From Desulfolutivibrio sulfoxidireducens (GTDB lineage Bacteria; Desulfobacterota; Desulfovibrionia; Desulfovibrionales; Desulfovibrionaceae), in contig NZ_CP045508.1 of NCBI RefSeq assembly GCF_013376475.1, positions 2,167,501 to 2,231,500 on the forward strand: 64,000 bases of DNA. Direction: 5' to 3'. A program made the position numbers and the translations under genes. The notes under the pieces were generated by a model. That model was given only the letters and a program-made list of their open reading frames with translations, did not search any database and was not told the DNA's origin. This document shows, piece after piece, positions 1 through 64,000 of this stretch (position 1 is the stretch's first letter; each line of letters opens with the position of its first letter).

Positions 1-206
1 ACCTTGCGCAGGACGTCCATGCCGTCGATGCCGGGCATGCGCAGATCCAGGACCATGACGTCGGGGGCTTCGGTCTTTACGGCCTCCAGGGCCTGTTCGC
101 CGTTGAACACCACCTTGGAGGGCACATCGCGCATTTTCATGCGCTCGGCCAGGGTGTTGACGAAGTTTTCCTCGTCGTCCACCAAAAGCAGCTTGATCTT
201 TTTCAT
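1..206 (-). CDS. Response regulator receiver (3' end outside window)
   Basis: The N-terminal part of a CheY-like receiver domain. It begins MKKIKLLLVDDEENFV, giving the acidic pocket (VDDEE), and has VLDLRMPG around the phosphoacceptor Asp. The reading frame runs off the left edge, so total length and any output domain are unknown. The ATG at 204-206 is preceded by GGAGAT on the minus strand. It is the last visible gene of a minus-strand signalling series, 168 bp after the DHp-type kinase fragment. It is probably phosphorylated by the membrane kinase of the same operon; that is inference from position. Confidence 0.85.
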   Translation of the reverse strand, partial: MKKIKLLLVDDEENFVNTLAERMKMRDVPSKVVFNGEQALEAVKTEAPDVMVLDLRMPGIDGMDVLRK

Positions 207-374
207 CGAGATCTCCTTGTCGTGTTTCGGCCCCTCCTGGAGGGGAAGTATCGGGTCCGGCGCCGCACGGCCAAACCGGACCGTTTCGTTTTTTTCATGA
301 CGCCGCCCTTCCGGCGACCACCGCCCTATCGAGACGCCGGCGCGGTCTTCACCGTTCCGGACGAACCCTTCGTC

Positions 375-1085
375 TCACCGCGATCCGGCCTCCGCGGACG
401 GACAGGGAGAAAAGACCAGCCCAACCCCGTCCTTTCGAACTTCGAGGCGAGGGCTCCCCGCCTTCTCGTCAAAAGCCCCCCCGGGAGGCAGGGCAATGGC
501 CGGAGAACCCGCGCCGCCCTCGGGAAGAAAAAAATCCACCACAGGATCGTTGCCGCGAAATCCGACCCAAACGCGCACCGTGCACCCGGACAGGGCGCCG
601 ACAAAGGCCCGGGCCACACCGTAAAGGCTCATGAGGGCCGTCATGGGGGGACAGTCGGCCATGACCGGTCCGGCCGTTTCGGGAGTTTCCAGGACGAACT
701 CGATACGCCGTTTGCGGGCGATGCGCCGAATAAGAGAAAACAAAAGCCCGGACAAGCGGGTCATGTCCGATCGGCCGCCTTGGTCGTCCGTGACATGGGC
801 CAGCCGGTTGAGCCCCTCGCTTAAGCCCGTCCCCCGCTCCACCTGCTCGTTGATGGCCCCAATCAGGGTCCTGAACTTGTCATGGTACTGAAATCCCTTG
901 CGAAAGCCCAAGGATTTCATGGTTTCCCGGCGACTTAGGTCCAGAAAATCACCCATGAGGCCCGCGGACTGCTGGATGATAGCCAGGACGTTTTGCATCT
1001 CGTGGGTGATGGAGGCGGTCACCTCCCCCATGAAGACAGCCTCGCGCATGACCCCACCCCCTTGTCCCCCGGACGCGTCGCTCAC
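375..1085 (-). CDS. Histidine-kinase-like DHp protein without a recognisable ATPase domain
   Basis: 236 aa. An H-box-like motif, ITHEMQN, lies near residue 27 and is followed by a helical stretch typical of a DHp dimerisation domain. The C-terminal half shows no clear N, G1 or G2 box of HATPase_c, so autokinase activity is doubtful. It starts with GTG and overlaps the stop of the upstream receiver gene (GTGA), so the two are probably translationally coupled. Known parallels are DHp-only phosphotransfer or phosphatase proteins. A role as phosphotransfer partner of the receivers on both sides is inference. Alternatively it is a degraded kinase. Confidence 0.65.
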   Translation of the reverse strand: MSDASGGQGGGVMREAVFMGEVTASITHEMQNVLAIIQQSAGLMGDFLDLSRRETMKSLGFRKGFQYHDKFRTLIGAINEQVERGTGLSEGLNRLAHVTDDQGGRSDMTRLSGLLFSLIRRIARKRRIEFVLETPETAGPVMADCPPMTALMSLYGVARAFVGALSGCTVRVWVGFRGNDPVVDFFLPEGGAGSPAIALPPGGAFDEKAGSPRLEVRKDGVGLVFSPCPSAEAGSR

Positions 1086-1459
1086 CTCTTGGCCCCCACG
1101 GCCTCGGCCATCTTTTCGATGAGCACGTCGATATCCAGGGGCTTTATCATGTAGTCGAAGGCCCCAAGCTTCATGCCCTCGATGCCGTTTTTGGTGGTGC
1201 CGTGCCCGGTCAAAAGGATCACCTTGACGTTGGGGTACCCGGCCTTTATGCCGCGCAGGACGTCAAACCCCTTCATGCCTGGCAGCATCACGTCCAAAAC
1301 CACCACATGGGGGGGGGATTCGGTCACGGCCCGCAAGGCGCCTTCGCCGTCGAAAACCACCCGGGAGGAGATGCCCCGAAGCGAAAGGCGCTCCGAAAGG
1401 GTGGTCACGAACTCGTGCTCGTCGTCCACCAAAAGCACGTTCCAATCTTTTTTTTCCAT
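1082..1459 (-). CDS. Single-domain response regulator
   Basis: 125 aa CheY-like receiver with no output domain. The acidic pair (LLVDDEHEF), the phosphoacceptor region VVVLDVMLPGMKGF, the Thr switch (LLTGHGTT) and the conserved Lys (YMIKPLD) are all present. The frame continues further upstream, but that extension is antisense-like sequence inside the kinase gene. The ATG at 1459 overlaps the kinase stop as TGATG and is the expected start. Its position between a full kinase and a DHp-only protein suggests a phosphorelay intermediate or a regulator acting by protein contact. Confidence 0.9.
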   Translation of the reverse strand: MEKKDWNVLLVDDEHEFVTTLSERLSLRGISSRVVFDGEGALRAVTESPPHVVVLDVMLPGMKGFDVLRGIKAGYPNVKVILLTGHGTTKNGIEGMKLGAFDYMIKPLDIDVLIEKMAEAVGAKR

Positions 1460-3180
1460 CAGCTTGCCGCTTCCTTCCTGGCCGATTTCGGCAGATACAC
1501 AGTGAAAAGGGTTCCCTCGCCGAGCTTGCTCGATACCGCGACATCGCCGCCAAGCTTTTTGACGATGCCGTAGGTGATGGACAATCCAAGACCGGTCCCC
1601 GTTCCCTTTTTTGTGGTGAAGAAGGGTTCGAAGACGTGTTGCAGGGTATCCTGGGACATGCCGCAGCCGTTGTCCAGAAAGCTGATGGCCAGACACCCCT
1701 TTCCGTCGTCGAAGGTCTTGAGTTCGATCCTCCCGCCGTCTGGAACGGCGGCCAGGGCATTGTTCAAGATGTTCAAAAAGACCTGCTGCAGTTGTCCCCG
1801 GTCGGAATGGATGCGTGGCAGGGACTCGTCCATCTCCCGCTCGATGACCACGCCCCGGTGCGAAGCCTCCTGATCGAGAAAGCTCAAGGTCTCGGAGAGC
1901 ACCTCGTTGATGTCCAATTCCTCGAAGCTCACGTCCATGCGCCTGGCGAATCCCAGCATGCGGTGGGTGATGTCCCGGCAGCGGCGGATGCTTTTGAGGA
2001 TGGAGTCGGCCAGGGCGATGAACTTCTCGCGGTCCGGGAAATCAGGCCGAAGTCCCAAAAGGTCCTTCATGAGCCCGGCCTTTTCGTTCATGGCCGCCAG
2101 GGGATTGTTTATCTCGTGGGCCACGCCCGCGGCCAACCGGCCGATGGAGGACAGCTTCTGGGCGTGCTCCACCTCCCTGAAGGCCAGCTCCCGGCGTTCC
2201 TCGCTGCCGCGCATGCGCCTGATCAAGAGGTCGGTCATCTTGTAGACCACAAAGAAAATAGCCGAGACGCCAAGAACGAACACAAACAAAAGATCGCCCT
2301 TGACCATATACCAGGTCTTGAGCACCGATCCCCGGGGTTTGACGGCCATGAGCACGAAATCCGAATCCGGGAAATAGGAATAGGCTAGGTAGATGTCCCG
2401 GCCCTGGGGGTCCACGGTCTCCACGAGCTTGGCCTCGAAGCTTTGCGGAGGCATGGCCATGGGGAAGCGTTCCAGAACCTTGCCGTACAGATTGGAATTG
2501 GTCTGGAGAATGCCCTCCTTGTTCAGAAGAAAGGCGTCGCTGTCCGGTTCCAGACTCATGGCCGCGATGAGCCGGTCGAAACGGTTGGTGTCGATGGTGG
2601 CCCGGACCACCCAATTCTTTCCCTGCTCGTCCATGTGCCGTACGGCGATGACCATGTGCGGAAAATGCCGGTAGCCCAGGAATACGTCGCTGATATACGC
2701 CCCCCGGACCATGACCTGACTGAACCAGCCCTGCTCGGCATAGTTTTTCCCAGCCAGGGCGTAGGGTCCGGCGTAGCTCACCTGGACCCCGTTTTCGTCG
2801 ATGAGGCTTAAGTCCACGAAGCCGTCGAAGACATGGGTCATGACATTGAAGATGTGCTTCAGGCTCTTTTCCTTGGAAAGCTCCTCAAAGGGATAGGCCG
2901 AGGCGATGAAGCTGACGGTGGAGGTGCGCTCGGCCAAAAAAAGCTCGAAGGAATTCTTGGTCTTGGAAAGCAAAACCCGCAGGGGATTCTGGATCTCCCG
3001 GCTGAGCGCGGCGCGGTATTCATAGTAGTTGATGGCGGCCATGAGCAAAAGCGGCACCACGGCGACCACGGCCATCAGTCCCACGATCTTGCGCCGCAGG
3101 CTCTTGTACCGCTCCGGGGACAGGATGTCCTCACTGCCGTGGAGATCCTTGAAGGAATGGCGGAAGATGGTCCTAAACAT
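1459..3180 (-). CDS. Membrane sensor histidine kinase with periplasmic Cache-type domain
   Basis: 573 aa. A membrane segment near residues 33-53 (LMAVVAVVPLLLMAA) is followed by about 240 periplasmic residues resembling a double Cache sensor, then a second segment (LLFVFVLGVSAIFFVV). The cytoplasmic part has an H-box (LAAGVAHEINNPLAAM, His about 355), an N-box (FLNILNNALAAV), and G boxes (DNGCGMS, GTGLGLS). The chosen ATG begins MFRTIFRHSFKD and overlaps the upstream NifX-like gene by 8 bp. The ligand cannot be read from sequence. The cognate receivers are probably the two in the same operon. Confidence 0.92.
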   Translation of the reverse strand: MFRTIFRHSFKDLHGSEDILSPERYKSLRRKIVGLMAVVAVVPLLLMAAINYYEYRAALSREIQNPLRVLLSKTKNSFELFLAERTSTVSFIASAYPFEELSKEKSLKHIFNVMTHVFDGFVDLSLIDENGVQVSYAGPYALAGKNYAEQGWFSQVMVRGAYISDVFLGYRHFPHMVIAVRHMDEQGKNWVVRATIDTNRFDRLIAAMSLEPDSDAFLLNKEGILQTNSNLYGKVLERFPMAMPPQSFEAKLVETVDPQGRDIYLAYSYFPDSDFVLMAVKPRGSVLKTWYMVKGDLLFVFVLGVSAIFFVVYKMTDLLIRRMRGSEERRELAFREVEHAQKLSSIGRLAAGVAHEINNPLAAMNEKAGLMKDLLGLRPDFPDREKFIALADSILKSIRRCRDITHRMLGFARRMDVSFEELDINEVLSETLSFLDQEASHRGVVIEREMDESLPRIHSDRGQLQQVFLNILNNALAAVPDGGRIELKTFDDGKGCLAISFLDNGCGMSQDTLQHVFEPFFTTKKGTGTGLGLSITYGIVKKLGGDVAVSSKLGEGTLFTVYLPKSARKEAAS

Positions 3181-3529
3181 GGCTGTCCCGATCGCCGAAG
3201 AGCATGTCCCCGGATTTGAGTCTTCCAGCCAGAAACCTGGCCAGGGCGGCCCGCACTGTGCCGGCCACGGCGTCCAGGACGTCCACCCGCTTCCAGCGCA
3301 GGTAGTGGTAGTACTCCTCTTCGATGCCCCCGCAAATGACCGTGTCGATCTCCCGGGAGAGCACCAGATCGCACAAGTCGTCGGCCGAGGCATGGGGCAG
3401 AACCAGGCTTTGTCGCTCCCCGGGCGTCCCGTCCTCGGACACGGTCACGATCAGCGCCTCGCCCGCCAGATCGAACCTGGGGGCCACCTCGTCCCTATAC
3501 ATGGGAATCAGGATTTTTTTTGTGCGCAT
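3173..3529 (-). CDS. NifX/NifB-like (dinitrogenase Fe-Mo cofactor type) protein
   Basis: 118 aa. The pattern is that of the NifX/MTH1175 family: an N-terminal strand (KKILIPMYRDEVAPRFDLAG), a central region, then a motif like DTVICGGIEEEYYHYL. In nitrogen fixers the fold carries FeMo-cofactor precursors; in sulfate reducers relatives such as orange protein bind Mo-Cu-S clusters. Here it lies between a degenerate sigma-54-type AAA+ protein and a histidine kinase, which suggests a sensory or metal-binding accessory role rather than nitrogenase assembly. The sequence does not show what it binds. Confidence 0.75.
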   Translation of the reverse strand: MRTKKILIPMYRDEVAPRFDLAGEALIVTVSEDGTPGERQSLVLPHASADDLCDLVLSREIDTVICGGIEEEYYHYLRWKRVDVLDAVAGTVRAALARFLAGRLKSGDMLFGDRDSHV

Positions 3530-3564
3530 GGTTTGTCTTTGCCCAGGGCCTGTCCCGGCATCGG

Positions 3565-4818
3565 TCAGGGACGTTTTTTTGTCCGGCCATCCGCGCGGAC
3601 GCCGGGCCGGTGTTCCGAGACGGTCCAGGCCGTATCCGTGGCGGCCAGGATATGCGCCGGCAGATGCGCCGGCAGGATCATGTCCTTTTGGCAGATCATG
3701 GCCGCGTATTCCACGATATTTCGCAACTCACGCACGTTGCCGGGATAGGAATGGGCGCACAGAAGCCGCATGGCCCGGGGGGAAAAGCCCTTGATGTCCT
3801 TTTTGAACCGCGAGGCGAACCGGGTCAGGAAGTGGGCCAAAAGGAACTCCACGTCCTCCCCCCGCTCCCGAAGCGGGGGCAGATGCACCCGCACGGCGCT
3901 GAGGCGATGGAACAGGTCCTCGCGCAACGCCCCCGCGCGCACCAGTTCCTCCGGGTCTTTGTGGGTAGCCGCGATGATCCGGACGCTTATGCGCAGGCTT
4001 TTATCCGAACCGGTCGGCATCACGGTCTGGTCGTCGAGGACGCGCACCAGCCCGGCCTGGTGGGCCACGGGCAGGTCGGCGATCTCCGAGAGGTAGAGGG
4101 TGCCCCCGTTGGCCCGCTGAAAACAGCCGGGCAGGGACTCGCCGCCCTCGGCCACCCGGCCGTAGAGTTCGGCCTCCAGGAGATGTTCGGACATGGGCCC
4201 CAGGTTGACCCGTACGAAGGGACCGCGCGAACGCGGCGAGGCCTTGTGGATGACCTGGGCCGCCAAGTCCTTGCCGGTTCCGGTTTCGCCGGTGACCAAA
4301 ACGGACGCCTCGGACTGGGCGATAGCCGGAAGCACCCTTTTGACCCGCTCCATGGCCTCGCCCCGGCTGACCAGTTGGCCGGTCCCCGATGCGTCGCCGA
4401 GCCGCTGTTCCATGTCCCGAAGGGGGGTTAGGTCCTCGTAGGCCTCGAGATACAGGGCCACCCGGCCCTCCCCATCCTTGACCGCGACCGGGGTGACGCG
4501 CACCGGAAGCCTGTGCCGGCGACGGTCGATGATGTCGGACTCCACGCCCTTTGGCGGCCCGTCCGAGGGCAGGGATTCGCCCCCAGTTCCCGCCGCGCGG
4601 GCCGCCGACACGTGCAGTCCGCAACGCACCACGTGGCGGCCCGGAACCCCAGCCGCCTCGTGGCTGGAAAACCCGGTGAGGGCCTCAAGGGACTTGTTCA
4701 TGAACAGGATGCGGCCGTCGAGATCCAGGGCGGCCACGCCCAGGGGCAGGCCGTCAAGAACCTCCGCCAGTCGGGCGAGGTCCGGCGCGAGGGTGCGGGC
4801 TTTTGTCCTGGTGCGCAC
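3565..4818 (-). CDS. Degenerate sigma-54-type AAA+ regulator with PAS domain, no HTH
   Basis: 417 aa from GTG at 4818 (SD GGAG 6 bp upstream); an in-frame GTG at 4830 is the alternative. A PAS domain (LGVAALDLDGRILFMNKSLE) is followed by an AAA+ core with Walker A GETGTGKD. The GAFTGA loop that contacts sigma-54 is replaced by a shorter, unrelated stretch (YGRVAEGGESLPGCF). The Walker B Asp is Ser (LYLSEIADLP). The C-terminus ends soon after the sensor II region (YPGNVREL) with no Fis-type HTH. By family knowledge such a protein should not activate sigma-54 holoenzyme. It heads the operon running to position 1. Confidence 0.82.
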   Translation of the reverse strand: MRTRTKARTLAPDLARLAEVLDGLPLGVAALDLDGRILFMNKSLEALTGFSSHEAAGVPGRHVVRCGLHVSAARAAGTGGESLPSDGPPKGVESDIIDRRRHRLPVRVTPVAVKDGEGRVALYLEAYEDLTPLRDMEQRLGDASGTGQLVSRGEAMERVKRVLPAIAQSEASVLVTGETGTGKDLAAQVIHKASPRSRGPFVRVNLGPMSEHLLEAELYGRVAEGGESLPGCFQRANGGTLYLSEIADLPVAHQAGLVRVLDDQTVMPTGSDKSLRISVRIIAATHKDPEELVRAGALREDLFHRLSAVRVHLPPLRERGEDVEFLLAHFLTRFASRFKKDIKGFSPRAMRLLCAHSYPGNVRELRNIVEYAAMICQKDMILPAHLPAHILAATDTAWTVSEHRPGVRADGRTKKRP

Positions 4819-4924
4819 GGATGTCTCCACGTTATGGCCCTGCCCGTTCGTTTTCCGGTCAGACGAGTAAGACGTTCACCACATGACAGGGACTGGCATT
4901 ACACTGCGTATCATCACAAATGTG

Positions 4925-4955
4925 TCTTCAAAAAAGACAGCTCATGTCTTTTTTG
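4925..4955. terminator. AT-rich inverted repeat, possible terminator
   Basis: A perfect 13-bp inverted repeat (TTCAAAAAAGACA and its complement) around a 5-nt loop, 10 bp after the stop of the small membrane gene at 4965. Its position suits a terminator for the exporter operon. There is no GC-rich stem followed by a clean T run, so an operator in front of the AAA+ gene is also possible. Confidence 0.45.
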
Positions 4956-4964
4956 AACACGCGG

Positions 4965-5387
4965 CTAATGCCCGCCGCCGCCCACGATGCCCGAGGCCGC
5001 AAAGGCCAGCACCAGGATCTCGGCTGCGGAGATCACGGCGAAAAGCATGTCCTTCTTCTTCAGATAAGCCAATACAAGCGGAATATAGCACACCAGGGTC
5101 AGACCCGCCAGCAAGGCGATGCCCAGAAAGTTGAGGAAGTCGCCCTTGCCCAGAAGCCCGGCCCAGCCCCAACCCACCGGCACATGGCCGATAGTGAGGT
5201 ATTCGTGCACCGGTTTGGACCACAGTTCAAGGATGGTGGCCATGGGCACCTGGGGATCGAGGATGCCGAAAACGTAGATCAGGTAAATCACCGTCATAAG
5301 GGCCAATCCGCCCCAGCAGCCGTAAAAAAGCATGGTGGCGTAAAGGACCTGTTCCTTTGGGGTCTTGTCGTATTTCGAGGACGTCAT
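4965..5387 (-). CDS. Small membrane protein paired with TauE/SafE exporter
   Basis: 140 aa with about three hydrophobic segments: residues 15-40 (MLFYGCWGGLALMTVIYLIY), 85-110 (FLNFLGIALLAGLTLVCYIP) and 115-135 (MLFAVISAAEILVLAFAASG). I do not recognise a named family; DUF1634-type proteins that accompany TauE/SafE are a possible match. The ATG at 5387 has AGGAG 7 bp upstream. It lies 75 bp after the exporter gene in the same direction, so a common transcript and a shared role in export of a sulfur-containing anion or organosulfonate are inferred. Confidence 0.75.
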   Translation of the reverse strand: MTSSKYDKTPKEQVLYATMLFYGCWGGLALMTVIYLIYVFGILDPQVPMATILELWSKPVHEYLTIGHVPVGWGWAGLLGKGDFLNFLGIALLAGLTLVCYIPLVLAYLKKKDMLFAVISAAEILVLAFAASGIVGGGGH

Positions 5388-5462
5388 GGAATGCTCCTGT
5401 GCTCTTTTCGCGTTGTTGCCGAAAATACTGGTGCCCCGCGCCGCGCGGACAAAAGGATCACG

Positions 5463-6446
5463 CTAGATGCCAAGTCCCTTGAGCAGGGCCTTGCCGCCGG
5501 AAAAAAGCAGCACGCCGATGACCATGTAGCGGATGAACTTGGGCTTGGCCACGGCCAGAAGGCGTACGCCCACAAAGGAGCCGAGCATAAGCCCGATGAT
5601 GGACGGGATGGCCATAAGCGGGATGACGCAGCCCTGGTTCAGGTAGACCCAGGCCGCCGAGGTGTCGGTGATGGACAGCAGAAACTTGCTGGTGCCCACG
5701 GCGATTTTAAGCGGCGCGCCCATGAGCAGGTTGAGCACCGGCACGTTGGCCCAGCCCGCGCCCAGGCCGAACATGCCGGCCATGATCCCGATGATGATGA
5801 AAAGCAGAAGTCCGGTCAGGGTGCGATGGGTCTTCCAGGAGATCTCCTCGCCGCTGGATGGCTCCGTGTAGACCCCGTTCATGCCCAGGGCCAAGCCAAT
5901 GGCGTCCTGCTTCTCCACATGGGGCCGGACCACATTCTTCGAGGTCAGAAGCAGGATGGCGATGAACATGATGGTGCCGCCCAGGCAGAGCTGGACGACG
6001 TTGGTGGGCAGGGCCAGACCCATGATGGCGCCCACGATGGAACAGGCCGAGGCGATAAGGGCCACGGGCAGGGCCAGGCGCAGGCTGGCCAGGTTGCGGC
6101 GCAAGAGACCCGGGCCGGCGGCCAGGGCTCCGGCCAGGGCCACGAGCAGGCCCGTGCCGCGCACGAAGTCCAGGTGGAAGGGGAAAAACCCGCTGACCAG
6201 GGGAACGAACAGCACACCGCCGCCCACTCCGGCCAAAACGGCTATGATCCCGAGGATAAAGCAGAATCCCAACAAGATAATGGGCCACATCCACCACACC
6301 ACGCTGCTGCCTTCCCCGGTCATGGGATCAACGGCGGCAGCGCCCTCGGCGGCCATCACGGTATCGGCGCCGGCCCAGAACAGACCCGCAACGAGAAGGC
6401 AGGCCGCCGCGACCAGAATCATCGCCCGCATCGGTTTCGCTCTCAT
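5463..6446 (-). CDS. TauE/SafE family anion exporter
   Basis: 327 aa from the ATG at 6446, which starts a good hydrophobic leader (MILVAAACLLVAGLFWAG). A longer GTG start at 6497 would add unlikely sequence. The glycine-rich repeats of the family occur in both halves: LGIIAVLAGVGGGVLFVPL, and later GIMAGMFGLGAGWANVP. About eight further membrane segments follow the leader. Family members export sulfite, sulfoacetate or similar organosulfur anions. The substrate here is unknown. Upstream lie a -24/-12-like promoter and palindromes shared with the divergent activator gene. Confidence 0.9.
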   Translation of the reverse strand: MRAKPMRAMILVAAACLLVAGLFWAGADTVMAAEGAAAVDPMTGEGSSVVWWMWPIILLGFCFILGIIAVLAGVGGGVLFVPLVSGFFPFHLDFVRGTGLLVALAGALAAGPGLLRRNLASLRLALPVALIASACSIVGAIMGLALPTNVVQLCLGGTIMFIAILLLTSKNVVRPHVEKQDAIGLALGMNGVYTEPSSGEEISWKTHRTLTGLLLFIIIGIMAGMFGLGAGWANVPVLNLLMGAPLKIAVGTSKFLLSITDTSAAWVYLNQGCVIPLMAIPSIIGLMLGSFVGVRLLAVAKPKFIRYMVIGVLLFSGGKALLKGLGI

Positions 6447-6584
6447 GTCCTTGCGTTCTCCCTTTTCACATGAAGTGTTCGTTGGTCCGCCCGCCACGGC
6501 CGTGGCCTTGTGGACGCATCAGCCCGGATCCGCCCGGCGGCCGCCTCAAATACGCTCTGGCCGTCGCACGGCAGCCCCTTGATC

Positions 6585-6600
6585 ATCAAGAACCGTACCA
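6585..6600 (-). promoter_or_regulatory. Candidate sigma-54 promoter for the TauE/SafE operon
   Basis: On the minus strand the site reads TGGTACGGTTCTTGAT, against the consensus TGGCACGNNNNTTGCW. The -24 GG is conserved with correct spacing, and the -12 element is TTGA instead of TTGC. It lies about 140 bp before the exporter ATG. A sigma-54 activator gene is divergently transcribed and palindromes lie 70-160 bp upstream, the usual arrangement. No start-site data are available. Confidence 0.5.
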
Positions 6601-6671
6601 AGTGAAAAAACGCACAAACACAGACTTGACGGACTTCAGGCCATGGCGTATCGGCAAGAACACGCCGCAAT

Positions 6672-6689
6672 GCGGCAATATTTTGCCGC
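6672..6689. promoter_or_regulatory. Palindrome 1, candidate activator binding site
   Basis: GCGGCAA-TATT-TTGCCGC, a perfect 7-bp inverted repeat with a 4-bp spacer. It overlaps a second palindrome, GCCGCAATGCGGC, at 6664-6676. The same core, CGGCAA-N4-TTGCCG, occurs twice more within 190 bp. It is the likely upstream activating site for the neighbouring PspF-like protein (inference). Confidence 0.6.
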
Positions 6690-6746
6690 TTTTTTGGGCG
6701 CCGCACCCATGGCCTCGGACGACAAAAGACGTTGAATACTCTGCAT

Positions 6747-6762
6747 CGGCAACATTTTGCCG
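6747..6762. promoter_or_regulatory. Palindrome 2, candidate activator binding site
   Basis: CGGCAA-CATT-TTGCCG, the same core and spacing as the site at 6672. The two centres are about 74 bp apart, roughly seven helical turns, so proteins bound at both could face the same side of the DNA. Confidence 0.58.
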
Positions 6763-6817
6763 TCAACGTGGGTTTCCCGGCCAATCACCCCGCCCCTTCC
6801 GGGGAGGAGATCGCGTC

Positions 6818-7843
6818 ATGAGCAGGGCTTCCACCCGTACCGGCAATTTTTTGCCGGCGACCGACGATGATGTCTTGAATCTCGTCCCCGAGGGACCGGC
6901 ATTTCTCTTCCGCTCCCCGGCCATGCGCGCCCTGTGCCGCGTGGCCGCGCAGGTGGCCGGATCCGACGCGCCTATCCTGGTCTACGGCGAGTCCGGCACG
7001 GGCAAGGAGTTGTTCTCCCGACTGATCCACAACCTGAGCAACCGCCGGGAAAAACCCTTTGTCCCGGTCAACTGCGGCGTGCTCCGGGGGGAACTTTTCG
7101 CGGACAAGTTCTTCGGTCATGAGGCCGGGGCCTATACCGGGGCCAACCGACGCCAGAAGGGAAGCTTCGAGGCGGCCGAGGACGGCACGCTTTTTCTGGA
7201 CGAGGTGGGCGAGATACCCCAGACCAACCAGGTGGATTTCCTGCGCGTCCTCGAACAGCGCACCTTCAAACGCCTGGGGGGGGAGAAGGACCTGCCCTTT
7301 TCGGCCCGCATCGTGGCCGCCACCAACCGCAGCCTGCCCGAAATGGTCCAGACGGGCCTTTTTCGGGCCGATCTCTACTACCGATTAAACGTCGTGCCCA
7401 TCGCCCTGCCACCGCTCCGGGATCGCCGCGAGGACATCCTGCCCCTGGCCGAACACTTCCTGGAATATTTCCGCCATAGATACCACAAACACGGCCTCAG
7501 TCCACGTCCCTGCGCCCGCCGAGCCCTGGAGGAGCACCAGTGGCCGGGCAACGTGCGGGAACTCAAAAACCTCATGGAGCGGGTGGTGCTCCTGCATCCC
7601 GACGGGGACGACATCATGGCCAAGGACCTGCCCCTTGATATGCGGTGTGACCCGGGAAGCGGCGCGGAGCAAGGGGAACCGGAGTGTCTAAGCCTGGAGG
7701 CGGCCGTACGGGAGGCGGAGACGCGGGCCATGCGGCGGGCGCTGGCCGCGGCCGGGGGAAGCAAGACCCGGGCCGCGGAGTTGTTGGAAATCAGTCCGCG
7801 CACCTTCCGGCACAAGGTGTCGCGCCACGGGCTTCGGTTCTAG
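6818..7843 (+). CDS. PspF-like sigma-54-dependent activator
   Basis: 341 aa from the ATG at 6818 with the strong SD GGGGAGGAGA; the open frame to 6470 is promoter DNA. Only about 35 residues precede the AAA+ domain, so no receiver, PAS or GAF domain is present. Walker A is GESGTGKE, the sigma-54 contact loop is GAYTGA (an accepted variant of GAFTGA), and Walker B is LFLDEVGEIP. The C-terminus is a Fis-type HTH (GSKTRAAELLEISPRTFRHK). Without a sensor domain its activity is probably set by a partner protein or by expression. Its likely target is the divergent TauE/SafE operon. Confidence 0.92.
   Translation: MSRASTRTGNFLPATDDDVLNLVPEGPAFLFRSPAMRALCRVAAQVAGSDAPILVYGESGTGKELFSRLIHNLSNRREKPFVPVNCGVLRGELFADKFFGHEAGAYTGANRRQKGSFEAAEDGTLFLDEVGEIPQTNQVDFLRVLEQRTFKRLGGEKDLPFSARIVAATNRSLPEMVQTGLFRADLYYRLNVVPIALPPLRDRREDILPLAEHFLEYFRHRYHKHGLSPRPCARRALEEHQWPGNVRELKNLMERVVLLHPDGDDIMAKDLPLDMRCDPGSGAEQGEPECLSLEAAVREAETRAMRRALAAAGGSKTRAAELLEISPRTFRHKVSRHGLRF
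6840..6857. promoter_or_regulatory. Palindrome 3, inside the start of the activator gene
   Basis: CCGGCAA-TTTT-TTGCCGG, same core as the two upstream sites. It lies 22 bp inside the activator coding region, where bound protein could block its own transcription. The amino acids encoded here are poorly constrained, so the match is not explained by protein sequence. Confidence 0.5.
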
Positions 7844-7915
7844 CGTGACGAAATCTTTCCGCACCATCTTTTGCCGCGTCCGAGGGGCTTTTCCGTTTTA
7901 TCCGCTCTCGCGGCG

Positions 7916-8145
7916 GCCCCCTACCCCGCCTCCTCGACCTCCTTGGCCTTGCGCCCGAAAAGCCGCCCCAGCCACGATTGGAACCGGTCCAGGTGGATGG
8001 AGTAGGCCGGCGTGAAGGAAAGCGTCAAAAGCTGCGACACCACAAGCCCCCCACCACCGCCAGCCCCAGCGGACGCCGGGCCGCGGCCCCCATCCCGAGG
8101 GCGATGGGCAGCGTGCCCATCGACGCCGCCATGGTGGTCATTCTG
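7916..8145 (-). pseudogene. Remnant of the C-terminus of an RND pump gene
   Basis: About 225 bp closely match the 3' end of the intact RND gene (9470-9703). They encode the same ending (GGLVVSQLLTL, GRLFGRKAKE) with scattered substitutions. One C is missing from a run of seven near 8048, which shifts the frame. The match stops abruptly at about 8145, where AT-rich DNA begins. No start or upstream part exists here, so this is a partial duplicate or the end of a lost paralogue. Confidence 0.8.
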
Positions 8146-8173
8146 CTTATACGCATTATACACTTGCTCGCAT

Positions 8174-8761
8174 TCAATGATTATAGCAAGCAAAATGTAT
8201 ATCAACATCCCCATTCGAAATAATAAAAAAACCATACCCGCCTGTTGTTGAAATTTTATCAACACACAGTTTGTTTTCATATACAAAATTCAGGATTTTT
8301 TTATATTTTCGAGCGAATTTTAAATTATGAAGTGCAATTATATACCCAGGAGACATCTTTTGCAAAGCAACTTGAACATAAGGGAGGACATCTACTGAAA
8401 GATCAGGAAACAAAAAATCGAACTCACCGGAAAGGTCAGGTGTTACTTTCAAGGCATTCCCTGTAATGCACTCTGCCATTTTTCCCAATCCTGCTTTCTG
8501 CAGATTAAGACGACATAAAGCAGCTTTTGCGGAATTTTTTTCTATGGTTATCAAGCTGCCGCCTTGTCTTTCCAAACCAAGTCCTATGCATATCGCCGAG
8601 TATCCATTTGCAGATCCTATTTCCAATCCCCTATGACGGGATGTCGTTTCAACAAGCCATGAGAGAAACATGCCATCGGCACGGGGTATATTGTCGTATT
8701 TGTTTCTTGAACGCCCTATCGACGGAAGTAAATCTTCCTCAATATACGATTTGTTTAACAT
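8174..8761 (-). CDS. Class I SAM-dependent methyltransferase
   Basis: 195 aa. Motif I is LEIGSANGYSAICIG, followed by an acidic residue at the end of strand 2 (LITIEKN), as in O-methyltransferase-type Rossmann folds. The post-I region (FDFLFPD) takes the place of the usual DxxFxD motif. The gene is clearly more AT-rich than its neighbours and sits between an RND remnant and an XRE regulator, which suggests horizontal transfer. The substrate is unknown. The start is the first ATG; the SD is weak. Confidence 0.72.
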   Translation of the reverse strand: MLNKSYIEEDLLPSIGRSRNKYDNIPRADGMFLSWLVETTSRHRGLEIGSANGYSAICIGLGLERQGGSLITIEKNSAKAALCRLNLQKAGLGKMAECITGNALKVTPDLSGEFDFLFPDLSVDVLPYVQVALQKMSPGYIIALHNLKFARKYKKILNFVYENKLCVDKISTTGGYGFFIISNGDVDIHFACYNH

Positions 8762-8804
8762 GATATTTGCATCCTTTTAAAAAGTTTATACAAATATATT
8801 CATG

Positions 8805-9323
8805 TTATATAATCGAATGATGAATAATCAATATATCCGCATCTTCCACAACAAAATATTCATGTTCATGAAGTGCCTTGAATCTCAGCGCCGCACCAGA
8901 TTCCAACTCGTTTGATTGTCCCGCTACGGTCACCTTGACTCTCCCTGAAAGGACCAAGCACACCTCGGAGGTGTTTTCATGTTGTTTCGGATCGGATTGT
9001 TTTCTGGCTCCTGCCACGGCTCGCAAACGATAGATTTCGAAATTCGGAAACACAATGTGAATTCCCTCAAACAAATCTTCATGAAACGGCCTGGCAACGG
9101 CTTCATCGCATTGGGCAACCTCGGCAAGCCGGATCAACTCGCTTGAGGTGAGTTGGAAAACGGTACTGAGTGCCTCAATTGTGTCTATCGTCGGGTTGCT
9201 GTTTCGGCGTTCGATCTTCGCGATCGTCCCTCGTGTCAGCCCAGCCTGCCTGGCCAGTTCGTCGGAAGTGATCCCTTTCTTTTTCCGAAGATTTCGAATC
9301 ACCGAGAAATCAAACTTCCCCAT
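8805..9323 (-). CDS. XRE-family regulator with C-terminal cupin
   Basis: 172 aa from the ATG at 9323, preceded by GGAGGTG. Residues about 6-60 form an HTH_3 domain (DELARQAGLTRGTIAKIERR). Residues about 100-170 form a small beta-rich cupin (VCLVLSGRVKVTVAGQ, LRFKALHEHEYFVVED). Such HTH-cupin proteins usually repress or activate nearby metabolic genes in response to a small ligand. It precedes the methyltransferase by about 43 bp in the same direction and has the same AT-rich composition, so the two probably moved together. Confidence 0.85.
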   Translation of the reverse strand: MGKFDFSVIRNLRKKKGITSDELARQAGLTRGTIAKIERRNSNPTIDTIEALSTVFQLTSSELIRLAEVAQCDEAVARPFHEDLFEGIHIVFPNFEIYRLRAVAGARKQSDPKQHENTSEVCLVLSGRVKVTVAGQSNELESGAALRFKALHEHEYFVVEDADILIIHHSII

Positions 9324-9418
9324 CGCCACACCTCCGTTCCAATTTGATCCCAATGTATTTTATAATTATCTTTATGTCGAATAAAAAGTACATTCATTCC
9401 CTCCCCCCTGAAAAACAA

Positions 9419-9448
9419 AGCCCCCCGGACGCGCACATCCGGGGGGCT
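9419..9448 (-). terminator. Rho-independent terminator of the RND operon
   Basis: The stem AGCCCCCCGGA pairs with TCCGGGGGGCT around an 8-nt loop. On the minus strand it is followed by TTTGTTTTT. It lies 26 bp after the stop of the RND gene. Confidence 0.85.
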
Positions 9449-9473
9449 TCATTTTTCTTATGATTGATCGCCC

Positions 9474-12400
9474 CTACCCCGCCGCCTCGGCCTCCTTGGC
9501 CTTGCGCCTGAAAAGCCGCCCAATCCACGACTGCAAGCGGTCCAGGTAGATGTAATAGACCGGCGTGAAGTAGAGCGTCAAAAGCTGCGACACCACAAGC
9601 CCCCCCACCACCGCCAGCCCCAGCGGGCGCCGGGCCTCGGCCCCGGCGCCCATCCCGAGGGCGATGGGCAGCGTGCCCATCAGCGCCGCCATGGTGGTCA
9701 TCATGATCGGCCGAAAGCGCACCAAAGCGCCCTCAAAAATGGCCTGGGCCGGATCGAGCTTGCCCTCGCGTTGGGTCTCGAGCGCGAAGTCGATCATCAT
9801 GATCGCGTTTTTCTTGACGATGCCGATGAGCATGATGATGCCCACGAACCCGTAGATATTCAAATCCTGCCCGAACACGTAGAGTGTGAGAAGCGCCCCC
9901 ACACCGGCCGACGGCAACCCGGACAGGATGGTGAACGGGTGGATGAAGCTCTCGTACAGGATGCCCAGCACGATGTAGATGACCACGATGGCCATGGCCA
10001 AAAGCAGCCACAAGCCCTTAAACGAACTCTGGAAGGCCTGGGCCTCGCCCTGAAACGCGGTGCTGATGCCGTCGGGCAGCGTCTCCCGGGCCAGGTCCCC
10101 AACGGCGGTCACGGCGTCGCCAAGGGACACCCCGGGCCTGAGGTTGAAGGACAAGGTCACTGAAGGCAACTGCCCGGAATGGTTGACCGAAAGCGGTCCA
10201 GCCCCGACCGACCACTTGGCCAGGGAGTCCATGGTCACCAGCTTGCCGTCCTTGGAGCGCACGTACAAGAGCGCCAGGGCGTCGGGATTGGCCTGATACT
10301 TCGGATCAAGCTCCACCATGACCTTGTAGGTGTTGTTCGAGGCATAGATGGTGGAGACCTCCCGGTTGCCGTAGGCCGTGGCCAGGGCGTCCTCGATCTG
10401 GTAGGCGCTGATGCCCATGGACGAGGCCTTGTCCCGGTCGATGCTCACGTTGAGCTGGGGGTTTTTGATCTCCAGGTCGCTGCTGACGTCCTGGATCAAC
10501 GCCAATTCCCGCAGGCGCTCCTCCAGGACCGCTCCCTGGCGGTAGAGTTCCTCGATATTCGGGCTTTGCAGGGTCAACTGGTACTGGCCCTTGGAGGCCC
10601 TGCCGCCGATGCTGATGGGCGGCGGATTCTGCAGGAACACCCGCACCCCGGGCACCTGGGCCAGCTTGCCGCGCAGGCGCTGCAAGACCTTGTTGGCGTG
10701 GTCGGCGCGCTCCTCGCGGGGCTTTAAGCGGACCATGAGTCGCCCGGAGTTGCCGGCGGCGTTGGGGCCACCCGCGCCCACCACGGACATGAACGAATCC
10801 ACGGCCGGGTCCTTGGACACGATGTCCATGAGCTTTTTCTGGTGTCCGATCATGGCCTCGATGGCGATGCCCTGCTCGCCCTCCACCACGCCCTGGAGGC
10901 TGCCGTTGTCCTCGCTGGGGATGAACCCCTTGGGCACGATGCGAAACAGGTACACGGAGGCCCCGATGAGCAGGAAGGAAAAGAGCAGCACCGCCAGCTT
11001 GTGGTTGATGGTGGCCCGCAGGGTCCGTTCATAGAAGGACCGCATGCCCTCGAAAACCCCCTCCATGGCCCGGTAGAACCGGCCATGCCGTTTCCCGTGG
11101 GCCGAGGGCCGCAGCATGAGCTTGCACAGCATGGGGGTAAGCGTCAGGGAGACCACGCCCGAGAGCAGGATGGCCGAACAGATGGTCACCGCGAATTCGT
11201 GGAACAGCCGGCCCACCACGCCGCCCATGAACAGGACCGGCAGGAACACGGCGGCCAGGGAGATGGTCATGGACACGATGGTGAAAAAGATCTCCCTGGA
11301 CCCGTCCATGGCCGCCTGAAGCGGGGTTTTCCCCTGCTCCATGTGGCGCACGATGTTTTCCAGCATGACGATGGCGTCGTCCACCACAAAGCCCACAGCC
11401 AGCGTCAGGGCCATGAGCGAGATGTTATTTAAGCTGAACCCCATCTGGTACATGACCGCGAAGGAGCCGACCACGGACATGGGCAGGGCCAGGCTCGGGA
11501 TGAGGGTGGCCGTGAGGTTGCGCAGGAAAAGGAAAATGACCATGACCACCAGGGCCACGGTGAGCATCAAGGTGAATTTGACCTCGCCCACGGACTCCTT
11601 GATGGACTCCGAGCGGTCGAACAGGATGTCCAGGTGCACCGAGGCCGGGAGCTGGGAGCGGAACGAGGGCAAAAGGTCCTTGATGGCCTGGGCCACGCCC
11701 ACGGTGTTGGTGCCGGGCTGGCGCTGGATGGCCAGGACCATGGCCGGGGTGAAGTTGTACCAGTTGGCCCGACGGGGCTGCTCCACGCTGTCGAAGACCT
11801 TGGCGATCTCGTTCAAGCGCACGGGCGAACCGTTTTTCCAGGCCACCACCAGCGGCCCGTAGGCCCCGGCGTTCATGAGCTTGCCGCTGGACTGCACGGT
11901 ATATTCGCGTACCGGACCGGCCACGGTGCCCACGGGCAGGTTGACGTTGCCGCTTTTGATGGCCGCGTTCACCTCGTCCACGCCGATCTCCCGGGAGGCC
12001 AGGGCCTCGGGGTCGAGTTGGACGCGCACGGCGTACTTGCGCGACCCGTACACCATCACCTGGGCCACGCCGCTGACCATGGAGATGCGCTGGGCCATGA
12101 ACGTCTCGGCGTATTCGTTGACGTCGGACAGGCGTAGCGTGGGCGAGGAGATGGCCAGATACAGGATGGGCTGATCGGCCGGGTTGACCTTGCGGTAGGT
12201 CGGGGGACTGGGCATGTCCGTGGGCAGTTGGCGCGTGGCCGCGGTGATGGCCGCCTGCACGTCCTGGGCCGCGGCGTCGATATTCCGCTCCAGGGAGAAT
12301 TGCAGGGTGATCTTGGTGGACCCCAGGCTGTTGACCGAGGTCATGGAGTCGATGCCGGCGATGGTGGAGAATTCCTTTTCCAGGGGCGTGGCCACGGCCG

Positions 12401-12581
12401 AGGCCATGGTTTCCGGGTTGGCCCCGGACAGGGTGGCCGTGACCTGGATGGTGGGGAAATCCACGTTGGGCAGGTCGCTCACGGGCAGCCGGTTGTAGGC
12501 CATGATCCCGAACAGCAGAAGGCCGAGCATGACCAGGGTGGTGGTCACCGGCCTGTTTATGAAAAGCGCCGAGGGGTTCAT
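9474..12581 (-). CDS. RND efflux transporter, inner membrane subunit (AcrB/MdtB type)
   Basis: 1035 aa, normal for the family. The start MNPSALFINRPVTTTLVMLG is the classic N-terminal helix; the longer open frame upstream is a shadow of the adaptor gene. TM4 carries the charged proton-relay residues (ALTLAVGFVVDDAIVMLEN), and the second half repeats the pattern (GIVKKNAIMMIDFA). Two large periplasmic loops are present. It overlaps the adaptor gene by 4 bp (ATGA). No outer-membrane TolC-type gene is adjacent, so that partner must be encoded elsewhere. The substrate is unknown, probably drugs or other amphiphiles. Confidence 0.95.
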   Translation of the reverse strand: MNPSALFINRPVTTTLVMLGLLLFGIMAYNRLPVSDLPNVDFPTIQVTATLSGANPETMASAVATPLEKEFSTIAGIDSMTSVNSLGSTKITLQFSLERNIDAAAQDVQAAITAATRQLPTDMPSPPTYRKVNPADQPILYLAISSPTLRLSDVNEYAETFMAQRISMVSGVAQVMVYGSRKYAVRVQLDPEALASREIGVDEVNAAIKSGNVNLPVGTVAGPVREYTVQSSGKLMNAGAYGPLVVAWKNGSPVRLNEIAKVFDSVEQPRRANWYNFTPAMVLAIQRQPGTNTVGVAQAIKDLLPSFRSQLPASVHLDILFDRSESIKESVGEVKFTLMLTVALVVMVIFLFLRNLTATLIPSLALPMSVVGSFAVMYQMGFSLNNISLMALTLAVGFVVDDAIVMLENIVRHMEQGKTPLQAAMDGSREIFFTIVSMTISLAAVFLPVLFMGGVVGRLFHEFAVTICSAILLSGVVSLTLTPMLCKLMLRPSAHGKRHGRFYRAMEGVFEGMRSFYERTLRATINHKLAVLLFSFLLIGASVYLFRIVPKGFIPSEDNGSLQGVVEGEQGIAIEAMIGHQKKLMDIVSKDPAVDSFMSVVGAGGPNAAGNSGRLMVRLKPREERADHANKVLQRLRGKLAQVPGVRVFLQNPPPISIGGRASKGQYQLTLQSPNIEELYRQGAVLEERLRELALIQDVSSDLEIKNPQLNVSIDRDKASSMGISAYQIEDALATAYGNREVSTIYASNNTYKVMVELDPKYQANPDALALLYVRSKDGKLVTMDSLAKWSVGAGPLSVNHSGQLPSVTLSFNLRPGVSLGDAVTAVGDLARETLPDGISTAFQGEAQAFQSSFKGLWLLLAMAIVVIYIVLGILYESFIHPFTILSGLPSAGVGALLTLYVFGQDLNIYGFVGIIMLIGIVKKNAIMMIDFALETQREGKLDPAQAIFEGALVRFRPIMMTTMAALMGTLPIALGMGAGAEARRPLGLAVVGGLVVSQLLTLYFTPVYYIYLDRLQSWIGRLFRRKAKEAEAAG

Positions 12582-13840
12582 TTGCCGCCTTCCTTTGGCC
12601 CGCCGGACCCGCCGCCGCCCTGGGGTTCGCCCTTGGCCTCGTCGGCTTTGCCCTTGGCCTCGTCGGCTTTGCCCTTGGCCTCGTCGGTTTTGCCCTTGGC
12701 CTCCACGGCCACGCCGGGCGCCAGCCGGAGTTGGCCGTCCACCACCACGGTTTCCCCCTCGACCACGCCCGTCTCCACCACGGTCTCGCCGTCCACAACG
12801 CCAAACATCGTCAGGTCCCGGGTTTCCACGGTGTTGTCCGGCCTGACCACATAGAGATACGGCCCGCGCAGGCCCTCCTGGACCGCCGAGGTGGGCACCA
12901 CCACCGCCCCCTGGCGCTCTCCCAGGTTCAGGGACACCCGCACGAACTGGCCGGGCCACAACGCGGCGTCCGCGTTGCCGAAGCTGGCCTTGAGCCGAAT
13001 GGCCCCGGTGGTCTTGTCCACGGAGTTATCCACGGCCGCAAGCACCCCGGTCTCGGGCGTCGGATCCCCCTCCACCTTGACCTCGACCCGGACCGGGTCG
13101 GTTTTCATGCGGGCCATGATGTCCGGCAGATGCCGCTCGGGCACGGAAAAGGAGACGTAGATGGGCCGGATGCGGTTGATGACCACCAGGGTCCGATCAT
13201 CGTTGGCCTTGATGACGTTGCCCTTGTGCAAAAGAATCGAACCCACCCGGCCGGTTATGGGCGAACGCACGGTGGCGTATTCCAGGTCGAGTCTGGCCCG
13301 GTCCCGTTCGGCCTCGTTGACCTTGATGGTGCCGCGAAGCGTCCGGGCCTGGGCCAGGGTGTGGTCGTAGGATTCCTTGGCGATGACGTCTTTTTCCTTG
13401 AGCCTGGCGTAACGTTCCAGGTCCTCCTCAGCCTTTTGCAAAAGCGCCGTGTCCCGTTCGATCTTGGCCTCGGCCTCGGTCACGGCCAGTTCATAGGGGC
13501 GCGGATCGATGAGGAACAGCCGGTCGCCCTCGGCCACGTCATGCCCGTCGGACACGTACTGCTCCACGAGCAGGCCCCCGACCTGGGTCTTGACCGCCAC
13601 CGAGGCCATGGACTCCACGTTGCCCACGGCCTGGATGTTCACCGGCACGGTCTTTTTCACGACCGGGGCCACGGTCACCGGGACGGGCCGGGCGGTTTTC
13701 GGGCCGGCCTTGTCCTTGTCCCCGCTACAGGCGACCAAGGCCACCACCACCATGACGGCAAACACGAGGCCCAGGTCCGATGCCCGGCTGCGAGACGCGC
13801 AACGGACAAGGGCGCGTGGGGAAAGGGCGCGAGTCGACAC
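12578..13840 (-). CDS. RND efflux periplasmic adaptor lipoprotein
   Basis: 420 aa from a GTG start with GGAG upstream. A lipobox (LVAC, Cys about 38) predicts anchoring to the inner membrane. The barrel-sandwich (VKTQVGGLLVEQYVSDGHDV), the alpha hairpin (EAKIERDTALLQKAEEDLER) and the beta-barrel domain follow in the usual order, ending near residue 380. The C-terminus is a low-complexity tail with DEAKGK repeats followed by Gly. The adaptor links the pump to an outer-membrane channel. First gene of the pump operon, probably controlled by the TetR protein upstream. Confidence 0.93.
   Translation of the reverse strand: MSTRALSPRALVRCASRSRASDLGLVFAVMVVVALVACSGDKDKAGPKTARPVPVTVAPVVKKTVPVNIQAVGNVESMASVAVKTQVGGLLVEQYVSDGHDVAEGDRLFLIDPRPYELAVTEAEAKIERDTALLQKAEEDLERYARLKEKDVIAKESYDHTLAQARTLRGTIKVNEAERDRARLDLEYATVRSPITGRVGSILLHKGNVIKANDDRTLVVINRIRPIYVSFSVPERHLPDIMARMKTDPVRVEVKVEGDPTPETGVLAAVDNSVDKTTGAIRLKASFGNADAALWPGQFVRVSLNLGERQGAVVVPTSAVQEGLRGPYLYVVRPDNTVETRDLTMFGVVDGETVVETGVVEGETVVVDGQLRLAPGVAVEAKGKTDEAKGKADEAKGKADEAKGEPQGGGGSGGPKEGGK
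12629..12703. repeat. 21-bp tandem repeat in the adaptor gene tail
   Basis: About 3.5 copies of a 21-bp unit starting GCCCTTGGCCTCGTCGGC. It encodes the DEAKGK-rich C-terminus of the RND adaptor. Copy number could vary between strains without breaking the frame. Confidence 0.8.
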
Positions 13841-13865
13841 GAGGATTCTCCAGATGTTTTGGATG

Positions 13866-14567
13866 TTAGCGCCGGCCGTGGCCGGAGGATGCCGCCGAGA
13901 CCTGGCCGGAGTGCGTAGGGACCACGCCCGGGGCCTCGGTATGGTAGTTCTTCAGGGCCGCCAGGGAAAACCGCACGATGTGCGCGACAAGACGCTCTAT
14001 GCCCGGCTCGTCGAAGGCCAGTTCAGGGAAAAGACGGGCCAGGATGGGACGGGAAAAGACGTAGTTGCGGCATTGCCCGGTGATGCTCTGGGTGCACAGC
14101 CCGGCAAGGAAGGGGTCGGCCCCGGGGCCGAGGATTTCCGCGACGATCTGCCGCAAGGTCTCGGCCCGGGGCAGGATGAAACGATCCACGAAGCGGCCCA
14201 GCATGGGCGTGGGTTCGACCATCTCCCTGGCCATGAGCGCGCCGTGCCAGGAGGTTTCGCCCTTGGCCAGCATGCGCAGGAGCATGGCCCGAACGTATGC
14301 CGCAAGTTTCTGTTCCGGGGTGCTTGCGGCGGCAAGGCCCATGTCCGGCGGATAGCGGCGCAGGGCCTCGTCGTGGGCATGGCGCAACACGGCCTCGTAC
14401 AGCTTCTCCTTGCTGCCGAAATGGTAATGCACTGAGGCCACATTGGCCTTGGCCCGGCGGCAGATGTCCCGAATGGTGGCCGCCTGGTAGCCATTTTTCG
14501 CGAAAATTTCGCCTGCGGCCAAAAGCAGCCGCAGCCGCGTTTCCTCGCCCTGTCCACCCTCGCCCAT
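13866..14567 (-). CDS. TetR-family regulator (CerR-type C-terminus)
   Basis: 233 aa from the ATG at 14567, 9 bp after AGGAGG; an upstream in-frame TTG falls inside that SD and is rejected. The HTH is standard (IFAKNGYQAATIRDICRRA, then VHYHFGSKEKLY). The C-terminal half resembles the DUF1956 (CerR) ligand domain found in regulators of RND pump operons. It lies 25 bp upstream of the adaptor gene in the same direction and so is probably autoregulated and represses the pump operon. The inducer is unknown. Confidence 0.88.
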   Translation of the reverse strand: MGEGGQGEETRLRLLLAAGEIFAKNGYQAATIRDICRRAKANVASVHYHFGSKEKLYEAVLRHAHDEALRRYPPDMGLAAASTPEQKLAAYVRAMLLRMLAKGETSWHGALMAREMVEPTPMLGRFVDRFILPRAETLRQIVAEILGPGADPFLAGLCTQSITGQCRNYVFSRPILARLFPELAFDEPGIERLVAHIVRFSLAALKNYHTEAPGVVPTHSGQVSAASSGHGRR

Positions 14568-14830
14568 GTTTTTACGCCTCCTCAAACATACGTTTCAAAC
14601 ACTCGTTTAAAGCGGTGCCGCTCCCCTGTCAAGACATGGCCCTTCCAGTCCAGCCGGGGCAAAAACCCGCAAAGGCCCTCCAGGCCATACCGACAGGCCC
14701 GAGGCAACCGGCGAAATAGTGGGCGGCGTTCGCGCTGAGCGTCCCCCCGGCGGGGCGGCAAGGGCTTTGAGCTTCCCGGGCAGACGTGCTAGGCACTCGA
14801 AAGAAAAATCCACTCCAAAAGGAACGCACC

Positions 14831-16144
14831 ATGGGCATCCTCGCCAAAAACACCGCCCTCGGCCGGCTTCTGGCCGCCTCCGCCACCTCCCTGGCCCGCG
14901 CGGAGCATCTGGACGAAACCGTCTTGACCGGGGCCATCGACGCCGGGCGCATGGTTCTTCTGGCCAACCCGGCCCACAAAAACGTGACTCCCACCCTGAT
15001 CGGCCAGCCCGCCATGGTGAAAGTCAACGCCAATATCGGCACCTCGGTACTTATCAACGACGTCAAGATGGAGATGCAAAAAGTCCGGCTGGCCCACAAG
15101 GCCGGGGCGCACACGGTCATGGACCTGTCCACGGCCGGGAACCTGCACGCCATCCGCAAGGACATCATCGCCGCCTCGGACATGCCGGTGGGCACCGTAC
15201 CCCTGTACGGCCTGGCCCAGAAATACGTGACCAGAGGGCAGGACCCGAGCGATTTTTCCGTGGAGGAATTTCTGGAGGAAATCGAGCGCCAGGCCGAGGA
15301 AGGCGTGGACTTCATGACCCTGCACTGCGGGGTCACGGCCCGGGGCGCGGCCATGGCCACGGGCGATCGCCGGGTTTTGGGCATCGTCTCCCGGGGCGGC
15401 TCCATCCTGGCTCGGTGGATGAAGCGCCGGGGCGCGGAAAATCCCCTTCTGGAACGCTTTGACGACGTGCTTGGCATCTGTTTGAAACACAACGTGACCA
15501 TAAGCCTGGGCGACGGCCTGCGGCCCGGCGCCGGGGCCGACGCCGGAGATGCGGCCCAATGGGAGGAGGTGGTCACCCTTGGGGAACTGACGCTTCGGGC
15601 CTGGGAGCGCGGGGTGCAAATCATGATCGAAGGGCCCGGACACGTGCCGCTTCACTTGGTCCAGTCCCAGATCGAGGGCATCAAGCGCCTGACCCACTAT
15701 GCCCCGCTCTACGTCCTCGGGCCCCTGACCACGGATTGCGCCCCGGGCTACGACCACATCGCCGGGGCTATCGGCGGGGCCATGGCCGCCTATTTCGGCG
15801 CGGATTTCCTGTGCTACCTGACCCCGGCCGAGCACCTGACCCTGCCCGGCCCGGAAGACGTGTGGGCCGGGGTCAAGGCCAGCCTGGTGGCGGCCCAAAG
15901 CGCCGAGACGGCCCTGGGACGATCCTGGGCCGTGGCCCGGGACCTGGCCATCTCCAAGGCCCGGGCGGCCCTGGACTGGGAGGCCATGGCCCGGGAGGCC
16001 ATCGACCCGCAGATGCTGCGCAAACGCCGGGAAAACCACCGCGACGAACGCGAATGCGCCATGTGCGGCACGTTCTGCGCCATCCGCATGGTCACCGGCA
16101 TCGACGACGCGCCCGTGCCAAGACGGGGCAAGAAGAAAGGATAA
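14831..16144 (+). CDS. thiC: Phosphomethylpyrimidine synthase ThiC
   Basis: 437 aa, the short form of ThiC. It converts aminoimidazole ribotide to HMP phosphate by radical SAM chemistry in thiamine synthesis. The core motifs are present ([34 protein letters not shown]). The C-terminal cluster site is CAMCGTFC (CX2CX3C), as in other short ThiC proteins. The start [11 protein letters not shown] is preceded by AAAGGAACG. The 263 bp upstream show no convincing TPP riboswitch: no CTGAGA box and no clear thi-box core. No other thiamine gene is nearby. Confidence 0.95.
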
Positions 16145-16159
16145 GGATGCCTCCGGCGG

Positions 16160-16199
16160 CCAGGGGGGAAACTTTTTTGAAAAAAAGTTTCCCCCCTGG
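16160..16199. terminator. Long perfect hairpin after thiC
   Basis: A 19-bp perfect inverted repeat (CCAGGGGGGAAACTTTTTT and complement) with a 2-nt loop, 16 bp after the thiC stop. The T run lies inside the stem, so it can act as a terminator in either direction. Confidence 0.7.
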
Positions 16200-16275
16200 A
16201 CCCCCCTTCAAAAAACGTCATCGCGCTTCGCGCCCGCGCTCGGGAGCCATCATTCGCACCGAACCACCTTGATTT

Positions 16276-16320
16276 CCGGCCGGTTTTCCCCGGCGCGACG
16301 CGCCGGGGAAAACCGGCCGG
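16276..16320. repeat. 22-bp perfect palindrome
   Basis: Two 22-bp arms beginning CCGGCCGGTTTTCCCC around a single A at 16298. It is the second of four palindromes between thiC and gpmA and would form a very stable hairpin or cruciform. Not obviously a terminator. Confidence 0.85.
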
Positions 16321-16331
16321 GATCAGGGGGT

Positions 16332-16354
16332 CCGGGGGAAATGATTTCCCCCGG
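16332..16354. repeat. 11-bp palindrome
   Basis: CCGGGGGAAAT, G, ATTTCCCCCGG. Third palindrome in the thiC-gpmA gap. Its core matches the first hairpin (run of G, then AAA), suggesting a repeat family in this genome. Confidence 0.75.
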
Positions 16355-16359
16355 GCAGG

Positions 16360-16405
16360 GTCCGGGGCGGCAGCCCCGGGCGGGGTCCGAGGCGGCAGCC
16401 CCGGG
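16360..16405. repeat. Direct repeat of a GC-rich hairpin before gpmA
   Basis: Two near copies of GGGTCCGGGGCGGCAGCCCC (16359-16378 and about 16383-16402, the second with GA for GG). Each contains a GGGGC-GCCCC type stem. They end about 10 bp before the gpmA start and include part of its SD region, so they may affect translation. Confidence 0.7.
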
Positions 16406-16415
16406 AGGAGAGGTC

Positions 16416-17165
16416 ATGCATACGCTCGTGCTTGTGCGGCATGGGGAGAGCCAGTGGAACCTGGAGAACCGGTTCACGGGCTGGACGGACGTGGGGCTTT
16501 CGCCCCGGGGCGAGACCGAGGCCGCAAGCGCGGCGGAGGTACTGGCCAAGGAAGGCTACGACTTCGACGTGTGCCTGACCTCGGTGCTCAAAAGGGCGAT
16601 AAAGACTCTGGACATCGTGCTTGAGGGCATGGACCGCATGTGGCTGCCGGTTTTCAAGTCCTGGCGGCTCAACGAACGGCATTACGGGGCGCTACAGGGA
16701 TTGAACAAGGCCGAGATGACCGAGAAGTACGGCGAGGCCCAGGTGTTTTCCTGGCGGCGCAGCTATGACGTGCCGCCGCCGGCCCTGGCCCCTGGCGATC
16801 CGCGCCATCCTGGCCTGGACCGGCGCTACGCCGGGCTGGCCGAAAACGAACTGCCCCTGACCGAATGCCTGAAAGACACCGTGGCCCGGGTTCTGCCCTA
16901 CTGGTTCGAGGAGGTGGCCCCGCGCATCCAGGCCGGCCAGCGCATCCTGATCGCGGCCCACGGCAATTCCATGCGGGCCGTGGTCAAGTACCTCGATGAC
17001 ATAAGCGACGCGGACATCGCCGGGCTGAACATCCCCACCGGCGTGCCCCTGGTCTACGAGCTGGACAAAAACCTGTGCCCGATACGCCATTTCTACCTTG
17101 GCGACCCCGAGACCATCGCCAAGAGCATCCAGGCCGTGGCAAATCAGGCCAAGGCGAAAAAATAA
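16416..17165 (+). CDS. gpmA: 2,3-bisphosphoglycerate-dependent phosphoglycerate mutase
   Basis: 249 aa, the usual length. It interconverts 3- and 2-phosphoglycerate in glycolysis and gluconeogenesis. The RHG motif with the phosphohistidine ([10 protein letters not shown], His 9), the substrate motif ([15 protein letters not shown]) and the second catalytic His ([10 protein letters not shown]) are intact. The ATG at 16416 follows GGGAGGAGAGG. The open frame upstream of it runs through palindromic DNA and is not coding. Confidence 0.96.
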
Positions 17166-17377
17166 CCCGGAGAGCCCGCCGGCTCACGCCGATCCCTTGG
17201 CCCCTTGTCTGACCGTGATCCCTCCGTCACACGCTCACCTTTGGGAAAGAAAGGTGACGGTCTTGTTTTTTCTATTATTCGTGATCTAAACATATCCCCG
17301 GACGGAGGGAAACACACCGCGTTTTTTTCGAGCACCCCTTTTGAGCCCCCACAATCATGATACAAGGAGAAGCAATC

Positions 17378-17587
17378 ATGAAAGTCAGCGCCCGCAATCT
17401 CATTCCCGGCAAGGTCAAGGAAATCACCATGGGCATGGTGAACTGCGAACTGGTCGTCGAGGTGGCTCCGGGCATCGAGGTGGTGTCCGTGATCACCAAG
17501 CATTCCGTGGAGGCCATGGGCATCAAGGTCGGCTCGCCGGTCAAGGCCATGATCAAGGCCTCGAGCGTGATGCTCGTCACCGACTAG
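17378..17587 (+). CDS. Molybdenum-pterin-binding protein (Mop/TOBE), copy 1
   Basis: 69 aa, a single TOBE domain (ARNLIPGKVKEITMGMVNCE, HSVEAMGIKVGSPVKAMIKA). Mop proteins form hexamers that bind molybdate or tungstate and buffer the oxyanion for cofactor synthesis. The ATG at 17378 has AAGGAGA 7 bp upstream; the in-frame ATG at 17357 has none. The second copy, 90 bp downstream, encodes an identical protein. No modABC genes are in the window. Confidence 0.9.
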   Translation: MKVSARNLIPGKVKEITMGMVNCELVVEVAPGIEVVSVITKHSVEAMGIKVGSPVKAMIKASSVMLVTD

Positions 17588-17676
17588 AGCGTCCTCCCCT
17601 CATCAGCCTTCGTGCGACGGGTTCATCCAGGATCACCGCCGCTCACCGCATTCATAAACCGAATGGAGAAAACATC

Positions 17677-17886
17677 ATGAAAGTCAGCGCCCGCAATCTC
17701 ATTCCCGGCAAGGTCAAGGAAATCACCATGGGCATGGTGAACTGCGAACTGGTCGTCGAGGTGGCTCCGGGCATCGAGGTGGTGTCCGTGATCACCAAGC
17801 ATTCCGTGGAGGCCATGGGCATCAAGGTCGGCTCCCCGGTCAAGGCCATGATCAAGGCCTCGAGCGTGATGCTCGTCACCGACTAA
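17677..17886 (+). CDS. Molybdenum-pterin-binding protein (Mop/TOBE), copy 2
   Basis: 69 aa, identical in protein sequence to copy 1. I see a single base difference between the two coding sequences (GGCTCG against GGCTCC near the 3' end). The similarity begins at the ATG and ends at the stop; SDs and flanks are unrelated. This suggests recent duplication followed by gene conversion, or selection for higher dose. It precedes a strong terminator. Confidence 0.9.
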   Translation: MKVSARNLIPGKVKEITMGMVNCELVVEVAPGIEVVSVITKHSVEAMGIKVGSPVKAMIKASSVMLVTD

Positions 17887-17906
17887 GACGAGGCATCTCA
17901 TTGCCT

Positions 17907-17955
17907 GAAAGAAAACGGCCGGTCCCGCCACAAGCGGAACCGGCCGTTTTCTTTC
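17907..17955. terminator. Bidirectional terminator between mop and dnaA paralogue
   Basis: A 22-bp stem starting GAAAGAAAACGGCCGGT with one mismatch and a CACAA-like loop. A and T runs flank both sides, so it can end the mop transcript and the convergent dnaA-like transcript. Confidence 0.9.
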
Positions 17956-18012
17956 AAAATCCTGAAGACCGGATCGCTGAGCGATCCGGCAAGGGCATGG
18001 GGGAAGCCCGCC

Positions 18013-19365
18013 CTAAGGCGCGAGGCGCTCCATGGTCTTTTCGATCTGGCGGCCCAGAGGGGTTTCCAGGCTCAGGTGGCGCTCCAGGGTGGTGATGCCC
18101 TTGACCACGGTGGAGTGACGGCGGTTGAAACGCTGGCCGATGTCCTGAAGGGACAGTTCGGTATGCCGCCGGGCCAGGAGAAAGGCGGTGTTTCGGGCCA
18201 GGACGTGCTCGCGCTTGCGCGACTTGGAGGAGAGAAGCTCCGGAGAGATGCGGTAGACGTCGCAGACGTAGTCCACGATGTCGTCCAACGTCAGGGTCGG
18301 ATTTTCCAGCTTGTAGTTGCCAAGGACCTCCCAGGCCATTTCCAGGGAAATGCCCCGGTTCAAGAGCCTGGCCTTGAGGGCCAGATTCTGAATGCAGCTC
18401 TCGATCTGCCTGATGTCGGCACGCAGGTGTTCGGCCAGAAGGTCCGAGACGTTCTCGGGCAAAAGCACCTGATGCACGGCGGCCTTGCGTTCGAGGATCC
18501 GCTTTCTGGTGGGCAGATCCGGGGGCTCGATGCCGGCCAGAAACCCGGAGCAGAACCGCGAGGCCAACTGGTCGTCCACGCCGGAAAGCTCCTTGGGCAG
18601 AAAGGAACTGGTGAACACCAGCCGGCAGCCCCGGGATCGCAGGGCCTTCAAGGTATTGAGCAATTCGGCCTGGATGCGCGGCTTGTCCCGGAAAAAATGA
18701 ATGTCTTCGAGGAGCAAGACGTCCACGCTCTCCCGAAAGGAGGTCTTGAACCGCTCCACGTCGCGGGCCTTGATGGCCATGATCAGGCGGCCGGCGAATT
18801 CCTCGGCCGTGAGATAGACCACCCGGGGCCGGGCCTTGCCGCCGCCGAGGCATAACTGCTGCCCGATGGCCTGGAGCAGGTGGGTTTTTCCCAGTCCCGG
18901 GGCGGAGGTTATAAAAAGCTGCTCCGAGGCCAGGGTGCGCTCGCAGATTCCCTTGGAGGCCACGTAGGCCAACTCGTTGCTCGGACCGACCACGAAGTCG
19001 TCGAAGGAGAACCGGAAGCGGTCCTCGGCCACGGTGCGTAGCGGCATGGCCGGCGGCAGTCCGAGGGGGACGATGGTCACGGGCGCCTTCGGCCCCCGGT
19101 CCTTTTCATGGGGGTGCGGGCCGGGCCGGGCATCGGCGGCGACCACGGCCACCTTGGGCCGTTTGCCCATGACCGAGGCGGCGGCCTCGGCGATGGCGTC
19201 CAGAAGCCGCTCATTGACCCAGGCGGCCACGAAGGCGTTGGGCGCGGTCAATTCCAGGGTTTCGCCAGCCACCTGGGCGGTTAAGGGTTTGATCCAAAGA
19301 TGAAAAAGGCCGGGGCTGACGGTCTTCTCGAGAATGAGCTTGGTTTGGGTCCAGAGCTGTTCCAT
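18013..19365 (-). CDS. dnaA: DnaA-family replication initiator paralogue
   Basis: 450 aa from MEQLWTQTKLILE, which matches the usual DnaA N-terminus; ATGs at 19377 and 19395 are alternatives. The AAA+ domain has Walker A APGLGKTHLLQ and Walker B VLLLEDIHFF (Glu for the first Asp). Domain IV is present, but its DNA-contact signature is altered: HTELSLQDIGQRFNRRHSTV, where the usual DHTTV reads RHSTV. Neighbours are thyX and ruv genes, not dnaN, recF or gyrB. Desulfovibrio genomes can carry a second dnaA in this context, so this is probably that paralogue and not the main initiator gene. Confidence 0.85.
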   Translation of the reverse strand: MEQLWTQTKLILEKTVSPGLFHLWIKPLTAQVAGETLELTAPNAFVAAWVNERLLDAIAEAAASVMGKRPKVAVVAADARPGPHPHEKDRGPKAPVTIVPLGLPPAMPLRTVAEDRFRFSFDDFVVGPSNELAYVASKGICERTLASEQLFITSAPGLGKTHLLQAIGQQLCLGGGKARPRVVYLTAEEFAGRLIMAIKARDVERFKTSFRESVDVLLLEDIHFFRDKPRIQAELLNTLKALRSRGCRLVFTSSFLPKELSGVDDQLASRFCSGFLAGIEPPDLPTRKRILERKAAVHQVLLPENVSDLLAEHLRADIRQIESCIQNLALKARLLNRGISLEMAWEVLGNYKLENPTLTLDDIVDYVCDVYRISPELLSSKSRKREHVLARNTAFLLARRHTELSLQDIGQRFNRRHSTVVKGITTLERHLSLETPLGRQIEKTMERLAP

Positions 19366-19395
19366 GGGCGGCACCATACTCGGCCGGGCGGCCAT

Positions 19396-19866
19396 GGCAA
19401 AAACGGATTTGAGAGGTCTTAAGCCCGGAACACGGCTTGTTTCTCTACAGCATAACCATATTGAATCAAAGATCTTTCCCGTCGATCAAGGCCTGTCCCG
19501 CTTTCTGTGCCCCCTGCAAATCCCTGGCGTGGCGTGGTTTCCGGGGGAGCTTGATTTTTTCTGCACACATGTGAAAGATTTTTCAACAGGACAATTCGTG
19601 TTTTTCTTCATTTTTCGAAGGATTTTTAAATATTTCAAGATCCACCTTCTCCCCGTCTTCCCCGTTGACAGCCAATAAGGCCTGTGGCCCTTGGTTTTGC
19701 CACGATTTTGCAATTTTTGACAATTTTCAATAAAACAACAACACCTTGATTTTCATTATTTTTCATAAAATGAACAAGAAATGCCTTCCATCCGTAACAG
19801 AAGAGGGCATGAAAAAAGGGTACTAAACCCCTTGATTTTCGGTTTTAAGAACCGAAAAAACGACAG
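19396..19866. other. AT-rich intergenic region between dnaA paralogue and thyX
   Basis: About 470 bp with no gene, much richer in A+T than the surroundings. Two DnaA-box-like sites with one mismatch to TTWTNCACA lie side by side in opposite orientation at 19570-19578 (TCTTTCACA, minus) and 19580-19588 (TTTTCAACA, plus). A 9-bp inverted repeat (TTTTCGGTT and complement) lies at 19838-19860 next to the thyX stop. This may be the promoter and autoregulatory region of the dnaA-like gene; an origin-like role is speculative. Confidence 0.5.
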
Positions 19867-20616
19867 TTAGGCTGGATTATGGAGATTTTCCCGACGGACC
19901 GGATACTTGCCGCAACTGAAGCGCTCGTCCTCGGGACAATAGCCCAGGCGCTCACATTTGGCCCCGGCGGCGGAGAAGATGACCGGCAGGGCCTCGCGGC
20001 AAAGGGCCAGCATGCGCCCGGCCAGGGCGCGGATCTCCCACTGGGCGCGCATGCAGCAGCGAAGCTCGAAAAAATGCAACAGCGACCGGCAGTTCATGGT
20101 GGCCACGATCTTGGTCTCGACCCCGCCGGGCAGCACGAAGCGGGCATCCTCGTTCGAGGCCCGCGCCTCCCGGCCGCTTGCCACCAAAAGGGCCTGAAGG
20201 TCGCGATAGGCCGTGGCCGCCTCCCTCATAAAGGCCTCGTAGCGGGCCCTGGCCTCGGGGACTTTGGCCAGGGACGGCGGCAGCACGTAGTCGAAATCCT
20301 TGGCGTCCACGTAGCGCTGGCTCTGCTGGGAATAGGAGGCGATGCGGTGGCGCACCAACTGGTGGGTAAGCGTCCGGGACACGCCCTCGATGGCGAAGGT
20401 GAAGCTCACGTGCTCCACCGGGCTTTCGTGGCCGGAGGTGAGGATGCGGGCCACGAAATCGGCCTGTTTGCCACGGGAAATCTCCCCGGACAACAGCCTG
20501 TCCCACATGTCCCCCACGTAGCCGGCGTGGTAGCACTGGCGAAAGGCGGCGTAGATCAGTTCCAGGGCGTTCGGGGTCACGGCCAGGAGGCGGACATTCT
20601 GGGATGTGGCGGACAT
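19867..20616 (-). CDS. thyX: Flavin-dependent thymidylate synthase ThyX
   Basis: 249 aa. It makes dTMP from dUMP with methylene-THF and FADH2. The signature RHRxxSxxxxSxR is present as RHRIASYSQQSQRY, with the FAD-binding HESPVEHVSFTF region and the late motif NCRSLLHFFELR. The family is common in anaerobes without ThyA. The C-terminus contains four Cys residues (CERLGYC, FSCG) in an extension beyond the catalytic core. Confidence 0.95.
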   Translation of the reverse strand: MSATSQNVRLLAVTPNALELIYAAFRQCYHAGYVGDMWDRLLSGEISRGKQADFVARILTSGHESPVEHVSFTFAIEGVSRTLTHQLVRHRIASYSQQSQRYVDAKDFDYVLPPSLAKVPEARARYEAFMREAATAYRDLQALLVASGREARASNEDARFVLPGGVETKIVATMNCRSLLHFFELRCCMRAQWEIRALAGRMLALCREALPVIFSAAGAKCERLGYCPEDERFSCGKYPVRRENLHNPA

Positions 20617-20676
20617 GCGCGAGGGCTCCGGTTAGGAAACGGCGGGCGAGGCAGGCAGCGGGAAGGCCCCCGGCGG

Positions 20677-20697
20677 CCAAAGGGCTTCGCCCTTTGG
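20677..20697. repeat. 9-bp hairpin between thyX and ruvB
   Basis: CCAAAGGGC-TTC-GCCCTTTGG, a perfect stem with a 3-nt loop in the 192-bp gap after ruvB. It has no T run, so its value as a terminator is uncertain. Confidence 0.6.
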
Positions 20698-20808
20698 AAT
20701 CCCGCAAAGGGGACGGTGGATCGATCCCGTTGCGGCTGCTCGCACCGACGGTGCACGTTGTTCCAAAAAAGACCGCTGCCGTCCGAACCGACGGGACGCC
20801 CCGGTATT

Positions 20809-21780
20809 TCAGGACAGCGGGTTCAGTTTCAGGTGGTGGTAGGCCTTGGCCGTGGCCACCCGGCCGCGCGGGGTGCGCTTTATGAGCCCGCACTGGATGA
20901 GATAGGGCTCATAGATCTCCTCGATGGTGCGCACCTCCTCGGAACAGGCCACGGCCAGGGTCTTGACCCCCACCGGCCCCCCCCCGAAATGGCCGATCAG
21001 AACAGACAGTATCTTGCGGTCCATCTGGTCCAGGCCGCTTGGATCCACGTCCATGCGCAACAGCGCCTCGCGGCTGATCTCGGCGGTCAGGACCCCGGCC
21101 CCGGCCACCTCGGCGAAATCGCGCACCCGGCGCAACAGCCGGCCCGCGATGCGCGGCGTACCCCGGGAGCGTTCCCCGATGACCTGGGCCGCCTCGGCGG
21201 ACAGTTCCACGCCGAGGATCCTGGCCGCCCGGGTCACGATGCGGGCCAGTTCCCCTGGCGCATAGAACTCCAGCCGGAAGATGACCCCGAACCGGTCGCG
21301 AAGCGGCGAGGTCAGAAGCCCGATGCGCGTGGTGGCCCCGACCAGGGTGAAGGGTTCCACGTCGATGCGTACCGTGCGCGCCCCCGGCCCCTGGCCGATG
21401 ATCAGATCCAGCTTGAAGTCCTCCATGGCCGGATAGAGGATCTCCTCCACAGCCGGCGGCATGCGGTGGATCTCGTCGATAAAAAGGATGTCCCGGCGCT
21501 GCAGATTGGTCAGGATGGCCGCCAGGTCGCCGCCGCGCTCGAGCACCGGCCCGGAGGTGGTCACCAGGTTGACCCCCAGTTCCGAGGCCATGATCCGGGC
21601 CAGGGTGGTCTTGCCCAGGCCCGGGTTGCCGTAGAGCAGGCTATGGTCCAGGGCCTGGCCGCGCTCCCTGGCGGCGCGAAGAAAGATCTCCAGGTTGGCC
21701 CGCAGGTCGTCCTGGCCGATGAATTCGGAGAGCCGCGCCGGCCGCACCGAGTCGTCGGGCATGTTTGTGACGTCGCTCAC
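20809..21780 (-). CDS. ruvB: Holliday junction branch migration ATPase RuvB
   Basis: 323 aa. The AAA+ motor of the RuvAB complex. Walker A is [12 protein letters not shown], Walker [10 protein letters not shown], sensor [11 protein letters not shown], the arginine-finger region PLRDRFG, and a C-terminal winged helix follows. It starts with GTG overlapping the ruvA stop (GTGA). Its N-terminus is shorter than in many species but the DNA-binding C-terminus is complete. Last gene of ruvC-ruvA-ruvB. Confidence 0.97.
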
Positions 21781-22382
21781 GCCCGATCCTTGGCCAGTCG
21801 CTTGAGGGCCTGGCGCAGGGCCTGGGACACGTCCAGGTCGGGTTCCTCATCAAGCGCGGCCCGCAGCACGGACGCGGCCTGCGCCTCGCCGTAGCCCAGG
21901 TTGCACAGCCCGGCCAGGGCGTCGGAAAAAACCGTGGCCCCGCCGCCTGGCGCGGGCATGGCCGCCGGCCCGCCCCCCATATCCAATTTGTATTTGAGTT
22001 CCAGGAAGATACGCTGGGCGGATTTCTTGCCGATGCCCGGCACCCGGGCCAAAAGGTCCGGATCGTTTCCGGCGGCCAGGCCGCGCAGGGCCGTGGCGTC
22101 GTAGACCGACAGGATGGCCAGGGCGGTTTTCGGCCCGAGCTTGGAGATGCCAAGAAGGGTCTCGAAGACCGCCCGGTCGTCCAGGCTGGAAAACCCGTAC
22201 AGGTCGATGGCGTCCTCGCGGACCACGGTGTGCACGTAAAACTCCACCACCTCGCCCCGGGCCGGAAGCGCGGCGGACGCGGACGCGGGCAGGCGAATCT
22301 CGTAGCCCACCCCGCCCGGGGTGAGCACCAAGGCCCCCCGCTCGCCCCGGGAAAGAAGCTCGCCCCGCACGTATCCGATCAT
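21777..22382 (-). CDS. ruvA: Holliday junction DNA helicase subunit RuvA
   Basis: 201 aa. OB-fold N-terminus ([13 protein letters not shown]), two HhH motifs ([32 protein letters not shown]) and the mobile C-terminal domain III. It binds the four-way junction and loads RuvB. The ATG overlaps the ruvC stop (ATGA), which fixes the start; the longer frame into ruvC is a shadow. Confidence 0.96.
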
Positions 22383-22885
22383 GGCGCCCCGCACAGTTTC
22401 AAAAAACGTTTCCGATTGAGGTGACACACGGCCACGGCCAGGGCGTCGGAGGCGTCCTTGGCCATGACCTCGCGGCATCCGAGCACCCTCCCCACCATGA
22501 AGGCGATCTGCGATTTCTCGGCCCGGCCCGTACCGACCAGGCTTTTTTTGACCAGGGTCGGCTCGTAGGCGAAGACCGGAACGCCCCGCGTCCCGCAGGC
22601 GGCCAGGGCCGCCCCCCGGGCCTGCCCCAGTTTCAGGGCCGAGGCCGGGTTGGCGGACACGAACACGCTCTCGACGGCCGCCTCGCTCGGGCCGTGGAGT
22701 TCGATAAGCCCGGCCACGCCGGAAAAAATCAGCCCCAGCCTGGCGCCGAGGTCTGTTTCGCGCTCGGTGCGGATGGTCCCGGCCGCAATCAGGGACACCT
22801 GGCCCGAGACCTCGAGGACCAGGCCGTATCCGGTGCACCGGGAACCCGGATCAAGCCCCAGGACCACCGTGCCGCCGGATGCCAC
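22379..22885 (-). CDS. ruvC: Holliday junction resolvase RuvC
   Basis: 168 aa. The four acidic catalytic residues are recognisable: Asp in LGLDPGSRCTG, Glu in AVESVF, and the late pair in KDASDALAVAVCH. It cuts junctions positioned by RuvAB. It starts 3 bp after the yebC stop and overlaps ruvA, so the set is one operon. Confidence 0.96.
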   Translation of the reverse strand: MASGGTVVLGLDPGSRCTGYGLVLEVSGQVSLIAAGTIRTERETDLGARLGLIFSGVAGLIELHGPSEAAVESVFVSANPASALKLGQARGAALAACGTRGVPVFAYEPTLVKKSLVGTGRAEKSQIAFMVGRVLGCREVMAKDASDALAVAVCHLNRKRFLKLCGAP

Positions 22886-22888
22886 GGA

Positions 22889-23635
22889 CTAGCCCATCTG
22901 GGCCAGGACGTCGTCCGGCAGGTCGAAGTTGGAATGGACCTTTTGCACGTCGTCGTTGTCCTCCAGGGCCTCCATGAGCCGGATGATTTTCGCCCCGGCC
23001 TCGGCGTCCACAGCCACGGTGTTGGCCGGGACCATGGAGATCTCGGCCTCCTGGCAGACCATGCCCGCGGCCTCGAAGCCCTGGCGGGCGGCCTCGAAGG
23101 CCTCGGGGGCGGTATGCACCTCCCACACGTCGCCCTCGTCGGCCACCTCGTCCGCGCCGTGCTCCAGCCCCACCTCCATGACCTGGTCCTCGGAATACGC
23201 GTCCTTGGCAAAGGTCAGGATGCCCTTTTTGACGAACATCCAGCCCACGCACCCGGCCTCGCCCATGGAGCCGCCGTTCTTGCTCATGATGTGGCGCACC
23301 TCGGCCACGGTGCGATTGCGGTTGTCGGTCGCGGCCTCGACCAGGATGGCCACCCCACCCGGCCCGTAGCCCTCGTAGGTGACCTCGTCGAAATTTTCCC
23401 CGGCAAGCTCGCCCGTGCCTTTTTTTATGGCCGTGTCGATCTTGTCCTTGGGCAGGTTGGCCACCTTGGCCGCGGCGATGGCCGATTTCAGGCGGGCGTT
23501 GGTGTTCGGGTCCCCGCCCCCGGCCCTGGCGGCCAGCATGAGTTCCTTGGTCACCTTGGTGAAGGTCTTGCCCTTTTTGACGTCCTGCACCGACTTGCGG
23601 GCCTGGATGTTCTTCCACTTGCTATGTCCGGCCAT
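22889..23635 (-). CDS. YebC/PmpR family protein
   Basis: 248 aa, normal length. Starts MAGHSKWKNIQARK, the family signature, and has the GYGPGGVAILVEAATDNRNRT motif region. YebC proteins have been described as transcription regulators and, more recently, as translation factors at proline stretches. An ATG directly before (MMAGHS) lies too close to the GGAGGAG site. It sits directly upstream of ruvC, a very common arrangement. Confidence 0.95.
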   Translation of the reverse strand: MAGHSKWKNIQARKSVQDVKKGKTFTKVTKELMLAARAGGGDPNTNARLKSAIAAAKVANLPKDKIDTAIKKGTGELAGENFDEVTYEGYGPGGVAILVEAATDNRNRTVAEVRHIMSKNGGSMGEAGCVGWMFVKKGILTFAKDAYSEDQVMEVGLEHGADEVADEGDVWEVHTAPEAFEAARQGFEAAGMVCQEAEISMVPANTVAVDAEAGAKIIRLMEALEDNDDVQKVHSNFDLPDDVLAQMG

Positions 23636-23845
23636 CATCTCCTCCGTATCGAAAAATCGGGCCAAGGCCGTTCGACGGCGCATGTCCCGCGCTTTTCCGT
23701 TTTTTTGATCCTTCCCGGCGCGCCGGTCTTGTGACCGTTTCCGGGATTTCTTTCAACCGGAAACATGTCCCCTCAGGCCTTGGCCCGATCAGCCCCGGGT
23801 CCGCAAAATCATGCCATGGCGAGGCGGCGAACGCCAGGGTCCGCC

Positions 23846-24439
23846 TTATCCCGGACGAAACCCGAGCCCCACGTAAAAAATCTCCTTGCTCTCGGGCCGG
23901 GAGCTTTTCGGCTTTATGGCCTTGACCGTGGCGAAACTTCTCCGCATGTCGTCCGAAAAGGCCTTGACATCAGGCCCTTGGAAAATCTTGACCACCAGAC
24001 GCCCCCCAGGCTTGAGAAAGGCCCGGGCCATCGCAAGCGCCCGCTCGCACAACTCCAGGGAATTGGCCTGGTCGGCGAATTTTACGCCCGTGGTCTTGGG
24101 GGCCATGTCGCTGACGACCACGTCGAAGGGGGCGTGATCCTCGAGGGCCGCCGTAAGTTCCGGGCCCGGGGCGAAGGCGTCGTCCTCGACGAAGGTCACC
24201 ACCGGTGGGAACGAGATGCCAGGGGGATTGACATCCACAGCCAACACCCGGCCATTCGTGCCGACCTTTTCGGCGCAAAAAAGGGTCCAGGAGCCGGGGG
24301 ACGCGCCCAGATCCAACACGGTCTGGCCGGGTCCGAGAAGGCTGCATTGTTTCTGGATTTCCTGTAGCTTGTAGACCGAGCGGGCCGGGTAGCTCTCCTG
24401 TTTGGCTTTCTTGAAATAGTGGTCCTGATATTTTTTCAT
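23846..24439 (-). CDS. rlmE: 23S rRNA 2'-O-uridine methyltransferase RlmE (FtsJ)
   Basis: 197 aa. It methylates a uridine in the A loop of 23S rRNA (U2552 in E. coli). The SAM site is [11 protein letters not shown], the catalytic Asp lies in [11 protein letters not shown] and the Lys in LVVKIFQG. The start [17 protein letters not shown] is typical; the longer open frame overlaps the divergent glycosyltransferase and is rejected. It starts back to back with that gene, with only 49 bp between them. Confidence 0.94.
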
Positions 24440-24488
24440 AGTGGTTTCAGCCCTGATACCCGAAACGACCGTCCAAGGAAAGACGCGT

Positions 24489-26057
24489 ATGCACGACGGC
24501 GAAACGCGGCCCAAGCGCCTCTCGGTGCACAACGAGCTCGGCCAAACGCACTCGTTGGCCGACTGCCGGGAGAGCTTCGCCCGCATGGGTGAACAGCGCG
24601 GCCCGGCGCTTTTTTTGGGCCTTGGCCCCAGCCCCTGGCGCATTCCCACCTTTGTGCCCCAGGCCTGGGACAAAAGCTTCTACGTGGAGTGTCCGGCCTG
24701 CGAGGCCCAGATGCCAGCGCACTGGCGCGAGGGCATCCCGGCGCACTTCCAGCCCATCCCGGCGCGGGTGGTCCTTGAGGGCGGCTGGCCGGGTCCGGTT
24801 TTTTTCTACCTGCCGGGGCTGAAGCACTTTCCCTCGTTCTGGGGGCCGCTATGGGCAAAAATCAGGGTGGACGACATCCGCGCAAAGGCGCGCGACCACA
24901 GGTCCGCGCACCCCTCCCCGGCCGCCCGAACGGTGATCCTGCCAGGCACGGAGCGGGGCCTCTTGGTGCCCGAAATATCCCAGGCCTTTGTCGAGGCCGG
25001 CTTCTCCGTGATGGTCATGGACCCGGCGCGGACACTGGAAGACATTCCCGGACTTTTGGCTCAGGGCCGGCCGGATCTTTTTTTCAGCGTCAATTTCCAG
25101 GGGCTGGACGAATACGGCCGGGTCTTCCACCTGCTGCGCGCCGCCGGGGTAGCGGTTGCCGCCTGGTGCGTGGACAACCCCTTCCACCTGATAAGCCGCC
25201 TGCGTTCGCCTTTCTGGAGACAGATGCCCGTTTTCGTCACCGACGACTGGTTCCTTGGTTCCCTGGCCGGACAGGGGGCGCAGCGCGTCTTTCACCTGCC
25301 CCTGGCCGCGAACCCGCGCTTTTTGGGCTCACGGCCAGAGTCCCCGCCCGAGGTCGCCTCCGGTCTCGGCGACAAGGTGGTGTTCGTGGGACGCAGCGAA
25401 TTTCCTGGCAAGCGCGGCTTTTTTTCCGGCTGCCACCCCCCGGCCGAACTTTCGGCCATGGCCCGGGATATGATCGCCAGGGGGGGACGGCCGCATTTCG
25501 GCTGGTGGGTGGACCGCCTCGGCATCACCAGCCTGTGGCCGGGAAACGAGGTGCGCCTGGCCGGATGCGGGGCCGAGGAGGCCGGCCGGGCGCGGCGGGT
25601 CGAGGTCTTGTCCCGGGTGTCGCGCGACGGGAGGCTTGCGGTCTTCGGCGACGTGCGGTGGGAGGAACTCTTGCCGAGCCAAAGCTGCCGGGGGCCGCTT
25701 GATTATTACGGGTCGCTGGCGGCGGTGTACGGGGCCTCGGGGGTCAGTCTCAACGTGACCGGCCTGCTTCTGCCGCACGGCCTGACCCAGCGACATTTCG
25801 ACGTCTGGGCCGCTGGCGGGGTCCTGGTGTCCGACGACACCCCGGGCCTGGCCCTGTTTCCCGAAAAACTTGGCCGGGAAATCGTGTTTTCCCGCCCGGA
25901 CGAGGCGGCGACGCTCGCGGAAAGGATGCTTGCCGAACGCGATCTTCGCGGCGACCTCTCCCGGGCCTGGCGGACGGAGATCATGGCCCGTCACACCTAC
26001 GGGGCCAGGGTGGCCGAGGCGCTCAATCGCCTTGAGATTTCCCGGAGCCTGACGTAA
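24489..26057 (+). CDS. CgeB/DUF3880-type glycosyltransferase
   Basis: 522 aa from the ATG at 24489, preceded by AAGGAAAG. A Rossmann-like N-terminal domain with a [16 protein letters not shown] motif (DUF3880-like) is followed by a C-terminal GT-B domain. The donor-site region reads [21 protein letters not shown] and the end [11 protein letters not shown], as in Glyco_trans_1_2 proteins. Such proteins often modify flagellin or surface glycans in this group. Donor and acceptor are unknown. Confidence 0.8.
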
Positions 26058-26077
26058 CAAGTCCCAAGAGTGCCGGC

Positions 26078-26106
26078 TTGACCGTTTGCCGAAACGGGTT
26101 TACATG
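26078..26106 (+). promoter_or_regulatory. Sigma-70 promoter for tRNA-Ala
   Basis: TTGACC at 26078-26083, a 17-bp spacer and TACATG at 26101-26106, ending 13 bp before the tRNA. The -35 is good; the -10 is weak. Confidence 0.5.
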
Positions 26107-26119
26107 GCCGTCCACCTTT

Positions 26120-26195
26120 GGGGGCGTAGCTCAGCTGGGAGAGCGCGGCGTTCGCAACGCCGAGGTCGTGGGTTCGATCCCCATCGCCTCCACCA
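26120..26195 (+). tRNA. tRNA-Ala (anticodon CGC)
   Basis: 76 nt with encoded CCA. The acceptor stem GGGGGCG pairs with CGCCTCC (one G-U pair). The anticodon loop TTCGCAA lies on the stem CGGCG/CGCCG and reads GCG codons. The T arm GTGGG-TTCGATC-CCCAT is standard. Confidence 0.97.
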
Positions 26196-26203
26196 AAAAC
26201 ATC

Positions 26204-26241
26204 AGGGGCTTGCGACTGAAATCGCAGGCCCTTGTTTTTTT
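26204..26241 (+). terminator. Terminator after tRNA-Ala
   Basis: A 12-bp stem (AGGGGCTTGCGA with TCGCAGGCCCTT, two G-T pairs) followed by seven Ts. The 280 bp from here to the ABC gene hold no gene I can see. Confidence 0.88.
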
Positions 26242-26522
26242 GCGGGCTACCGAAACGGACTACAAATCCGCCCCACGAGCATCGTCACCGTCAGCGATGC
26301 ACCCAGCGCCGGGTTCGCGTCTGCATGGCAACCACGGCCATGGATGATCCCCACAGCCGCTTTGATCGCACACATCCCCAGGCCATCCACCCTTCTCTCG
26401 TCATATTTGCTTCATGAAATATGAATCGTGGCACGATAAAACTATCCGTGACAAATCCATGATGTTTCTTTGACTTCTTCCCAGTTCCTGATTATCAAAC
26501 TCAAAATCTATTGGGAAACAGT

Positions 26523-27410
26523 ATGGAAAACGTCATTGAAATCCGTGGACTGCGGCATGCCTACGGCGACCGGGTGATCCATAAGGGACTTGATCTCGAC
26601 GTGACCCGGGGCAGGATCGTGGGACTTCTTGGCAAAAACGGGGTCGGCAAGACCACCCTGATGAACATCCTCATGGGATTTTTGCGTCCAGCCGCCGGAC
26701 GGTGCTCGGTCTTCGGCGAGCCGTCCCACTCCTTAAGCCCTGCCACCAGACGTCGGGTCGGGCTGCTCTTCGAGGGGCATTTGGCCTACGACTTCATGAA
26801 TATCGCCCAGATCGAACGCTTTTATTCCCAGTTCTATCCCTCCTGGAATCCCCACCGCTTCCGGGACCTCATGGGCCGCCTGGGACTTCCCGCCAGCCAC
26901 CGCATCCGGCACATGTCGGAGGGACAACGCTCCCAGGTGGTGCTGGGGCTGCTTTTTGCCCAGGAACCCGACCTGCTTCTGCTCGACGACTACGCCATGG
27001 GCCTGGACGCGGGCTACCGGCGGCTTTTCGTGGACTATCTGTCCGACTTCGCGCGGGAGAAAGGCCGGACCGTGTTTCTGACCTCGCATGTCATCGAGGA
27101 CATGGAACGGCTCGTGGACGATATCGTGCTCCTTCGCAAGGGGCATTTGGCACAGAGAATGCCACTGAATACGTTTCGCAATCGCTTTTCTTGCTACTCC
27201 CTGCCGCGCCAGGGTCACCCGACCCCCGAACCCGATGACATCATTTTCAATGTCGAACGAGCCTCCGGAGACCGCTTCGAGGTCTTTTCCTTCAAGGCGC
27301 AACAGGACGTGGCCGCCGCGCTGGCCGCCAAGGGCTTCTCCCTGGAGGGCATGCGCCGGGAGACCATGGGACTCGAGGACGCCTTTGTCGGCTACACAGG
27401 CAGGTATTAA
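26523..27410 (+). CDS. ABC transporter ATP-binding protein
   Basis: 295 aa from the ATG at 26523; a TTG 12 bp upstream is less likely. Walker A is GLLGKNGVGKTT, the signature is MSEGQRSQ (weak form of LSGGQ), Walker B is LLLLDDYAMGLD, with Tyr and Ala in place of the usual Glu-Pro, and the switch His is in LTSHVIED. The catalytic Glu position after Walker B is therefore unusual (DDYA). It is of the DrrA/YtrB type and pairs with the permease 1 bp downstream. Confidence 0.9.
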   Translation: MENVIEIRGLRHAYGDRVIHKGLDLDVTRGRIVGLLGKNGVGKTTLMNILMGFLRPAAGRCSVFGEPSHSLSPATRRRVGLLFEGHLAYDFMNIAQIERFYSQFYPSWNPHRFRDLMGRLGLPASHRIRHMSEGQRSQVVLGLLFAQEPDLLLLDDYAMGLDAGYRRLFVDYLSDFAREKGRTVFLTSHVIEDMERLVDDIVLLRKGHLAQRMPLNTFRNRFSCYSLPRQGHPTPEPDDIIFNVERASGDRFEVFSFKAQQDVAAALAAKGFSLEGMRRETMGLEDAFVGYTGRY

Positions 27411-27411
27411 G

Positions 27412-28092
27412 ATGATCGGCGCGCTTGTCTGGAAGGAATGGCTTAAGGTCCGGGGTGCGTACCTCCTGCTTTGGGTCCTGCATCTGGCGGCCGGGACTTG
27501 TGCCGTGGTCGCGCTTCGCTCCCTCTTCGCCGGGGCGCATCCGGAAATGGTCTGGTATCAGGCCGCAATCCTGGGCAACACGCCCTTTGACATCTTCCGA
27601 CACCTGCCCTGGGCCGGAGGTTTGCTCCTGGCCGGAGCCCAGCACCTGCCGGAGATTCGAGACAAACGCCTGCGCCTGACCCTGCACCTGCCCGTGCCCC
27701 TGGGGACGGTCATCCTGTGCGGCCTCGGGGTCGGCGCGGGACTTGGCCTGTCGCTTGCCGCCTTTGACCTCGGACTGGTCGTGGTCGCAAGCCTCGGCCG
27801 GTTTCCCCTAGAGCTCGCCATGACCCAGGCGCTGGCCCTGCTCCCCCTGGAAGCCGCCGGGATGGCAACCTATCTCGGCGCAACCTGCGCTCTTTTCGAG
27901 CCGACGACGCCAGGTCGGATCCATCTGCTGCTTCTGACAGCCCTGTCCGTGGCGGTCTTTCTTGTCCCGGCAGCGCCCGGGGCCTGGGCCTCGATCCCCG
28001 CCCTGGCCCTTGGCGGCGCGATCCTGGCCTGTCTGGCCGTCGTTCCGTTTCTGGCCGTCTCCCGCCAACGCCTCACGGGCAAAAACCAATAG
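27412..28092 (+). CDS. ABC-2-type permease-like membrane protein
   Basis: 226 aa with about six hydrophobic segments (for example YLLLWVLHLAAGTCAVVAL, VILCGLGVGAGLGLSLAAF, LLLTALSVAVFLVPAA). The start begins MIGALVWKEWLKVRG, a common opening of ABC-2 permeases. It is preceded closely by the ATPase and followed 9 bp later by the DUF4857 gene, so the three are one operon. The substrate is unknown. Confidence 0.8.
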   Translation: MIGALVWKEWLKVRGAYLLLWVLHLAAGTCAVVALRSLFAGAHPEMVWYQAAILGNTPFDIFRHLPWAGGLLLAGAQHLPEIRDKRLRLTLHLPVPLGTVILCGLGVGAGLGLSLAAFDLGLVVVASLGRFPLELAMTQALALLPLEAAGMATYLGATCALFEPTTPGRIHLLLLTALSVAVFLVPAAPGAWASIPALALGGAILACLAVVPFLAVSRQRLTGKNQ

Positions 28093-28101
28093 GCGCCCCG
28101 T

Positions 28102-29439
28102 ATGACCACCATCGCCAGAAACGCCCTCCTTCTGCTCCATTGTCTGCTGTGCGCCATCTGGATCCCTACCGCCCTGGACGCCGCCCTGGATCTGCGATCC
28201 GTGCGCGGGGTCATCCTGCACAGCCCCGTGACCGGAGGTTTTCTGATCCAGGAATACCTCCCCCCATGGCAGCGGGACGCGCTGCCGGCCGATCAGGCGG
28301 CCCTGGTCGAACACGGCCTGATCCATCGCACCGATGACGGTACGGTCATTTCCCGAGAACGCTTTGAAAACGACCTGCCCTTCCTCTATGCCGAGGCCAT
28401 GCGGGTTCGGGGGCTTTTGCCCGTGCGCGTCGGGGAAACGACCTATGATCTGGAGGCCCTTCGCCAGGGCAAGCTGATCCTGGGGCTGCGGCCATCGGAA
28501 GTCCCCCTCAACCGGAACGATCCGGGCCTGTACGCCCTGCTCGACTCCAGGCCGGACCGGGTGAACCTGCTATTTCCCGAGGACCGCTTCCGGCTGCGGG
28601 AACGCCTGGAATTCGTCAACGCGGACGTCAACGCCCCGGACCCGACCATAACCCGGGCGGCCAACGCGGCACTCGAGTCTGCGGGGTTCGTCTTTCCGGC
28701 CTCGGCCGCCTTCGGCCGGGACACGATCATCAAACCCTGGGACGCCGGATGGTTCCTTTTGGACGCCACGGGAGGTCTCTTCAACCTGCGCCGGATACGC
28801 GACGAGTTCGTGACCGCACGGGTGGCGCTTCCGGAAGGGGTCCGCGCGGTCCATGTCCAGGTCCAGGAGACACGGGACGGCAACGTGGCGGGACTTGTGC
28901 TCGGAGACAAAAACGACGTGTTCCTGCTGCGCTCCGACCTATCGGTCAAAAGGCTGGCCTGCGACGGCTACGAGCCGACCCGGCACTGGCTCAAGGTGGT
29001 GATCGATCCGGTGAGCGAAACCTGCGTGTATGACGACGAGGCCTTCATCACGGCCATCCGCCGCCCGCATGGCCAAGACGGCCCGATCACCCGGATTACG
29101 CGGAACGTCCCGTCGCATGCCGTGGGACCGGGCCGGGCCGTGTCCTGGCTCCTGGCTCCGCTTCGCCTGACCCTTCTGCCCGAGGACACCGGCTTCGTGT
29201 CCCCGCGCCTTGCCGCTGGCGGATTCTGGTCCCTTGCCGGAAGCCTTCTCTGGGGTCTTGCGGCCTTCGTCGCGGCCGCGCGGCGAACAGATCCAGCCAC
29301 AGCCATCACGGCCCTGGTCTGGGGGGCGCTCGGCGGCGTGGCCGGAACCACGGCCGTGATCATGTGGATGCCGCGCACGCCTCGGTCCCAGTCGGCCATA
29401 GCCCGCCAAAGGCTGACACCCCAGGAAAACGCCGGTTGA
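28102..29439 (+). CDS. DUF4857-type membrane protein of an ABC operon
   Basis: 445 aa. An N-terminal hydrophobic segment (ALLLLHCLLCAIWIP) is followed by about 330 extracytoplasmic residues and two C-terminal segments (FWSLAGSLLWGLAAFVAAA, ITALVWGALGGVAGTTAVIM). It resembles DUF4857 proteins, which occur with ABC-2 transporters. The central part has repeated beta-rich stretches (VHVQVQETRDGNVAGLVLGD) that suggest a propeller-like or binding domain. Likely an accessory component of the exporter; the function is not known. Confidence 0.7.
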   Translation: MTTIARNALLLLHCLLCAIWIPTALDAALDLRSVRGVILHSPVTGGFLIQEYLPPWQRDALPADQAALVEHGLIHRTDDGTVISRERFENDLPFLYAEAMRVRGLLPVRVGETTYDLEALRQGKLILGLRPSEVPLNRNDPGLYALLDSRPDRVNLLFPEDRFRLRERLEFVNADVNAPDPTITRAANAALESAGFVFPASAAFGRDTIIKPWDAGWFLLDATGGLFNLRRIRDEFVTARVALPEGVRAVHVQVQETRDGNVAGLVLGDKNDVFLLRSDLSVKRLACDGYEPTRHWLKVVIDPVSETCVYDDEAFITAIRRPHGQDGPITRITRNVPSHAVGPGRAVSWLLAPLRLTLLPEDTGFVSPRLAAGGFWSLAGSLLWGLAAFVAAARRTDPATAITALVWGALGGVAGTTAVIMWMPRTPRSQSAIARQRLTPQENAG

Positions 29440-29503
29440 GGTTTCCCGCGCCGGTCATGCCGAAATGCGTTTTACCGATGCGGCCCGCCACCGGAGCGCA
29501 TCG

Positions 29504-29650
29504 TCATTTCACAGTGGTGCCCAGGATCTTCCATTGATCATTTTCCTTCACCAGCCGATGGTCGACCGGAAAGACACCGCCCGATTTGCTGACTCCAACG
29601 CAGACCACGACCCCGCCGTTTCGCCGCCGCCAAAACCGTCACGGGCTTGC
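29504..29650 (-). pseudogene. Possible fragment of a small secreted protein gene
   Basis: A minus-strand frame ends GGVFPVDHRLVKENDQWKIL then TTVK and a stop. This resembles the C-terminus of small NTF2- or MlaC-like periplasmic proteins. A stop codon lies 16 codons upstream of the recognisable part and no start is visible, so it looks like a decayed tail. The rest of the gap 29440-29692 shows nothing. Confidence 0.25.
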
Positions 29651-29692
29651 AAGGCGCATGGCAACCCACTGTTTCTCAAGAATCATCCATGA

Positions 29693-31198
29693 TCAGCGTT
29701 TTTGCACCAAGGCCACGATCGCCGGGGTCAGGTCGTCGATGGGAGCGGTCTTGCGGAAGTGTCGGCCGGCGTTGCTGTTGAGAAAGGCCAGGAACTCGTC
29801 GCTGACGTCGACAAGGGCCAGTTCCCGCTCCGACACGACGCCCGCCTGGCGCAGGGAATTCTCCTTTTCGGCCAGGATGACGGCCTGATAGCCGTTTCTT
29901 TCCGCATAACCGCGCAGGGCCTCGCGGACCTCGTTGAGGAGCGGGGAGAGCAATTCCTCGAGCCGTTTGTCGCGTTGCGGCTTGGGCACATCCACCATCT
30001 TGGCCATGATCCCCTGGAAATTTTTGCTGGCGAACACCACGGCCATTATGTCGATCTTGCCGATTTTCCGACCTCCCGTCGCGGGCGGGGACGTTTCGAC
30101 GGCGCCCGGCTCGGGCGACGCCGGGACAGGGGACACCACGCCGGCCCCCTCCTCGACGCCGCCCATCCTTCGGCAGACATCAAGGGCCCGGCCGGCGGCT
30201 CTTTGAACGCATACATCCGCGGATCGCACCCTCTCACGATCCAAGAACCCCAGGGAGGTTTTGATGTTTTTGGTGAAAATGCAGGTATTCACAAAGCTGG
30301 CGTAGGCCATGTCCTCCTGCTTGAGGAAGCCGTAGATCTGTCCCAGAACAAACCAGGCCGCCGCATATCCCGGGGATATCTCCAGAGACTCGAGTTCCAT
30401 GTCCCGGGCCGCCTCGAAACGGCCATTGCGAAAAAGGGCGTATCCATAGCTGCCGGTGATCTCCGAACTCGACGGATCATGGGCATAGGCGGACTCGTAG
30501 GCTGCCAACGCCTCGGCCGGTTTGTCTTTTTTATTGAGCAGATCATTCCCGAGAGCGCTTTGTTTGGCGCCCGCGGCCTTGTCCACGGAGGCGTGAAAAA
30601 ACTTTGGCGACATGTTGCGCTCAATGGCCCGAGTATTGCCGAAATTCCCGCGAAGCGTGCTTTCGATCATGGCCAAGACGGGCGAGGGACGCCCGGGAAC
30701 AGCGGGGCGCGACATGGCCGGCGCGGGCGCGGGGCTTTGTTGGGCCGGCTTGCGCCCGGGTTTGACCGGAGCCTGGTTCACGACCGCCCCCGGGGACGGG
30801 GTGGGCACGGCCGGAATGGCCGGCGAACTTACGGCCGGTTCCGGGACGGGTTTCGGGGTCGGTTCGACGACCGTTTCCGGGACCGGTTTCGAGGTCGGTT
30901 CGGCGGCCGTTTCCGGGACCGGTTTCGGGGTCGGTTCGGCGGCCGGGGCCTGACCACGGTCCCCGGGCGCGGCCTTTTCATATCCCTCCAGGATGATCGA
31001 GAGCCGGGGACGAGCCGCTTCCTCCCTGGTGGCGGGGGTTTCGCCCGACGATTCCGGGGCGGCCGGCCGCTTCTCCTCGATCCGCCTCGTCCCCGAGGAA
31101 TACCCCACATCCGCATCGGCCCCGGCCTGGGCGGCGCAGGTGGACGCCCAGTTCAGGCCCAATCCAACGGCCAGAATACACGCCAAAAGCATGCGCAT
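29693..31198 (-). CDS. Secreted TPR protein with OmpH/Skp-like C-terminus
   Basis: 501 aa from the ATG at 31198 (SD GGGAGA). A signal peptide (MRMLLACILAVGLGLNWAS) precedes a Pro-rich linker containing three 12-residue repeats of the type EPTPKPVPETAA. Residues about 220-330 look like TPR repeats (SALGNDLLNKKDKPAEALAA, YGYALFRNGRFEAARDMELE). The last 140 residues resemble OmpH/Skp (IDIMAVVFASKNFQGI, AERNGYQAVILAEKEN, VDVSDEFLAFLN). Probably periplasmic, with the linker spanning peptidoglycan. It follows the 876-aa membrane protein by 44 bp. Role unknown. Confidence 0.72.
   Translation of the reverse strand: MRMLLACILAVGLGLNWASTCAAQAGADADVGYSSGTRRIEEKRPAAPESSGETPATREEAARPRLSIILEGYEKAAPGDRGQAPAAEPTPKPVPETAAEPTSKPVPETVVEPTPKPVPEPAVSSPAIPAVPTPSPGAVVNQAPVKPGRKPAQQSPAPAPAMSRPAVPGRPSPVLAMIESTLRGNFGNTRAIERNMSPKFFHASVDKAAGAKQSALGNDLLNKKDKPAEALAAYESAYAHDPSSSEITGSYGYALFRNGRFEAARDMELESLEISPGYAAAWFVLGQIYGFLKQEDMAYASFVNTCIFTKNIKTSLGFLDRERVRSADVCVQRAAGRALDVCRRMGGVEEGAGVVSPVPASPEPGAVETSPPATGGRKIGKIDIMAVVFASKNFQGIMAKMVDVPKPQRDKRLEELLSPLLNEVREALRGYAERNGYQAVILAEKENSLRQAGVVSERELALVDVSDEFLAFLNSNAGRHFRKTAPIDDLTPAIVALVQKR
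30837..30944. repeat. 36-bp minisatellite, three copies
   Basis: Three imperfect copies of a 36-bp unit beginning GGTTCCGGGACGGGTTTC. It encodes the EPTPKPVPE linker of the TPR protein. The unit length keeps the frame, so copy number may vary. Confidence 0.85.
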
Positions 31199-31242
31199 AC
31201 ATCGTCTCCCGCGAAAACGCGGCTTGGAGTGTCCAGAGGGCC

Positions 31243-33873
31243 TCAACCGGCGGAGATTACGCCCGCCGTTTCTCCCGAGGCGCCTGATGCGGCGCTTTGC
31301 GGTCCCGGTTCAAGCTCCGGAACGGGAGCTGTGCGGTACCCCCGGTCGTGGTTCTCGACGCAGGTCCGCAGATCCGGCGTGACCGTATCCCTGGCGATGA
31401 CGCCGCGCAGAATCTGGGCGGAAACGATACCAACAAAGCCCGCCGGGAAAAATACCAGGGTGGCCATGACAAAGGTCGAAACCGACTCGCCGAAATGCAG
31501 CAGACCGTTGAGCAGGGAAAAGTTGCATCCCGGAACCAGGGCATTGCAGGCGTAAAGCAAAGAGAAGGCCGCGCCCGCGCAAAGATACAGGGTCAAAAGC
31601 AATCCGTAAAGATCGACGGCCCGGCGCAGGAGGCGACGTGAAGACAGTTCGTCCAGATCGTCCCGCAGTCCGGCGTGGATCTTTTCCCGGTCGGCGAGAC
31701 GGGCGGACAGTTCCGCGTGTCTGTTTTCGTTGAAGTAGCCGGTCACAAGCTTGTCGAGCACAAAGACCTCGTCCGAGAAGGTCGCCGGCTGCCGGTCCAC
31801 CAGGGTCTGCAGGACGAGCGCGGCAAGGGCCTGTTTCTCGGACAACTCTTTTTTTTCGCTCTCCAGAAAGCCGGTGAACAAGGCATTCAGGAGAGGAATA
31901 AGCGCCCTGCGGACCAACCTAAGGTCGGGTTTGGGACCGGCAAGCTGGTGATGGGCCACGAATATCTCGGCGGGGAGCGTGTCCATAGAGGCCAGGGCCT
32001 GTTTGGAAAAAGCCGGGGCGATGGTCGTGAGGTCCATGATGTCGTTGGGAAACGACGCGTTCTCCAGGCGCTGCGGGGCCTCGACGAAAACCTGTTCCAG
32101 AACCCGCTGAAACGCATTTTTGTCCTTGTCCCGAATGATGTTCAAGATTCCCATGGTCAGGGAGGCCTTTTTCACGAAGTAGCTTTCAAAGGCCCGGATC
32201 TGTTCGGGGGCGAGATCCGCGATCAGGTCAAGCAACAGGGCCGGATTGCGGTTGTACCGGCAGTCGGAATTCATGTCGTGGGTCAAGACGCCCTCGATGA
32301 ACGTCGGAACGCGTTCCCCGAGCTTGCCGACCACCTCGACAAGCGCGGCCTTGGAGTAGGGCACGTCGTATTCCACCACGGCTCGTTCCAGGGCGGCCAG
32401 AAAGTCCGCGGTCTTGCCGTGTTTGTACTTGTCCGTCAGGATTGCCAGCAGAATCAGGGTCTCGGGGTTGCGAAACACCAGTTCCCTGGGTTCCAGACCG
32501 ATGCTGTTGTAGGCCACGGCGGCCAGGGCCGGATCGACCTTGTCGAAGAGCCCGGTGATGGCCACGCGCACGTCGTTGGACTGTTTCTGGAGGGCGCCGT
32601 AGAGGGCGTCGTTCTCGTAGAGGGGCAGAAAGGCCGCCACTCCGGAGAGTTCCCGCAGAAGTTCCATCAGTTTGCCGGTCAGGGTTTCGGACTTGAGAAA
32701 CTCCCTGAAATCGAAACGGATGGAGTTGAAGTAGCTTCGCGCCACGTCCTTGTCGATCTTGAAGAAAATCCTGGCGGCGTACACCGACTCGGCAAAGGGA
32801 AGCCGGCTCGGCAGGGTCTTGAGGGCTCCGGCCGTTGCCTCGCGAATGATTTCAAAGGCCCCATTGTCCGCGGCCAAGGCCACCAGTTCGTCAAGCCCGG
32901 CCAGATCCCTGACCCGACCCACCCCTTTCTCCAGAAACTCCCTGACCAGTCCGTTGGCCAAAAGCCTGTTGTCGCTGTCGGCAAAGGCGGCCAGCAGGTC
33001 CTTGAAGCGGGCCACGGACGACTCGAACCCCTGTCCGCCCGGTGCGCACAGGGTGTCGATGATGCGCCGAGCGGCCTCACGGGCCAGCTCCTTGCTCGTT
33101 TTGGCCAAAAGCGCCAGGACCAGGCGACGTTGCTGGTCGGACCTGGCGGCGGCGTACAGGGAGACGAGTTCCTCGGCCGTGACCTCCTTGCCAAGCCCCT
33201 GCAGGTGGGCCAGCAGGTCGTAGTCGCGCTCGAATCCATCGGCCGGCCTGGCAAGCACGGCAACGCCGCCCACCTCGGCGTAGCCCAGATCGATCTTCCC
33301 CTTGTCGTATTTGCACTTCAGATACCCGAGTTCGAACTGATTTCCCGAATACAACATCTTGAGGTCCTGGAGGACGTTGGTTCCGGCCCGGGCCGGGCAC
33401 GGCCAGAGCAGGGCCGGCAGCAACACCAGGCCGAGGAGGCCGTTGCGGCGCAACAGCTTGTCGCGCAGCAGCCCGAAGGTCTTTGCCGAGGTCATGAGCT
33501 TCCATTTCAGAGGATTGCGCCGCACCAGATAGACGACGTACAGGATCATGCTCAGAAGACTTGCGGCCATGCAGATGAAAAGCGTGGTCTTCCCGAGGAG
33601 CGCGATCCCCGACAGGGCGAATTCGGAAAGGCCATACCCCAGAAATCGCGGCCAGAACGCGGCCTCCTCCTTCTCCAAGGTTGTCCGGGCAGCCGCGATT
33701 TCGACGTCGAGACGGGCGATCTTGTCTTCAAGTTCCTGCTGCCGGGCCACGTACTGCCGAAACTGGTCCGTCTGCGAAAACTTCTGTCCGACCGTGTCGG
33801 CCAGAACCGTCTGGCCCAAGACCAACAGCACCACCGCCACGACCCCGACGCCCAGCATGCTCTTCATAGCCAT
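31243..33873 (-). CDS. Large membrane protein with helical repeats, unknown function
   Basis: 876 aa; the ATG at 33867 (SD GGAAGG, 6 bp) is an equally good start. A signal sequence or first TM (GVGVVAVVLLVLGQTVLA), a coiled-coil stretch (QELEDKIARLDVEIAAARTT), TMs near 85-110 and 148-165, then about 580 residues of alpha-helical sequence resembling HEAT/armadillo repeats, and two TMs near 770-835 (LLLTLYLCAGAAFSLLYAC, FVMATLVFFPAGFVGIVSA). No family is recognised. It forms an operon with the TPR/OmpH-like gene, which suggests an envelope complex. Confidence 0.7.
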   Translation of the reverse strand: MAMKSMLGVGVVAVVLLVLGQTVLADTVGQKFSQTDQFRQYVARQQELEDKIARLDVEIAAARTTLEKEEAAFWPRFLGYGLSEFALSGIALLGKTTLFICMAASLLSMILYVVYLVRRNPLKWKLMTSAKTFGLLRDKLLRRNGLLGLVLLPALLWPCPARAGTNVLQDLKMLYSGNQFELGYLKCKYDKGKIDLGYAEVGGVAVLARPADGFERDYDLLAHLQGLGKEVTAEELVSLYAAARSDQQRRLVLALLAKTSKELAREAARRIIDTLCAPGGQGFESSVARFKDLLAAFADSDNRLLANGLVREFLEKGVGRVRDLAGLDELVALAADNGAFEIIREATAGALKTLPSRLPFAESVYAARIFFKIDKDVARSYFNSIRFDFREFLKSETLTGKLMELLRELSGVAAFLPLYENDALYGALQKQSNDVRVAITGLFDKVDPALAAVAYNSIGLEPRELVFRNPETLILLAILTDKYKHGKTADFLAALERAVVEYDVPYSKAALVEVVGKLGERVPTFIEGVLTHDMNSDCRYNRNPALLLDLIADLAPEQIRAFESYFVKKASLTMGILNIIRDKDKNAFQRVLEQVFVEAPQRLENASFPNDIMDLTTIAPAFSKQALASMDTLPAEIFVAHHQLAGPKPDLRLVRRALIPLLNALFTGFLESEKKELSEKQALAALVLQTLVDRQPATFSDEVFVLDKLVTGYFNENRHAELSARLADREKIHAGLRDDLDELSSRRLLRRAVDLYGLLLTLYLCAGAAFSLLYACNALVPGCNFSLLNGLLHFGESVSTFVMATLVFFPAGFVGIVSAQILRGVIARDTVTPDLRTCVENHDRGYRTAPVPELEPGPQSAASGASGETAGVISAG

Positions 33874-34317
33874 CCTTCCTTCCCGGTTAGCCCGTCCTCT
33901 CCCGTTTCCGGAGGTCCCATCCTCTCGCCACCCGCGCCGCCCGAGTCCCGCCGGATACTTCACGGGCCACCAGGGTCTGTTTCCCTCCCGACGCGAGGGA
34001 CGCGGGAAGACGAAAGACCGCATCACGACACAACACCGCGGTCCGCAGTCTCTCTGAAAGATATGCGGACGGACTCTTCATGCTTTCCACTTCCGGTTGC
34101 CGGAAATGCCTTTTCCAACCGCCGTACCAGCCTCGCCGCAGTCCGCGAATCGATGCGTGAAAATCCCGATGCATCCCGCAAGGGCGGGACATTCCGGGCA
34201 TGCCGCAGCCACTCCTGATACTGACCCCACGGATATCATGTATCGTGGAATCGAAGTCAAGCGTCTATCCCGTACACAGCGCCGGGAAAACCGTGTCGAA
34301 AACGACATAGCCGCTTC
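33874..34317. other. Gap without a recognisable gene
   Basis: About 440 bp between the membrane protein and an IS remnant. It must hold the promoter of the minus-strand operon. I see no convincing coding sequence, tRNA or strong hairpin. Confidence 0.5.
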
Positions 34318-34462
34318 ATGTCGCCGCCGCATACCGCTTGTGACGGTTGCCGGCCCATGGACGTATACCGGGGGGCCAAACGGCCCCGAAGGCGGCATGA
34401 GCATCCACCGGACTCCGGATGAACTTCGCCGGGAAACAGTCCAGCCAACCGGGATCACCTCA
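34318..34462 (+). mobile_element. Decayed 3' end of an IS related to the 1265-bp element
   Basis: About 145 bp align with the last part of orfB and the right terminal repeat of the IS at 35506-36770 (shared CCCATGGA-GTATAC, CGAAGGCGGCATGAGCA and the terminal CACCTCA). Identity is clearly lower than between the two full copies, so this is an older insertion whose body is lost. From here to 34713 nothing else is recognised apart from a GGGGGG-TATA-like hairpin near 34514. Confidence 0.75.
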
Positions 34463-34713
34463 CGACAAAAACGGACTCCCCTCCGCCCCCAGGGACCCAG
34501 GTCATCCGGATGGGGGGGTATAGCCCCCCCTCCCCGGCCGTGATTTCGACCTGCGCGGGGGGGGTATTCGGGCGCCCTTGCTGGCCGGCATGTCGCTTAT
34601 CGTGGTGAATCCCGAAGCGAATGGCACAGGTCTGTTCGGGAAGATGCAAAGGTTGCGACTGCCCCCTGGTCACCCTTCTTCACGGGTCATACAGGATTAT
34701 CGCCAGAGGGCTC

Positions 34714-34742
34714 TTGACAATACCAGTCCCGAAGTCTAAATA
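34714..34742 (+). promoter_or_regulatory. Strong sigma-70 promoter for tRNA-Pro
   Basis: Consensus TTGACA at 34714-34719, a 17-bp spacer and TAAATA at 34737-34742, ending 12 bp before the tRNA. Confidence 0.85.
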
Positions 34743-34754
34743 ACGCCCCTTCGT

Positions 34755-34831
34755 CGGGATGTAGCGCAGTCTGGGAGCGCACCTGAATGGGGTTCAGGGG
34801 GTCGGAGGTTCAAATCCTCTCATCCCGACCA
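34755..34831 (+). tRNA. tRNA-Pro (anticodon GGG)
   Basis: 77 nt with encoded CCA. The acceptor CGGGATG pairs with CATCCCG. The anticodon stem CCTGA/TCAGG carries the loop ATGGGGT, so the anticodon is GGG. An integrase fragment points toward its 3' end from 60 bp away, so it is a likely integration site. Confidence 0.97.
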
Positions 34832-34847
34832 GAGATTTCAAGGGGTT

Positions 34848-34882
34848 ACGGGCTACTTTCGGGTGGCCCGTTTCGCTTTTTA
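34848..34882 (+). terminator. Terminator after tRNA-Pro
   Basis: The stem ACGGGCTAC pairs with GTGGCCCGT (one G-T) and is followed by TTTCGCTTTTT. Confidence 0.8.
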
Positions 34883-34891
34883 AGACAGTTT

Positions 34892-35505
34892 TTAAGACAT
34901 CCGTCGACCGTCGATACTGACGACCTTGCTGGAAACAACGCCTTCGCTCGGGACCAATCGGGGCATAACCATAGCTACCCGGGCGCGCTCCACGGCGTGG
35001 GGCTCATAATAATTTTTGTGAATCATCTCGACGGACGTCCCTGCCATATATGCGATGACGGACGGCTCCAACCCCTTATCCAGGGCCGTGGTGATCCACA
35101 GGTGGCGGACGTCGTACATTCGAATCCTGTATGGAAGCCCGGCTTTTTTCACTGCCGAGTCTAGCGCCGTGTCCCATCGCTCAACCCTCTTCCCTGCGAA
35201 TTCGATCAGATGACCGGAAACGTGTTGACTCTCCCGCACGGCCAACGCGCGCATGAAGTCCGCAGGCAAGTCGATAAATGCCCACTTTCGCACCTTACTG
35301 TGGAAGACGCGAACCCCCGACTTGCCATAGTCCACATGCTTGTCGAACCGTAGTGAATATAGGTCCGTTGGGCCGGGTCTTGCTGGAATCATCCACGCAA
35401 TCTCAAGTGCCCACGCTAGGTGTTGCGGGGCAACCTTTCGGAGCGCGCCCAGCCCCTCCATGGTCAGGGGAGAATGGTGGCTTTCTTCCTTCCCCTTCTT
35501 CCAAC
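34892..35505 (-). pseudogene. Tyrosine recombinase (integrase), N-terminus lost to IS insertion
   Basis: About 200 C-terminal residues of a phage-type integrase remain, from WKKGKEESHH to the end. Box I Arg is in the IPARPGPTDLYSL stretch. Box II reads YDVRHLWIT, with Tyr in place of the usual first His. The nucleophile Tyr is in MIHKNYYEPHA. The 5' part is replaced by the left end of the IS at 35506; the long open frame beyond that point is antisense IS sequence. Position and orientation at the tRNA-Pro 3' end mark the border of an integrated element that is probably no longer mobile. Confidence 0.85.
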
Positions 35506-35572
35506 TGAGGTGGTCGCGGAAAATTGGACAGCCGGTTAAGCTATGGTCCTCAAGCGAGGAGGATAGTTTCCG

Positions 35573-35857
35573 ATGTCCAAGCGACGGAAGTTTTCGGCTG
35601 AGTTTAAGGCCAAGGTGGCGCTTGAAGCCCTGTCCGGCGAGTTGACCTTGAGCGAGTTGGCCAGCAAGTACGACGTACACCAAACGGTGATCGCGGGCTG
35701 GAAGCGTCAGGCCAAGGAAGGCATGGTGGCGTCCTTTTCCGGGAAAACGGCGGCCGTGGAAAAAGATGCCGCTGCCGAGATCATGGAATTGCATGCCAAG
35801 ATCGGCCAACTCACGGTGGAAAAGGATTTTTTAGAGCGAGCCTTCGCAAAACGGTGA
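35573..35857 (+). CDS. IS3-family transposase OrfA, copy 1
   Basis: 94 aa. An HTH_Tnp_1 domain (KFSAEFKAKVALEALSGELT, LASKYDVHQTVIAGWKRQA) and a C-terminal leucine-zipper-like helix (IGQLTVEKDFLERAF). It ends in a GTGA overlap with orfB. The full transposase would form by frameshift or coupled translation. It differs from copy 2 near the middle (AAEIMEL against AAQIKEL). Confidence 0.92.
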   Translation: MSKRRKFSAEFKAKVALEALSGELTLSELASKYDVHQTVIAGWKRQAKEGMVASFSGKTAAVEKDAAAEIMELHAKIGQLTVEKDFLERAFAKR

Positions 35858-36678
35858 GTCGCCAGCGAAGGCGTGGGATGGTTGATCGTGATCATCCTCG
35901 ACTCAGTATTTCCCGTCAGTGCCGGATGCTCGGGCTGGCCAAGTCGACATGGTATCATCGCCCCACAGGCGAAAAAATCGTAAATCTCGATCTGATGCGG
36001 CGTATTGACGAGCAATTTTTGGAAACGCCGTTTTACGGCTCACGGCAGATGCAACGGCGCTTAAACAATCAGGGCATCGCGGTGGGGCGTGCTCGAGTCA
36101 GGCGCTTGATGCGCAAGATGGGGCTGATGGCCATTTATCAGAAACCAAGGACCAGCGTCCCGCATCCTGAGCACAATGTTTACCCGAACCTGCTGCGTGG
36201 TTTACAGATTGATCGACCGGATCACGTGTGGTGCGCCGATATCACGTATGTGCCAATGAATCGAGGATTCCTGTATCTGGTGGCGATCATGGACTGGCAC
36301 AGCCGGGCGGTGCTGTCCTGGGGGTTGTCCAACACCATGGATACGGATTTCTGCGTGGCCGCCTTGGAAGAAGCCATGGGGAGATATGGTGTTCCGGAAA
36401 TCTTCAACACGGACCAGGGGTCGCAATTTACCAGCCAGGCATTCACTCAGGCCCTCAAGGACGCCGACGTATCCATTTCCATGGATGGCAAGGGCCGGTG
36501 GATGGACAATGTCTTCATCGAACGCCTGTGGCGTTCGGTGAAATGGGAGTGCGTCTCCCTGCGAGAGCTGGAAACCGGCAGCCAGGCCCGGCAGGCGATT
36601 GGAAACTGGGTCCGTTTTCACAATGAGCAGCGACCGCATACGGCTTTTGACGGTCGTCGGCCCATGGATGTATACTGA
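35854..36678 (+). CDS. IS3-family transposase OrfB, copy 1 (shortened end)
   Basis: 274 aa DDE integrase: Asp in VWCADITYVPM, Asp in FNTDQGSQF, Glu in FIERLWRSVKWE. Compared with copy 2 it stops ten codons early (ends RRPMDVY) because of base changes near 36677. The catalytic core is complete, so activity may remain. GTG start overlapping orfA. Confidence 0.9.
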   Translation: MSRQRRRGMVDRDHPRLSISRQCRMLGLAKSTWYHRPTGEKIVNLDLMRRIDEQFLETPFYGSRQMQRRLNNQGIAVGRARVRRLMRKMGLMAIYQKPRTSVPHPEHNVYPNLLRGLQIDRPDHVWCADITYVPMNRGFLYLVAIMDWHSRAVLSWGLSNTMDTDFCVAALEEAMGRYGVPEIFNTDQGSQFTSQAFTQALKDADVSISMDGKGRWMDNVFIERLWRSVKWECVSLRELETGSQARQAIGNWVRFHNEQRPHTAFDGRRPMDVY

Positions 36679-36770
36679 TAAGGCTAAATGGCCTCGAAGG
36701 CGGCATGAGCAGCAACCGGACTAGAGCTTAACGTCGCCGCAAAACTGTCCAACCAAACGGAGCCACCTCA

Positions 36771-37613
36771 ATGATCCATCGTTTAAGACTCACAGGAGTC
36801 ACCATCTGCGTTTCGTGTCTGCTGATGATACTTTTTGGGATCAGCGCTTCTCTCTCTTGGGCCAAGGACATCATCCCTGTGGGGGAAAAGGTAGCGGTAG
36901 ATGCCAAAGGCCACGACATTTACCAGATAAACGCCAACGGGATCAGAATCGGGTACAAGTTGGTCGGTTCCGGTGAACCACTGCTGTTGCTTACGGGGCT
37001 CGGCGGCACGATGGAGAGCTGGGTGCCTGAATTTATCGAAGAGGCGTCGAAAAAGCATCAATTGATCGTCATGGACAACCGAGGAATGGGGTATACTACG
37101 GAGAATGGCCAACAATTCACGTATCGTCTTTTCGCCCAAGACGTTATTGGCTTGTTGGATTCACTTGGAGTCCAAAAAACAAACGTACTTGGGTATTCTC
37201 AATCGAGCGTGACCACACAAAATTTGCTTCTTTACTTTCCTGATCGCATCAACAAGGCTATCATCCACGCCACTTCAATCGATGGAAAAGCCGTTGCCGA
37301 TGTTTTTAAGCACATAGCTTTGCCTGATAATCCTACGATAAAGAAACAAATTCAGGCTGCCATGGGCTGGAAGACTCCTTTGAAAAAGATGGCGCTGATC
37401 AAGAATCAGGTCATGTTGCTGGTAGGAACGGCGGATACTGTCGTGGGCACGAAGAGCTCAAAGATTTTGGCTAGTCTAATCCCTGGCGCTTGGTTGGTTC
37501 AGTTCAAAGGTGGAACGCACCATTTGCAATTTGAAGCACCCGCCGCATTCACCCGGATCGTCTTGACCTTCTTGGCTATGGACGAAACGGTTCCTGCCAA
37601 GCAAAATCCATAG
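36771..37613 (+). CDS. Secreted alpha/beta hydrolase
   Basis: 280 aa with a signal peptide (TICVSCLLMILFGISASLSW). The fold motifs are present: an oxyanion-loop region GLGGTMESW, the nucleophile elbow GYSQSS (Ser for the usual last Gly) and a late His (KGGTHHLQFE). The start codon lies directly at the end of the IS, and the GGAG in the IS terminal repeat is placed as its SD. Base composition is more AT-rich than the host. The substrate is unknown. It shares the IS-bounded segment with the metallophosphoesterase. Confidence 0.82.
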   Translation: MIHRLRLTGVTICVSCLLMILFGISASLSWAKDIIPVGEKVAVDAKGHDIYQINANGIRIGYKLVGSGEPLLLLTGLGGTMESWVPEFIEEASKKHQLIVMDNRGMGYTTENGQQFTYRLFAQDVIGLLDSLGVQKTNVLGYSQSSVTTQNLLLYFPDRINKAIIHATSIDGKAVADVFKHIALPDNPTIKKQIQAAMGWKTPLKKMALIKNQVMLLVGTADTVVGTKSSKILASLIPGAWLVQFKGGTHHLQFEAPAAFTRIVLTFLAMDETVPAKQNP

Positions 37614-37682
37614 ACTAGGGGAATAGTGACTGGTGTGCGAAAAAACGACAACCGAAGAGGCCTCCACCCTCCGAAAACAAAA

Positions 37683-37712
37683 ACAGCCCCCCGGTGTTAC
37701 CCAGGAGGCTGT
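37683..37712 (+). terminator. Weak hairpin after the hydrolase gene
   Basis: The ACAGCC/GGCTGT stem is extended by imperfect CC/GG pairs. No T run follows. Possible terminator in the 275-bp gap before the metallophosphoesterase; the AT-rich stretch 37740-37830 may be a promoter. Confidence 0.35.
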
Positions 37713-37888
37713 CTGTTCAATAACAGCTGTTTTGGAAACTTCTCTTGAGTTTAAAATATTTACTTGTCATCGCTACGTAATCAACTTCAATGTCTTTTAA
37801 TTAAATATAATAAAGATAAATGTTTCTGTTCATGTGTACTGGTCGTTTAAGAGTGGCCGCATCCAATGATCGGTCGAAAGAGGAAGTC

Positions 37889-39919
37889 ATGGCAAACGGG
37901 GATTCAAAAAGGCCTGGCGGTATTTTACCCATCGACGACTTGAATATGGTCAAGCCCATCACTCGGCGGAAGTTCATGAAATATTCCGTTGGAATGGCAG
38001 CAGCTCTCTATCTGGGCAGATCGATTTCAGGCTCTGCTGGCGCCTCGGTCAACGGTCAGGTTCCAACTTACCCGATTGATTCCACGGTCCTTACGACAAA
38101 AGACCGGGTGCTGGTATTTCCCGCTATTTCGCCGGGGCTCACGGCGTCCCAGCTTTCGCAGATATCCCAGTACAGTACGTACGGCTACGGCAACTATACG
38201 TTTGGGCCTGGGCTCGAGAACGTGCAGCGGACCGATATCATGCCGAACGGATACAGCAATGCTTCACCTCAAAGACTACACCAACTCTCAAGTTTCTTTT
38301 CCTTCACCGATGTCCATATCACCGACAAGGAATCCCCGAACCAGGTCATCTATACTCAGCAGGTTGATCCCTTTTGTTTTGCAAATTCTTCAATATATTC
38401 TCCTGTTATGATGTGTACGACTCAAGTTCTTGATGCCGCCATCCAAACGATAAACGCGCTTCACAAGACAACGCCGTTCGATTTCGGCATCTCCTTGGGA
38501 GATGTTAGCAATACTTCGCAACACAACGAGTTGAGATGGTATATTGACGTCATAGACGGCCAGGTCATTACACCCTGTTCCGGCGACCTGCGAGGGAACT
38601 TAACCATTGACTACCAAAAGACGTTCCAGGCCGCCGGACTCGACCCATCTATCCCCTGGTATCAGACTCTTGGCAACCATGATCATTTCTGGATGGGTAT
38701 CCTCCCGGTCGACGCCGATAGCACCCTCGGCCTTCGGCAATCGTATATCACCGATAACGTCATGGCTTCCGGATTATTAGCCCCTGTCGATGCTGGGGCG
38801 CTGTTCCCATGCATGTTCGATGTCTCGGCCATCCTGAAAGAGCGGTCTGATTACATGGGCGTGATCGATGGGGCAACCGCTGACGGCGCAATTGTCAAGG
38901 CTGGACCCATTGGACAGTACTCTTCGCCTCCGGCTGTCGCGGCGGACAGTGCTCGCTACGCGGTGACGAAGGCCCAATGGATGCAGGAATTTTTTCATAC
39001 AGCCACAACTCCAATCGGCCACGGCTTCAATCTGGTTGACCCTTCAAAAATTGAAAATGGTTTTGCCTGTTATAGTTTTGTCCCGAAGTCCGATATTCCG
39101 CTTAAGATTATCGTGCTGGATGATACCCAGTCGGATACCGACGGCTCCCACGATTTCCACGCACATGGATTCCTTGACGCCGAACGTTGGGGCTGGCTTC
39201 AGGATGAGCTTGCTGCTGGCCAGACGGCCAACCAGTTGATGATCATCGCCGCCCACATACCGATCGGTGTTACCCCCATCGGTTCCGATATGGAATGGTG
39301 GGAGTCTGACAAAGACCCGAACGCCACGGAACAAAATACCGTCTCTTTGAACGGATTAGTGAACGAACTCTGGAACACTCCGAATCTTCTCATGTGGATA
39401 TCGGGGCATCGCCATTTTAATACAATCAAAGCATTTCCATCACCCAATCCCAACACCCCTCAAAATGGCTTTTGGCAAGTCGAAACCTCTTCACTTAGGG
39501 ATTTTCCCCAACAGTTTCGAACATTCACGATACACCTGAATACAGACTATACCGTGTCCATCGTTGCAACCAACGTCGATCCGGCGGTGGCTGATGGAAC
39601 GCCGGCCGCAACATCACGTTATTACTCCATTGCAACGGAACAAATACTGCAAAATAACATTACTCCTAATACGCCGAATCTTAACAACTACAATGGTATT
39701 ACTCTCGAGACAATGGATCCTAGTCGAGCGCAGAATGGCGCTTTGGATCTGACTATCAAATGGCCCCTGGTGACTGGATATGGGCCGTTTCCATCCTTAC
39801 AAAGCGGCTTGTATGGTTCTCCTGTTACTAAAACAAATTCGTACCCGTCGAGCAATGCAGAGCTTTTCAAGCAGTTGAGTCCGACAATGATCGACGTTCT
39901 GAAGAAAAGGTTTCCCTAG
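37889..39919 (+). CDS. Tat-exported metallophosphoesterase (TIGR03768-like)
   Basis: 676 aa from the ATG at 37889 (SD GAGGAAG). The N-terminus has a twin-arginine signal (ITRRKFMKYSVGMAAALYLG). The calcineurin-type metal motifs occur in order: FTDVHITD, SLGDVSN, LGNHDHFW, IAAHIPIG and SGHRHFN. It resembles the TIGR03768 (RPA4764) group of large periplasmic phosphoesterases. The substrate is not known. It is AT-richer than host genes and lies inside the segment bounded by the two inverted IS copies, so it was probably acquired with it. Confidence 0.88.
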   Translation: MANGDSKRPGGILPIDDLNMVKPITRRKFMKYSVGMAAALYLGRSISGSAGASVNGQVPTYPIDSTVLTTKDRVLVFPAISPGLTASQLSQISQYSTYGYGNYTFGPGLENVQRTDIMPNGYSNASPQRLHQLSSFFSFTDVHITDKESPNQVIYTQQVDPFCFANSSIYSPVMMCTTQVLDAAIQTINALHKTTPFDFGISLGDVSNTSQHNELRWYIDVIDGQVITPCSGDLRGNLTIDYQKTFQAAGLDPSIPWYQTLGNHDHFWMGILPVDADSTLGLRQSYITDNVMASGLLAPVDAGALFPCMFDVSAILKERSDYMGVIDGATADGAIVKAGPIGQYSSPPAVAADSARYAVTKAQWMQEFFHTATTPIGHGFNLVDPSKIENGFACYSFVPKSDIPLKIIVLDDTQSDTDGSHDFHAHGFLDAERWGWLQDELAAGQTANQLMIIAAHIPIGVTPIGSDMEWWESDKDPNATEQNTVSLNGLVNELWNTPNLLMWISGHRHFNTIKAFPSPNPNTPQNGFWQVETSSLRDFPQQFRTFTIHLNTDYTVSIVATNVDPAVADGTPAATSRYYSIATEQILQNNITPNTPNLNNYNGITLETMDPSRAQNGALDLTIKWPLVTGYGPFPSLQSGLYGSPVTKTNSYPSSNAELFKQLSPTMIDVLKKRFP

Positions 39920-40109
39920 GGGAGACATGACGGGTTCCCTTGGGTTGCTTCTCTTGACACCCTGACTGGATATGGTGGCAAGCCGGTAAGGTGCTGGGAG
40001 AAGGTCGCCAATTTGAAGGAAATGACCCACGCCAACCAACTTCCCAGTGAGGTGGCTCCGTTTGGTTGGACAGTTTTGCGGCGAGGTTAAGCTATAGTCC
40101 GGTTGCTGC

Positions 40110-40964
40110 TCATGCCGCCTTCGAGGCCGATTGGCCTTCTCGGTATACATCCATGGGCCGACGACCGTCAAAAGCCGTATGCGGTCGCAGCTCATTGTAA
40201 AAACGGACCCAGTTTCCAATCGCCTGCCGGGCCTGGCTGCCGGTTTCCAACTCTCGCAGGTAGATGCACTCCCATTTCACCGAGCGCCACAGGCGTTCGA
40301 TGAAGACATTGTCCATCCACCGGCCCTTGCCATCCATGGAAATGGATACGTCGGCGTCCTTGAGGGTCTGGGTGAATTCCTGGCTGGTAAATTGTGACCC
40401 CTGGTCCGTGTTGAAGATTTCCGGAACACCATATCTCTCCATGGCTTCTTCCAAGGCGGCCACGCAGAAATCCGTATCCATGGTGTTGGACAACTGCCAG
40501 GACAGCACCGCCCGGCTGTGCCAGTCCATGATCGCCACCAGATACAGGAATCCTCGATTCATTGGCACATACGTGATATCGGCGCACCACACGTGCTCCG
40601 GTCGATCAATCTGTAAACCACGCAGCAGGTATGGGTAAACCTTGTGCTCAGGATGCGGGACGCTGGTCCTTGGTTTCTGATAAATGGCCATCAGCCCCAT
40701 CTTGCGCATCAAGCGCCGGACTCGAGCACGCCCCACCGCGATGCCCTGATTGTTTAAGTGCCGTTGCATCTGGCGTGACCCGTAAAACGGCGTCTCCAAA
40801 AATTGCTCGTCAATACGCCGCATCAGCTCGAGATTTACGACCTTTTCACCCGTAGGGCGATGATACCATGTCGACCTGGCCAGCCCGAGCATCCGGCACT
40901 GGCGGGAAATACTGAGTCGAGGATGATCACGATCAACCATCCCACGCCTTCGCTGGCGACTCAC
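40110..40964 (-). CDS. IS3-family transposase OrfB, copy 2 (full length)
   Basis: 284 aa. Nearly identical to copy 1 and with the complete C-terminus (RRPMDVYREGQSASKAA). The DDE residues are as in copy 1. GTG start overlapping orfA. Probably the functional transposase of the pair. Confidence 0.92.
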   Translation of the reverse strand: MSRQRRRGMVDRDHPRLSISRQCRMLGLARSTWYHRPTGEKVVNLELMRRIDEQFLETPFYGSRQMQRHLNNQGIAVGRARVRRLMRKMGLMAIYQKPRTSVPHPEHKVYPYLLRGLQIDRPEHVWCADITYVPMNRGFLYLVAIMDWHSRAVLSWQLSNTMDTDFCVAALEEAMERYGVPEIFNTDQGSQFTSQEFTQTLKDADVSISMDGKGRWMDNVFIERLWRSVKWECIYLRELETGSQARQAIGNWVRFYNELRPHTAFDGRRPMDVYREGQSASKAA

Positions 40965-41245
40965 CGTTTTGCGAAGGCTCGCTCTAAAAAATCCTTTTCC
41001 ACCGTGAGTTGGCCGATCTTGGCGTGCAATTCCTTGATCTGGGCAGCGGCATCTTTTTCCACGGCCGCCGTTTTCCCGGAAAAGGACGCCACCATGCCTT
41101 CCTTGGCCTGACGCTTCCAGCCCGCGATCACCGTTTGGTGTACGTCGTACTTGCTGGCCAACTCGCTCAAGGTCAACTCGCCGGACAGGGCTTCAAGCGC
41201 CACCTTGGCCTTAAACTCAGCCGAAAACTTCCGTCGCTTGGACAT
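40961..41245 (-). CDS. IS3-family transposase OrfA, copy 2
   Basis: 94 aa. HTH and zipper-like helix as in copy 1, with AQIKELHAKIG where copy 1 has AEIMELHAKIG. It lies upstream of orfB with a 4-bp overlap. Confidence 0.92.
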   Translation of the reverse strand: MSKRRKFSAEFKAKVALEALSGELTLSELASKYDVHQTVIAGWKRQAKEGMVASFSGKTAAVEKDAAAQIKELHAKIGQLTVEKDFLERAFAKR

Positions 41246-41329
41246 CGGAAACTATCCTCCTCGCTTGAGGACCATAGCTTAACCGACTGTCCAATTTTCC
41301 GCGACCACCTCACCTTTTTCTCTTACCTC

Positions 41330-41359
41330 TTGCCCTTGGTCTTCGATCTGTGATAAATT
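41330..41359 (+). promoter_or_regulatory. Possible promoter of the methyltransferase operon
   Basis: TTGCCC, an 18-bp spacer and TAAATT, about 90 bp before mtaC and just outside the IS. Match is moderate; no sigma-54 site is seen. Confidence 0.3.
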
Positions 41360-41447
41360 TTAAGTATTGCCATCTAGTCAGTCCGTTCAGCGATCCTGCA
41401 CGAGGGGTGGGCGTGAGCTGCGGGCGTGGGCCTCGCAGGGAGCCGTC

Positions 41448-42200
41448 ATGAAAGTTCCTTCCGTGGATGTTTCCACGATCTTCACCCGCTATGATCTGGA
41501 CCTTGAAGTGGCGAGGCAAAAAGCCCGCACTGTGTCGCAGGATGTTCTCCTGCAACGGGTTGCCGAATGCGTCGTGACCGGCGACGAGGAGGGAGTCGAG
41601 GCCGCGGTCCTGGAGGCCTTGAAGTCCAAGCAACCGTTGGAGGTCATCGACAGCGGCATGATCCCGGGCATGCGCGAGGTCAGCCGGCTCTGGGAGTTGG
41701 GGACCTATTTCCTGCCCCAGGTCATCTTGTCTTCCGACGCGATGATTGCGGGCATCGCCCTGTGCGAGCGCGAGCTGGGCCGGGCCGTGCTCAAGAAGGC
41801 CAAGGTGGTCACCCACACGGCGGAAGGCGACATCCACGACATCGGACAGGTGATCGTCAACGCGCTGCTCAACGCCGCTGGCTTCGAGGTCGTCAACCTG
41901 GGGGCGGACGTGCCCGTGGAGACCGTGATCGAGGCCTGCGTGGTGCACAAGCCGGTCCTGGTCACGGGCACGGCCCTGATGACCACGACCATGACCGCCT
42001 TTCCCAAGATCGCGGCGAAGCTCAAACAGGCTGGCATCTCCATTCCATTTGTCTGCGGTGGCGGGGCGGTCAGCGAGGAATTCGTGACCAGCTTCGACCA
42101 GGGCATCTGGGGCAAGGAGGCCGGCCAGGCCCCGGCCATGGCCGAGGACGCGCTCCGTGGTCTCGACTGGAAGGCGATGCGGGCCAAGTGGAACGGCTGA
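41448..42200 (+). CDS. mtaC: Corrinoid protein of a methyltransferase system (MtaC type)
   Basis: 250 aa from the ATG at 41448. An N-terminal helical B12-binding cap (QRVAECVVTGDEEGVEAAVL) is followed by a Rossmann domain with the base-off cobalamin signature DIHDIG (lower-ligand His) and the GTALMTTTM and FVCGGGAV loops. It carries the methyl group on cobalt between MtaB and the next acceptor. The mtaB gene follows 40 bp later. Related MtbC/MttC proteins look similar; the mtaB neighbour favours MtaC. Confidence 0.92.
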   Translation: MKVPSVDVSTIFTRYDLDLEVARQKARTVSQDVLLQRVAECVVTGDEEGVEAAVLEALKSKQPLEVIDSGMIPGMREVSRLWELGTYFLPQVILSSDAMIAGIALCERELGRAVLKKAKVVTHTAEGDIHDIGQVIVNALLNAAGFEVVNLGADVPVETVIEACVVHKPVLVTGTALMTTTMTAFPKIAAKLKQAGISIPFVCGGGAVSEEFVTSFDQGIWGKEAGQAPAMAEDALRGLDWKAMRAKWNG

Positions 42201-42240
42201 GCGCGGGAATCGCGGCGAACGCGAAGGAGGATCGAGCGAG

Positions 42241-43608
42241 ATGAAGCTGACCGATTCGATGGCCTACGAGCACCCCGGGGAGATGATCTTCGGCGCCGCC
42301 AAGTATCCGGTGCGGACGCGGCGCGGGCTGGTCCTCGGCGGTGGCTTCGTTGTCCCGGAGCTCACCTCCCACCCGCGTCCCGGCAGCGAGACTTCCATCA
42401 AGACCCTGCTGCGCGAATTCGAACGCGCCAACGGCGACGCGCTGGAGAGGTGCGTGGTTGTGGGCCTGCCCTGCCTCGTCGTCGAAAACGAGCATGTCTT
42501 CCAGATGACCCATGTTCCCGGCTGGGGTGGGGAGATCGCGGCCCAGACCGCCCGCCAGATCGACGACTATCACGACAAATACGGGCTCAAGGCCGCCTAC
42601 CGCTCCACCATCGCCGATATCCGCAAGCCGGACATGGTGGACATGCGCGATTCCGACCGGGCCCGGGCCGTGCTCGAGGCCTTCGAGGCCTGCGCGGCGC
42701 ACGCGGACATCGTGTCCATCGAATCCATGGGTGGCAAGGAGATCGCCGACCACGCCCTGATCCGCAACGATATCGTCGGCCTCCTTTTCGCCCAGGCCGT
42801 ACTCGGTGGCCGCGACATGGCGTGGCTCTGGCCCCAGATTGTGGCCATCGCCCACAAGCACGGCTGCATCCCGGGCGGCGATACCGACTGCGCCCGGGCC
42901 AACACGGCCATGTTCATGGCCGGCGGCTTCATTTCCAAGGACGTGCCGCACACCCTGGCGGCCATGGCCCGGGCCATGTGCGTGAGCCGCAGCCTGGTGG
43001 CCTACGAGTGCGGCGCCGTGGGGCCAGGCAAGGACTGCGCTTACGAGAACCCGATCCTCAAGGCCATCACCGGACTGCCCATGTCCATGGAAGGGAAGAG
43101 TAGCGCCTGCGCGCACATGAGCCTGTGCGGCAACGTCATGGCCGCGGTCTGCGACCTGTGGTCCAACGAGGCCGTGGAGTACCAGCACATGTTCGGCGGA
43201 AGCTCCTCGGCGGTGTTCACCGAGATTCTCGGCTACGATGCGGCGGCCATGAACTCGGCCCTCGCCCTGGGATACGAGCGCGAATACCAGGCCTGCCTGG
43301 TCAATTCAGACCGCTACCGCAGCCCGCACAGCTTCCTGCTCTGTCCGGACAACGCCTGGGCCATCGGCAAGGCCGTGGTGGACAATGCCAGCAGCCAGTA
43401 TGTCCGCGCCCGGGCCGCGGCCTTCGAGGGTGGCCGGTTGATGCTGGCCGACCCCCTGCTGCGCTTCACCGCCTTTGAAAAGGAGTCCCTGCTGGGCTAT
43501 CTCAAGGAACTCGAAGGGCTGCCGGACACGGAGGAGGACTTCATTGACCAGTGTCTGCACAAGTATCGCAAGGTCAAGGGGTTTCGACCGGCCTCTTACG
43601 GCCTGTGA
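42241..43608 (+). CDS. mtaB: Methanol:corrinoid methyltransferase MtaB
   Basis: 455 aa, normal for MtaB. The zinc-ligand regions known from the Methanosarcina enzyme can be seen as IVSIESMGGKE (Glu), GGDTDCARAN (Cys) and VAYECGAVGPGKDC (Cys). The start MKLTDSMAYEHPGEM has GGAGGATC upstream. It transfers the methyl group of methanol to the Co(I) corrinoid of MtaC. No MtaA (CoM or THF methyltransferase) is in the window, so the final acceptor, probably tetrahydrofolate, needs a partner elsewhere. Confidence 0.93.
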   Translation: MKLTDSMAYEHPGEMIFGAAKYPVRTRRGLVLGGGFVVPELTSHPRPGSETSIKTLLREFERANGDALERCVVVGLPCLVVENEHVFQMTHVPGWGGEIAAQTARQIDDYHDKYGLKAAYRSTIADIRKPDMVDMRDSDRARAVLEAFEACAAHADIVSIESMGGKEIADHALIRNDIVGLLFAQAVLGGRDMAWLWPQIVAIAHKHGCIPGGDTDCARANTAMFMAGGFISKDVPHTLAAMARAMCVSRSLVAYECGAVGPGKDCAYENPILKAITGLPMSMEGKSSACAHMSLCGNVMAAVCDLWSNEAVEYQHMFGGSSSAVFTEILGYDAAAMNSALALGYEREYQACLVNSDRYRSPHSFLLCPDNAWAIGKAVVDNASSQYVRARAAAFEGGRLMLADPLLRFTAFEKESLLGYLKELEGLPDTEEDFIDQCLHKYRKVKGFRPASYGL

Positions 43609-43617
43609 GAATGGGAC

Positions 43618-45300
43618 ATGAGCGGCCTGGGCATCGCTCTTGACCTGGGCACCAGCGGATTCAGGGCCCAGGCTCTGGACTTTGCCACAGCCGAGGTGCT
43701 GTCCACGGCCATCTCCACGCGCCACCCCCTGCCTGGGGCCAATGTTATGGACCACGTCCACTTCGCCCTTGAGATGGGCGGGGAGGCGGCGCGAGACATC
43801 GTGGTCCGGGCGGTCAACCGGCTGCTCGACGCCTTGCGCGTACCCCTGGACCGGGTCGAACGGCTGGCGATCTGCGGCAACCCCACACAGTTATCCTTGT
43901 TCCAGGCCCTGGACATCCGCGACCTGGCCTATGCGGGCAAGAGGTTGCTGGCACGGCTCGGCGTGGATCCTCCGACGAGGGACGCCGCGGTCGTGGACGT
44001 CGCGAAGTTCCCCGGGCTGGCCTTGCCCGCCGGCTGCCAGGTTCTCGTCCCCCCGGCCGTGCGCCACGAGGTCGGGGCCGACGCCCTGGCGCTGATTCTG
44101 CGCACCGGTATGCTTCATGGAGCGGACACCGCGGTGGCCATCGACTACGGCACCAACGCCGAGATCGCCCTGGTGCACCAGGGTCGCGTGCTGACTGGCT
44201 CCACCGCCGCTGGCCCAGCCCTGGAAGGCCAGCACATCGCTTGCGGGATGCTGGCCGCGCCCGGGGCCGTGGCCGACCTTGAACCCGACGCCGGGCTGCA
44301 TCGCCTCCACATTTTGGACCAGGCCATGCTTCCGGTACGAGGCCCGCTGGTCGATCTGCGCGGCGGGCCCTCCCGCGAAGCGTCTCTCGGGCCTCCTGCC
44401 CGCGGCATCACCGGCACCGGGACCATCGCGGCCATCGATCAGGGGCAGGAAGCCGGCTTGGTCGAGGCGCCGCGCATCGTCACAGCCGATCAGGCCCTGC
44501 ACCTGGGAGAGGCGCTGTACCTGACCGAAGCGGACCTGCTGGAGGCGGGCAAGGCCTTCGGCGCCGTGCGGGCCGGCATGATCACCCTGTGCCACGAGGC
44601 CGGCATCGAACTTGCGGCCATCCGCACCGCGTACATGGCCGGCGCCTCGGGTACCTACGTGGACGCGCGCAAGGCCCAGCGGTTGGGCCTGCTTCCGCCG
44701 CGGACGGAGCGCGTCTATCAGGTGGGCAACACCTCACTGGCCATGGCCAGGGAACTGGCCCTTGACCCCGGCCTCCTGGCGTCGCTGAGTCGGCTGGCCG
44801 GCCGGTTGCGCGAGTCGCACTGCATGTTCGCCACGTCCAAAGTCTTCGCCAAGGTCTTTCTGCTGGAGTTCTCGCACTGGACCGAGGGCATGCCCATGGA
44901 TCATTACCGGCGTTTCCTGGTCAGATACGGCCTGCCCGACCTCCCGCCGCTTGGGGCCGCGCCTGAGATCGAGCGGCTGGTGGAGCGGGACATAGATGAC
45001 CTGGGCCGCATGGGTCTGACAACCATCCCGGACATCGGCGACGTGGAGCGTCGGTCCTTCGAGGGTTGCATTGTCTGTGGCGCCTGCGTGGAGGCCTGCC
45101 CGGAACATGCCCTGACCCTCGACCGCGAGGCCGCGCCGCCCGCACTGGTTCTGGACCAGGCCTTGTGCAACGGCGTGGCCTGCGGGCGTTGCGAACGCGC
45201 CTGTTCGGAGAAGGTATTTCGTCTGGAGCGCTTCTTTCGGCCTTCGGGAGACGATGGCCGCCGAGACGCTGAACGGACCATGGAAAATCAGGCACCCTGA
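43618..45300 (+). CDS. RamA/RACo-type corrinoid reductive activase
   Basis: 560 aa. An ASKHA fold (IALDLGTSGFRAQ, AIDYGTNAEIAL, GTGTIAAID) resembles the DUF4445 ATPase domain. The C-terminus has two Fe-S cluster motifs, CIVCGACVEACP and CNGVACGRCERAC, as in methanogen RamA. RACo proteins carry an N-terminal [2Fe-2S] domain instead, so this is the RamA architecture. It uses ATP to return oxidised Co(II) corrinoid to Co(I). It starts 9 bp after mtaB. Confidence 0.9.
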   Translation: MSGLGIALDLGTSGFRAQALDFATAEVLSTAISTRHPLPGANVMDHVHFALEMGGEAARDIVVRAVNRLLDALRVPLDRVERLAICGNPTQLSLFQALDIRDLAYAGKRLLARLGVDPPTRDAAVVDVAKFPGLALPAGCQVLVPPAVRHEVGADALALILRTGMLHGADTAVAIDYGTNAEIALVHQGRVLTGSTAAGPALEGQHIACGMLAAPGAVADLEPDAGLHRLHILDQAMLPVRGPLVDLRGGPSREASLGPPARGITGTGTIAAIDQGQEAGLVEAPRIVTADQALHLGEALYLTEADLLEAGKAFGAVRAGMITLCHEAGIELAAIRTAYMAGASGTYVDARKAQRLGLLPPRTERVYQVGNTSLAMARELALDPGLLASLSRLAGRLRESHCMFATSKVFAKVFLLEFSHWTEGMPMDHYRRFLVRYGLPDLPPLGAAPEIERLVERDIDDLGRMGLTTIPDIGDVERRSFEGCIVCGACVEACPEHALTLDREAAPPALVLDQALCNGVACGRCERACSEKVFRLERFFRPSGDDGRRDAERTMENQAP

Positions 45301-45343
45301 CACGTCCCGCGTCACGAGACCATTGCGCGGCAGGAACGAATCC

Positions 45344-46117
45344 ATGGGAACCCTGGGCCTTATCACCTGCGAAATGCTGGAACTCGAGTTCGCCTGGCTC
45401 CTTGCCGGCGACCCCGATGTTCAGCGCATCGCCATCGTGGAGAACGCCCGCTCCAGGCGGTTTGTCGAGGCCCTGGAGCGCCACGGTCGTAGTGGGGTGG
45501 AGAGCATCCCCCACCCCGCCGCCTTTCGTCCCGAGCCAATGGCAGGGTTGGAAGTCGTGGTCCGGGTGCTCGAAGCGGCCCTGCACCGTTGCCGCAGTGT
45601 TCTGCGCAAGGCTCTGCGGGAGACGGCCCTCGAATTGTCACCACATGTGGATGCTCTGATGCTGGGCTATGGCCTGTGCGGCAACGCCCTGGAAAACCCC
45701 AGGGAATCCTTGGACGTCGGGGTTCCGATCTTCATTCCCATGGACGGGGCACAGCCGGTGGACGACTGCGTGGGTATGCTTCTGGGCGACCGGGAACGCT
45801 ATCTGGCCCAGCAACTGCAGGTTCCCGGCACTTTCTTCATGACCCCGGAGTGGACCGTGCACTGGAAAGTATTTTTCGGCCAGGATTGCGTGGTGCCTGA
45901 CGATACGCTAATGAAAAGAATATTCCAGGGATACGAGCGGGTCTTGCTGATCGAAACCCCGGTCATGTCCCTGGAAACGATGCGTCGCAACATAGAGGCG
46001 TTTCGCAGCCGACTTGGCTTGCGGGTGGAGACGTGCGTCGGCACCTTGAATCTGCTGCGCGCGGCCTGGGAAGCGGCAAAAGGCGAACTGATCGCCCGGC
46101 CGGATCGGGAATCCTGA
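45344..46117 (+). CDS. DUF1638 protein of the methyltransferase operon
   Basis: 257 aa from the ATG at 45344 (SD AGGAAC). An earlier in-frame start at 45254 would overlap the activase gene. Typical DUF1638 features are present: the N-terminal ITCEMLELEFAWLL, the GYGLCGNA motif, and FFMTPEWTVHW. The family is repeatedly found with methylamine and methanol methyltransferases, but its biochemical role is not established. The conserved Cys in LGYGLCGN and a buried Cys in LITCEML could be functional. Confidence 0.82.
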   Translation: MGTLGLITCEMLELEFAWLLAGDPDVQRIAIVENARSRRFVEALERHGRSGVESIPHPAAFRPEPMAGLEVVVRVLEAALHRCRSVLRKALRETALELSPHVDALMLGYGLCGNALENPRESLDVGVPIFIPMDGAQPVDDCVGMLLGDRERYLAQQLQVPGTFFMTPEWTVHWKVFFGQDCVVPDDTLMKRIFQGYERVLLIETPVMSLETMRRNIEAFRSRLGLRVETCVGTLNLLRAAWEAAKGELIARPDRES

Positions 46118-46148
46118 ACCTGCGACCCGTCCAGTGGGACCGCGCCTG

Positions 46149-49100
46149 ATGTTGGGATATGGCATGCGACTTTCACAACTGATGCTTGACGATCTCCCCC
46201 TCCTGCACAACGGGGCACATTGCCTAGTCCTGGCCGGGACATCCGCCCACGGCCAACCTGCGGCCATCAAGCTCCTCAAGAGTGAGGCCATCACCCCGGA
46301 GGCCCTCTCGCGGCTGGCCAACGAGTACGCGCTCGGCAAGGATCTGGGAGGCCCCGGCCTGCGCTGCGCGTTGGAGAGCATCCAAATCGAAGGCCGGCCG
46401 GCCCTGGTCCTGGAATACATTGACGGCCAGACCCTGCGGCAGGCCTATGTCGCCAGCCGGCGACCGCTCCTTGACGTCCTGACCGTTGCCGCTTCCGCAG
46501 CCAACGCGCTGCATCGGCTGCATCACCTGGGCATGGTGCACCGGAACCTCAGCAGCGACAACATCCTGGTCGATGCCGCTGGCCAGCAGGCGACCCTCAT
46601 CGACTTCGGCCTCGCGGCCCGGGTCGATCCCAGCATCGGCCATCTGGGCGTGCCCGACGCCCCGGTGGGCTCTCTGGCCACCATGGCGCCGGAACAGTCC
46701 GGCTGGATCGACCGGCCCGTGGACGGCAGGGCCGATCTTTATTCCCTGGGCGTCGTGATCTACGAGATGCTCGTCGGCAAACCGCCCTTTGCCGCGGAGG
46801 GGACCACCGAGCTGATCCACTGCCACCTGGCCAAAACGCCCACCCCACCCCAAACAATTGATGCGGCCATCCCCCAGGTTCTGTCCGACATCGTCATGTC
46901 GCTGCTGCGAAAGGACCCGGACGAACGCTACCGCTCGGCCTATGGCGTATGGGCCGATCTGGAACGCTGCCGTGACGCCATGGCCACAAGCGGTGCAGTG
47001 GCCTCCTTCCCCTTGGGCCAGGACGATAGCTCCGGCCTCTTTCGTATCCCTCTCACCTTGTACGGCCGCGACCGCGAGTTCCAGACCGCCCTGAGGGCCT
47101 TCGAACGTGTGGGTCTGGGCTCCGGCGAATTCCTGATGATTAGCGGCCCAGGCGGCGTGGGCAAGACCGCCCTGGCTGAAAGAGTTTGTAAGGCCGTGGC
47201 CGAACGAGGCGGCCGCTGCATCGAGGGACACTGTGACGCCTACCAGATGCATACGCCGTACTACGGTCTGATGCGGGCACTTGCCGAACTGGTCGAGCAG
47301 ATGCTCGCCGAAAGCGCGGGCTGGCTGGGCCGAACCAGGGCGGCCATCATGCGGGCCGTGGGCGCCAACGCGGCGCTGCTCGTCGAGGCCATTCCGACGC
47401 TGGAGTTGATCATCGGCACGCCCGCACCCGTCCAGGACCCGGGCACCAAGGAATCCCAGAGCCGCTTCCAGCACGCCCTGCTAGGCCTTCTGCGCTGCGT
47501 GGCCAGCGAAGGCCGGGGTCTGGTCCTCTATTTGGACAACCTGCAGTGGGCGGACGCGGCCACCTTGGAGTTTCTCGCAGCGCTTGGGACCGAGATCGGC
47601 CGGCTGCGCATGCTCGTGGTGGGCGCCTTTCGCGACGACGAGGTCGGCGCCGGGCATCTTCTGGAGACCCTGTTCGCCGACCTGAAGCGTCGCGGGGCGC
47701 CACTGGCCAGGCTCCGGCTGGAAAGCCTGCCCGCCGCCGCACTCGCCGGACTGGTCGCGGACACCCTGGGCGGCGACGCGGATCACGCCCAGCCCCTGGC
47801 CGAGCTGATCCACAAGAAATCCGGGGGCAATCCTTTCGCGGCGGTCCAGTTCTTCCAGTCCCTGCATCAGAACGGGCATCTGGTCTTCGATGACGCGGCG
47901 CGGCGCTGGGTCTGGGACGAGGAGGCGATCCGCAGCATGGACGTCGCCGACAACATTGCCCGGCTGATGGCCGACAGGGTCGAGGGCCTGCCCGAGGCCA
48001 CCAGGGGGCTGCTGTCACTGGCCGCGTGTCTGGGCGCCGCCTTTGACCTGGAAAGCTTGGCCGAGCTTGCCGGACAAGGCCCCCAGCAGGTAGTGGACAG
48101 CCTGGGCCCCGCCCTTGCCGACGGACTCCTCAGGCCTGGGGCCTTGCGCCGCCGGTCCTCGGGTCCGTGCCACGGGCCGCCGGTCGATGCGACGGTCCGT
48201 TTCGAGTTCCCCCATGACAGAGTTCGCAGGGCTTGTTACACCAGTCTTCCCATCAAGCGCAGGCGGGCGATGCATCTCGACATCGGCCGGCTGCGGCTGC
48301 GTGGCACGCCCGAGGCCGAACTGGAGAGCCGCATCTATGACATCGTGGACCAGCTCAACGAAGGATTCCAGTATGTTGTGGAAGAGCAGGAAAAGCTACG
48401 GCTGGCCGAACTCAATCTGATCGCCGGCCGGCGGGCCAAGCGCGAGGCCGCCTACATGGCGGCCATCCGCTATCTGAGCATGGGCATTGGCCTGCTTCCC
48501 TCCGACCGCTGGGAAAGCCACTACGACCTGAGCATGCAGCTCTACATGGAAGCGGTCGAGGCCGAGTATCTGAGTTCCAACTTCGATCGCGCCGAACTGC
48601 TCTCCACCGAGGTCCTGCGGCACGCGCGGGAAATCCTTCCCCGCATCGCCATCCACGAGTTGCGCGTCCTGTTTCTCGCCGCCCAGCAGCGACATGCCAC
48701 GGCGATCCGGGCCGGGCTCGAGGCACTGGAATTCCTGGACGTCCATATCCCCACCACAGCCGAGCAGCGTGAAAAACAGGTCGAAGGTCTGCGCCGGGAC
48801 TTGGCCGCGGCCATCGATCGGGTCGAAGACGTGACCCACCTGCCGCCCATGACCGATCCGAAGCGACTGGCCGCGTTGCGGATCATGACGCACTTGGCCG
48901 CGCCGGCACATCAGACCGACTCAGCCCTGCTGGAGGACCTCGTCCTCACCATGGTCCTGACCTCCGTCCGGCACGGCAATTCGGCACTGGCGGCCGTTGC
49001 GTACGGTTGGTACGCGGCCCTGCTTTGCGGGACTTACGGGGACGTCGAGGGGGGCTATCGGATCGGCCAGGTGTCCCTCGCCGTGCACCGGCAGCACCGG

Positions 49101-52100
49101 TCCATGGGGCTGGAGGCCAAGATCACGGTCCTGTTCAACGTCTTCGTGCGCCACTGGAAGGAGCATGCCGGGGGGACGATCGCGGACCTGGAGTGGGCCG
49201 CGCAACGGGGTATGGAAGCCGGGGACATGGACTACGCCACCCTGGCCTGCGTCCACGCCTGTGAACATCTGTTTTTCAGCGGCGCCCCGCTGGAGCGGGT
49301 CCGCGACCAGGCGGCCGAGTGCCTGGCCATGGCGGAACGCTTTAATCTGACCTTTCCCGACAGTCTCGGGAGGATATGGGCACAAACCATCCAGAACCTC
49401 ATGGTCGATGCCGCGGACCCCAGCCGCCTGATCGGCTCTTTCATGGACGAAGCCAGTGCGCTGCCCGTCTGGATGGAATACAACGAGAACATCCTGGCAT
49501 TCCAAACCCTTGGAAACCGGACCATGCTCCAGTACCTGTTCGGCGATCATCTTGGGGCCATCGAATCGGCTCGGCTCGCGGAAGTGTATGCATCCGCCGG
49601 GGCAGGCTCTCTCTCCTCGGTGCAGAACCTGTTTTACGCGGCCTTGGCCCACCTTGCCCGATGCCAGGACGCGGACGTGGACTCCGAGGCCCGTCGCGGA
49701 TATCTGGAAAGGGCCGCGGCCTGCCAGAAACGATTGTCGGGTTGGGCCGAGCACGCGCCCATGAATGTCCGGCACAAATGCGACCTGATCGAGGCCGAAC
49801 TGGCACGCAACGCCGGGGATACATCCCGGGCCATGCTGTCCTTCGGCCGGGCCCTCCACGGCGCCAGGGAGAACGGGTATATCCAGGAGGAGGCGCTGGC
49901 CTACGAGCGCGAAGCCGACTTCCACCAGGCCACGGGTCGTGACGACCTGGCCAGCGCGTGCGTGCGCAAGGCGGCCGACCTCTACCGTCTCTGGGGCGCG
50001 ACGTGCAAGTCCAAAGCACTCGAACGACGCCATCAGGGACTGCTGCGTCGGGAAGGATGTCTCGCCCTGGACACGGCGGCCATCCTCGAGGCCACGCAGA
50101 CCATCTCCCAGGAACTGCGGCTGGAACAGTTGCTGGAGCGGATGGTGCAAACGCTCATGCAACATGCCGGCGCCGAAAAGGGCGTCCTGATCGAGAACAA
50201 GGACGGCAACCTGCTGGTTCAGGCCGTGGGCGCCGTTGATCGCGAGCGCGTGGAAACCATGCGGGGGACGCCCGTGGAGCAATGCACCGAGGTTCCCCTG
50301 ACCGCCGTGAACTATGTGATGCGGACCCGGACGCCCCTTGTGCTCCACGACGCTGCGGGCAACAGCGCTTTTGCCGGTGATGCCTACATTTTCAGGCACA
50401 AGACCAAGTCCCTGCTGTGCCTGCCCATCCTGCACCAGGCGCGGCTCTCCGGGATCATGTACCTGGAGAACAACAAGGCGACCCACGTGTTCACCGCCTC
50501 GCGCCTGGAGCTGCTCAAGGCCCTGTCCTCGCAGGCCGCGATTTCCATTCAAAATGCCGTGCTCTATGCCGACCTGGAAACGAGCGTCCAGGAGCTTGAA
50601 CGCGCCAGGGAGGCCCTGGCCACGCGAATGGGCTACGAGAAGGGCCTATCCGCCTGCTCCCAGACCCTGCTGCTCGACGGCCATGGCCATGGCTCCTTGA
50701 GCCAGGCCCTCGCACACCTGCTTGTCGCCGCTGATGTGAGCCGGGCCTATCTCTTCGAAAATTTCGAGGATGCCGCTGACGGACTGTGCATGCGCCAGAC
50801 CCAAGAAGCCTGCGCCCCGGGGGTGACGCCTCAGATCGACAACCCCCTCTTGCAGCACGTGCCGTACAGCATGGGTTTTGAACGTTGGAAGGACATCCTG
50901 TCCGCCAACAAGCCCGTTGTCGGCTTGGTGGAGGAGCTTCCCCTCCAGGAGCAGGACATCCTGAAGGCCCAGGAAATCCTCTCCATCATGGTGCTCCCGA
51001 TTTGGGTCAAGGGCAGTTGGTACGGCTTCATCGGCCTCGACGACACTCGAAATCGCCGCCAGTGGAACGAACAGGGCCTCCAGCTCCTGGAAGCCGCGTC
51101 ATCCCTCATCGGGAACTACATCGAACGCAAACAGGCCGCGGAAGCTCTGCAGAAAAGCCAGGCGCGCTACCAAGGCCTCTTCGAGGACTCGCCCCACTCC
51201 CTCTGGGAGGAAGACTTTTCCGCTGTCCGCGCCTTCCTGGACGACCTGCGGGCCTCCGGCGTCAGCGACGTGCGAGCCTATTTCGATGCAAACCCCGAGG
51301 CCGTGGCCAACTGTGCCGCGCTGGTCAAGGTCTTGGACGTCAACGCCAGCACGGTCGATTTGTTCAAGGCCCCGAGCAAGGAGGCGTTCCTGGCTGGACT
51401 GTCGCGCATCTTCACCCCACAAGCCTTTGACATCTTTCGCGAGGAACTCATCGGTCTGGCCTCCGGCACCCTTCATTTCCAGGCCGAGGCCGAACAGCGC
51501 ACCTTCGACGGCGACGTCCTCTATGTGGTCCTGCGATTGAGTGTGGCGCCGGGCAGCGAATGCAGCCTGGAGCGTGTTCTGGTGTCCCTGGAGGACATCA
51601 CTCAGCGCAAACGAGCCGAGAAGGCCCTGGAAGAGTTGAACAAGACACTGGAAAAACTCGTTGACGAGCGTACCACCGAACTCCAATTGCGATCGCAGGA
51701 ATTGGAAGCCGCCTACATCCGCCTCCAGGAGATGGACGCCCTGAAGTCGACCCTCATGGACACGGTCTCGCACGACTTGCGTACACCGTTGACGTCCATC
51801 CTGGGCTTCGCCAAGATCATTCTGCGCGACTTCACCCGGTTCTTCCACGAGCCGACCAGGAGCAAGGACGATCTCGCCCTTCGCCGCGCAACGCGCATCC
51901 AGGACAACCTTTCGATCATCGTCACCGAGGGCGAGCGGCTCACCAGGCTGATCAACGACTTTCTTGACCTGTCCAAGATTGAGTCCGGCCGCCTGCAGTG
52001 GCGCGACCGGGAGGTGGCGGTGGCGGTGGTCGTCAGCGGTGCCGTGAACGCCGTGCACGGGGAGTTCATGGCTAAAAAGACCGTCACCCTGACCTCGGAC

Positions 52101-52490
52101 GTGGCCCAGAACCTGCCATTGCTACGCATCGACCCCGACCGGCTGGAGCGGGTGCTCATCAACCTCTTGAACAACGCGGCCAAGTTCACCGAAACGGGCA
52201 CGGTCACGTTGCGGGCCTTTCTCTCCGAACAAGGCCTCCTGCGCTTAGTGGTCCAAGACACGGGAGTGGGCATTCCCGAGCACGAGTTGGAGAGGATCTT
52301 TGACAAATTCCACAAGGTGGAGTCCAGCAACAACGGACCCAAAGAAAGGCCTGGCGGCACAGGGCTTGGCCTTTCCATCTGCAAGGAGATCGTCCAGCAC
52401 TACGGTGGTCGCATCTGGGCCGAGTCCCGACTCGGCGAGGGAAGCGCCTTGCACATCGAACTACCCGCGACTCTCTTCATTGCAACGTGA
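46149..52490 (+). CDS. Giant Ser/Thr-kinase-like / AAA ATPase / GAF / histidine kinase fusion
   Basis: 2113 aa from the ATG at 46149; 46164 (ATG) and 46134 (GTG) are alternatives. In order: a protein-kinase fold (about 6-280) with AAIKLL and LIDFGLA but HRN for the catalytic HRD (GMVHRNLSSDN, near 131); a STAND-type ATPase with Walker A SGPGGVGKTAL (about 331) and LVLYLDNLQWAD (about 460); a long helical region; two GAF domains (about 1310-1470, 1497-1655); a PAS-like segment; a coiled coil; HisKA (DTVSHDLRTPL, His about 1875); and HATPase_c (NLLNNAAKF, GTGLGLS). It ends the mta operon, 31 bp after DUF1638, with no receiver gene nearby. Probably its sensor. Confidence 0.92.
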   Translation: MLGYGMRLSQLMLDDLPLLHNGAHCLVLAGTSAHGQPAAIKLLKSEAITPEALSRLANEYALGKDLGGPGLRCALESIQIEGRPALVLEYIDGQTLRQAYVASRRPLLDVLTVAASAANALHRLHHLGMVHRNLSSDNILVDAAGQQATLIDFGLAARVDPSIGHLGVPDAPVGSLATMAPEQSGWIDRPVDGRADLYSLGVVIYEMLVGKPPFAAEGTTELIHCHLAKTPTPPQTIDAAIPQVLSDIVMSLLRKDPDERYRSAYGVWADLERCRDAMATSGAVASFPLGQDDSSGLFRIPLTLYGRDREFQTALRAFERVGLGSGEFLMISGPGGVGKTALAERVCKAVAERGGRCIEGHCDAYQMHTPYYGLMRALAELVEQMLAESAGWLGRTRAAIMRAVGANAALLVEAIPTLELIIGTPAPVQDPGTKESQSRFQHALLGLLRCVASEGRGLVLYLDNLQWADAATLEFLAALGTEIGRLRMLVVGAFRDDEVGAGHLLETLFADLKRRGAPLARLRLESLPAAALAGLVADTLGGDADHAQPLAELIHKKSGGNPFAAVQFFQSLHQNGHLVFDDAARRWVWDEEAIRSMDVADNIARLMADRVEGLPEATRGLLSLAACLGAAFDLESLAELAGQGPQQVVDSLGPALADGLLRPGALRRRSSGPCHGPPVDATVRFEFPHDRVRRACYTSLPIKRRRAMHLDIGRLRLRGTPEAELESRIYDIVDQLNEGFQYVVEEQEKLRLAELNLIAGRRAKREAAYMAAIRYLSMGIGLLPSDRWESHYDLSMQLYMEAVEAEYLSSNFDRAELLSTEVLRHAREILPRIAIHELRVLFLAAQQRHATAIRAGLEALEFLDVHIPTTAEQREKQVEGLRRDLAAAIDRVEDVTHLPPMTDPKRLAALRIMTHLAAPAHQTDSALLEDLVLTMVLTSVRHGNSALAAVAYGWYAALLCGTYGDVEGGYRIGQVSLAVHRQHRSMGLEAKITVLFNVFVRHWKEHAGGTIADLEWAAQRGMEAGDMDYATLACVHACEHLFFSGAPLERVRDQAAECLAMAERFNLTFPDSLGRIWAQTIQNLMVDAADPSRLIGSFMDEASALPVWMEYNENILAFQTLGNRTMLQYLFGDHLGAIESARLAEVYASAGAGSLSSVQNLFYAALAHLARCQDADVDSEARRGYLERAAACQKRLSGWAEHAPMNVRHKCDLIEAELARNAGDTSRAMLSFGRALHGARENGYIQEEALAYEREADFHQATGRDDLASACVRKAADLYRLWGATCKSKALERRHQGLLRREGCLALDTAAILEATQTISQELRLEQLLERMVQTLMQHAGAEKGVLIENKDGNLLVQAVGAVDRERVETMRGTPVEQCTEVPLTAVNYVMRTRTPLVLHDAAGNSAFAGDAYIFRHKTKSLLCLPILHQARLSGIMYLENNKATHVFTASRLELLKALSSQAAISIQNAVLYADLETSVQELERAREALATRMGYEKGLSACSQTLLLDGHGHGSLSQALAHLLVAADVSRAYLFENFEDAADGLCMRQTQEACAPGVTPQIDNPLLQHVPYSMGFERWKDILSANKPVVGLVEELPLQEQDILKAQEILSIMVLPIWVKGSWYGFIGLDDTRNRRQWNEQGLQLLEAASSLIGNYIERKQAAEALQKSQARYQGLFEDSPHSLWEEDFSAVRAFLDDLRASGVSDVRAYFDANPEAVANCAALVKVLDVNASTVDLFKAPSKEAFLAGLSRIFTPQAFDIFREELIGLASGTLHFQAEAEQRTFDGDVLYVVLRLSVAPGSECSLERVLVSLEDITQRKRAEKALEELNKTLEKLVDERTTELQLRSQELEAAYIRLQEMDALKSTLMDTVSHDLRTPLTSILGFAKIILRDFTRFFHEPTRSKDDLALRRATRIQDNLSIIVTEGERLTRLINDFLDLSKIESGRLQWRDREVAVAVVVSGAVNAVHGEFMAKKTVTLTSDVAQNLPLLRIDPDRLERVLINLLNNAAKFTETGTVTLRAFLSEQGLLRLVVQDTGVGIPEHELERIFDKFHKVESSNNGPKERPGGTGLGLSICKEIVQHYGGRIWAESRLGEGSALHIELPATLFIAT

Positions 52491-52504
52491 TCTACGATTT
52501 TGTT

Positions 52505-52535
52505 GTCGCCCCCCGCGCGGGGGCGTGGATTGAAC
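52505..52535 (+). CRISPR. Solitary type I-C-like CRISPR repeat
   Basis: 31 bp beginning GTCGCCCCCCGCGCGGGG and ending GTGGATTGAAC. It matches the well-known 32-bp type I-C repeat pattern except for one missing A in the terminal GAAAC. It contains the expected GC hairpin. No second copy, leader or cas gene is present; an IS begins 87 bp downstream. It could be an array remnant, or the hairpin may simply end the kinase transcript. Confidence 0.55.
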
Positions 52536-52652
52536 CTGATGCAATCGATTGCACTGCGTTCGGGTCTTTGGGCTCTTCCCGAAAATACGGGGGGAGGCCC
52601 AGCCCCGATTCCAAATCAAACTGGAGTTGCCCCCGCTAAACCGGACACCAGT

Positions 52653-53582
52653 TTAAGAACGTTGGCCACGCCCCGCCGCCGTCCGGCCGCCTCCGACGAG
52701 CTCGTTGGCGGCCCATTCTCGGCGGCGGGCCGTCGGCTTACTCCGCAGTGACTCGCCAGCAACACACATCCGTATGAACTCACGAGGCGACATCATCTTC
52801 AGCCCTTTGTGCGGATGGATTTCGTTGTAATCCTCGAACCATGCCGCAAGCTGGCTCAGGACGGTCCGGGCATCTGGACGATCGTTGACGTACACGTAAT
52901 CGCGTTTGAAGGTCTTCACGAACGCCTCGGCCATGCCGTTGCTCTCCGGGCTTCTGACCGGGGTGAACCTGCTAACCAGGCCCAGCCAGGACGCAAATTC
53001 CACAGTCTCCTTGGCCGTGAAGCAGGAGCCGTTGTCGGTCAGCCACTCCAAACGGTGCGGCGCATGGCTCGTCCCGAATCGTTTCTCCACGCATTCCAGC
53101 ATCATATCCCGCACCATGGCGCCGGAGATGCCCCCTGTCGCGGCCACAAAGCCGATGATTTCCCTATCGCAGCAATCCAGGGCGAACGCCACCCTGACCT
53201 TCTCGCTGTTCAAGCATCCAATCTCGAAAGCATCAGCACACCAGCGCAGATTGCTCCGCAGCATGATGACCTTGCCATCATGAGACCGCTCTGGACGCTT
53301 GCCGGTGTGCCTGGCCAAAAGCAGGCCGTAAAGGCGCATGATCCGATACACGCGCTTGTGGTTCACCCGTGCCTGCCCCAGTTCCACGAGACGCCGGTTC
53401 AGCAGGGCGCACACTCGCCGGTAGCCGTAGGTCAGCCGACCATCGACGATCTCACGGATCAAAGGCAGCAGGACTTCGTCCTGGGCCTTGGAATAACGGA
53501 GAGGGCGATTCCTTGGGCCGGTCGCCAGTCGTTCGGACAACTGCGAACGGGCCACGTCGAACGCCTCCGCCACCCGTTTCAC
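52653..53582 (-). CDS. IS2-like transposase OrfB
   Basis: 309 aa. An HTH_21 region (IREIVDGRLTYGYRRVCALL) precedes a DDE core with Asp in RWCADAFEIG, Asp in WLTDNGSCF and Glu in GMAEAFVKTFK. GTG start overlapping orfA by 4 bp. The last 30 residues run into the terminal repeat region. Appears intact. Confidence 0.92.
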   Translation of the reverse strand: MKRVAEAFDVARSQLSERLATGPRNRPLRYSKAQDEVLLPLIREIVDGRLTYGYRRVCALLNRRLVELGQARVNHKRVYRIMRLYGLLLARHTGKRPERSHDGKVIMLRSNLRWCADAFEIGCLNSEKVRVAFALDCCDREIIGFVAATGGISGAMVRDMMLECVEKRFGTSHAPHRLEWLTDNGSCFTAKETVEFASWLGLVSRFTPVRSPESNGMAEAFVKTFKRDYVYVNDRPDARTVLSQLAAWFEDYNEIHPHKGLKMMSPREFIRMCVAGESLRSKPTARRREWAANELVGGGRTAAGRGQRS

Positions 53583-53977
53583 AGGAAATCCTCCTCGAAA
53601 GGCAACGGCGTGCGCGATATCAGTTTTTTTTCGCGCGCGATCTTGATGCCTTCCTTGAGAATTTCCACCTCCATGGTCTTCTTGCCCAGGAGTCGTTCCA
53701 GCTCGCGAACCCGCTTCTTGAGAGCACGAGCCTCCGAAGCGCTGACCACTTGGTCGTCCGCCTGTACAGCCACCTTGCCGCCCTCGCTCATGAGCTTCCT
53801 CCAGTGGAAGAGCTGGTTTGGTGCGATGCCGTGCTTGCGGGCGACGTACGAGACGCTCATCCCTGGCAGGGACGACTCCTCCACGATCCGAAGCTTCTCC
53901 GACAATGGCCAGCGCCGACGCTGGACCTCGTTGACCAACTCGACCGTGGCGAACTCGTTAGCACTATGTCTGGACAT
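53579..53977 (-). CDS. IS2-like transposase OrfA
   Basis: 132 aa. HTH (EKLRIVEESSLPGMSVSYVA, HGIAPNQLFHWRKLM) followed by a coiled-coil helix (RALKKRVRELERLLGKKTME). Together with OrfB it forms the transposase, probably through coupled or frameshifted translation. Confidence 0.9.
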   Translation of the reverse strand: MSRHSANEFATVELVNEVQRRRWPLSEKLRIVEESSLPGMSVSYVARKHGIAPNQLFHWRKLMSEGGKVAVQADDQVVSASEARALKKRVRELERLLGKKTMEVEILKEGIKIAREKKLISRTPLPFEEDFL

Positions 53978-54040
53978 ACCTCTAGACCTATCTCCTAGGT
54001 TGAAGAGGGTGTCCGGTCGAATTGGGGGCTACTCCAGTTT

Positions 54041-54524
54041 AGAAGTATGCAAACAATCAAATGTGTATTCAACACAATACACAAAGAAATTGGTAGGCGC
54101 AGAAATAGATGCAAAAAATATTATTAAATCTATTGTTTTGCAGCAACAAGGTCGATATAATTCTTTTTTAACGCATTTCATGTCAGGGTTCCAAGATACA
54201 AAACACAAAATGTATAAATGGATTATTTTCCCTTTTTTAACAGAAGCGATAGACAGGATCAGCCAAGGGTTTAAACTTTCAGAAATAAGAAAAATATTGG
54301 CTGGTTACCATCCGCAACGAGAAAAATTAAACCCAGGAAACATTACACAAGCTCTTCAGTACGTGTCGAGTTTACAGGTAAAGAAGGAGATTAAACCGAT
54401 AATTATTGATTATGATCAAACAGATTTGCGACTTGCTATAGTTGATAAAGATTTTATTGTTTGGCTTGAAAATGTTGACAGAAATGAGTTGCTTGAATCG
54501 TATGGTTTACCAAAACCATCTTGA
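54041..54524 (+). pseudogene. 3' part of an AT-rich gene cut by the IS
   Basis: About 160 residues in frame, from EVCKQSNVYSTQYTKKLVG to ELLESYGLPKPS. The sequence is strongly AT-rich, unlike the host. The segment has helical character (FLTEAIDRISQGFKLSEIRK) and an acidic end (IDYDQTDLRLAIVDKD). I do not recognise a family. The 5' part is not found to the left of the IS, so the gene is broken and rearranged. Likely foreign origin. Confidence 0.6.
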
Positions 54525-54726
54525 ACCACATAATGAGTACAAAATGTGCATAGGACAGTATGTACAGAGTGTACAAAGATAGTATTCACCTGACAGTGCC
54601 GTCACAGGCCGGGCCGTCCGTGAAACCGCCCGCCCCCCCGGAACACGGACCCGGGCTTGCCGGGTGAAACCAATTCAGGCCAACTTTAATCCCACCCAGT
54701 CGGATGAAAGTTTTTGGCCGATTTCT

Positions 54727-54916
54727 TTAATCGGCCATACCGCCCGCCTCGTCCGGCCCGCTCACAATGTCCAGAATGCCCGTGGCGGCATAGGTCTTGG
54801 CGCGCCGTCCGCCGCGCCTGCCGCAAGGCCCCGATAGCTTCCAGCTTGGCCACGGCGCTTTTGGCCGCAGGGTACGATACTCCCAGGACCTCGCCCCCCA
54901 CGGGGTCTGACCGCAA
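54727..54916 (-). pseudogene. Frameshifted C-terminal fragment resembling a Fic-family protein
   Basis: One frame reads LGVSYPAAKSAVAKLEAIGAL and another frame continues KTYAATGILDIVSG. Together they resemble the winged-helix end of Fic proteins. A frameshift separates them and no Fic core (HPFxxGNGR) is present. The call rests on this short similarity. The 200 bp before it show nothing else. Confidence 0.4.
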
Positions 54917-54961
54917 GCTGATCCCGGGCCATGGCCGTCATGGAGGCCATGCGGGTGCGGC

Positions 54962-55483
54962 TCACTCAAAGGCATAGCGGGCGACAAGGCGTAGCCGCCT
55001 GGGGTGGCCGACTATCGCCATGCAGTTCGGATGCATTCCGGTCCAGGCATACAGATCGGATTCTGAAAGATTGTTATGGCAGTTTCCAGGATCCCTTTTC
55101 CACTTGTAGGGAATACTCAAGATGAAACTTTTCGAGACGCGCTTTACTTCCTGAAAGGATTCCCGTTGATGCCCCTTAAGATGTTCAAAAACTTGTAACG
55201 CGAGAACCATGTCGAATTCCTTGTCTTTGAAAGGCCAAGGAACTTCACAAATATCGTGATAGACTTCCGCTGGAAAGTCTCTGTTGGTATCGATGCAGAT
55301 GCTGTCTCGCGAGCACTTGAGCCCGGCGGAACCGATCTCCAGGAGGCTTTCAGGCATATACACCTGGGCCATGCCCATGGCCGCGGCGAGATACTCCCAC
55401 CGCTCACTGGCGCTTTTTTTCCAATAGGCTCGGCCGCTGGCCGCAATCTGCCCGAGGTATTCATCGAACGTAAGAAAGTGCAT
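54962..55483 (-). CDS. SAM-dependent methyltransferase of the glycan locus
   Basis: 173 aa from the ATG at 55483 (SD GGAGAAGG); an ATG at 55573, overlapping the epimerase end by 10 bp without an SD, would give 203 aa. Methyltransf_11-type features: LLEIGSAGL (motif I), DMVLALQVFEHLKGHQ (post-I), and SKSFILSIPYKW. Such genes methylate sugars or precursors in surface polysaccharide loci. Last gene of the minus-strand glycan operon. Confidence 0.75.
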   Translation of the reverse strand: MHFLTFDEYLGQIAASGRAYWKKSASERWEYLAAAMGMAQVYMPESLLEIGSAGLKCSRDSICIDTNRDFPAEVYHDICEVPWPFKDKEFDMVLALQVFEHLKGHQRESFQEVKRVSKSFILSIPYKWKRDPGNCHNNLSESDLYAWTGMHPNCMAIVGHPRRLRLVARYAFE

Positions 55484-55563
55484 GCGCCTTCTCCACTCCG
55501 GTGTTGTCGCGTCAGACGACACGATGCCATGCAACGGCACATGCCCGCCCGCGTGGATCCGCC

Positions 55564-56655
55564 TCAAGAACATGACGACAAAAGCTCTTGCGCCACGGTG
55601 ACGATGGCGGCGGCGGTTTCTCCGCAGCCGTATACCGCCGGCGGCGGCGCGACCGGGGCAAGGACGGCCTGTCCAGCCGCGACCACGCGATCAGCCTCGG
55701 GCGGGCACAACAGGTTGAAGCCGCACTCGATCAACTCGCGCCAGCCCGTGTCCGGCATGAGCACGACGGCCCGGCGTCCGGCATAATAGGCCTCCTTCTG
55801 GAGACCGCCGCTGTCGGTAAGGACGGCGGCGCTGGCGCACACCAGGGACATGAGCTCGATATATCCCACAGGAGGAAGCAGGACCAGACCGTCCGCCGCC
55901 CTAATGAGATCGAACCGCTCCATCCGCTGGCGCGTGCGGGGGTGCAGGCACAGCAGGACCGGCATCCCCGTGGATGCCGATAGACGGGACAGGCCGGTGA
56001 GGATGGCGGACAGGGGTTCGGGGCGGTCCACGTTGAAATCCCGGTGCAGGGTGGCCACGAAATAGCCCCCGGGGACCACGCCCCTGGCCGCGCTGGCGGC
56101 AGCCGGCGCAAATCGCGGACGCAGTCGCAGGAAGACGTCGAGCATGATGTCCCCGGCCACGTGCACTCCCTGCCGAATGTTCTCGGCGGCCAGGTTTCGC
56201 GCGCCCAGGGACGAGCAGCACAAAAGCCGGGAGGCCAGGTGATCGGTGAGCACCCGGTTGATCTCCTCGGGCATGTCCCGAGGCTTTTGGCGGATTCCCG
56301 CCTCGATATGGATGATGGGGATGCGCAGCTTCGCGGCGGCCAAGGCCCCGGCCAGGGTGGTGTTGGTGTCGCCGTAGACCATGAGGGCCTGGGGGCGCTC
56401 CGCCAGGAGCACCTCTTCCATGGCGGCCAGGACCGCCGCGGTCATGGCCCCATGGGAACCCGAACCCACGCCCAGGTGGTGCTGGGGACGCGGCATGCCG
56501 AATTCCTTAAAGAACACGTCGGACATGTCCGGATCATAGTGCTGGCCCGAATGGACCAGCACATGGTCCCACGCGCCCGATTCCCGGGCCGCCTGGCCGA
56601 CCAGGGCCTCTTTGACGAACTGCGGCCTGGCGCCCACGAGGGAAACGATTTTCAT
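55564..56655 (-). CDS. UDP-GlcNAc 2-epimerase-like protein, copy A
   Basis: 363 aa from the ATG at 56655 (SD GAGGAG). GT-B-like fold with VGARPQFVK, HSGQHYDPDMS, YGDTNTTLAGA, HIEAGIR, MPEEINRVLTDH and DSGGLQKEA. The usual HRxxN motif is ATLHRDFNVD. It converts UDP-GlcNAc to UDP-ManNAc or acts on a related sugar such as UDP-diNAcBac. It is clearly divergent from the second epimerase at 60875, which suggests a different substrate. Confidence 0.85.
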   Translation of the reverse strand: MKIVSLVGARPQFVKEALVGQAARESGAWDHVLVHSGQHYDPDMSDVFFKEFGMPRPQHHLGVGSGSHGAMTAAVLAAMEEVLLAERPQALMVYGDTNTTLAGALAAAKLRIPIIHIEAGIRQKPRDMPEEINRVLTDHLASRLLCCSSLGARNLAAENIRQGVHVAGDIMLDVFLRLRPRFAPAAASAARGVVPGGYFVATLHRDFNVDRPEPLSAILTGLSRLSASTGMPVLLCLHPRTRQRMERFDLIRAADGLVLLPPVGYIELMSLVCASAAVLTDSGGLQKEAYYAGRRAVVLMPDTGWRELIECGFNLLCPPEADRVVAAGQAVLAPVAPPPAVYGCGETAAAIVTVAQELLSSCS

Positions 56656-56766
56656 GGCGAGGCTCCTCTTGGCGCCGCCGCGCTCACGGCAAGGATGGAA
56701 CCTCGGAAGGTCCACCCCATCCCCGCGCCCGCGCGGTCAACGGATGTGGAATCGAGATATGGCCGG

Positions 56767-57993
56767 CTAGATATGTTCAATGATGTCGGAAAGCTGCCCA
56801 GCGACGTAATCGACTCCGAGTTCCCGGACATTCGCAAACGAGAAGGAATAGTCGCGGGAGGCGAGCTTGCGCAACAAGACCGCCAGATACATCGGATCCG
56901 GCGGGGTGCTTATGCCGCAGTCATACTCGCGCAGCAACCGTATTTCATCGCTTTCCGTGCCGATGGACAGGCACGGTGTATTGACCCCTATATAATCATA
57001 CATTTTTGTCTGGAGCGATTGTTTGAACTCGTCCGTGCGGACCGTGACCCCGAAATCGGCGCGGTAGGCGTGCCCCAAGGCCTCTACCGGGGCTACGGGG
57101 GCATGTACCTCGAGTTGGCCGCTTTTTACAAGATCGGGATAGAGATGGAGCAACATCTCGGCGTTGCCGCTGAAGATGCGAAGCGCGGGCCCGTTCACGC
57201 GGGCGCCGAGCAAGCGCATGGCGTCAAGGAGCTTGGCGATGACCGCCAAACGTCCGCTGCCCAGGCTGCCCAGGTAGCAAAACGTCACCGGCCCGCGTGT
57301 CCTTTTCTCTCCCTGGCGCATTGCCTGCCGCGCGATTTCCGGATCAAAGGCATTGCGAATCACGGCGTAATTGGACGAAGGCGCATCCTCCCGCATCATG
57401 TCCATCATTGTCGGGGAGACGACGGGCACGAGGTCGGCGGCGTCCACGGCCTCCCGCAACCAGAGTGCGAGCTGACCCAGTTCGCGCTTCTTGTAGCTCC
57501 GGCCGGGCATGCGCAGCCACGTGTCCCGGAAATCCTGGATCAGCCTGATCCTGGGGCACAGTGTTTTTAGTCTGGCCGCCCACACGTTGCAGTGAAACGG
57601 CGGGCCGGTGGCGACGACGACCTCGATATTGTGGGCGTTGATCAATTTTTTGCAGTATGGCAGCAGGTGCCGCCCCCACAAGACCGCCTCGTTGTCAAAG
57701 GACACCGTTTTGAGAAGCGCGTGGGCCTGTTCCCGCTTGAACTGGGCCTCGGGACCCGGCTCCCGGCTGTGCATTTCGTTGTGGGGGAACCCCGAGGCGA
57801 TCCGGTGGATCCGGATATTCTGGTGCTCGACGTCCTCGCGTAGCGTGTCGAGACCGATATTTTGCCACTCGACCGTCACCACATGCATGGTGTGGCCAAG
57901 CCGCGCCAGATACTTGGCGAACTTGCTCCACCTGAAGGCGCCGACTCCGGCGTAGGGAGGAAATTTGAAGGCGATAAGCAGCACCGGTCGCAT
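56767..57993 (-). CDS. GT4-type glycosyltransferase
   Basis: 408 aa from the ATG at 57993 (SD AAGGAGG). GT-B fold: the N-terminal loop FKFPPYAGVGAFRWSKFAKY, an acceptor-side DFRDTWLR, and a donor side with YLGSLGSGR and DYIGVNTPCLSIG. Resembles WbuB/WcaI-like enzymes. Membrane-associated transfer of a nucleotide sugar onto a lipid-linked glycan is the usual role. It lies between the GT2 protein and epimerase A in the same direction. Confidence 0.85.
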   Translation of the reverse strand: MRPVLLIAFKFPPYAGVGAFRWSKFAKYLARLGHTMHVVTVEWQNIGLDTLREDVEHQNIRIHRIASGFPHNEMHSREPGPEAQFKREQAHALLKTVSFDNEAVLWGRHLLPYCKKLINAHNIEVVVATGPPFHCNVWAARLKTLCPRIRLIQDFRDTWLRMPGRSYKKRELGQLALWLREAVDAADLVPVVSPTMMDMMREDAPSSNYAVIRNAFDPEIARQAMRQGEKRTRGPVTFCYLGSLGSGRLAVIAKLLDAMRLLGARVNGPALRIFSGNAEMLLHLYPDLVKSGQLEVHAPVAPVEALGHAYRADFGVTVRTDEFKQSLQTKMYDYIGVNTPCLSIGTESDEIRLLREYDCGISTPPDPMYLAVLLRKLASRDYSFSFANVRELGVDYVAGQLSDIIEHI

Positions 57994-58139
57994 GAAGCGC
58001 CTCCTTTCCATTCAAGCCGCACTCTTTCCGGGAGCGCCCGATATGCCACGGGTCGGCTCCGCCCACTTTGGAAAATCCCGGGAATTGCGTCAGCCGTGGG
58101 CAGAGAGACATTCCGAACGGGAGGCAGGTCCTTCCCCGC

Positions 58140-60338
58140 TCATTCCGGATGGTCCAACCACTGGTCCCGGGCCGTTCGCCACCCGGCAATCATCTTGTTG
58201 ATTTCCTTATAGTCGTATTTTGCGATGATCTTGAGCATATTGCCCACTGAATTTCCCGACAAAGCCCGATCCGTGGCGGCCTTGCGCCCCATGGCCCGCA
58301 GGTGCGCGAACCGGATGAAGCCATTGAAAATGATGTCGCGCCCCAGGGTGCGGATACGCAGATGATGGTCGACGTCAACAAATTGACAAGGTGAAAAACG
58401 GATATCGAACAGCCCGGCCTCCTCGAAGAGCATGGCCCGGTCGTAAACCTGCAGGCATCCGATGACGTGATCGACCTTGTCGATGAAATCGAATTGGCCG
58501 TAGTCGATCTGCTGGTCGCTGTTGCTTATTTCGAGATCGCAATCCGAAAACGTGGTGATGTTGCGCACCCCGGCGTGCACAACCGGCGGCAGACCGGGAT
58601 CAAGGGCCTTGGCGCCCACGGCGGCGGCATTGGGAAACAGCTCCGCGGTCTTGAGCATGTCCCGCAACCAGTTGGGCGGCACGTCGACCAGATCGTCATC
58701 GCCGATGGCGATGTACCTCGCGGCGGTGTGGTCGTATTTGGTCAACAGCCAGTTGTGTCCGGCAGGCCGGCCGATGTTCGTCGGGAATCGCTCCACGTGG
58801 ACGGGTATATGGCTTGGAAAAAGACGCACGGCTTCCCGCAGCCGCTCCCAGGTTAAGTCCGAGGAGCCGTTGTCCGCAACGAACACGGCGTAATTGCGGT
58901 AATCGGTCCTGGCCAGGTTCTCGAAGGAGCGCAGGAGTTCTTTTTCGCGGTTATAGCACAAGATGACGAGGTGGACGCGCGGCTCCCCCTTGAGCGGCTC
59001 CGCCAATCGGGGCAAAAGCTCCAGGGCCTTGCGCTTGAGGCGGGTCTCGTCGGTGACCGGCAGGACATCGAGAAGGCTTTTGGCCCTCGCCAGGTCCCCT
59101 TTCCGCAGGCAGGAGGCGGTCAGCAGGCTGGAAAGAAAGGGGTGTCTGCCGTCCCTGGCGGCCAGGACCTGGTCGTAGGCGCCGCTGGCGAGCAGATCGG
59201 CCAGGGCAAGGACCTGCCTGTCGGTCAAATTTCGGACCGCCATCGAGGCCGGGACGGCCGCCGGGGTGTCCGGTTCGGCCTCGGCCAAAACCGCTTCCGT
59301 CTCGGCCAGGCGCCTGTAGTGTTCGGCCCGCTCGAGGTCCCCCTTGGCCTCGTAGTGCCGGGCGAGATTACGCAGCGAATCCCGCTTCGAAGGCGGCGTC
59401 CTCGGGGCGGCCGGACTGTCTCCGGCCTGGAGGCGGGGGCTGAGGGAAACGCTGACCAGTTCCCGGGCCTCGCCCCTGGCCACGACGGGCAGCCCGCTCC
59501 ATCCGTTGGTCCATTGATCAAGAAAAGCATCTATGTCGTCGAATTTGCTTTGCAGGTAGCGCCAAGCCAGGAACTGCTTGCGCCTCTTGAGGCCAAGGAG
59601 CCGTTCGCTATCGACATAATCGTGCCGGATGACCGGACGGGGCGAGTAGAGAAATCGCTGCGGCTGGGGATAGCGCCGCAACAGTCGATAGGTCAAATCA
59701 ATTCCCCCATGGCCGAATCGTATGAGGTCGTCCCAGCCTCCAACGGCGAAAAACGGTTCCGCCGCCAGACTGGTGTTGCCCTCGAGGTCGGAGTAACGGG
59801 GAAAGGCCGCATCGCCCAGGTAGTAGTGCCGGGCGTTGGCGTTGAGGGGGGAGGAGGTCTTGGGCAGGCAAGCGCCGCGGACCATGATCGCCTCGTATTT
59901 TCCATGCTCTTCCAGATGAGCCGCGACGAAACCCTTGGCTGGAACGGCGTCGTCATCCAGGAAAATGAGCAGTGGGGCCGTCGCGAACACCGAGGCAAGA
60001 TTGCGGGCAAAATAGGCCCCGGTGTTTCGGGCCAGCCTGACGCATGTATGGCACAGGGGGGCAATAGCCGCACTGTCTCCCGTCGCCGAGCCATTATCCA
60101 CAAAGATCAGTTCGAACGCCTCCCCGCCCATGCGCAATGTTTCCTCGATGACCCGAAACGCCTGGTCGTCGACAATCCAGGAGATGACCACGATGCTGGC
60201 GCTCGGGATACTCCCTGTGGGACGCGTGCGCACCCATTCCAGTTCGTCGGCGTAGACCGCGAATCGGTCGGCCCAGCCGACACGGTCGAGGTTTGATCGC
60301 AGCAAGGCCAGGGCTTGAGCTCTTTCGACTGAGGACAT
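58140..60338 (-). CDS. Two-domain GT2 glycosyltransferase with helical linker
   Basis: 732 aa from the ATG at 60338. The first GT-A domain (about 45-280) has the acidic motif LIFLDDDAVP and an FAVGGWDD loop. A TPR-like helical linker (about 310-440) follows (LRNLARHYEAKGDLERAEHY). The second GT-A domain (about 450-700) has LVILCYNREKELLRSF, IAIGDDDLVD and a late FVDVDHHLRI. Both active sites look complete, so it may add two sugars or polymerise a disaccharide. First gene of the minus-strand operon. Confidence 0.87.
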   Translation of the reverse strand: MSSVERAQALALLRSNLDRVGWADRFAVYADELEWVRTRPTGSIPSASIVVISWIVDDQAFRVIEETLRMGGEAFELIFVDNGSATGDSAAIAPLCHTCVRLARNTGAYFARNLASVFATAPLLIFLDDDAVPAKGFVAAHLEEHGKYEAIMVRGACLPKTSSPLNANARHYYLGDAAFPRYSDLEGNTSLAAEPFFAVGGWDDLIRFGHGGIDLTYRLLRRYPQPQRFLYSPRPVIRHDYVDSERLLGLKRRKQFLAWRYLQSKFDDIDAFLDQWTNGWSGLPVVARGEARELVSVSLSPRLQAGDSPAAPRTPPSKRDSLRNLARHYEAKGDLERAEHYRRLAETEAVLAEAEPDTPAAVPASMAVRNLTDRQVLALADLLASGAYDQVLAARDGRHPFLSSLLTASCLRKGDLARAKSLLDVLPVTDETRLKRKALELLPRLAEPLKGEPRVHLVILCYNREKELLRSFENLARTDYRNYAVFVADNGSSDLTWERLREAVRLFPSHIPVHVERFPTNIGRPAGHNWLLTKYDHTAARYIAIGDDDLVDVPPNWLRDMLKTAELFPNAAAVGAKALDPGLPPVVHAGVRNITTFSDCDLEISNSDQQIDYGQFDFIDKVDHVIGCLQVYDRAMLFEEAGLFDIRFSPCQFVDVDHHLRIRTLGRDIIFNGFIRFAHLRAMGRKAATDRALSGNSVGNMLKIIAKYDYKEINKMIAGWRTARDQWLDHPE

Positions 60339-60874
60339 GGGCGGGATTCTCCTTTGGACGTGCGCTACGGTGCAAAACGCCGCAGGCACGGAGCGGCCGG
60401 GGGATGGCCCGGCCGCCCATCTGGCTTAAGCAAAATAAATGCCATCACGTCCTGATGCGGGATCGGAAAACCTGGAATCGGGAAGCCGGATTTTCAGGGC
60501 GTCGCGCCAAGTCCGCTCATCCACGCCAAGCCCCACCGCCACCAATTCCGTGAAGCGGCAAGGGGCGAGGGTATTCCCCCCTTGTGCCACGGCGTCGTAC
60601 CCCTCGGGCACGGTCCCTGGTCTGCTCCGCTCTCGTGCCGTGTCCGTGGTCCGCGATCGTACCGAGAAAAATGGCATTTTTTTTGCTTATACCTCCACAC
60701 GTCCAGACATCGCGTGATCTCGTGTGGCGTTGGCCAAAAAACGATGATGGCGCATGACATATACTTTCTGAAAACAGTATGATTTCATTCAAACATGCCC
60801 CACGTCTGGGTCGTGAATGGTGGCGACATCCCCTTTAACCGAAGAGGAACAGCCCGGAGAAGGTGCTCAGGCCC
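60339..60874. other. Divergent promoter region of the glycan locus
   Basis: About 535 bp between the GT2 gene (left) and epimerase B (right). No gene or RNA is recognised. An AT-richer patch near 60670-60780 with TATACT at 60760 may hold a promoter for the right-hand genes. Confidence 0.4.
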
Positions 60875-61987
60875 ATGCAAAAAATCATATTCGTTGGCGG
60901 GGCGCGTCCCAACTTCATGAAACTCGCCCCCATTCTCCGGGAGATACGCAGAGGGTTCGCTCAGACCATTCATCCGATCCTTGTGCATACCGGGCAGCAC
61001 TATGACCAGGCCATGTCCGGGAATTTCTTCAAGGATCTGGAGCTTCCCGAACCGGATTACAACCTCGGCGTCGGCTCGGGGAGCCATGCGACGCAAACCG
61101 CCGCGATCATGCGGGGTTTCGAGCCGGTGTGCCTGGCCGAGAAGCCGGACATGGTGGCGGTCGTGGGCGATGTCAATTCCACTGCGGCCTGCGCCCTGAC
61201 AGCGGCAAAGTTGCAGGTGGCCGTGGCTCACGTTGAGGCCGGACTGCGGAGCGGCGACCGCCGCATGCCCGAGGAAATCAACCGCATCGTGACCGACGCC
61301 CTGGCGGATGTCTGTTTCGTGACCGAGGAAAGCGGCATCGACAATCTGCTTCGGGAAGGCAAGCACCCGGAGCATCTGCACCTGGTGGGCAATTTGATGA
61401 TCGATTCTCTTGTGCACCAATTACGTCTCCTGCCCCCTGACACGGCTCGGCACGAAGGCCCATACGCCGTTGTGACCCTGCATCGCCCGAGCAATGTGGA
61501 CCACGCCGAACGCCTGGAGGCGATAGTGAATGCCCTTGTCGCTCTGGCGCGGACACTGCCGGTCATCTTTCCGGTGCATCCGCGCACCAGTGCCAGATTG
61601 GCGGAGTTCGGCCTGCGCGATGCCCTGGCCTCCAGCAAGGTCCGCTGTCTGCCCCCCATGGGATATGCCGAATTTCTAGCCCTCTGGAAGGACGCCTCCC
61701 TGGTGTTGACGGACAGCGGCGGCATTCAAGAGGAAACCACCTTCCTGGGCGTGCCGTGCCTGACGCTCAGGGAGAACACCGAGCGCCCGATCACCCTGTC
61801 CATGGGCACAAACCGCCTGGTGCCGGGTGGCACGCGAAGTATCCTAGAAGCGGCCCAACAGTCCCTGTCGCAACGCGGAGACGTGGTGCGCCGGCCGCCC
61901 CTCTGGGATGGACGGGCGGCGGAACGAATCGTCAGGCATCTGTGCGCATCCGGGACAATCGCGGATAGCGTTCCGGCGCGTTCGTAG
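60875..61987 (+). CDS. wecB: UDP-N-acetylglucosamine 2-epimerase, copy B
   Basis: 370 aa from the ATG at 60875 (SD GGAGAAGG); an in-frame GTG at 60863 is less likely. All standard motifs are present: GGARPNFMKLAP, HTGQHYDQAMS, VGDVNSTAACAL, HVEAGLRSGDR, MPEEINRIVTD, TLHRPSNVD, DSGGIQEETTFLG and TERPIT. It makes UDP-ManNAc for surface polysaccharide. It starts the rightward part of the locus. Confidence 0.93.
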   Translation: MQKIIFVGGARPNFMKLAPILREIRRGFAQTIHPILVHTGQHYDQAMSGNFFKDLELPEPDYNLGVGSGSHATQTAAIMRGFEPVCLAEKPDMVAVVGDVNSTAACALTAAKLQVAVAHVEAGLRSGDRRMPEEINRIVTDALADVCFVTEESGIDNLLREGKHPEHLHLVGNLMIDSLVHQLRLLPPDTARHEGPYAVVTLHRPSNVDHAERLEAIVNALVALARTLPVIFPVHPRTSARLAEFGLRDALASSKVRCLPPMGYAEFLALWKDASLVLTDSGGIQEETTFLGVPCLTLRENTERPITLSMGTNRLVPGGTRSILEAAQQSLSQRGDVVRRPPLWDGRAAERIVRHLCASGTIADSVPARS

Positions 61988-62094
61988 AGGTTCTCTTTCA
62001 TTCAACACCACGGGGAGTTGTCGAACGCCACACGATCCGAACATGGCCAGGTCCGATGCTTAAGCTCGAGTCGCTGGCGAGGACAGGGGGAAGT

Positions 62095-63405
62095 ATGAAT
62101 TTCTCCGCTATGCTCAAGGATGTCGATGCCGCCATCGCCAATGGCCGGTTGGAGCGGGCGGCCTCCCTGCTGCGGGAATTGCTGCGGGCCGCCCCGGAAG
62201 ATCTCGCCCTGCTGGAACGGTTGGCCCGAATCGCGCATCTCCAGCGGGATGAGCGGAAAACGGAAGCCATCCGGGCCCGCATCCAGCGACTCAAGCGACA
62301 GCTTGCCTCGAGCGCCGGGGACATCCGCACCCGCCCGTTGCGCGTCCTCTTTGTGCAACGCAGCCCCTGCATACGGAATTATAAAATGGCCCAGGCCCTT
62401 GGGGCACGCGGCCACACCATCGTGCTGGCCTACACCACGGAATTGCTGAGCGAGCGGTATCCGGGACTGAGCGATGACGTCTATGCGCAGTCCGTCAGGA
62501 TTCAGGGCAACCAGGACCTGTGGCGGCTGTCGGCGGGTTTTGACCTGGTGCATTGCCACAACGAGCCGGATGTCCTGAGCGTCGCCGCCCTGGCCGGCGA
62601 TGCGCCGGTCATCCATGACACGCATGATCTTATTTCCCTACGCGACCACACCGACCCAAACGTGGCCTTCTTCGAGGGTATAGCCAATCGCGGCGCGCAT
62701 GGCCGCATCTACACCACCCCCTACCAGCGTCGGGAGGCGGAGCTTTTGTACGATGTCCAGGGTCCTTCCCTGGTTTTTTATAACTACGCATCCGCCCAGG
62801 ACCTGCCCCAGCGCTTCCACCCAAAGCTGTCGGCCCAAGACGGCGGACTGCATTTTGTCTATGAGGGAGGCATCTCTCTTTCACGGCATCGAGACTTCAA
62901 CTCCATCTTTATCGAAATCGCCGCGCGCGGAGCGCATGTCCACATTTATCCGGCCCGTTTCAACGAGGACCTGGAGGTCTTCTTCAGCCGGAATCCGAGA
63001 ATACATTACAACCGCCCTGTCTCGCCGACCCGCATTATGGAAGAGATGACCCGCTTTGACATCGGCATCATTCCCTGGAATCTCGAGAAGGGAAACAAGC
63101 GTTTTCTGGATTCCACCATCGCCAACAAGCTTTTCGAGTACCTGGCCGCGGGGCTGCCCGTGGCCACGGCCAACATTCAATCCTACGTCGAGTATTTCGC
63201 CGCCAACCCGGTCGGCGTCACCTTCGACACTGTGGAGCAACTCTTCGCACAGGGGTTGCCGGAGCTGTCGCGCATGGCCAAAGAGGTGGATTTTTCCAAG
63301 CAGGTCTACACCTTCGAGGGAGAAATCGACCGCGTGGAGGAATTCTACCGCATGGTTCTGGCCAAGGCGGGAGAAGGCCAGCCCGGACGGTCGTCGCGGG
63401 GTTGA
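62095..63405 (+). CDS. Glycosyltransferase with N-terminal TPR-like helices
   Basis: 436 aa from the ATG at 62095 (SD AGGGGGAAG); 62056 is the alternative. Residues about 5-75 are helical and TPR-like (RLERAASLLRELLRAAPEDL). The GT-B part has LRVLFVQRSPCIRNYKMAQA, a central HCHNEPDVLSVAAL and IHDTHDLISLRD, and the donor side LFEYLAAGLPVATANIQSY. The pairing of TPR-like helices with a glycosyltransferase also occurs in the GT2 protein of this locus. Confidence 0.84.
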   Translation: MNFSAMLKDVDAAIANGRLERAASLLRELLRAAPEDLALLERLARIAHLQRDERKTEAIRARIQRLKRQLASSAGDIRTRPLRVLFVQRSPCIRNYKMAQALGARGHTIVLAYTTELLSERYPGLSDDVYAQSVRIQGNQDLWRLSAGFDLVHCHNEPDVLSVAALAGDAPVIHDTHDLISLRDHTDPNVAFFEGIANRGAHGRIYTTPYQRREAELLYDVQGPSLVFYNYASAQDLPQRFHPKLSAQDGGLHFVYEGGISLSRHRDFNSIFIEIAARGAHVHIYPARFNEDLEVFFSRNPRIHYNRPVSPTRIMEEMTRFDIGIIPWNLEKGNKRFLDSTIANKLFEYLAAGLPVATANIQSYVEYFAANPVGVTFDTVEQLFAQGLPELSRMAKEVDFSKQVYTFEGEIDRVEEFYRMVLAKAGEGQPGRSSRG

Positions 63406-63486
63406 GCGCCGAGGTGGCGACGTTGGGGGCATCACGCGGCCCGATGGCACACGGATAGCCCCGGACCGCACCGGCCGACAAAAAGG

Positions 63487-63514
63487 GAAGCCGGGCTATC
63501 GCCAGCCCGGCTTC
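63487..63514. terminator. Bidirectional terminator between glycan locus and tRNA-Leu
   Basis: The stem GAAGCCGGGCT pairs with AGCCCGGCTTC around a 6-nt loop. T-rich tracts follow on both strands (TCTTTGTTT, CCTTTTTG). Confidence 0.9.
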
Positions 63515-63564
63515 TCTTTGTTTCCAGGGGATATGACCCTATCGGTCTTCCCTGGACTATAATT

Positions 63565-63650
63565 TGGTGCCGAAGGGGGGACTCGAACCCCCACGAGCAT
63601 AGCTCACCACCCCCTCAAGATGGCGTGTCTACCAGTTCCACCACTTCGGC
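63565..63650 (-). tRNA. tRNA-Leu (anticodon GAG)
   Basis: 86 nt with encoded CCA. The acceptor GCCGAAG pairs with CTTCGGC. The anticodon stem CCATC/GGTGG carries the loop TTGAGGG, so the anticodon is GAG. A long variable arm is present, as expected for tRNA-Leu. It starts 10 bp after the secG stop and is probably on the same transcript. Confidence 0.95.
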
Positions 63651-63660
63651 ATATGCGTGA

Positions 63661-64000
63661 CTACTGCCCGGACGGCTTCTCCTTTTCCGGTTCGGCCGAC
63701 GTTTTATCGCCGGTCTCACCGGCTCCGGCCGAGGGGGCCGGAGCGGCCGCGGGCGGAGCGGTCTCCTCGAATTTCACCGGGGCCTTGTCCTTGTCTCCAG
63801 CCTTGGCCGCGTCGCCTTCGGGGGCGCCCGCCGGGGGAACCGCCGGCTCTTCCATTTGCACCCCGGACATCACCGACGAGGAGGCCCCGCGCCGGTCCGC
63901 GCCGGACATGACATTGTAGGCCAGGGAGGTGATCAGGAATATCGCCCCGAAAACGGCCGTCAGCTTCACCAGAAGGCCCCCGGCGCCGGAGCTGCCGAAA
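63661..64000 (-). CDS. secG: Preprotein translocase subunit SecG (5' end outside window)
   Basis: The C-terminal 113 codons. The second TM helix and its surroundings are typical of SecG (SSGAGGLLVKLTAVFGAIFLITSLAYNVMSG, given here as key residues within 63900-64000: GAGG, KLTA, IFLITSLAYN). The first TM lies beyond the edge. A long Pro/Ala/Glu-rich tail follows (about 75 residues), longer than in E. coli. SecG assists SecYE in protein export. Confidence 0.88.
   Translation of the reverse strand, partial: FGSSGAGGLLVKLTAVFGAIFLITSLAYNVMSGADRRGASSSVMSGVQMEEPAVPPAGAPEGDAAKAGDKDKAPVKFEETAPPAAAPAPSAGAGETGDKTSAEPEKEKPSGQ

Follow-up and report, generated by a model that had tools for sequence, protein, structure and literature searches.

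In Desulfotomaculum/Desulfofundulus kuznetsovii, two MtaA proteins were abundant alongside MtaB and MtaC, and MtaB has been put forward as a marker for anaerobes that use methanol (PMC5770442). The synthesis of methionine in Phaeobacter needs the genes of a RamA-like protein and of a DUF1638 protein, the role of the latter being left open by Price et al. (PMC5764234). In the HstK-type Ser/Thr-His dual kinases of cyanobacteria (cbSTKIII), shuffling of the HisKA module has been described (PMC2176072).

The window analysed here, a stretch of 64,000 nucleotides from Desulfolutivibrio sulfoxidireducens, carries genes for MtaC, MtaB, a RamA-type activase, a DUF1638 protein and a giant kinase. As in the MtaABC systems of methanogens, acetogens and D. 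kuznetsovii, the zinc and cobalt ligands of MtaB and MtaC are conserved and a RamA-type activase is encoded alongside; unlike in those systems, both the operon and the host genome are without MtaA, and DUF1638 and the giant kinase are found in the run instead. The five genes could well form a horizontally mobile module that senses a methyl donor, probably methanol, a reading to which we give a little under an even chance.

The five-gene run and its enzymes

The original prediction, that the four methyl-transfer genes are packed with a kinase fusion, was confirmed with Pfam and NCBIfam. The whole cassette is a single tight run with gaps of 40, 9, 43 and 16 bases in gene order, its five reading frames are intact, and it is flanked by two IS3 elements, the upstream one ending 134 bases before mtaC (Table 1).

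Table 1. Positions of the cassette genes and flanking elements in the window, and of the kinase domains in the protein (domains from Pfam, motifs, an AF2 model and Foldseek)
Feature	Position	Strand	Description
Upstream IS3-family element	40047..41313	-	inverted repeats and transposase
Whole cassette	41448-52490		mtaC to giant kinase gene
mtaC	41448..42200	+	corrinoid protein, 250 aa; B12-binding_2 and B12-binding (Pfam/NCBIfam)
mtaB	42241..43608	+	methanol:corrinoid methyltransferase, 455 aa; PF12176, 650 bits
ramA	43618..45300	+	corrinoid reductive activase, 560 aa; ASKHA domain and C-terminal ferredoxin
DUF1638 gene	45344..46117	+	257 aa; PF07796, 117 bits
Giant kinase gene	46134..52490	+	2118 aa; Pkinase, AAA_16, GAF, HisKA, HATPase_c (Pfam)
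Second, different IS3-family element, 3' of kinase	52619..54039	-	IS2-like transposase; ends by eye, approximate
Kinase, STK-like domain	residues 27-266		putative pseudokinase
Kinase, AAA_16	residues 308-496		
Kinase, TPR superhelix	residues ~690-1310		
Kinase, GAF	residues 1330-1472		
Kinase, linker			variable
Kinase, HisKA	residues 1871-1952		
Kinase, HATPase_c	residues 2000-2113		

When aligned to MtaC of Methanosarcina barkeri (2i2x_B, E 2.9e-58), the MtaC of the window has an intact DxHxxG cobalt-ligand motif. In the alignment of MtaB to 2i2x_A (E 3.9e-136), residues E164, C220 and C269 (2i2x numbering), which we take to be the three zinc ligands, are all conserved. RamA scored 726.9 bits with TIGR04270 (cut-off 500) and has the RACo_C_ter and Fer4 domains. 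Methanol is the likely substrate of this MtaB, although it is uncertified because both MtaB and MtaC scored below the NCBI equivalog cut-offs (633.6 vs 720 and 250.5 vs 420, respectively).

In the MtaB tree, kinase-linked and kinase-free proteins interleave (L005 and L011, for example, group with L007 with a support of 0.998). MtaB therefore bears no sign of sensory specialisation, and a distinct sensory clade of this enzyme was rejected.

Spread of the cassette and architecture of its kinase

MtaB relatives were searched for with six short peptide patterns. Among the best 80 of the 91 found, RamA, DUF1638 and a giant kinase stand behind MtaB at at least 11 other loci, from several phyla, with Methylococcales among the carriers; at L006, L019 and L045 the contig ends 3' of RamA, with the downstream genes outside view. 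As this arrangement is repeated at 11 more loci in other phyla, the association of mtaBC, ramA, DUF1638 and the kinase is far beyond chance. In 10 of 11 loci, the first aligned kinase residue falls between -18 and +12 nt from the stop codon of DUF1638, and pairwise distances among the five proteins correlate at 0.64-0.91 over 10 loci (L011 and L027 omitted), values reached in at most 1 of 5000 permutations. The five cassette proteins diverge in step.

Each locus contributed a single frame of 1000 residues or more to a kinase tree; L145 and L179 were dropped as shorter and L178 for its short matched range, and second matches without a locus from the family and phylum surveys were left out. The 12 MtaB-linked kinases group in a single clade among 66 giant kinases (support 1.0), which holds when plasmid-borne kinases are added (12 of 71, support 1.0) in a tree that includes cyanobacterial kinases; outside the phylum of the window the kinases came from MtaB loci and plasmids, and MtaB-free members of the clade may exist elsewhere. 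The fixed link between kinase and methyl-transfer genes that the original prediction had put forward extends to the 11 further loci and this one clade, and a description of such a regulatory type was not found in the open-licence literature, also as predicted. A distribution of the kinase of its own, named at that time as evidence against the link, was followed in part: the giant-kinase superfamily is indeed widespread without MtaB, being present in 33 of 288 genomes of the family and 25 of 395 of the phylum (the window genome is in both counts), but those linked to MtaB branch apart as a clade of their own. MtaB itself was found in 1 of the 288 family genomes, in which the other giant kinases are distant.

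The cassette has receiver-domain genes as neighbours at 7 of 13 loci, and at L009 and L017, where the giant kinase is missing, the other four genes still lie beside PAS/GAF signalling genes. In the window, a response regulator was not found beside the kinase, and the single downstream neighbour scanned in each of L004 and L010 is not a signalling gene. Carriage of the cassette on plasmids was rejected, MtaB not being found in the plasmid collection; the best giant kinases on plasmids reach about 36% identity, a value also seen over the front half for plasmid-borne relatives from Nostoc, and corrinoid genes were not found near them in the three of five records that are annotated there, the other two being unannotated. 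The cassette appears to have spread horizontally as one unit between very different bacteria.

The window kinase has the domain order STK-ATPase-GAF-HisKA-HATPase of the HstK type, for which 'trifunctional ... kinase' is presumably the NCBI name. The prediction had called it trifunctional. The H-box histidine (H1880) is kept in 11/11 readable cassette kinases (L027 is cut) and the Walker A lysine (K344) in 12/12. In the Ser/Thr domain, in contrast, the catalytic Asp of the HRD motif is Asn at residue 138 of the window kinase; this Asp is absent in all 12 cassette kinases but present in 27 of 52 readable other giant kinases (7 of 59 are gapped). Since the catalytic Asp is missing, this domain looks like a pseudokinase, and the term trifunctional is doubtful.

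The front half of the window kinase is 43-47% identical to cassette kinases from other phyla (five best matches), and the GAF domain is among the best-conserved parts. Its transmitter is 47-54% identical to host kinases, compared to 33-37% to cassette kinases (five best each). The protein thus consists of a conserved front half, made of pseudokinase, ATPase, TPR and GAF domains, and of a histidine kinase that is exchangeable and in the window resembles the kinases of the host. It resembles the HstK-type kinases in combining STK, GAF and HisKA within one protein (cbSTKIII, PMC2176072), whereas the cassette kinases form their own clade, are without the STK catalytic Asp and are tied to MtaB.

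The methyl acceptor and DUF1638

The absence of MtaA noted in the operon extends genome-wide: the host genome, which at 99.96% completeness is a firm case, gave 0 matches to PF01208 (URO-D) and none to TIGR01463. Neither MtrH nor a stand-alone pterin:corrinoid methyltransferase was found in it, its Pterin_bind matches being a FolP-like frame and MetH. The predicted passage of the methyl group to tetrahydrofolate is thus without support in this host. Bit scores and frame lengths served to separate FolP and MetH from other Pterin_bind matches; exceptions are the host MetH and an AcsE-like enzyme carried by genome G009.

Of the 14 genomes that carry the cassette or its kinase-free variant, 0 have MtaA above the curated cut-off, most of the cassette genomes being MAGs in which absences are soft; among genomes with other related MtaB loci (controls), 8 of 10 have it. 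MtrH was present in 1 of the 14, a Methanospirillaceae archaeon, and in 6 of the 10 controls. Each of the 24 genomes has a single MtaB, and a second, catabolic copy was not seen. URO-D proteins under the MtaA cut-off, where HemE also falls, occur in 10 of the 14 genomes (best 169 bits, in G009), and G004 has a stand-alone Pterin_bind match of 54 bits. The weak URO-D proteins and the AcsE-like enzyme could be acceptor enzymes in their own genomes.

The DUF1638 protein has five residues (C9, H81, C112, D141 and C142) invariant across 19 aligned sequences. Its AF2 model has a mean pLDDT of 90.6; Foldseek gave nothing for this fold at E 0.001 or better, and in the VIA structure comparison the top chains were Asp/Glu-racemase-like (Z 10.0, 114 residues, 2.9 A). 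Among MtaB loci, DUF1638 and MtaA appeared mutually exclusive. A role as MtaA substitute was rejected, as DUF1638 is present elsewhere in the genome in 8 of the 10 controls and is found beside URO-D genes in some cassette genomes, G002 and G008 among them. Therefore, DUF1638 is read as a general corrinoid accessory. The Phaeobacter system is similar in that a RamA-like activase and DUF1638 serve one corrinoid system, and differs in that this is a split methionine synthase, a kinase being unmentioned in the available part of that report (PMC5764234).

Possible function and comparison with described sensors

Because the cassette is usually without a recognised methyl-using enzyme, it may be a methanol detector and not a food route. 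More tentatively, the corrinoid methyltransferase itself could be the receptor, methanol being captured as methyl-cobalt and read by the pseudokinase-TPR part, so that a ready-made methanol sense would travel between phyla. MtaB would methylate the Co(I) corrinoid of MtaC, and RamA with DUF1638 would return oxidised Co(II) to Co(I). As the MtaB step is in principle reversible, the methyl-Co/Co(I) ratio would track the donor concentration when a second methyltransferase is absent. The TPR front half would bind MtaC or the MtaBC complex and distinguish methyl-Co from Co(I), the AAA_16 domain with its ATP acting as a switch. Whichever histidine kinase the host supplied to this receptor half would then phosphorylate response regulators, which are adjacent in several other cassettes and elsewhere in this genome.

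A serious rival, though on balance unlikely, is catabolic use of methanol through an unrecognised acceptor enzyme, the kinase being a dedicated operon regulator responding to methanol or redox. It would agree with the intact active-site residues of MtaB and MtaC, with a kinase gene that shares a run with its presumed targets, with MtaA in 8 of 10 genomes having related kinase-free MtaB loci, with the weaker URO-D proteins found in 10 of the 14 genomes that carry the cassette or its variant and with the precedent of MsmS and RdmS as regulators tied to methyltransferase genes (PMC6944256). In the complete host, however, which is without URO-D, MtrH and a stand-alone pterin methyltransferase, the acceptor step requires an unknown enzyme. 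It is improbable that the cassette supplies methionine, either by passing the methyl of MtaC to homocysteine via the host MetH or by RamA and DUF1638 also serving MetH, with the kinase sensing that state. For the host MetH (L113, a frame of 848 aa), matches to four Pfam families were obtained but none to a reactivation domain, so that a RamA-like protein may be required as its partner. RamA-like and DUF1638 genes are required for methionine synthesis in Phaeobacter (PMC5764234). Nevertheless, MetH has its own corrinoid domain, methionine genes were not found among the scanned cassette neighbours, and the other 287 family genomes are without MtaB yet presumably make methionine.

We see a similarly small chance that the kinase serves the corrinoid system by sensing redox state or oxygen, methanol not being the signal. 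Co(I) is readily oxidised, the GAF domain is well conserved and the Methylococcales that carry cassettes are aerobes. MsmS and RdmS of Methanosarcina also are redox sensors, regulating methyl sulfide genes (PMC6944256), but the retention of an acceptor-less methyltransferase would be left unexplained. Very improbable is a passenger linkage or decaying island without common function; the IS3 elements on either side and the rarity of MtaB in the family would suit it, whereas all five frames are intact and the linkage recurs at the 11 other loci with similar spacing and co-divergence.

If the sensory reading is true, the cassette would provide a concrete methanol receptor, a partner and context for DUF1638 and, unusually, an example of catalytic B12 chemistry put to use as the input of a signalling pathway. 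If this MtaB branch senses methanol and does not consume it, the marker reading of MtaB would be wrong for those genomes. Close parallels are MsmS and RdmS, sensor kinases with GAF/PAS domains tied to methyltransferase genes; these sense redox through heme or thiol, have several PAS/GAF domains and lack a phosphorylatable His (PMC6944256), whereas the cassette kinase has a pseudokinase-AAA-TPR-GAF receptor before a canonical HisKA and belongs to one co-inherited cross-phylum cassette. In the metabolism-linked methylotaxis receptors of Methylobacterium, methanol is likewise sensed via its processing enzyme, but through methanol dehydrogenases and chemoreceptors and not through corrinoid methyl transfer and a kinase (PMC10613068).

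Organisation and recurrence of the cassette

In the window, mtaC, mtaB, ramA, a DUF1638 gene and the gene for a 2118-residue giant kinase form a cassette with intergenic gaps of 9 to 43 bases, flanked on both sides by IS3-family elements, two different ones. The host genome is a single contig of 4,155,851 bases with a completeness of 99.96%.

Coordinates of the cassette and of surrounding features in the window
Feature	Position	Remarks
IS3-type transposase gene	35854-36678	+ strand; rve and HTH_21 domains
TIGR03768 metallophosphoesterase gene	37820-39919	
IS3-family element	40047-41313	identified by inverted repeats
mtaC	41448-42200	same strand as the other four genes
mtaB	42241-43608	same strand as the other four genes
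ramA	43618-45300	same strand as the other four genes
DUF1638 gene	45344-46117	same strand as the other four genes
kinase gene	46134-52490	same strand as the other four genes
CRISPR-repeat-like sequence	52505-52536	
second IS3-family element	about 52619-54039	ends judged by sequence inspection
AT-rich region	54040-54524	

The metallophosphoesterase gene separates the transposase gene from the first IS3-family element. Directly past the kinase stop lies a single CRISPR-repeat-like sequence, with one mismatch to a consensus that we take to be a CRISPR repeat (0 expected by chance); it is a remnant or insertion scar, and the window holds no further copy. Downstream of the second element the sequence is AT-rich (GC about 0.48 over 54000-54999), and its open frame resembles the remaining end of a foreign gene that has been truncated.

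A pattern-based MtaB scan of the GTDB species collection, from which the best 80 of 91 relatives were kept as loci, gave MtaB identities of at least 63% in 23 of those 80 (L002-L022, L027, L045). In 11 of the 23 (L002, L004, L005, L008, L010, L011, L012, L014, L015, L016, L027), RamA, DUF1638 and a giant kinase followed MtaB in the same order, the kinase of L027 being cut by the contig end. MtaC was visible in nine, and the two remaining contigs begin just before or within mtaB. By their record titles, these loci come from Desulfobulbaceae, Methylococcaceae/Methylococcales, a gammaproteobacterial symbiont, Aegiribacteria/Sabulitectum, Opitutaceae, Bacteroidales and Phycisphaerae, all labelled as MAGs except Opitutaceae EW11.

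A variant lacking the giant kinase (MtaC-MtaB-RamA-DUF1638) was found in two loci, L009 and L017, both adjoining PAS/GAF signalling genes. Neither DUF1638 nor the kinase was in view in the other 10 (L003, L006, L007, L013, L018-L022, L045), three of whose contigs end too early. Where neighbours were scanned (L003, L006, L007, L013, L018, L045), they included CobW proteins (all but L007), a URO-D protein (L018), sigma-54 regulators (L018, L045) and a spore-photoproduct-lyase-like protein (L007). The locus DNA of the remaining 57 of the 80 gave no match to the Ser/Thr kinase or ATPase part of the kinase (blastp, E 1e-5).

Receiver-domain genes, among them hybrid kinases and an HD-GYP-type protein, adjoin the cassette or variant in 7 of 13 loci, downstream in L002, L005, L008, L011 and L016 and upstream in L014 and L017. 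The sole downstream gene scanned in each of L004 and L010 is not a signalling gene; in the other four loci no receiver-domain gene was seen or the contig ends, and none stands beside the kinase in the window. Two Bacteroidales/Bacteroidetes loci are adjoined by periplasmic domains of the phosphonate-binding type (L014 20433-21365, continued in region L188; L009 14325-15320), one of which is part of a fusion with a histidine kinase. Upstream of the kinase-free run in L009, an iron-containing alcohol dehydrogenase gene (4749-5927) lies between two PAS-protein genes.

Descent and architecture of the giant kinase

A search with the front 1320 residues of the window kinase (E 1e-60) detected giant kinases in 33 of the 288 genomes searched from the family of the window and in 25 of the 395 from its phylum, with the host included in both counts. 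Besides the window's own copy, no match exceeded 38% identity, a value reached by a partial match. MtaB was present in 1 of the 288 family genomes. The 12 kinases linked to MtaB grouped as one clade with support 1.0 when 66 giant kinases were compared in a tree, and this clade was recovered again among 71 kinases that included five plasmid-borne ones (cyanobacteria, Rhizobium, Rufibacter). The original prediction of a fixed link between the kinase and methyl-transfer genes is supported by this single clade and by the 11 further loci, with kinases from outside the window's phylum sampled from MtaB loci and plasmids.

Ten of the cassette relatives share 40-46% identity with the window kinase and the most divergent, L015, shares 31%; none of the 54 remaining kinases in the same alignment exceeds 34%. 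Distances of the five cassette proteins correlated at 0.64-0.91 over 10 loci including the window, with at most 1 in 5000 permutations as high, and in 10 of 11 loci the distance from the DUF1638 stop to the first aligned kinase residue is -18 to +12 nt, the exception being L014 with 243. The clade, the correlated distances and the similar spacing indicate a cassette that moves and evolves as a unit. MtaB alone was rejected as a separator of cassette loci, as the MtaB proteins of cassette and kinase-free loci interleave.

The HRD Asp of the Ser/Thr kinase domain is absent from all 12 cassette kinases (Asn in 10, Lys in one, Ala in one) and the DFG Asp is lost in three; among the other giant kinases, the HRD Asp is present in 27 of 52 readable ones, 7 of 59 being gapped there. 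The domain is best read as a pseudokinase, although decay of this kind is common in the superfamily. The Walker A Lys is retained in 12 of 12 cassette kinases and the H-box His in all 11 readable ones. The model of residues 690-1481 (mean pLDDT 85.1) consists of a helical superhelix and a GAF domain, with mostly TPR proteins as top Foldseek matches. The usual binding partners of a TPR superhelix are other proteins.

Mean identity of the cassette kinases to that of the window, per 40 residues, was 0.25-0.68 up to residue 1480 and 0.05-0.35 beyond. The window transmitter is 47-54% identical to the five best host kinases versus 33-37% to the five best cassette kinases. Residues 1-1480 had no relative among 29 host loci compared, and the whole-genome host search gave only two other proteins similar to the Ser/Thr kinase part (32-34%) and a single one similar to the GAF part. 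A front half kept across cassettes, together with a transmitter closest to host kinases, indicates that the window kinase joins a conserved receptor half to an output module like those of its host.

Enzymes and fate of the methyl group

The window MtaB could be aligned along its length to its Methanosarcina barkeri counterpart (2i2x_A, E 3.9e-136) and retains E164, C220 and C269, which we take to be the Zn ligands; MtaC retains its DxHxxG motif. Because both proteins score under the NCBI equivalog cut-offs, methanol is a likely rather than a certified substrate. RamA is above its cut-off (726.9 vs 500 bits). In DUF1638, the invariance of C9, H81, C112, D141 and C142 across 19 sequences suggests a putative metal or cofactor site.

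The methyl group had been expected to pass to tetrahydrofolate. The searched host genome has no URO-D protein and no MtrH, and what matched Pterin_bind in it was a FolP-like frame and MetH; thus, this route lacks its enzyme in the host. MtaA (TIGR01463) was above cut-off in 0 of 14 cassette/variant genomes versus 8 of 10 genomes with other related MtaB loci, and MtrH in 1 of 14 (G012, a Methanospirillaceae archaeon) versus 6 of 10. Stand-alone pterin methyltransferase candidates, sorted by bits and frame length, were found in 3 of 14 (G004, G009, G013; the archaeon left aside) versus 10 of 10. Each of the 24 genomes shows a single MtaB. In two genomes titled Methylococcaceae (G002, region L200; G008, region L202), a URO-D gene adjoins DUF1638 and a RACo activase, an arrangement suggestive of an additional corrinoid methyltransferase system.

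Sensory and catabolic readings

We tentatively favour the cassette as a sensory module, in which methyl transfer to MtaC would be the recognition event. From methyl-MtaC onward, we infer that RamA/DUF1638 would provide the reset, the TPR/pseudokinase half of the kinase would act as reader and the histidine kinase would be an exchangeable output. The main rival, catabolism in which the methyl group would go to an unrecognised acceptor and the kinase would serve as regulator, is less probable but serious. Weaker matches to the MtaA model in 10 of the 14 cassette/variant genomes, of up to 169 bits (G009), count against the sensory reading; HemE of control genomes likewise falls under the MtaA cut-off. 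The AcsE-like enzyme adjoining formate-THF ligase in G009, and a URO-D gene in G005 that is accompanied by a B12 protein of its own and lies roughly 10 kb away from mtaB, also count against it.

No description of the cassette was found in the open-licence literature, mostly at the level of listings. A 2024 survey reported mtaB in 1.6% of its MAGs, and the words kinase and sensor are absent from its text (PMC11264602). One corrinoid system of Phaeobacter is reported to be served by RamA-like and DUF1638 genes (PMC5764234), and HisKA shuffling has been described for cyanobacterial STK-HK fusions (PMC2176072). The sensor kinases MsmS and RdmS of Methanosarcina are linked to methyltransferase genes (PMC6944256), and methanol sensing via methanol-processing enzymes is known from chemotaxis (PMC10613068).
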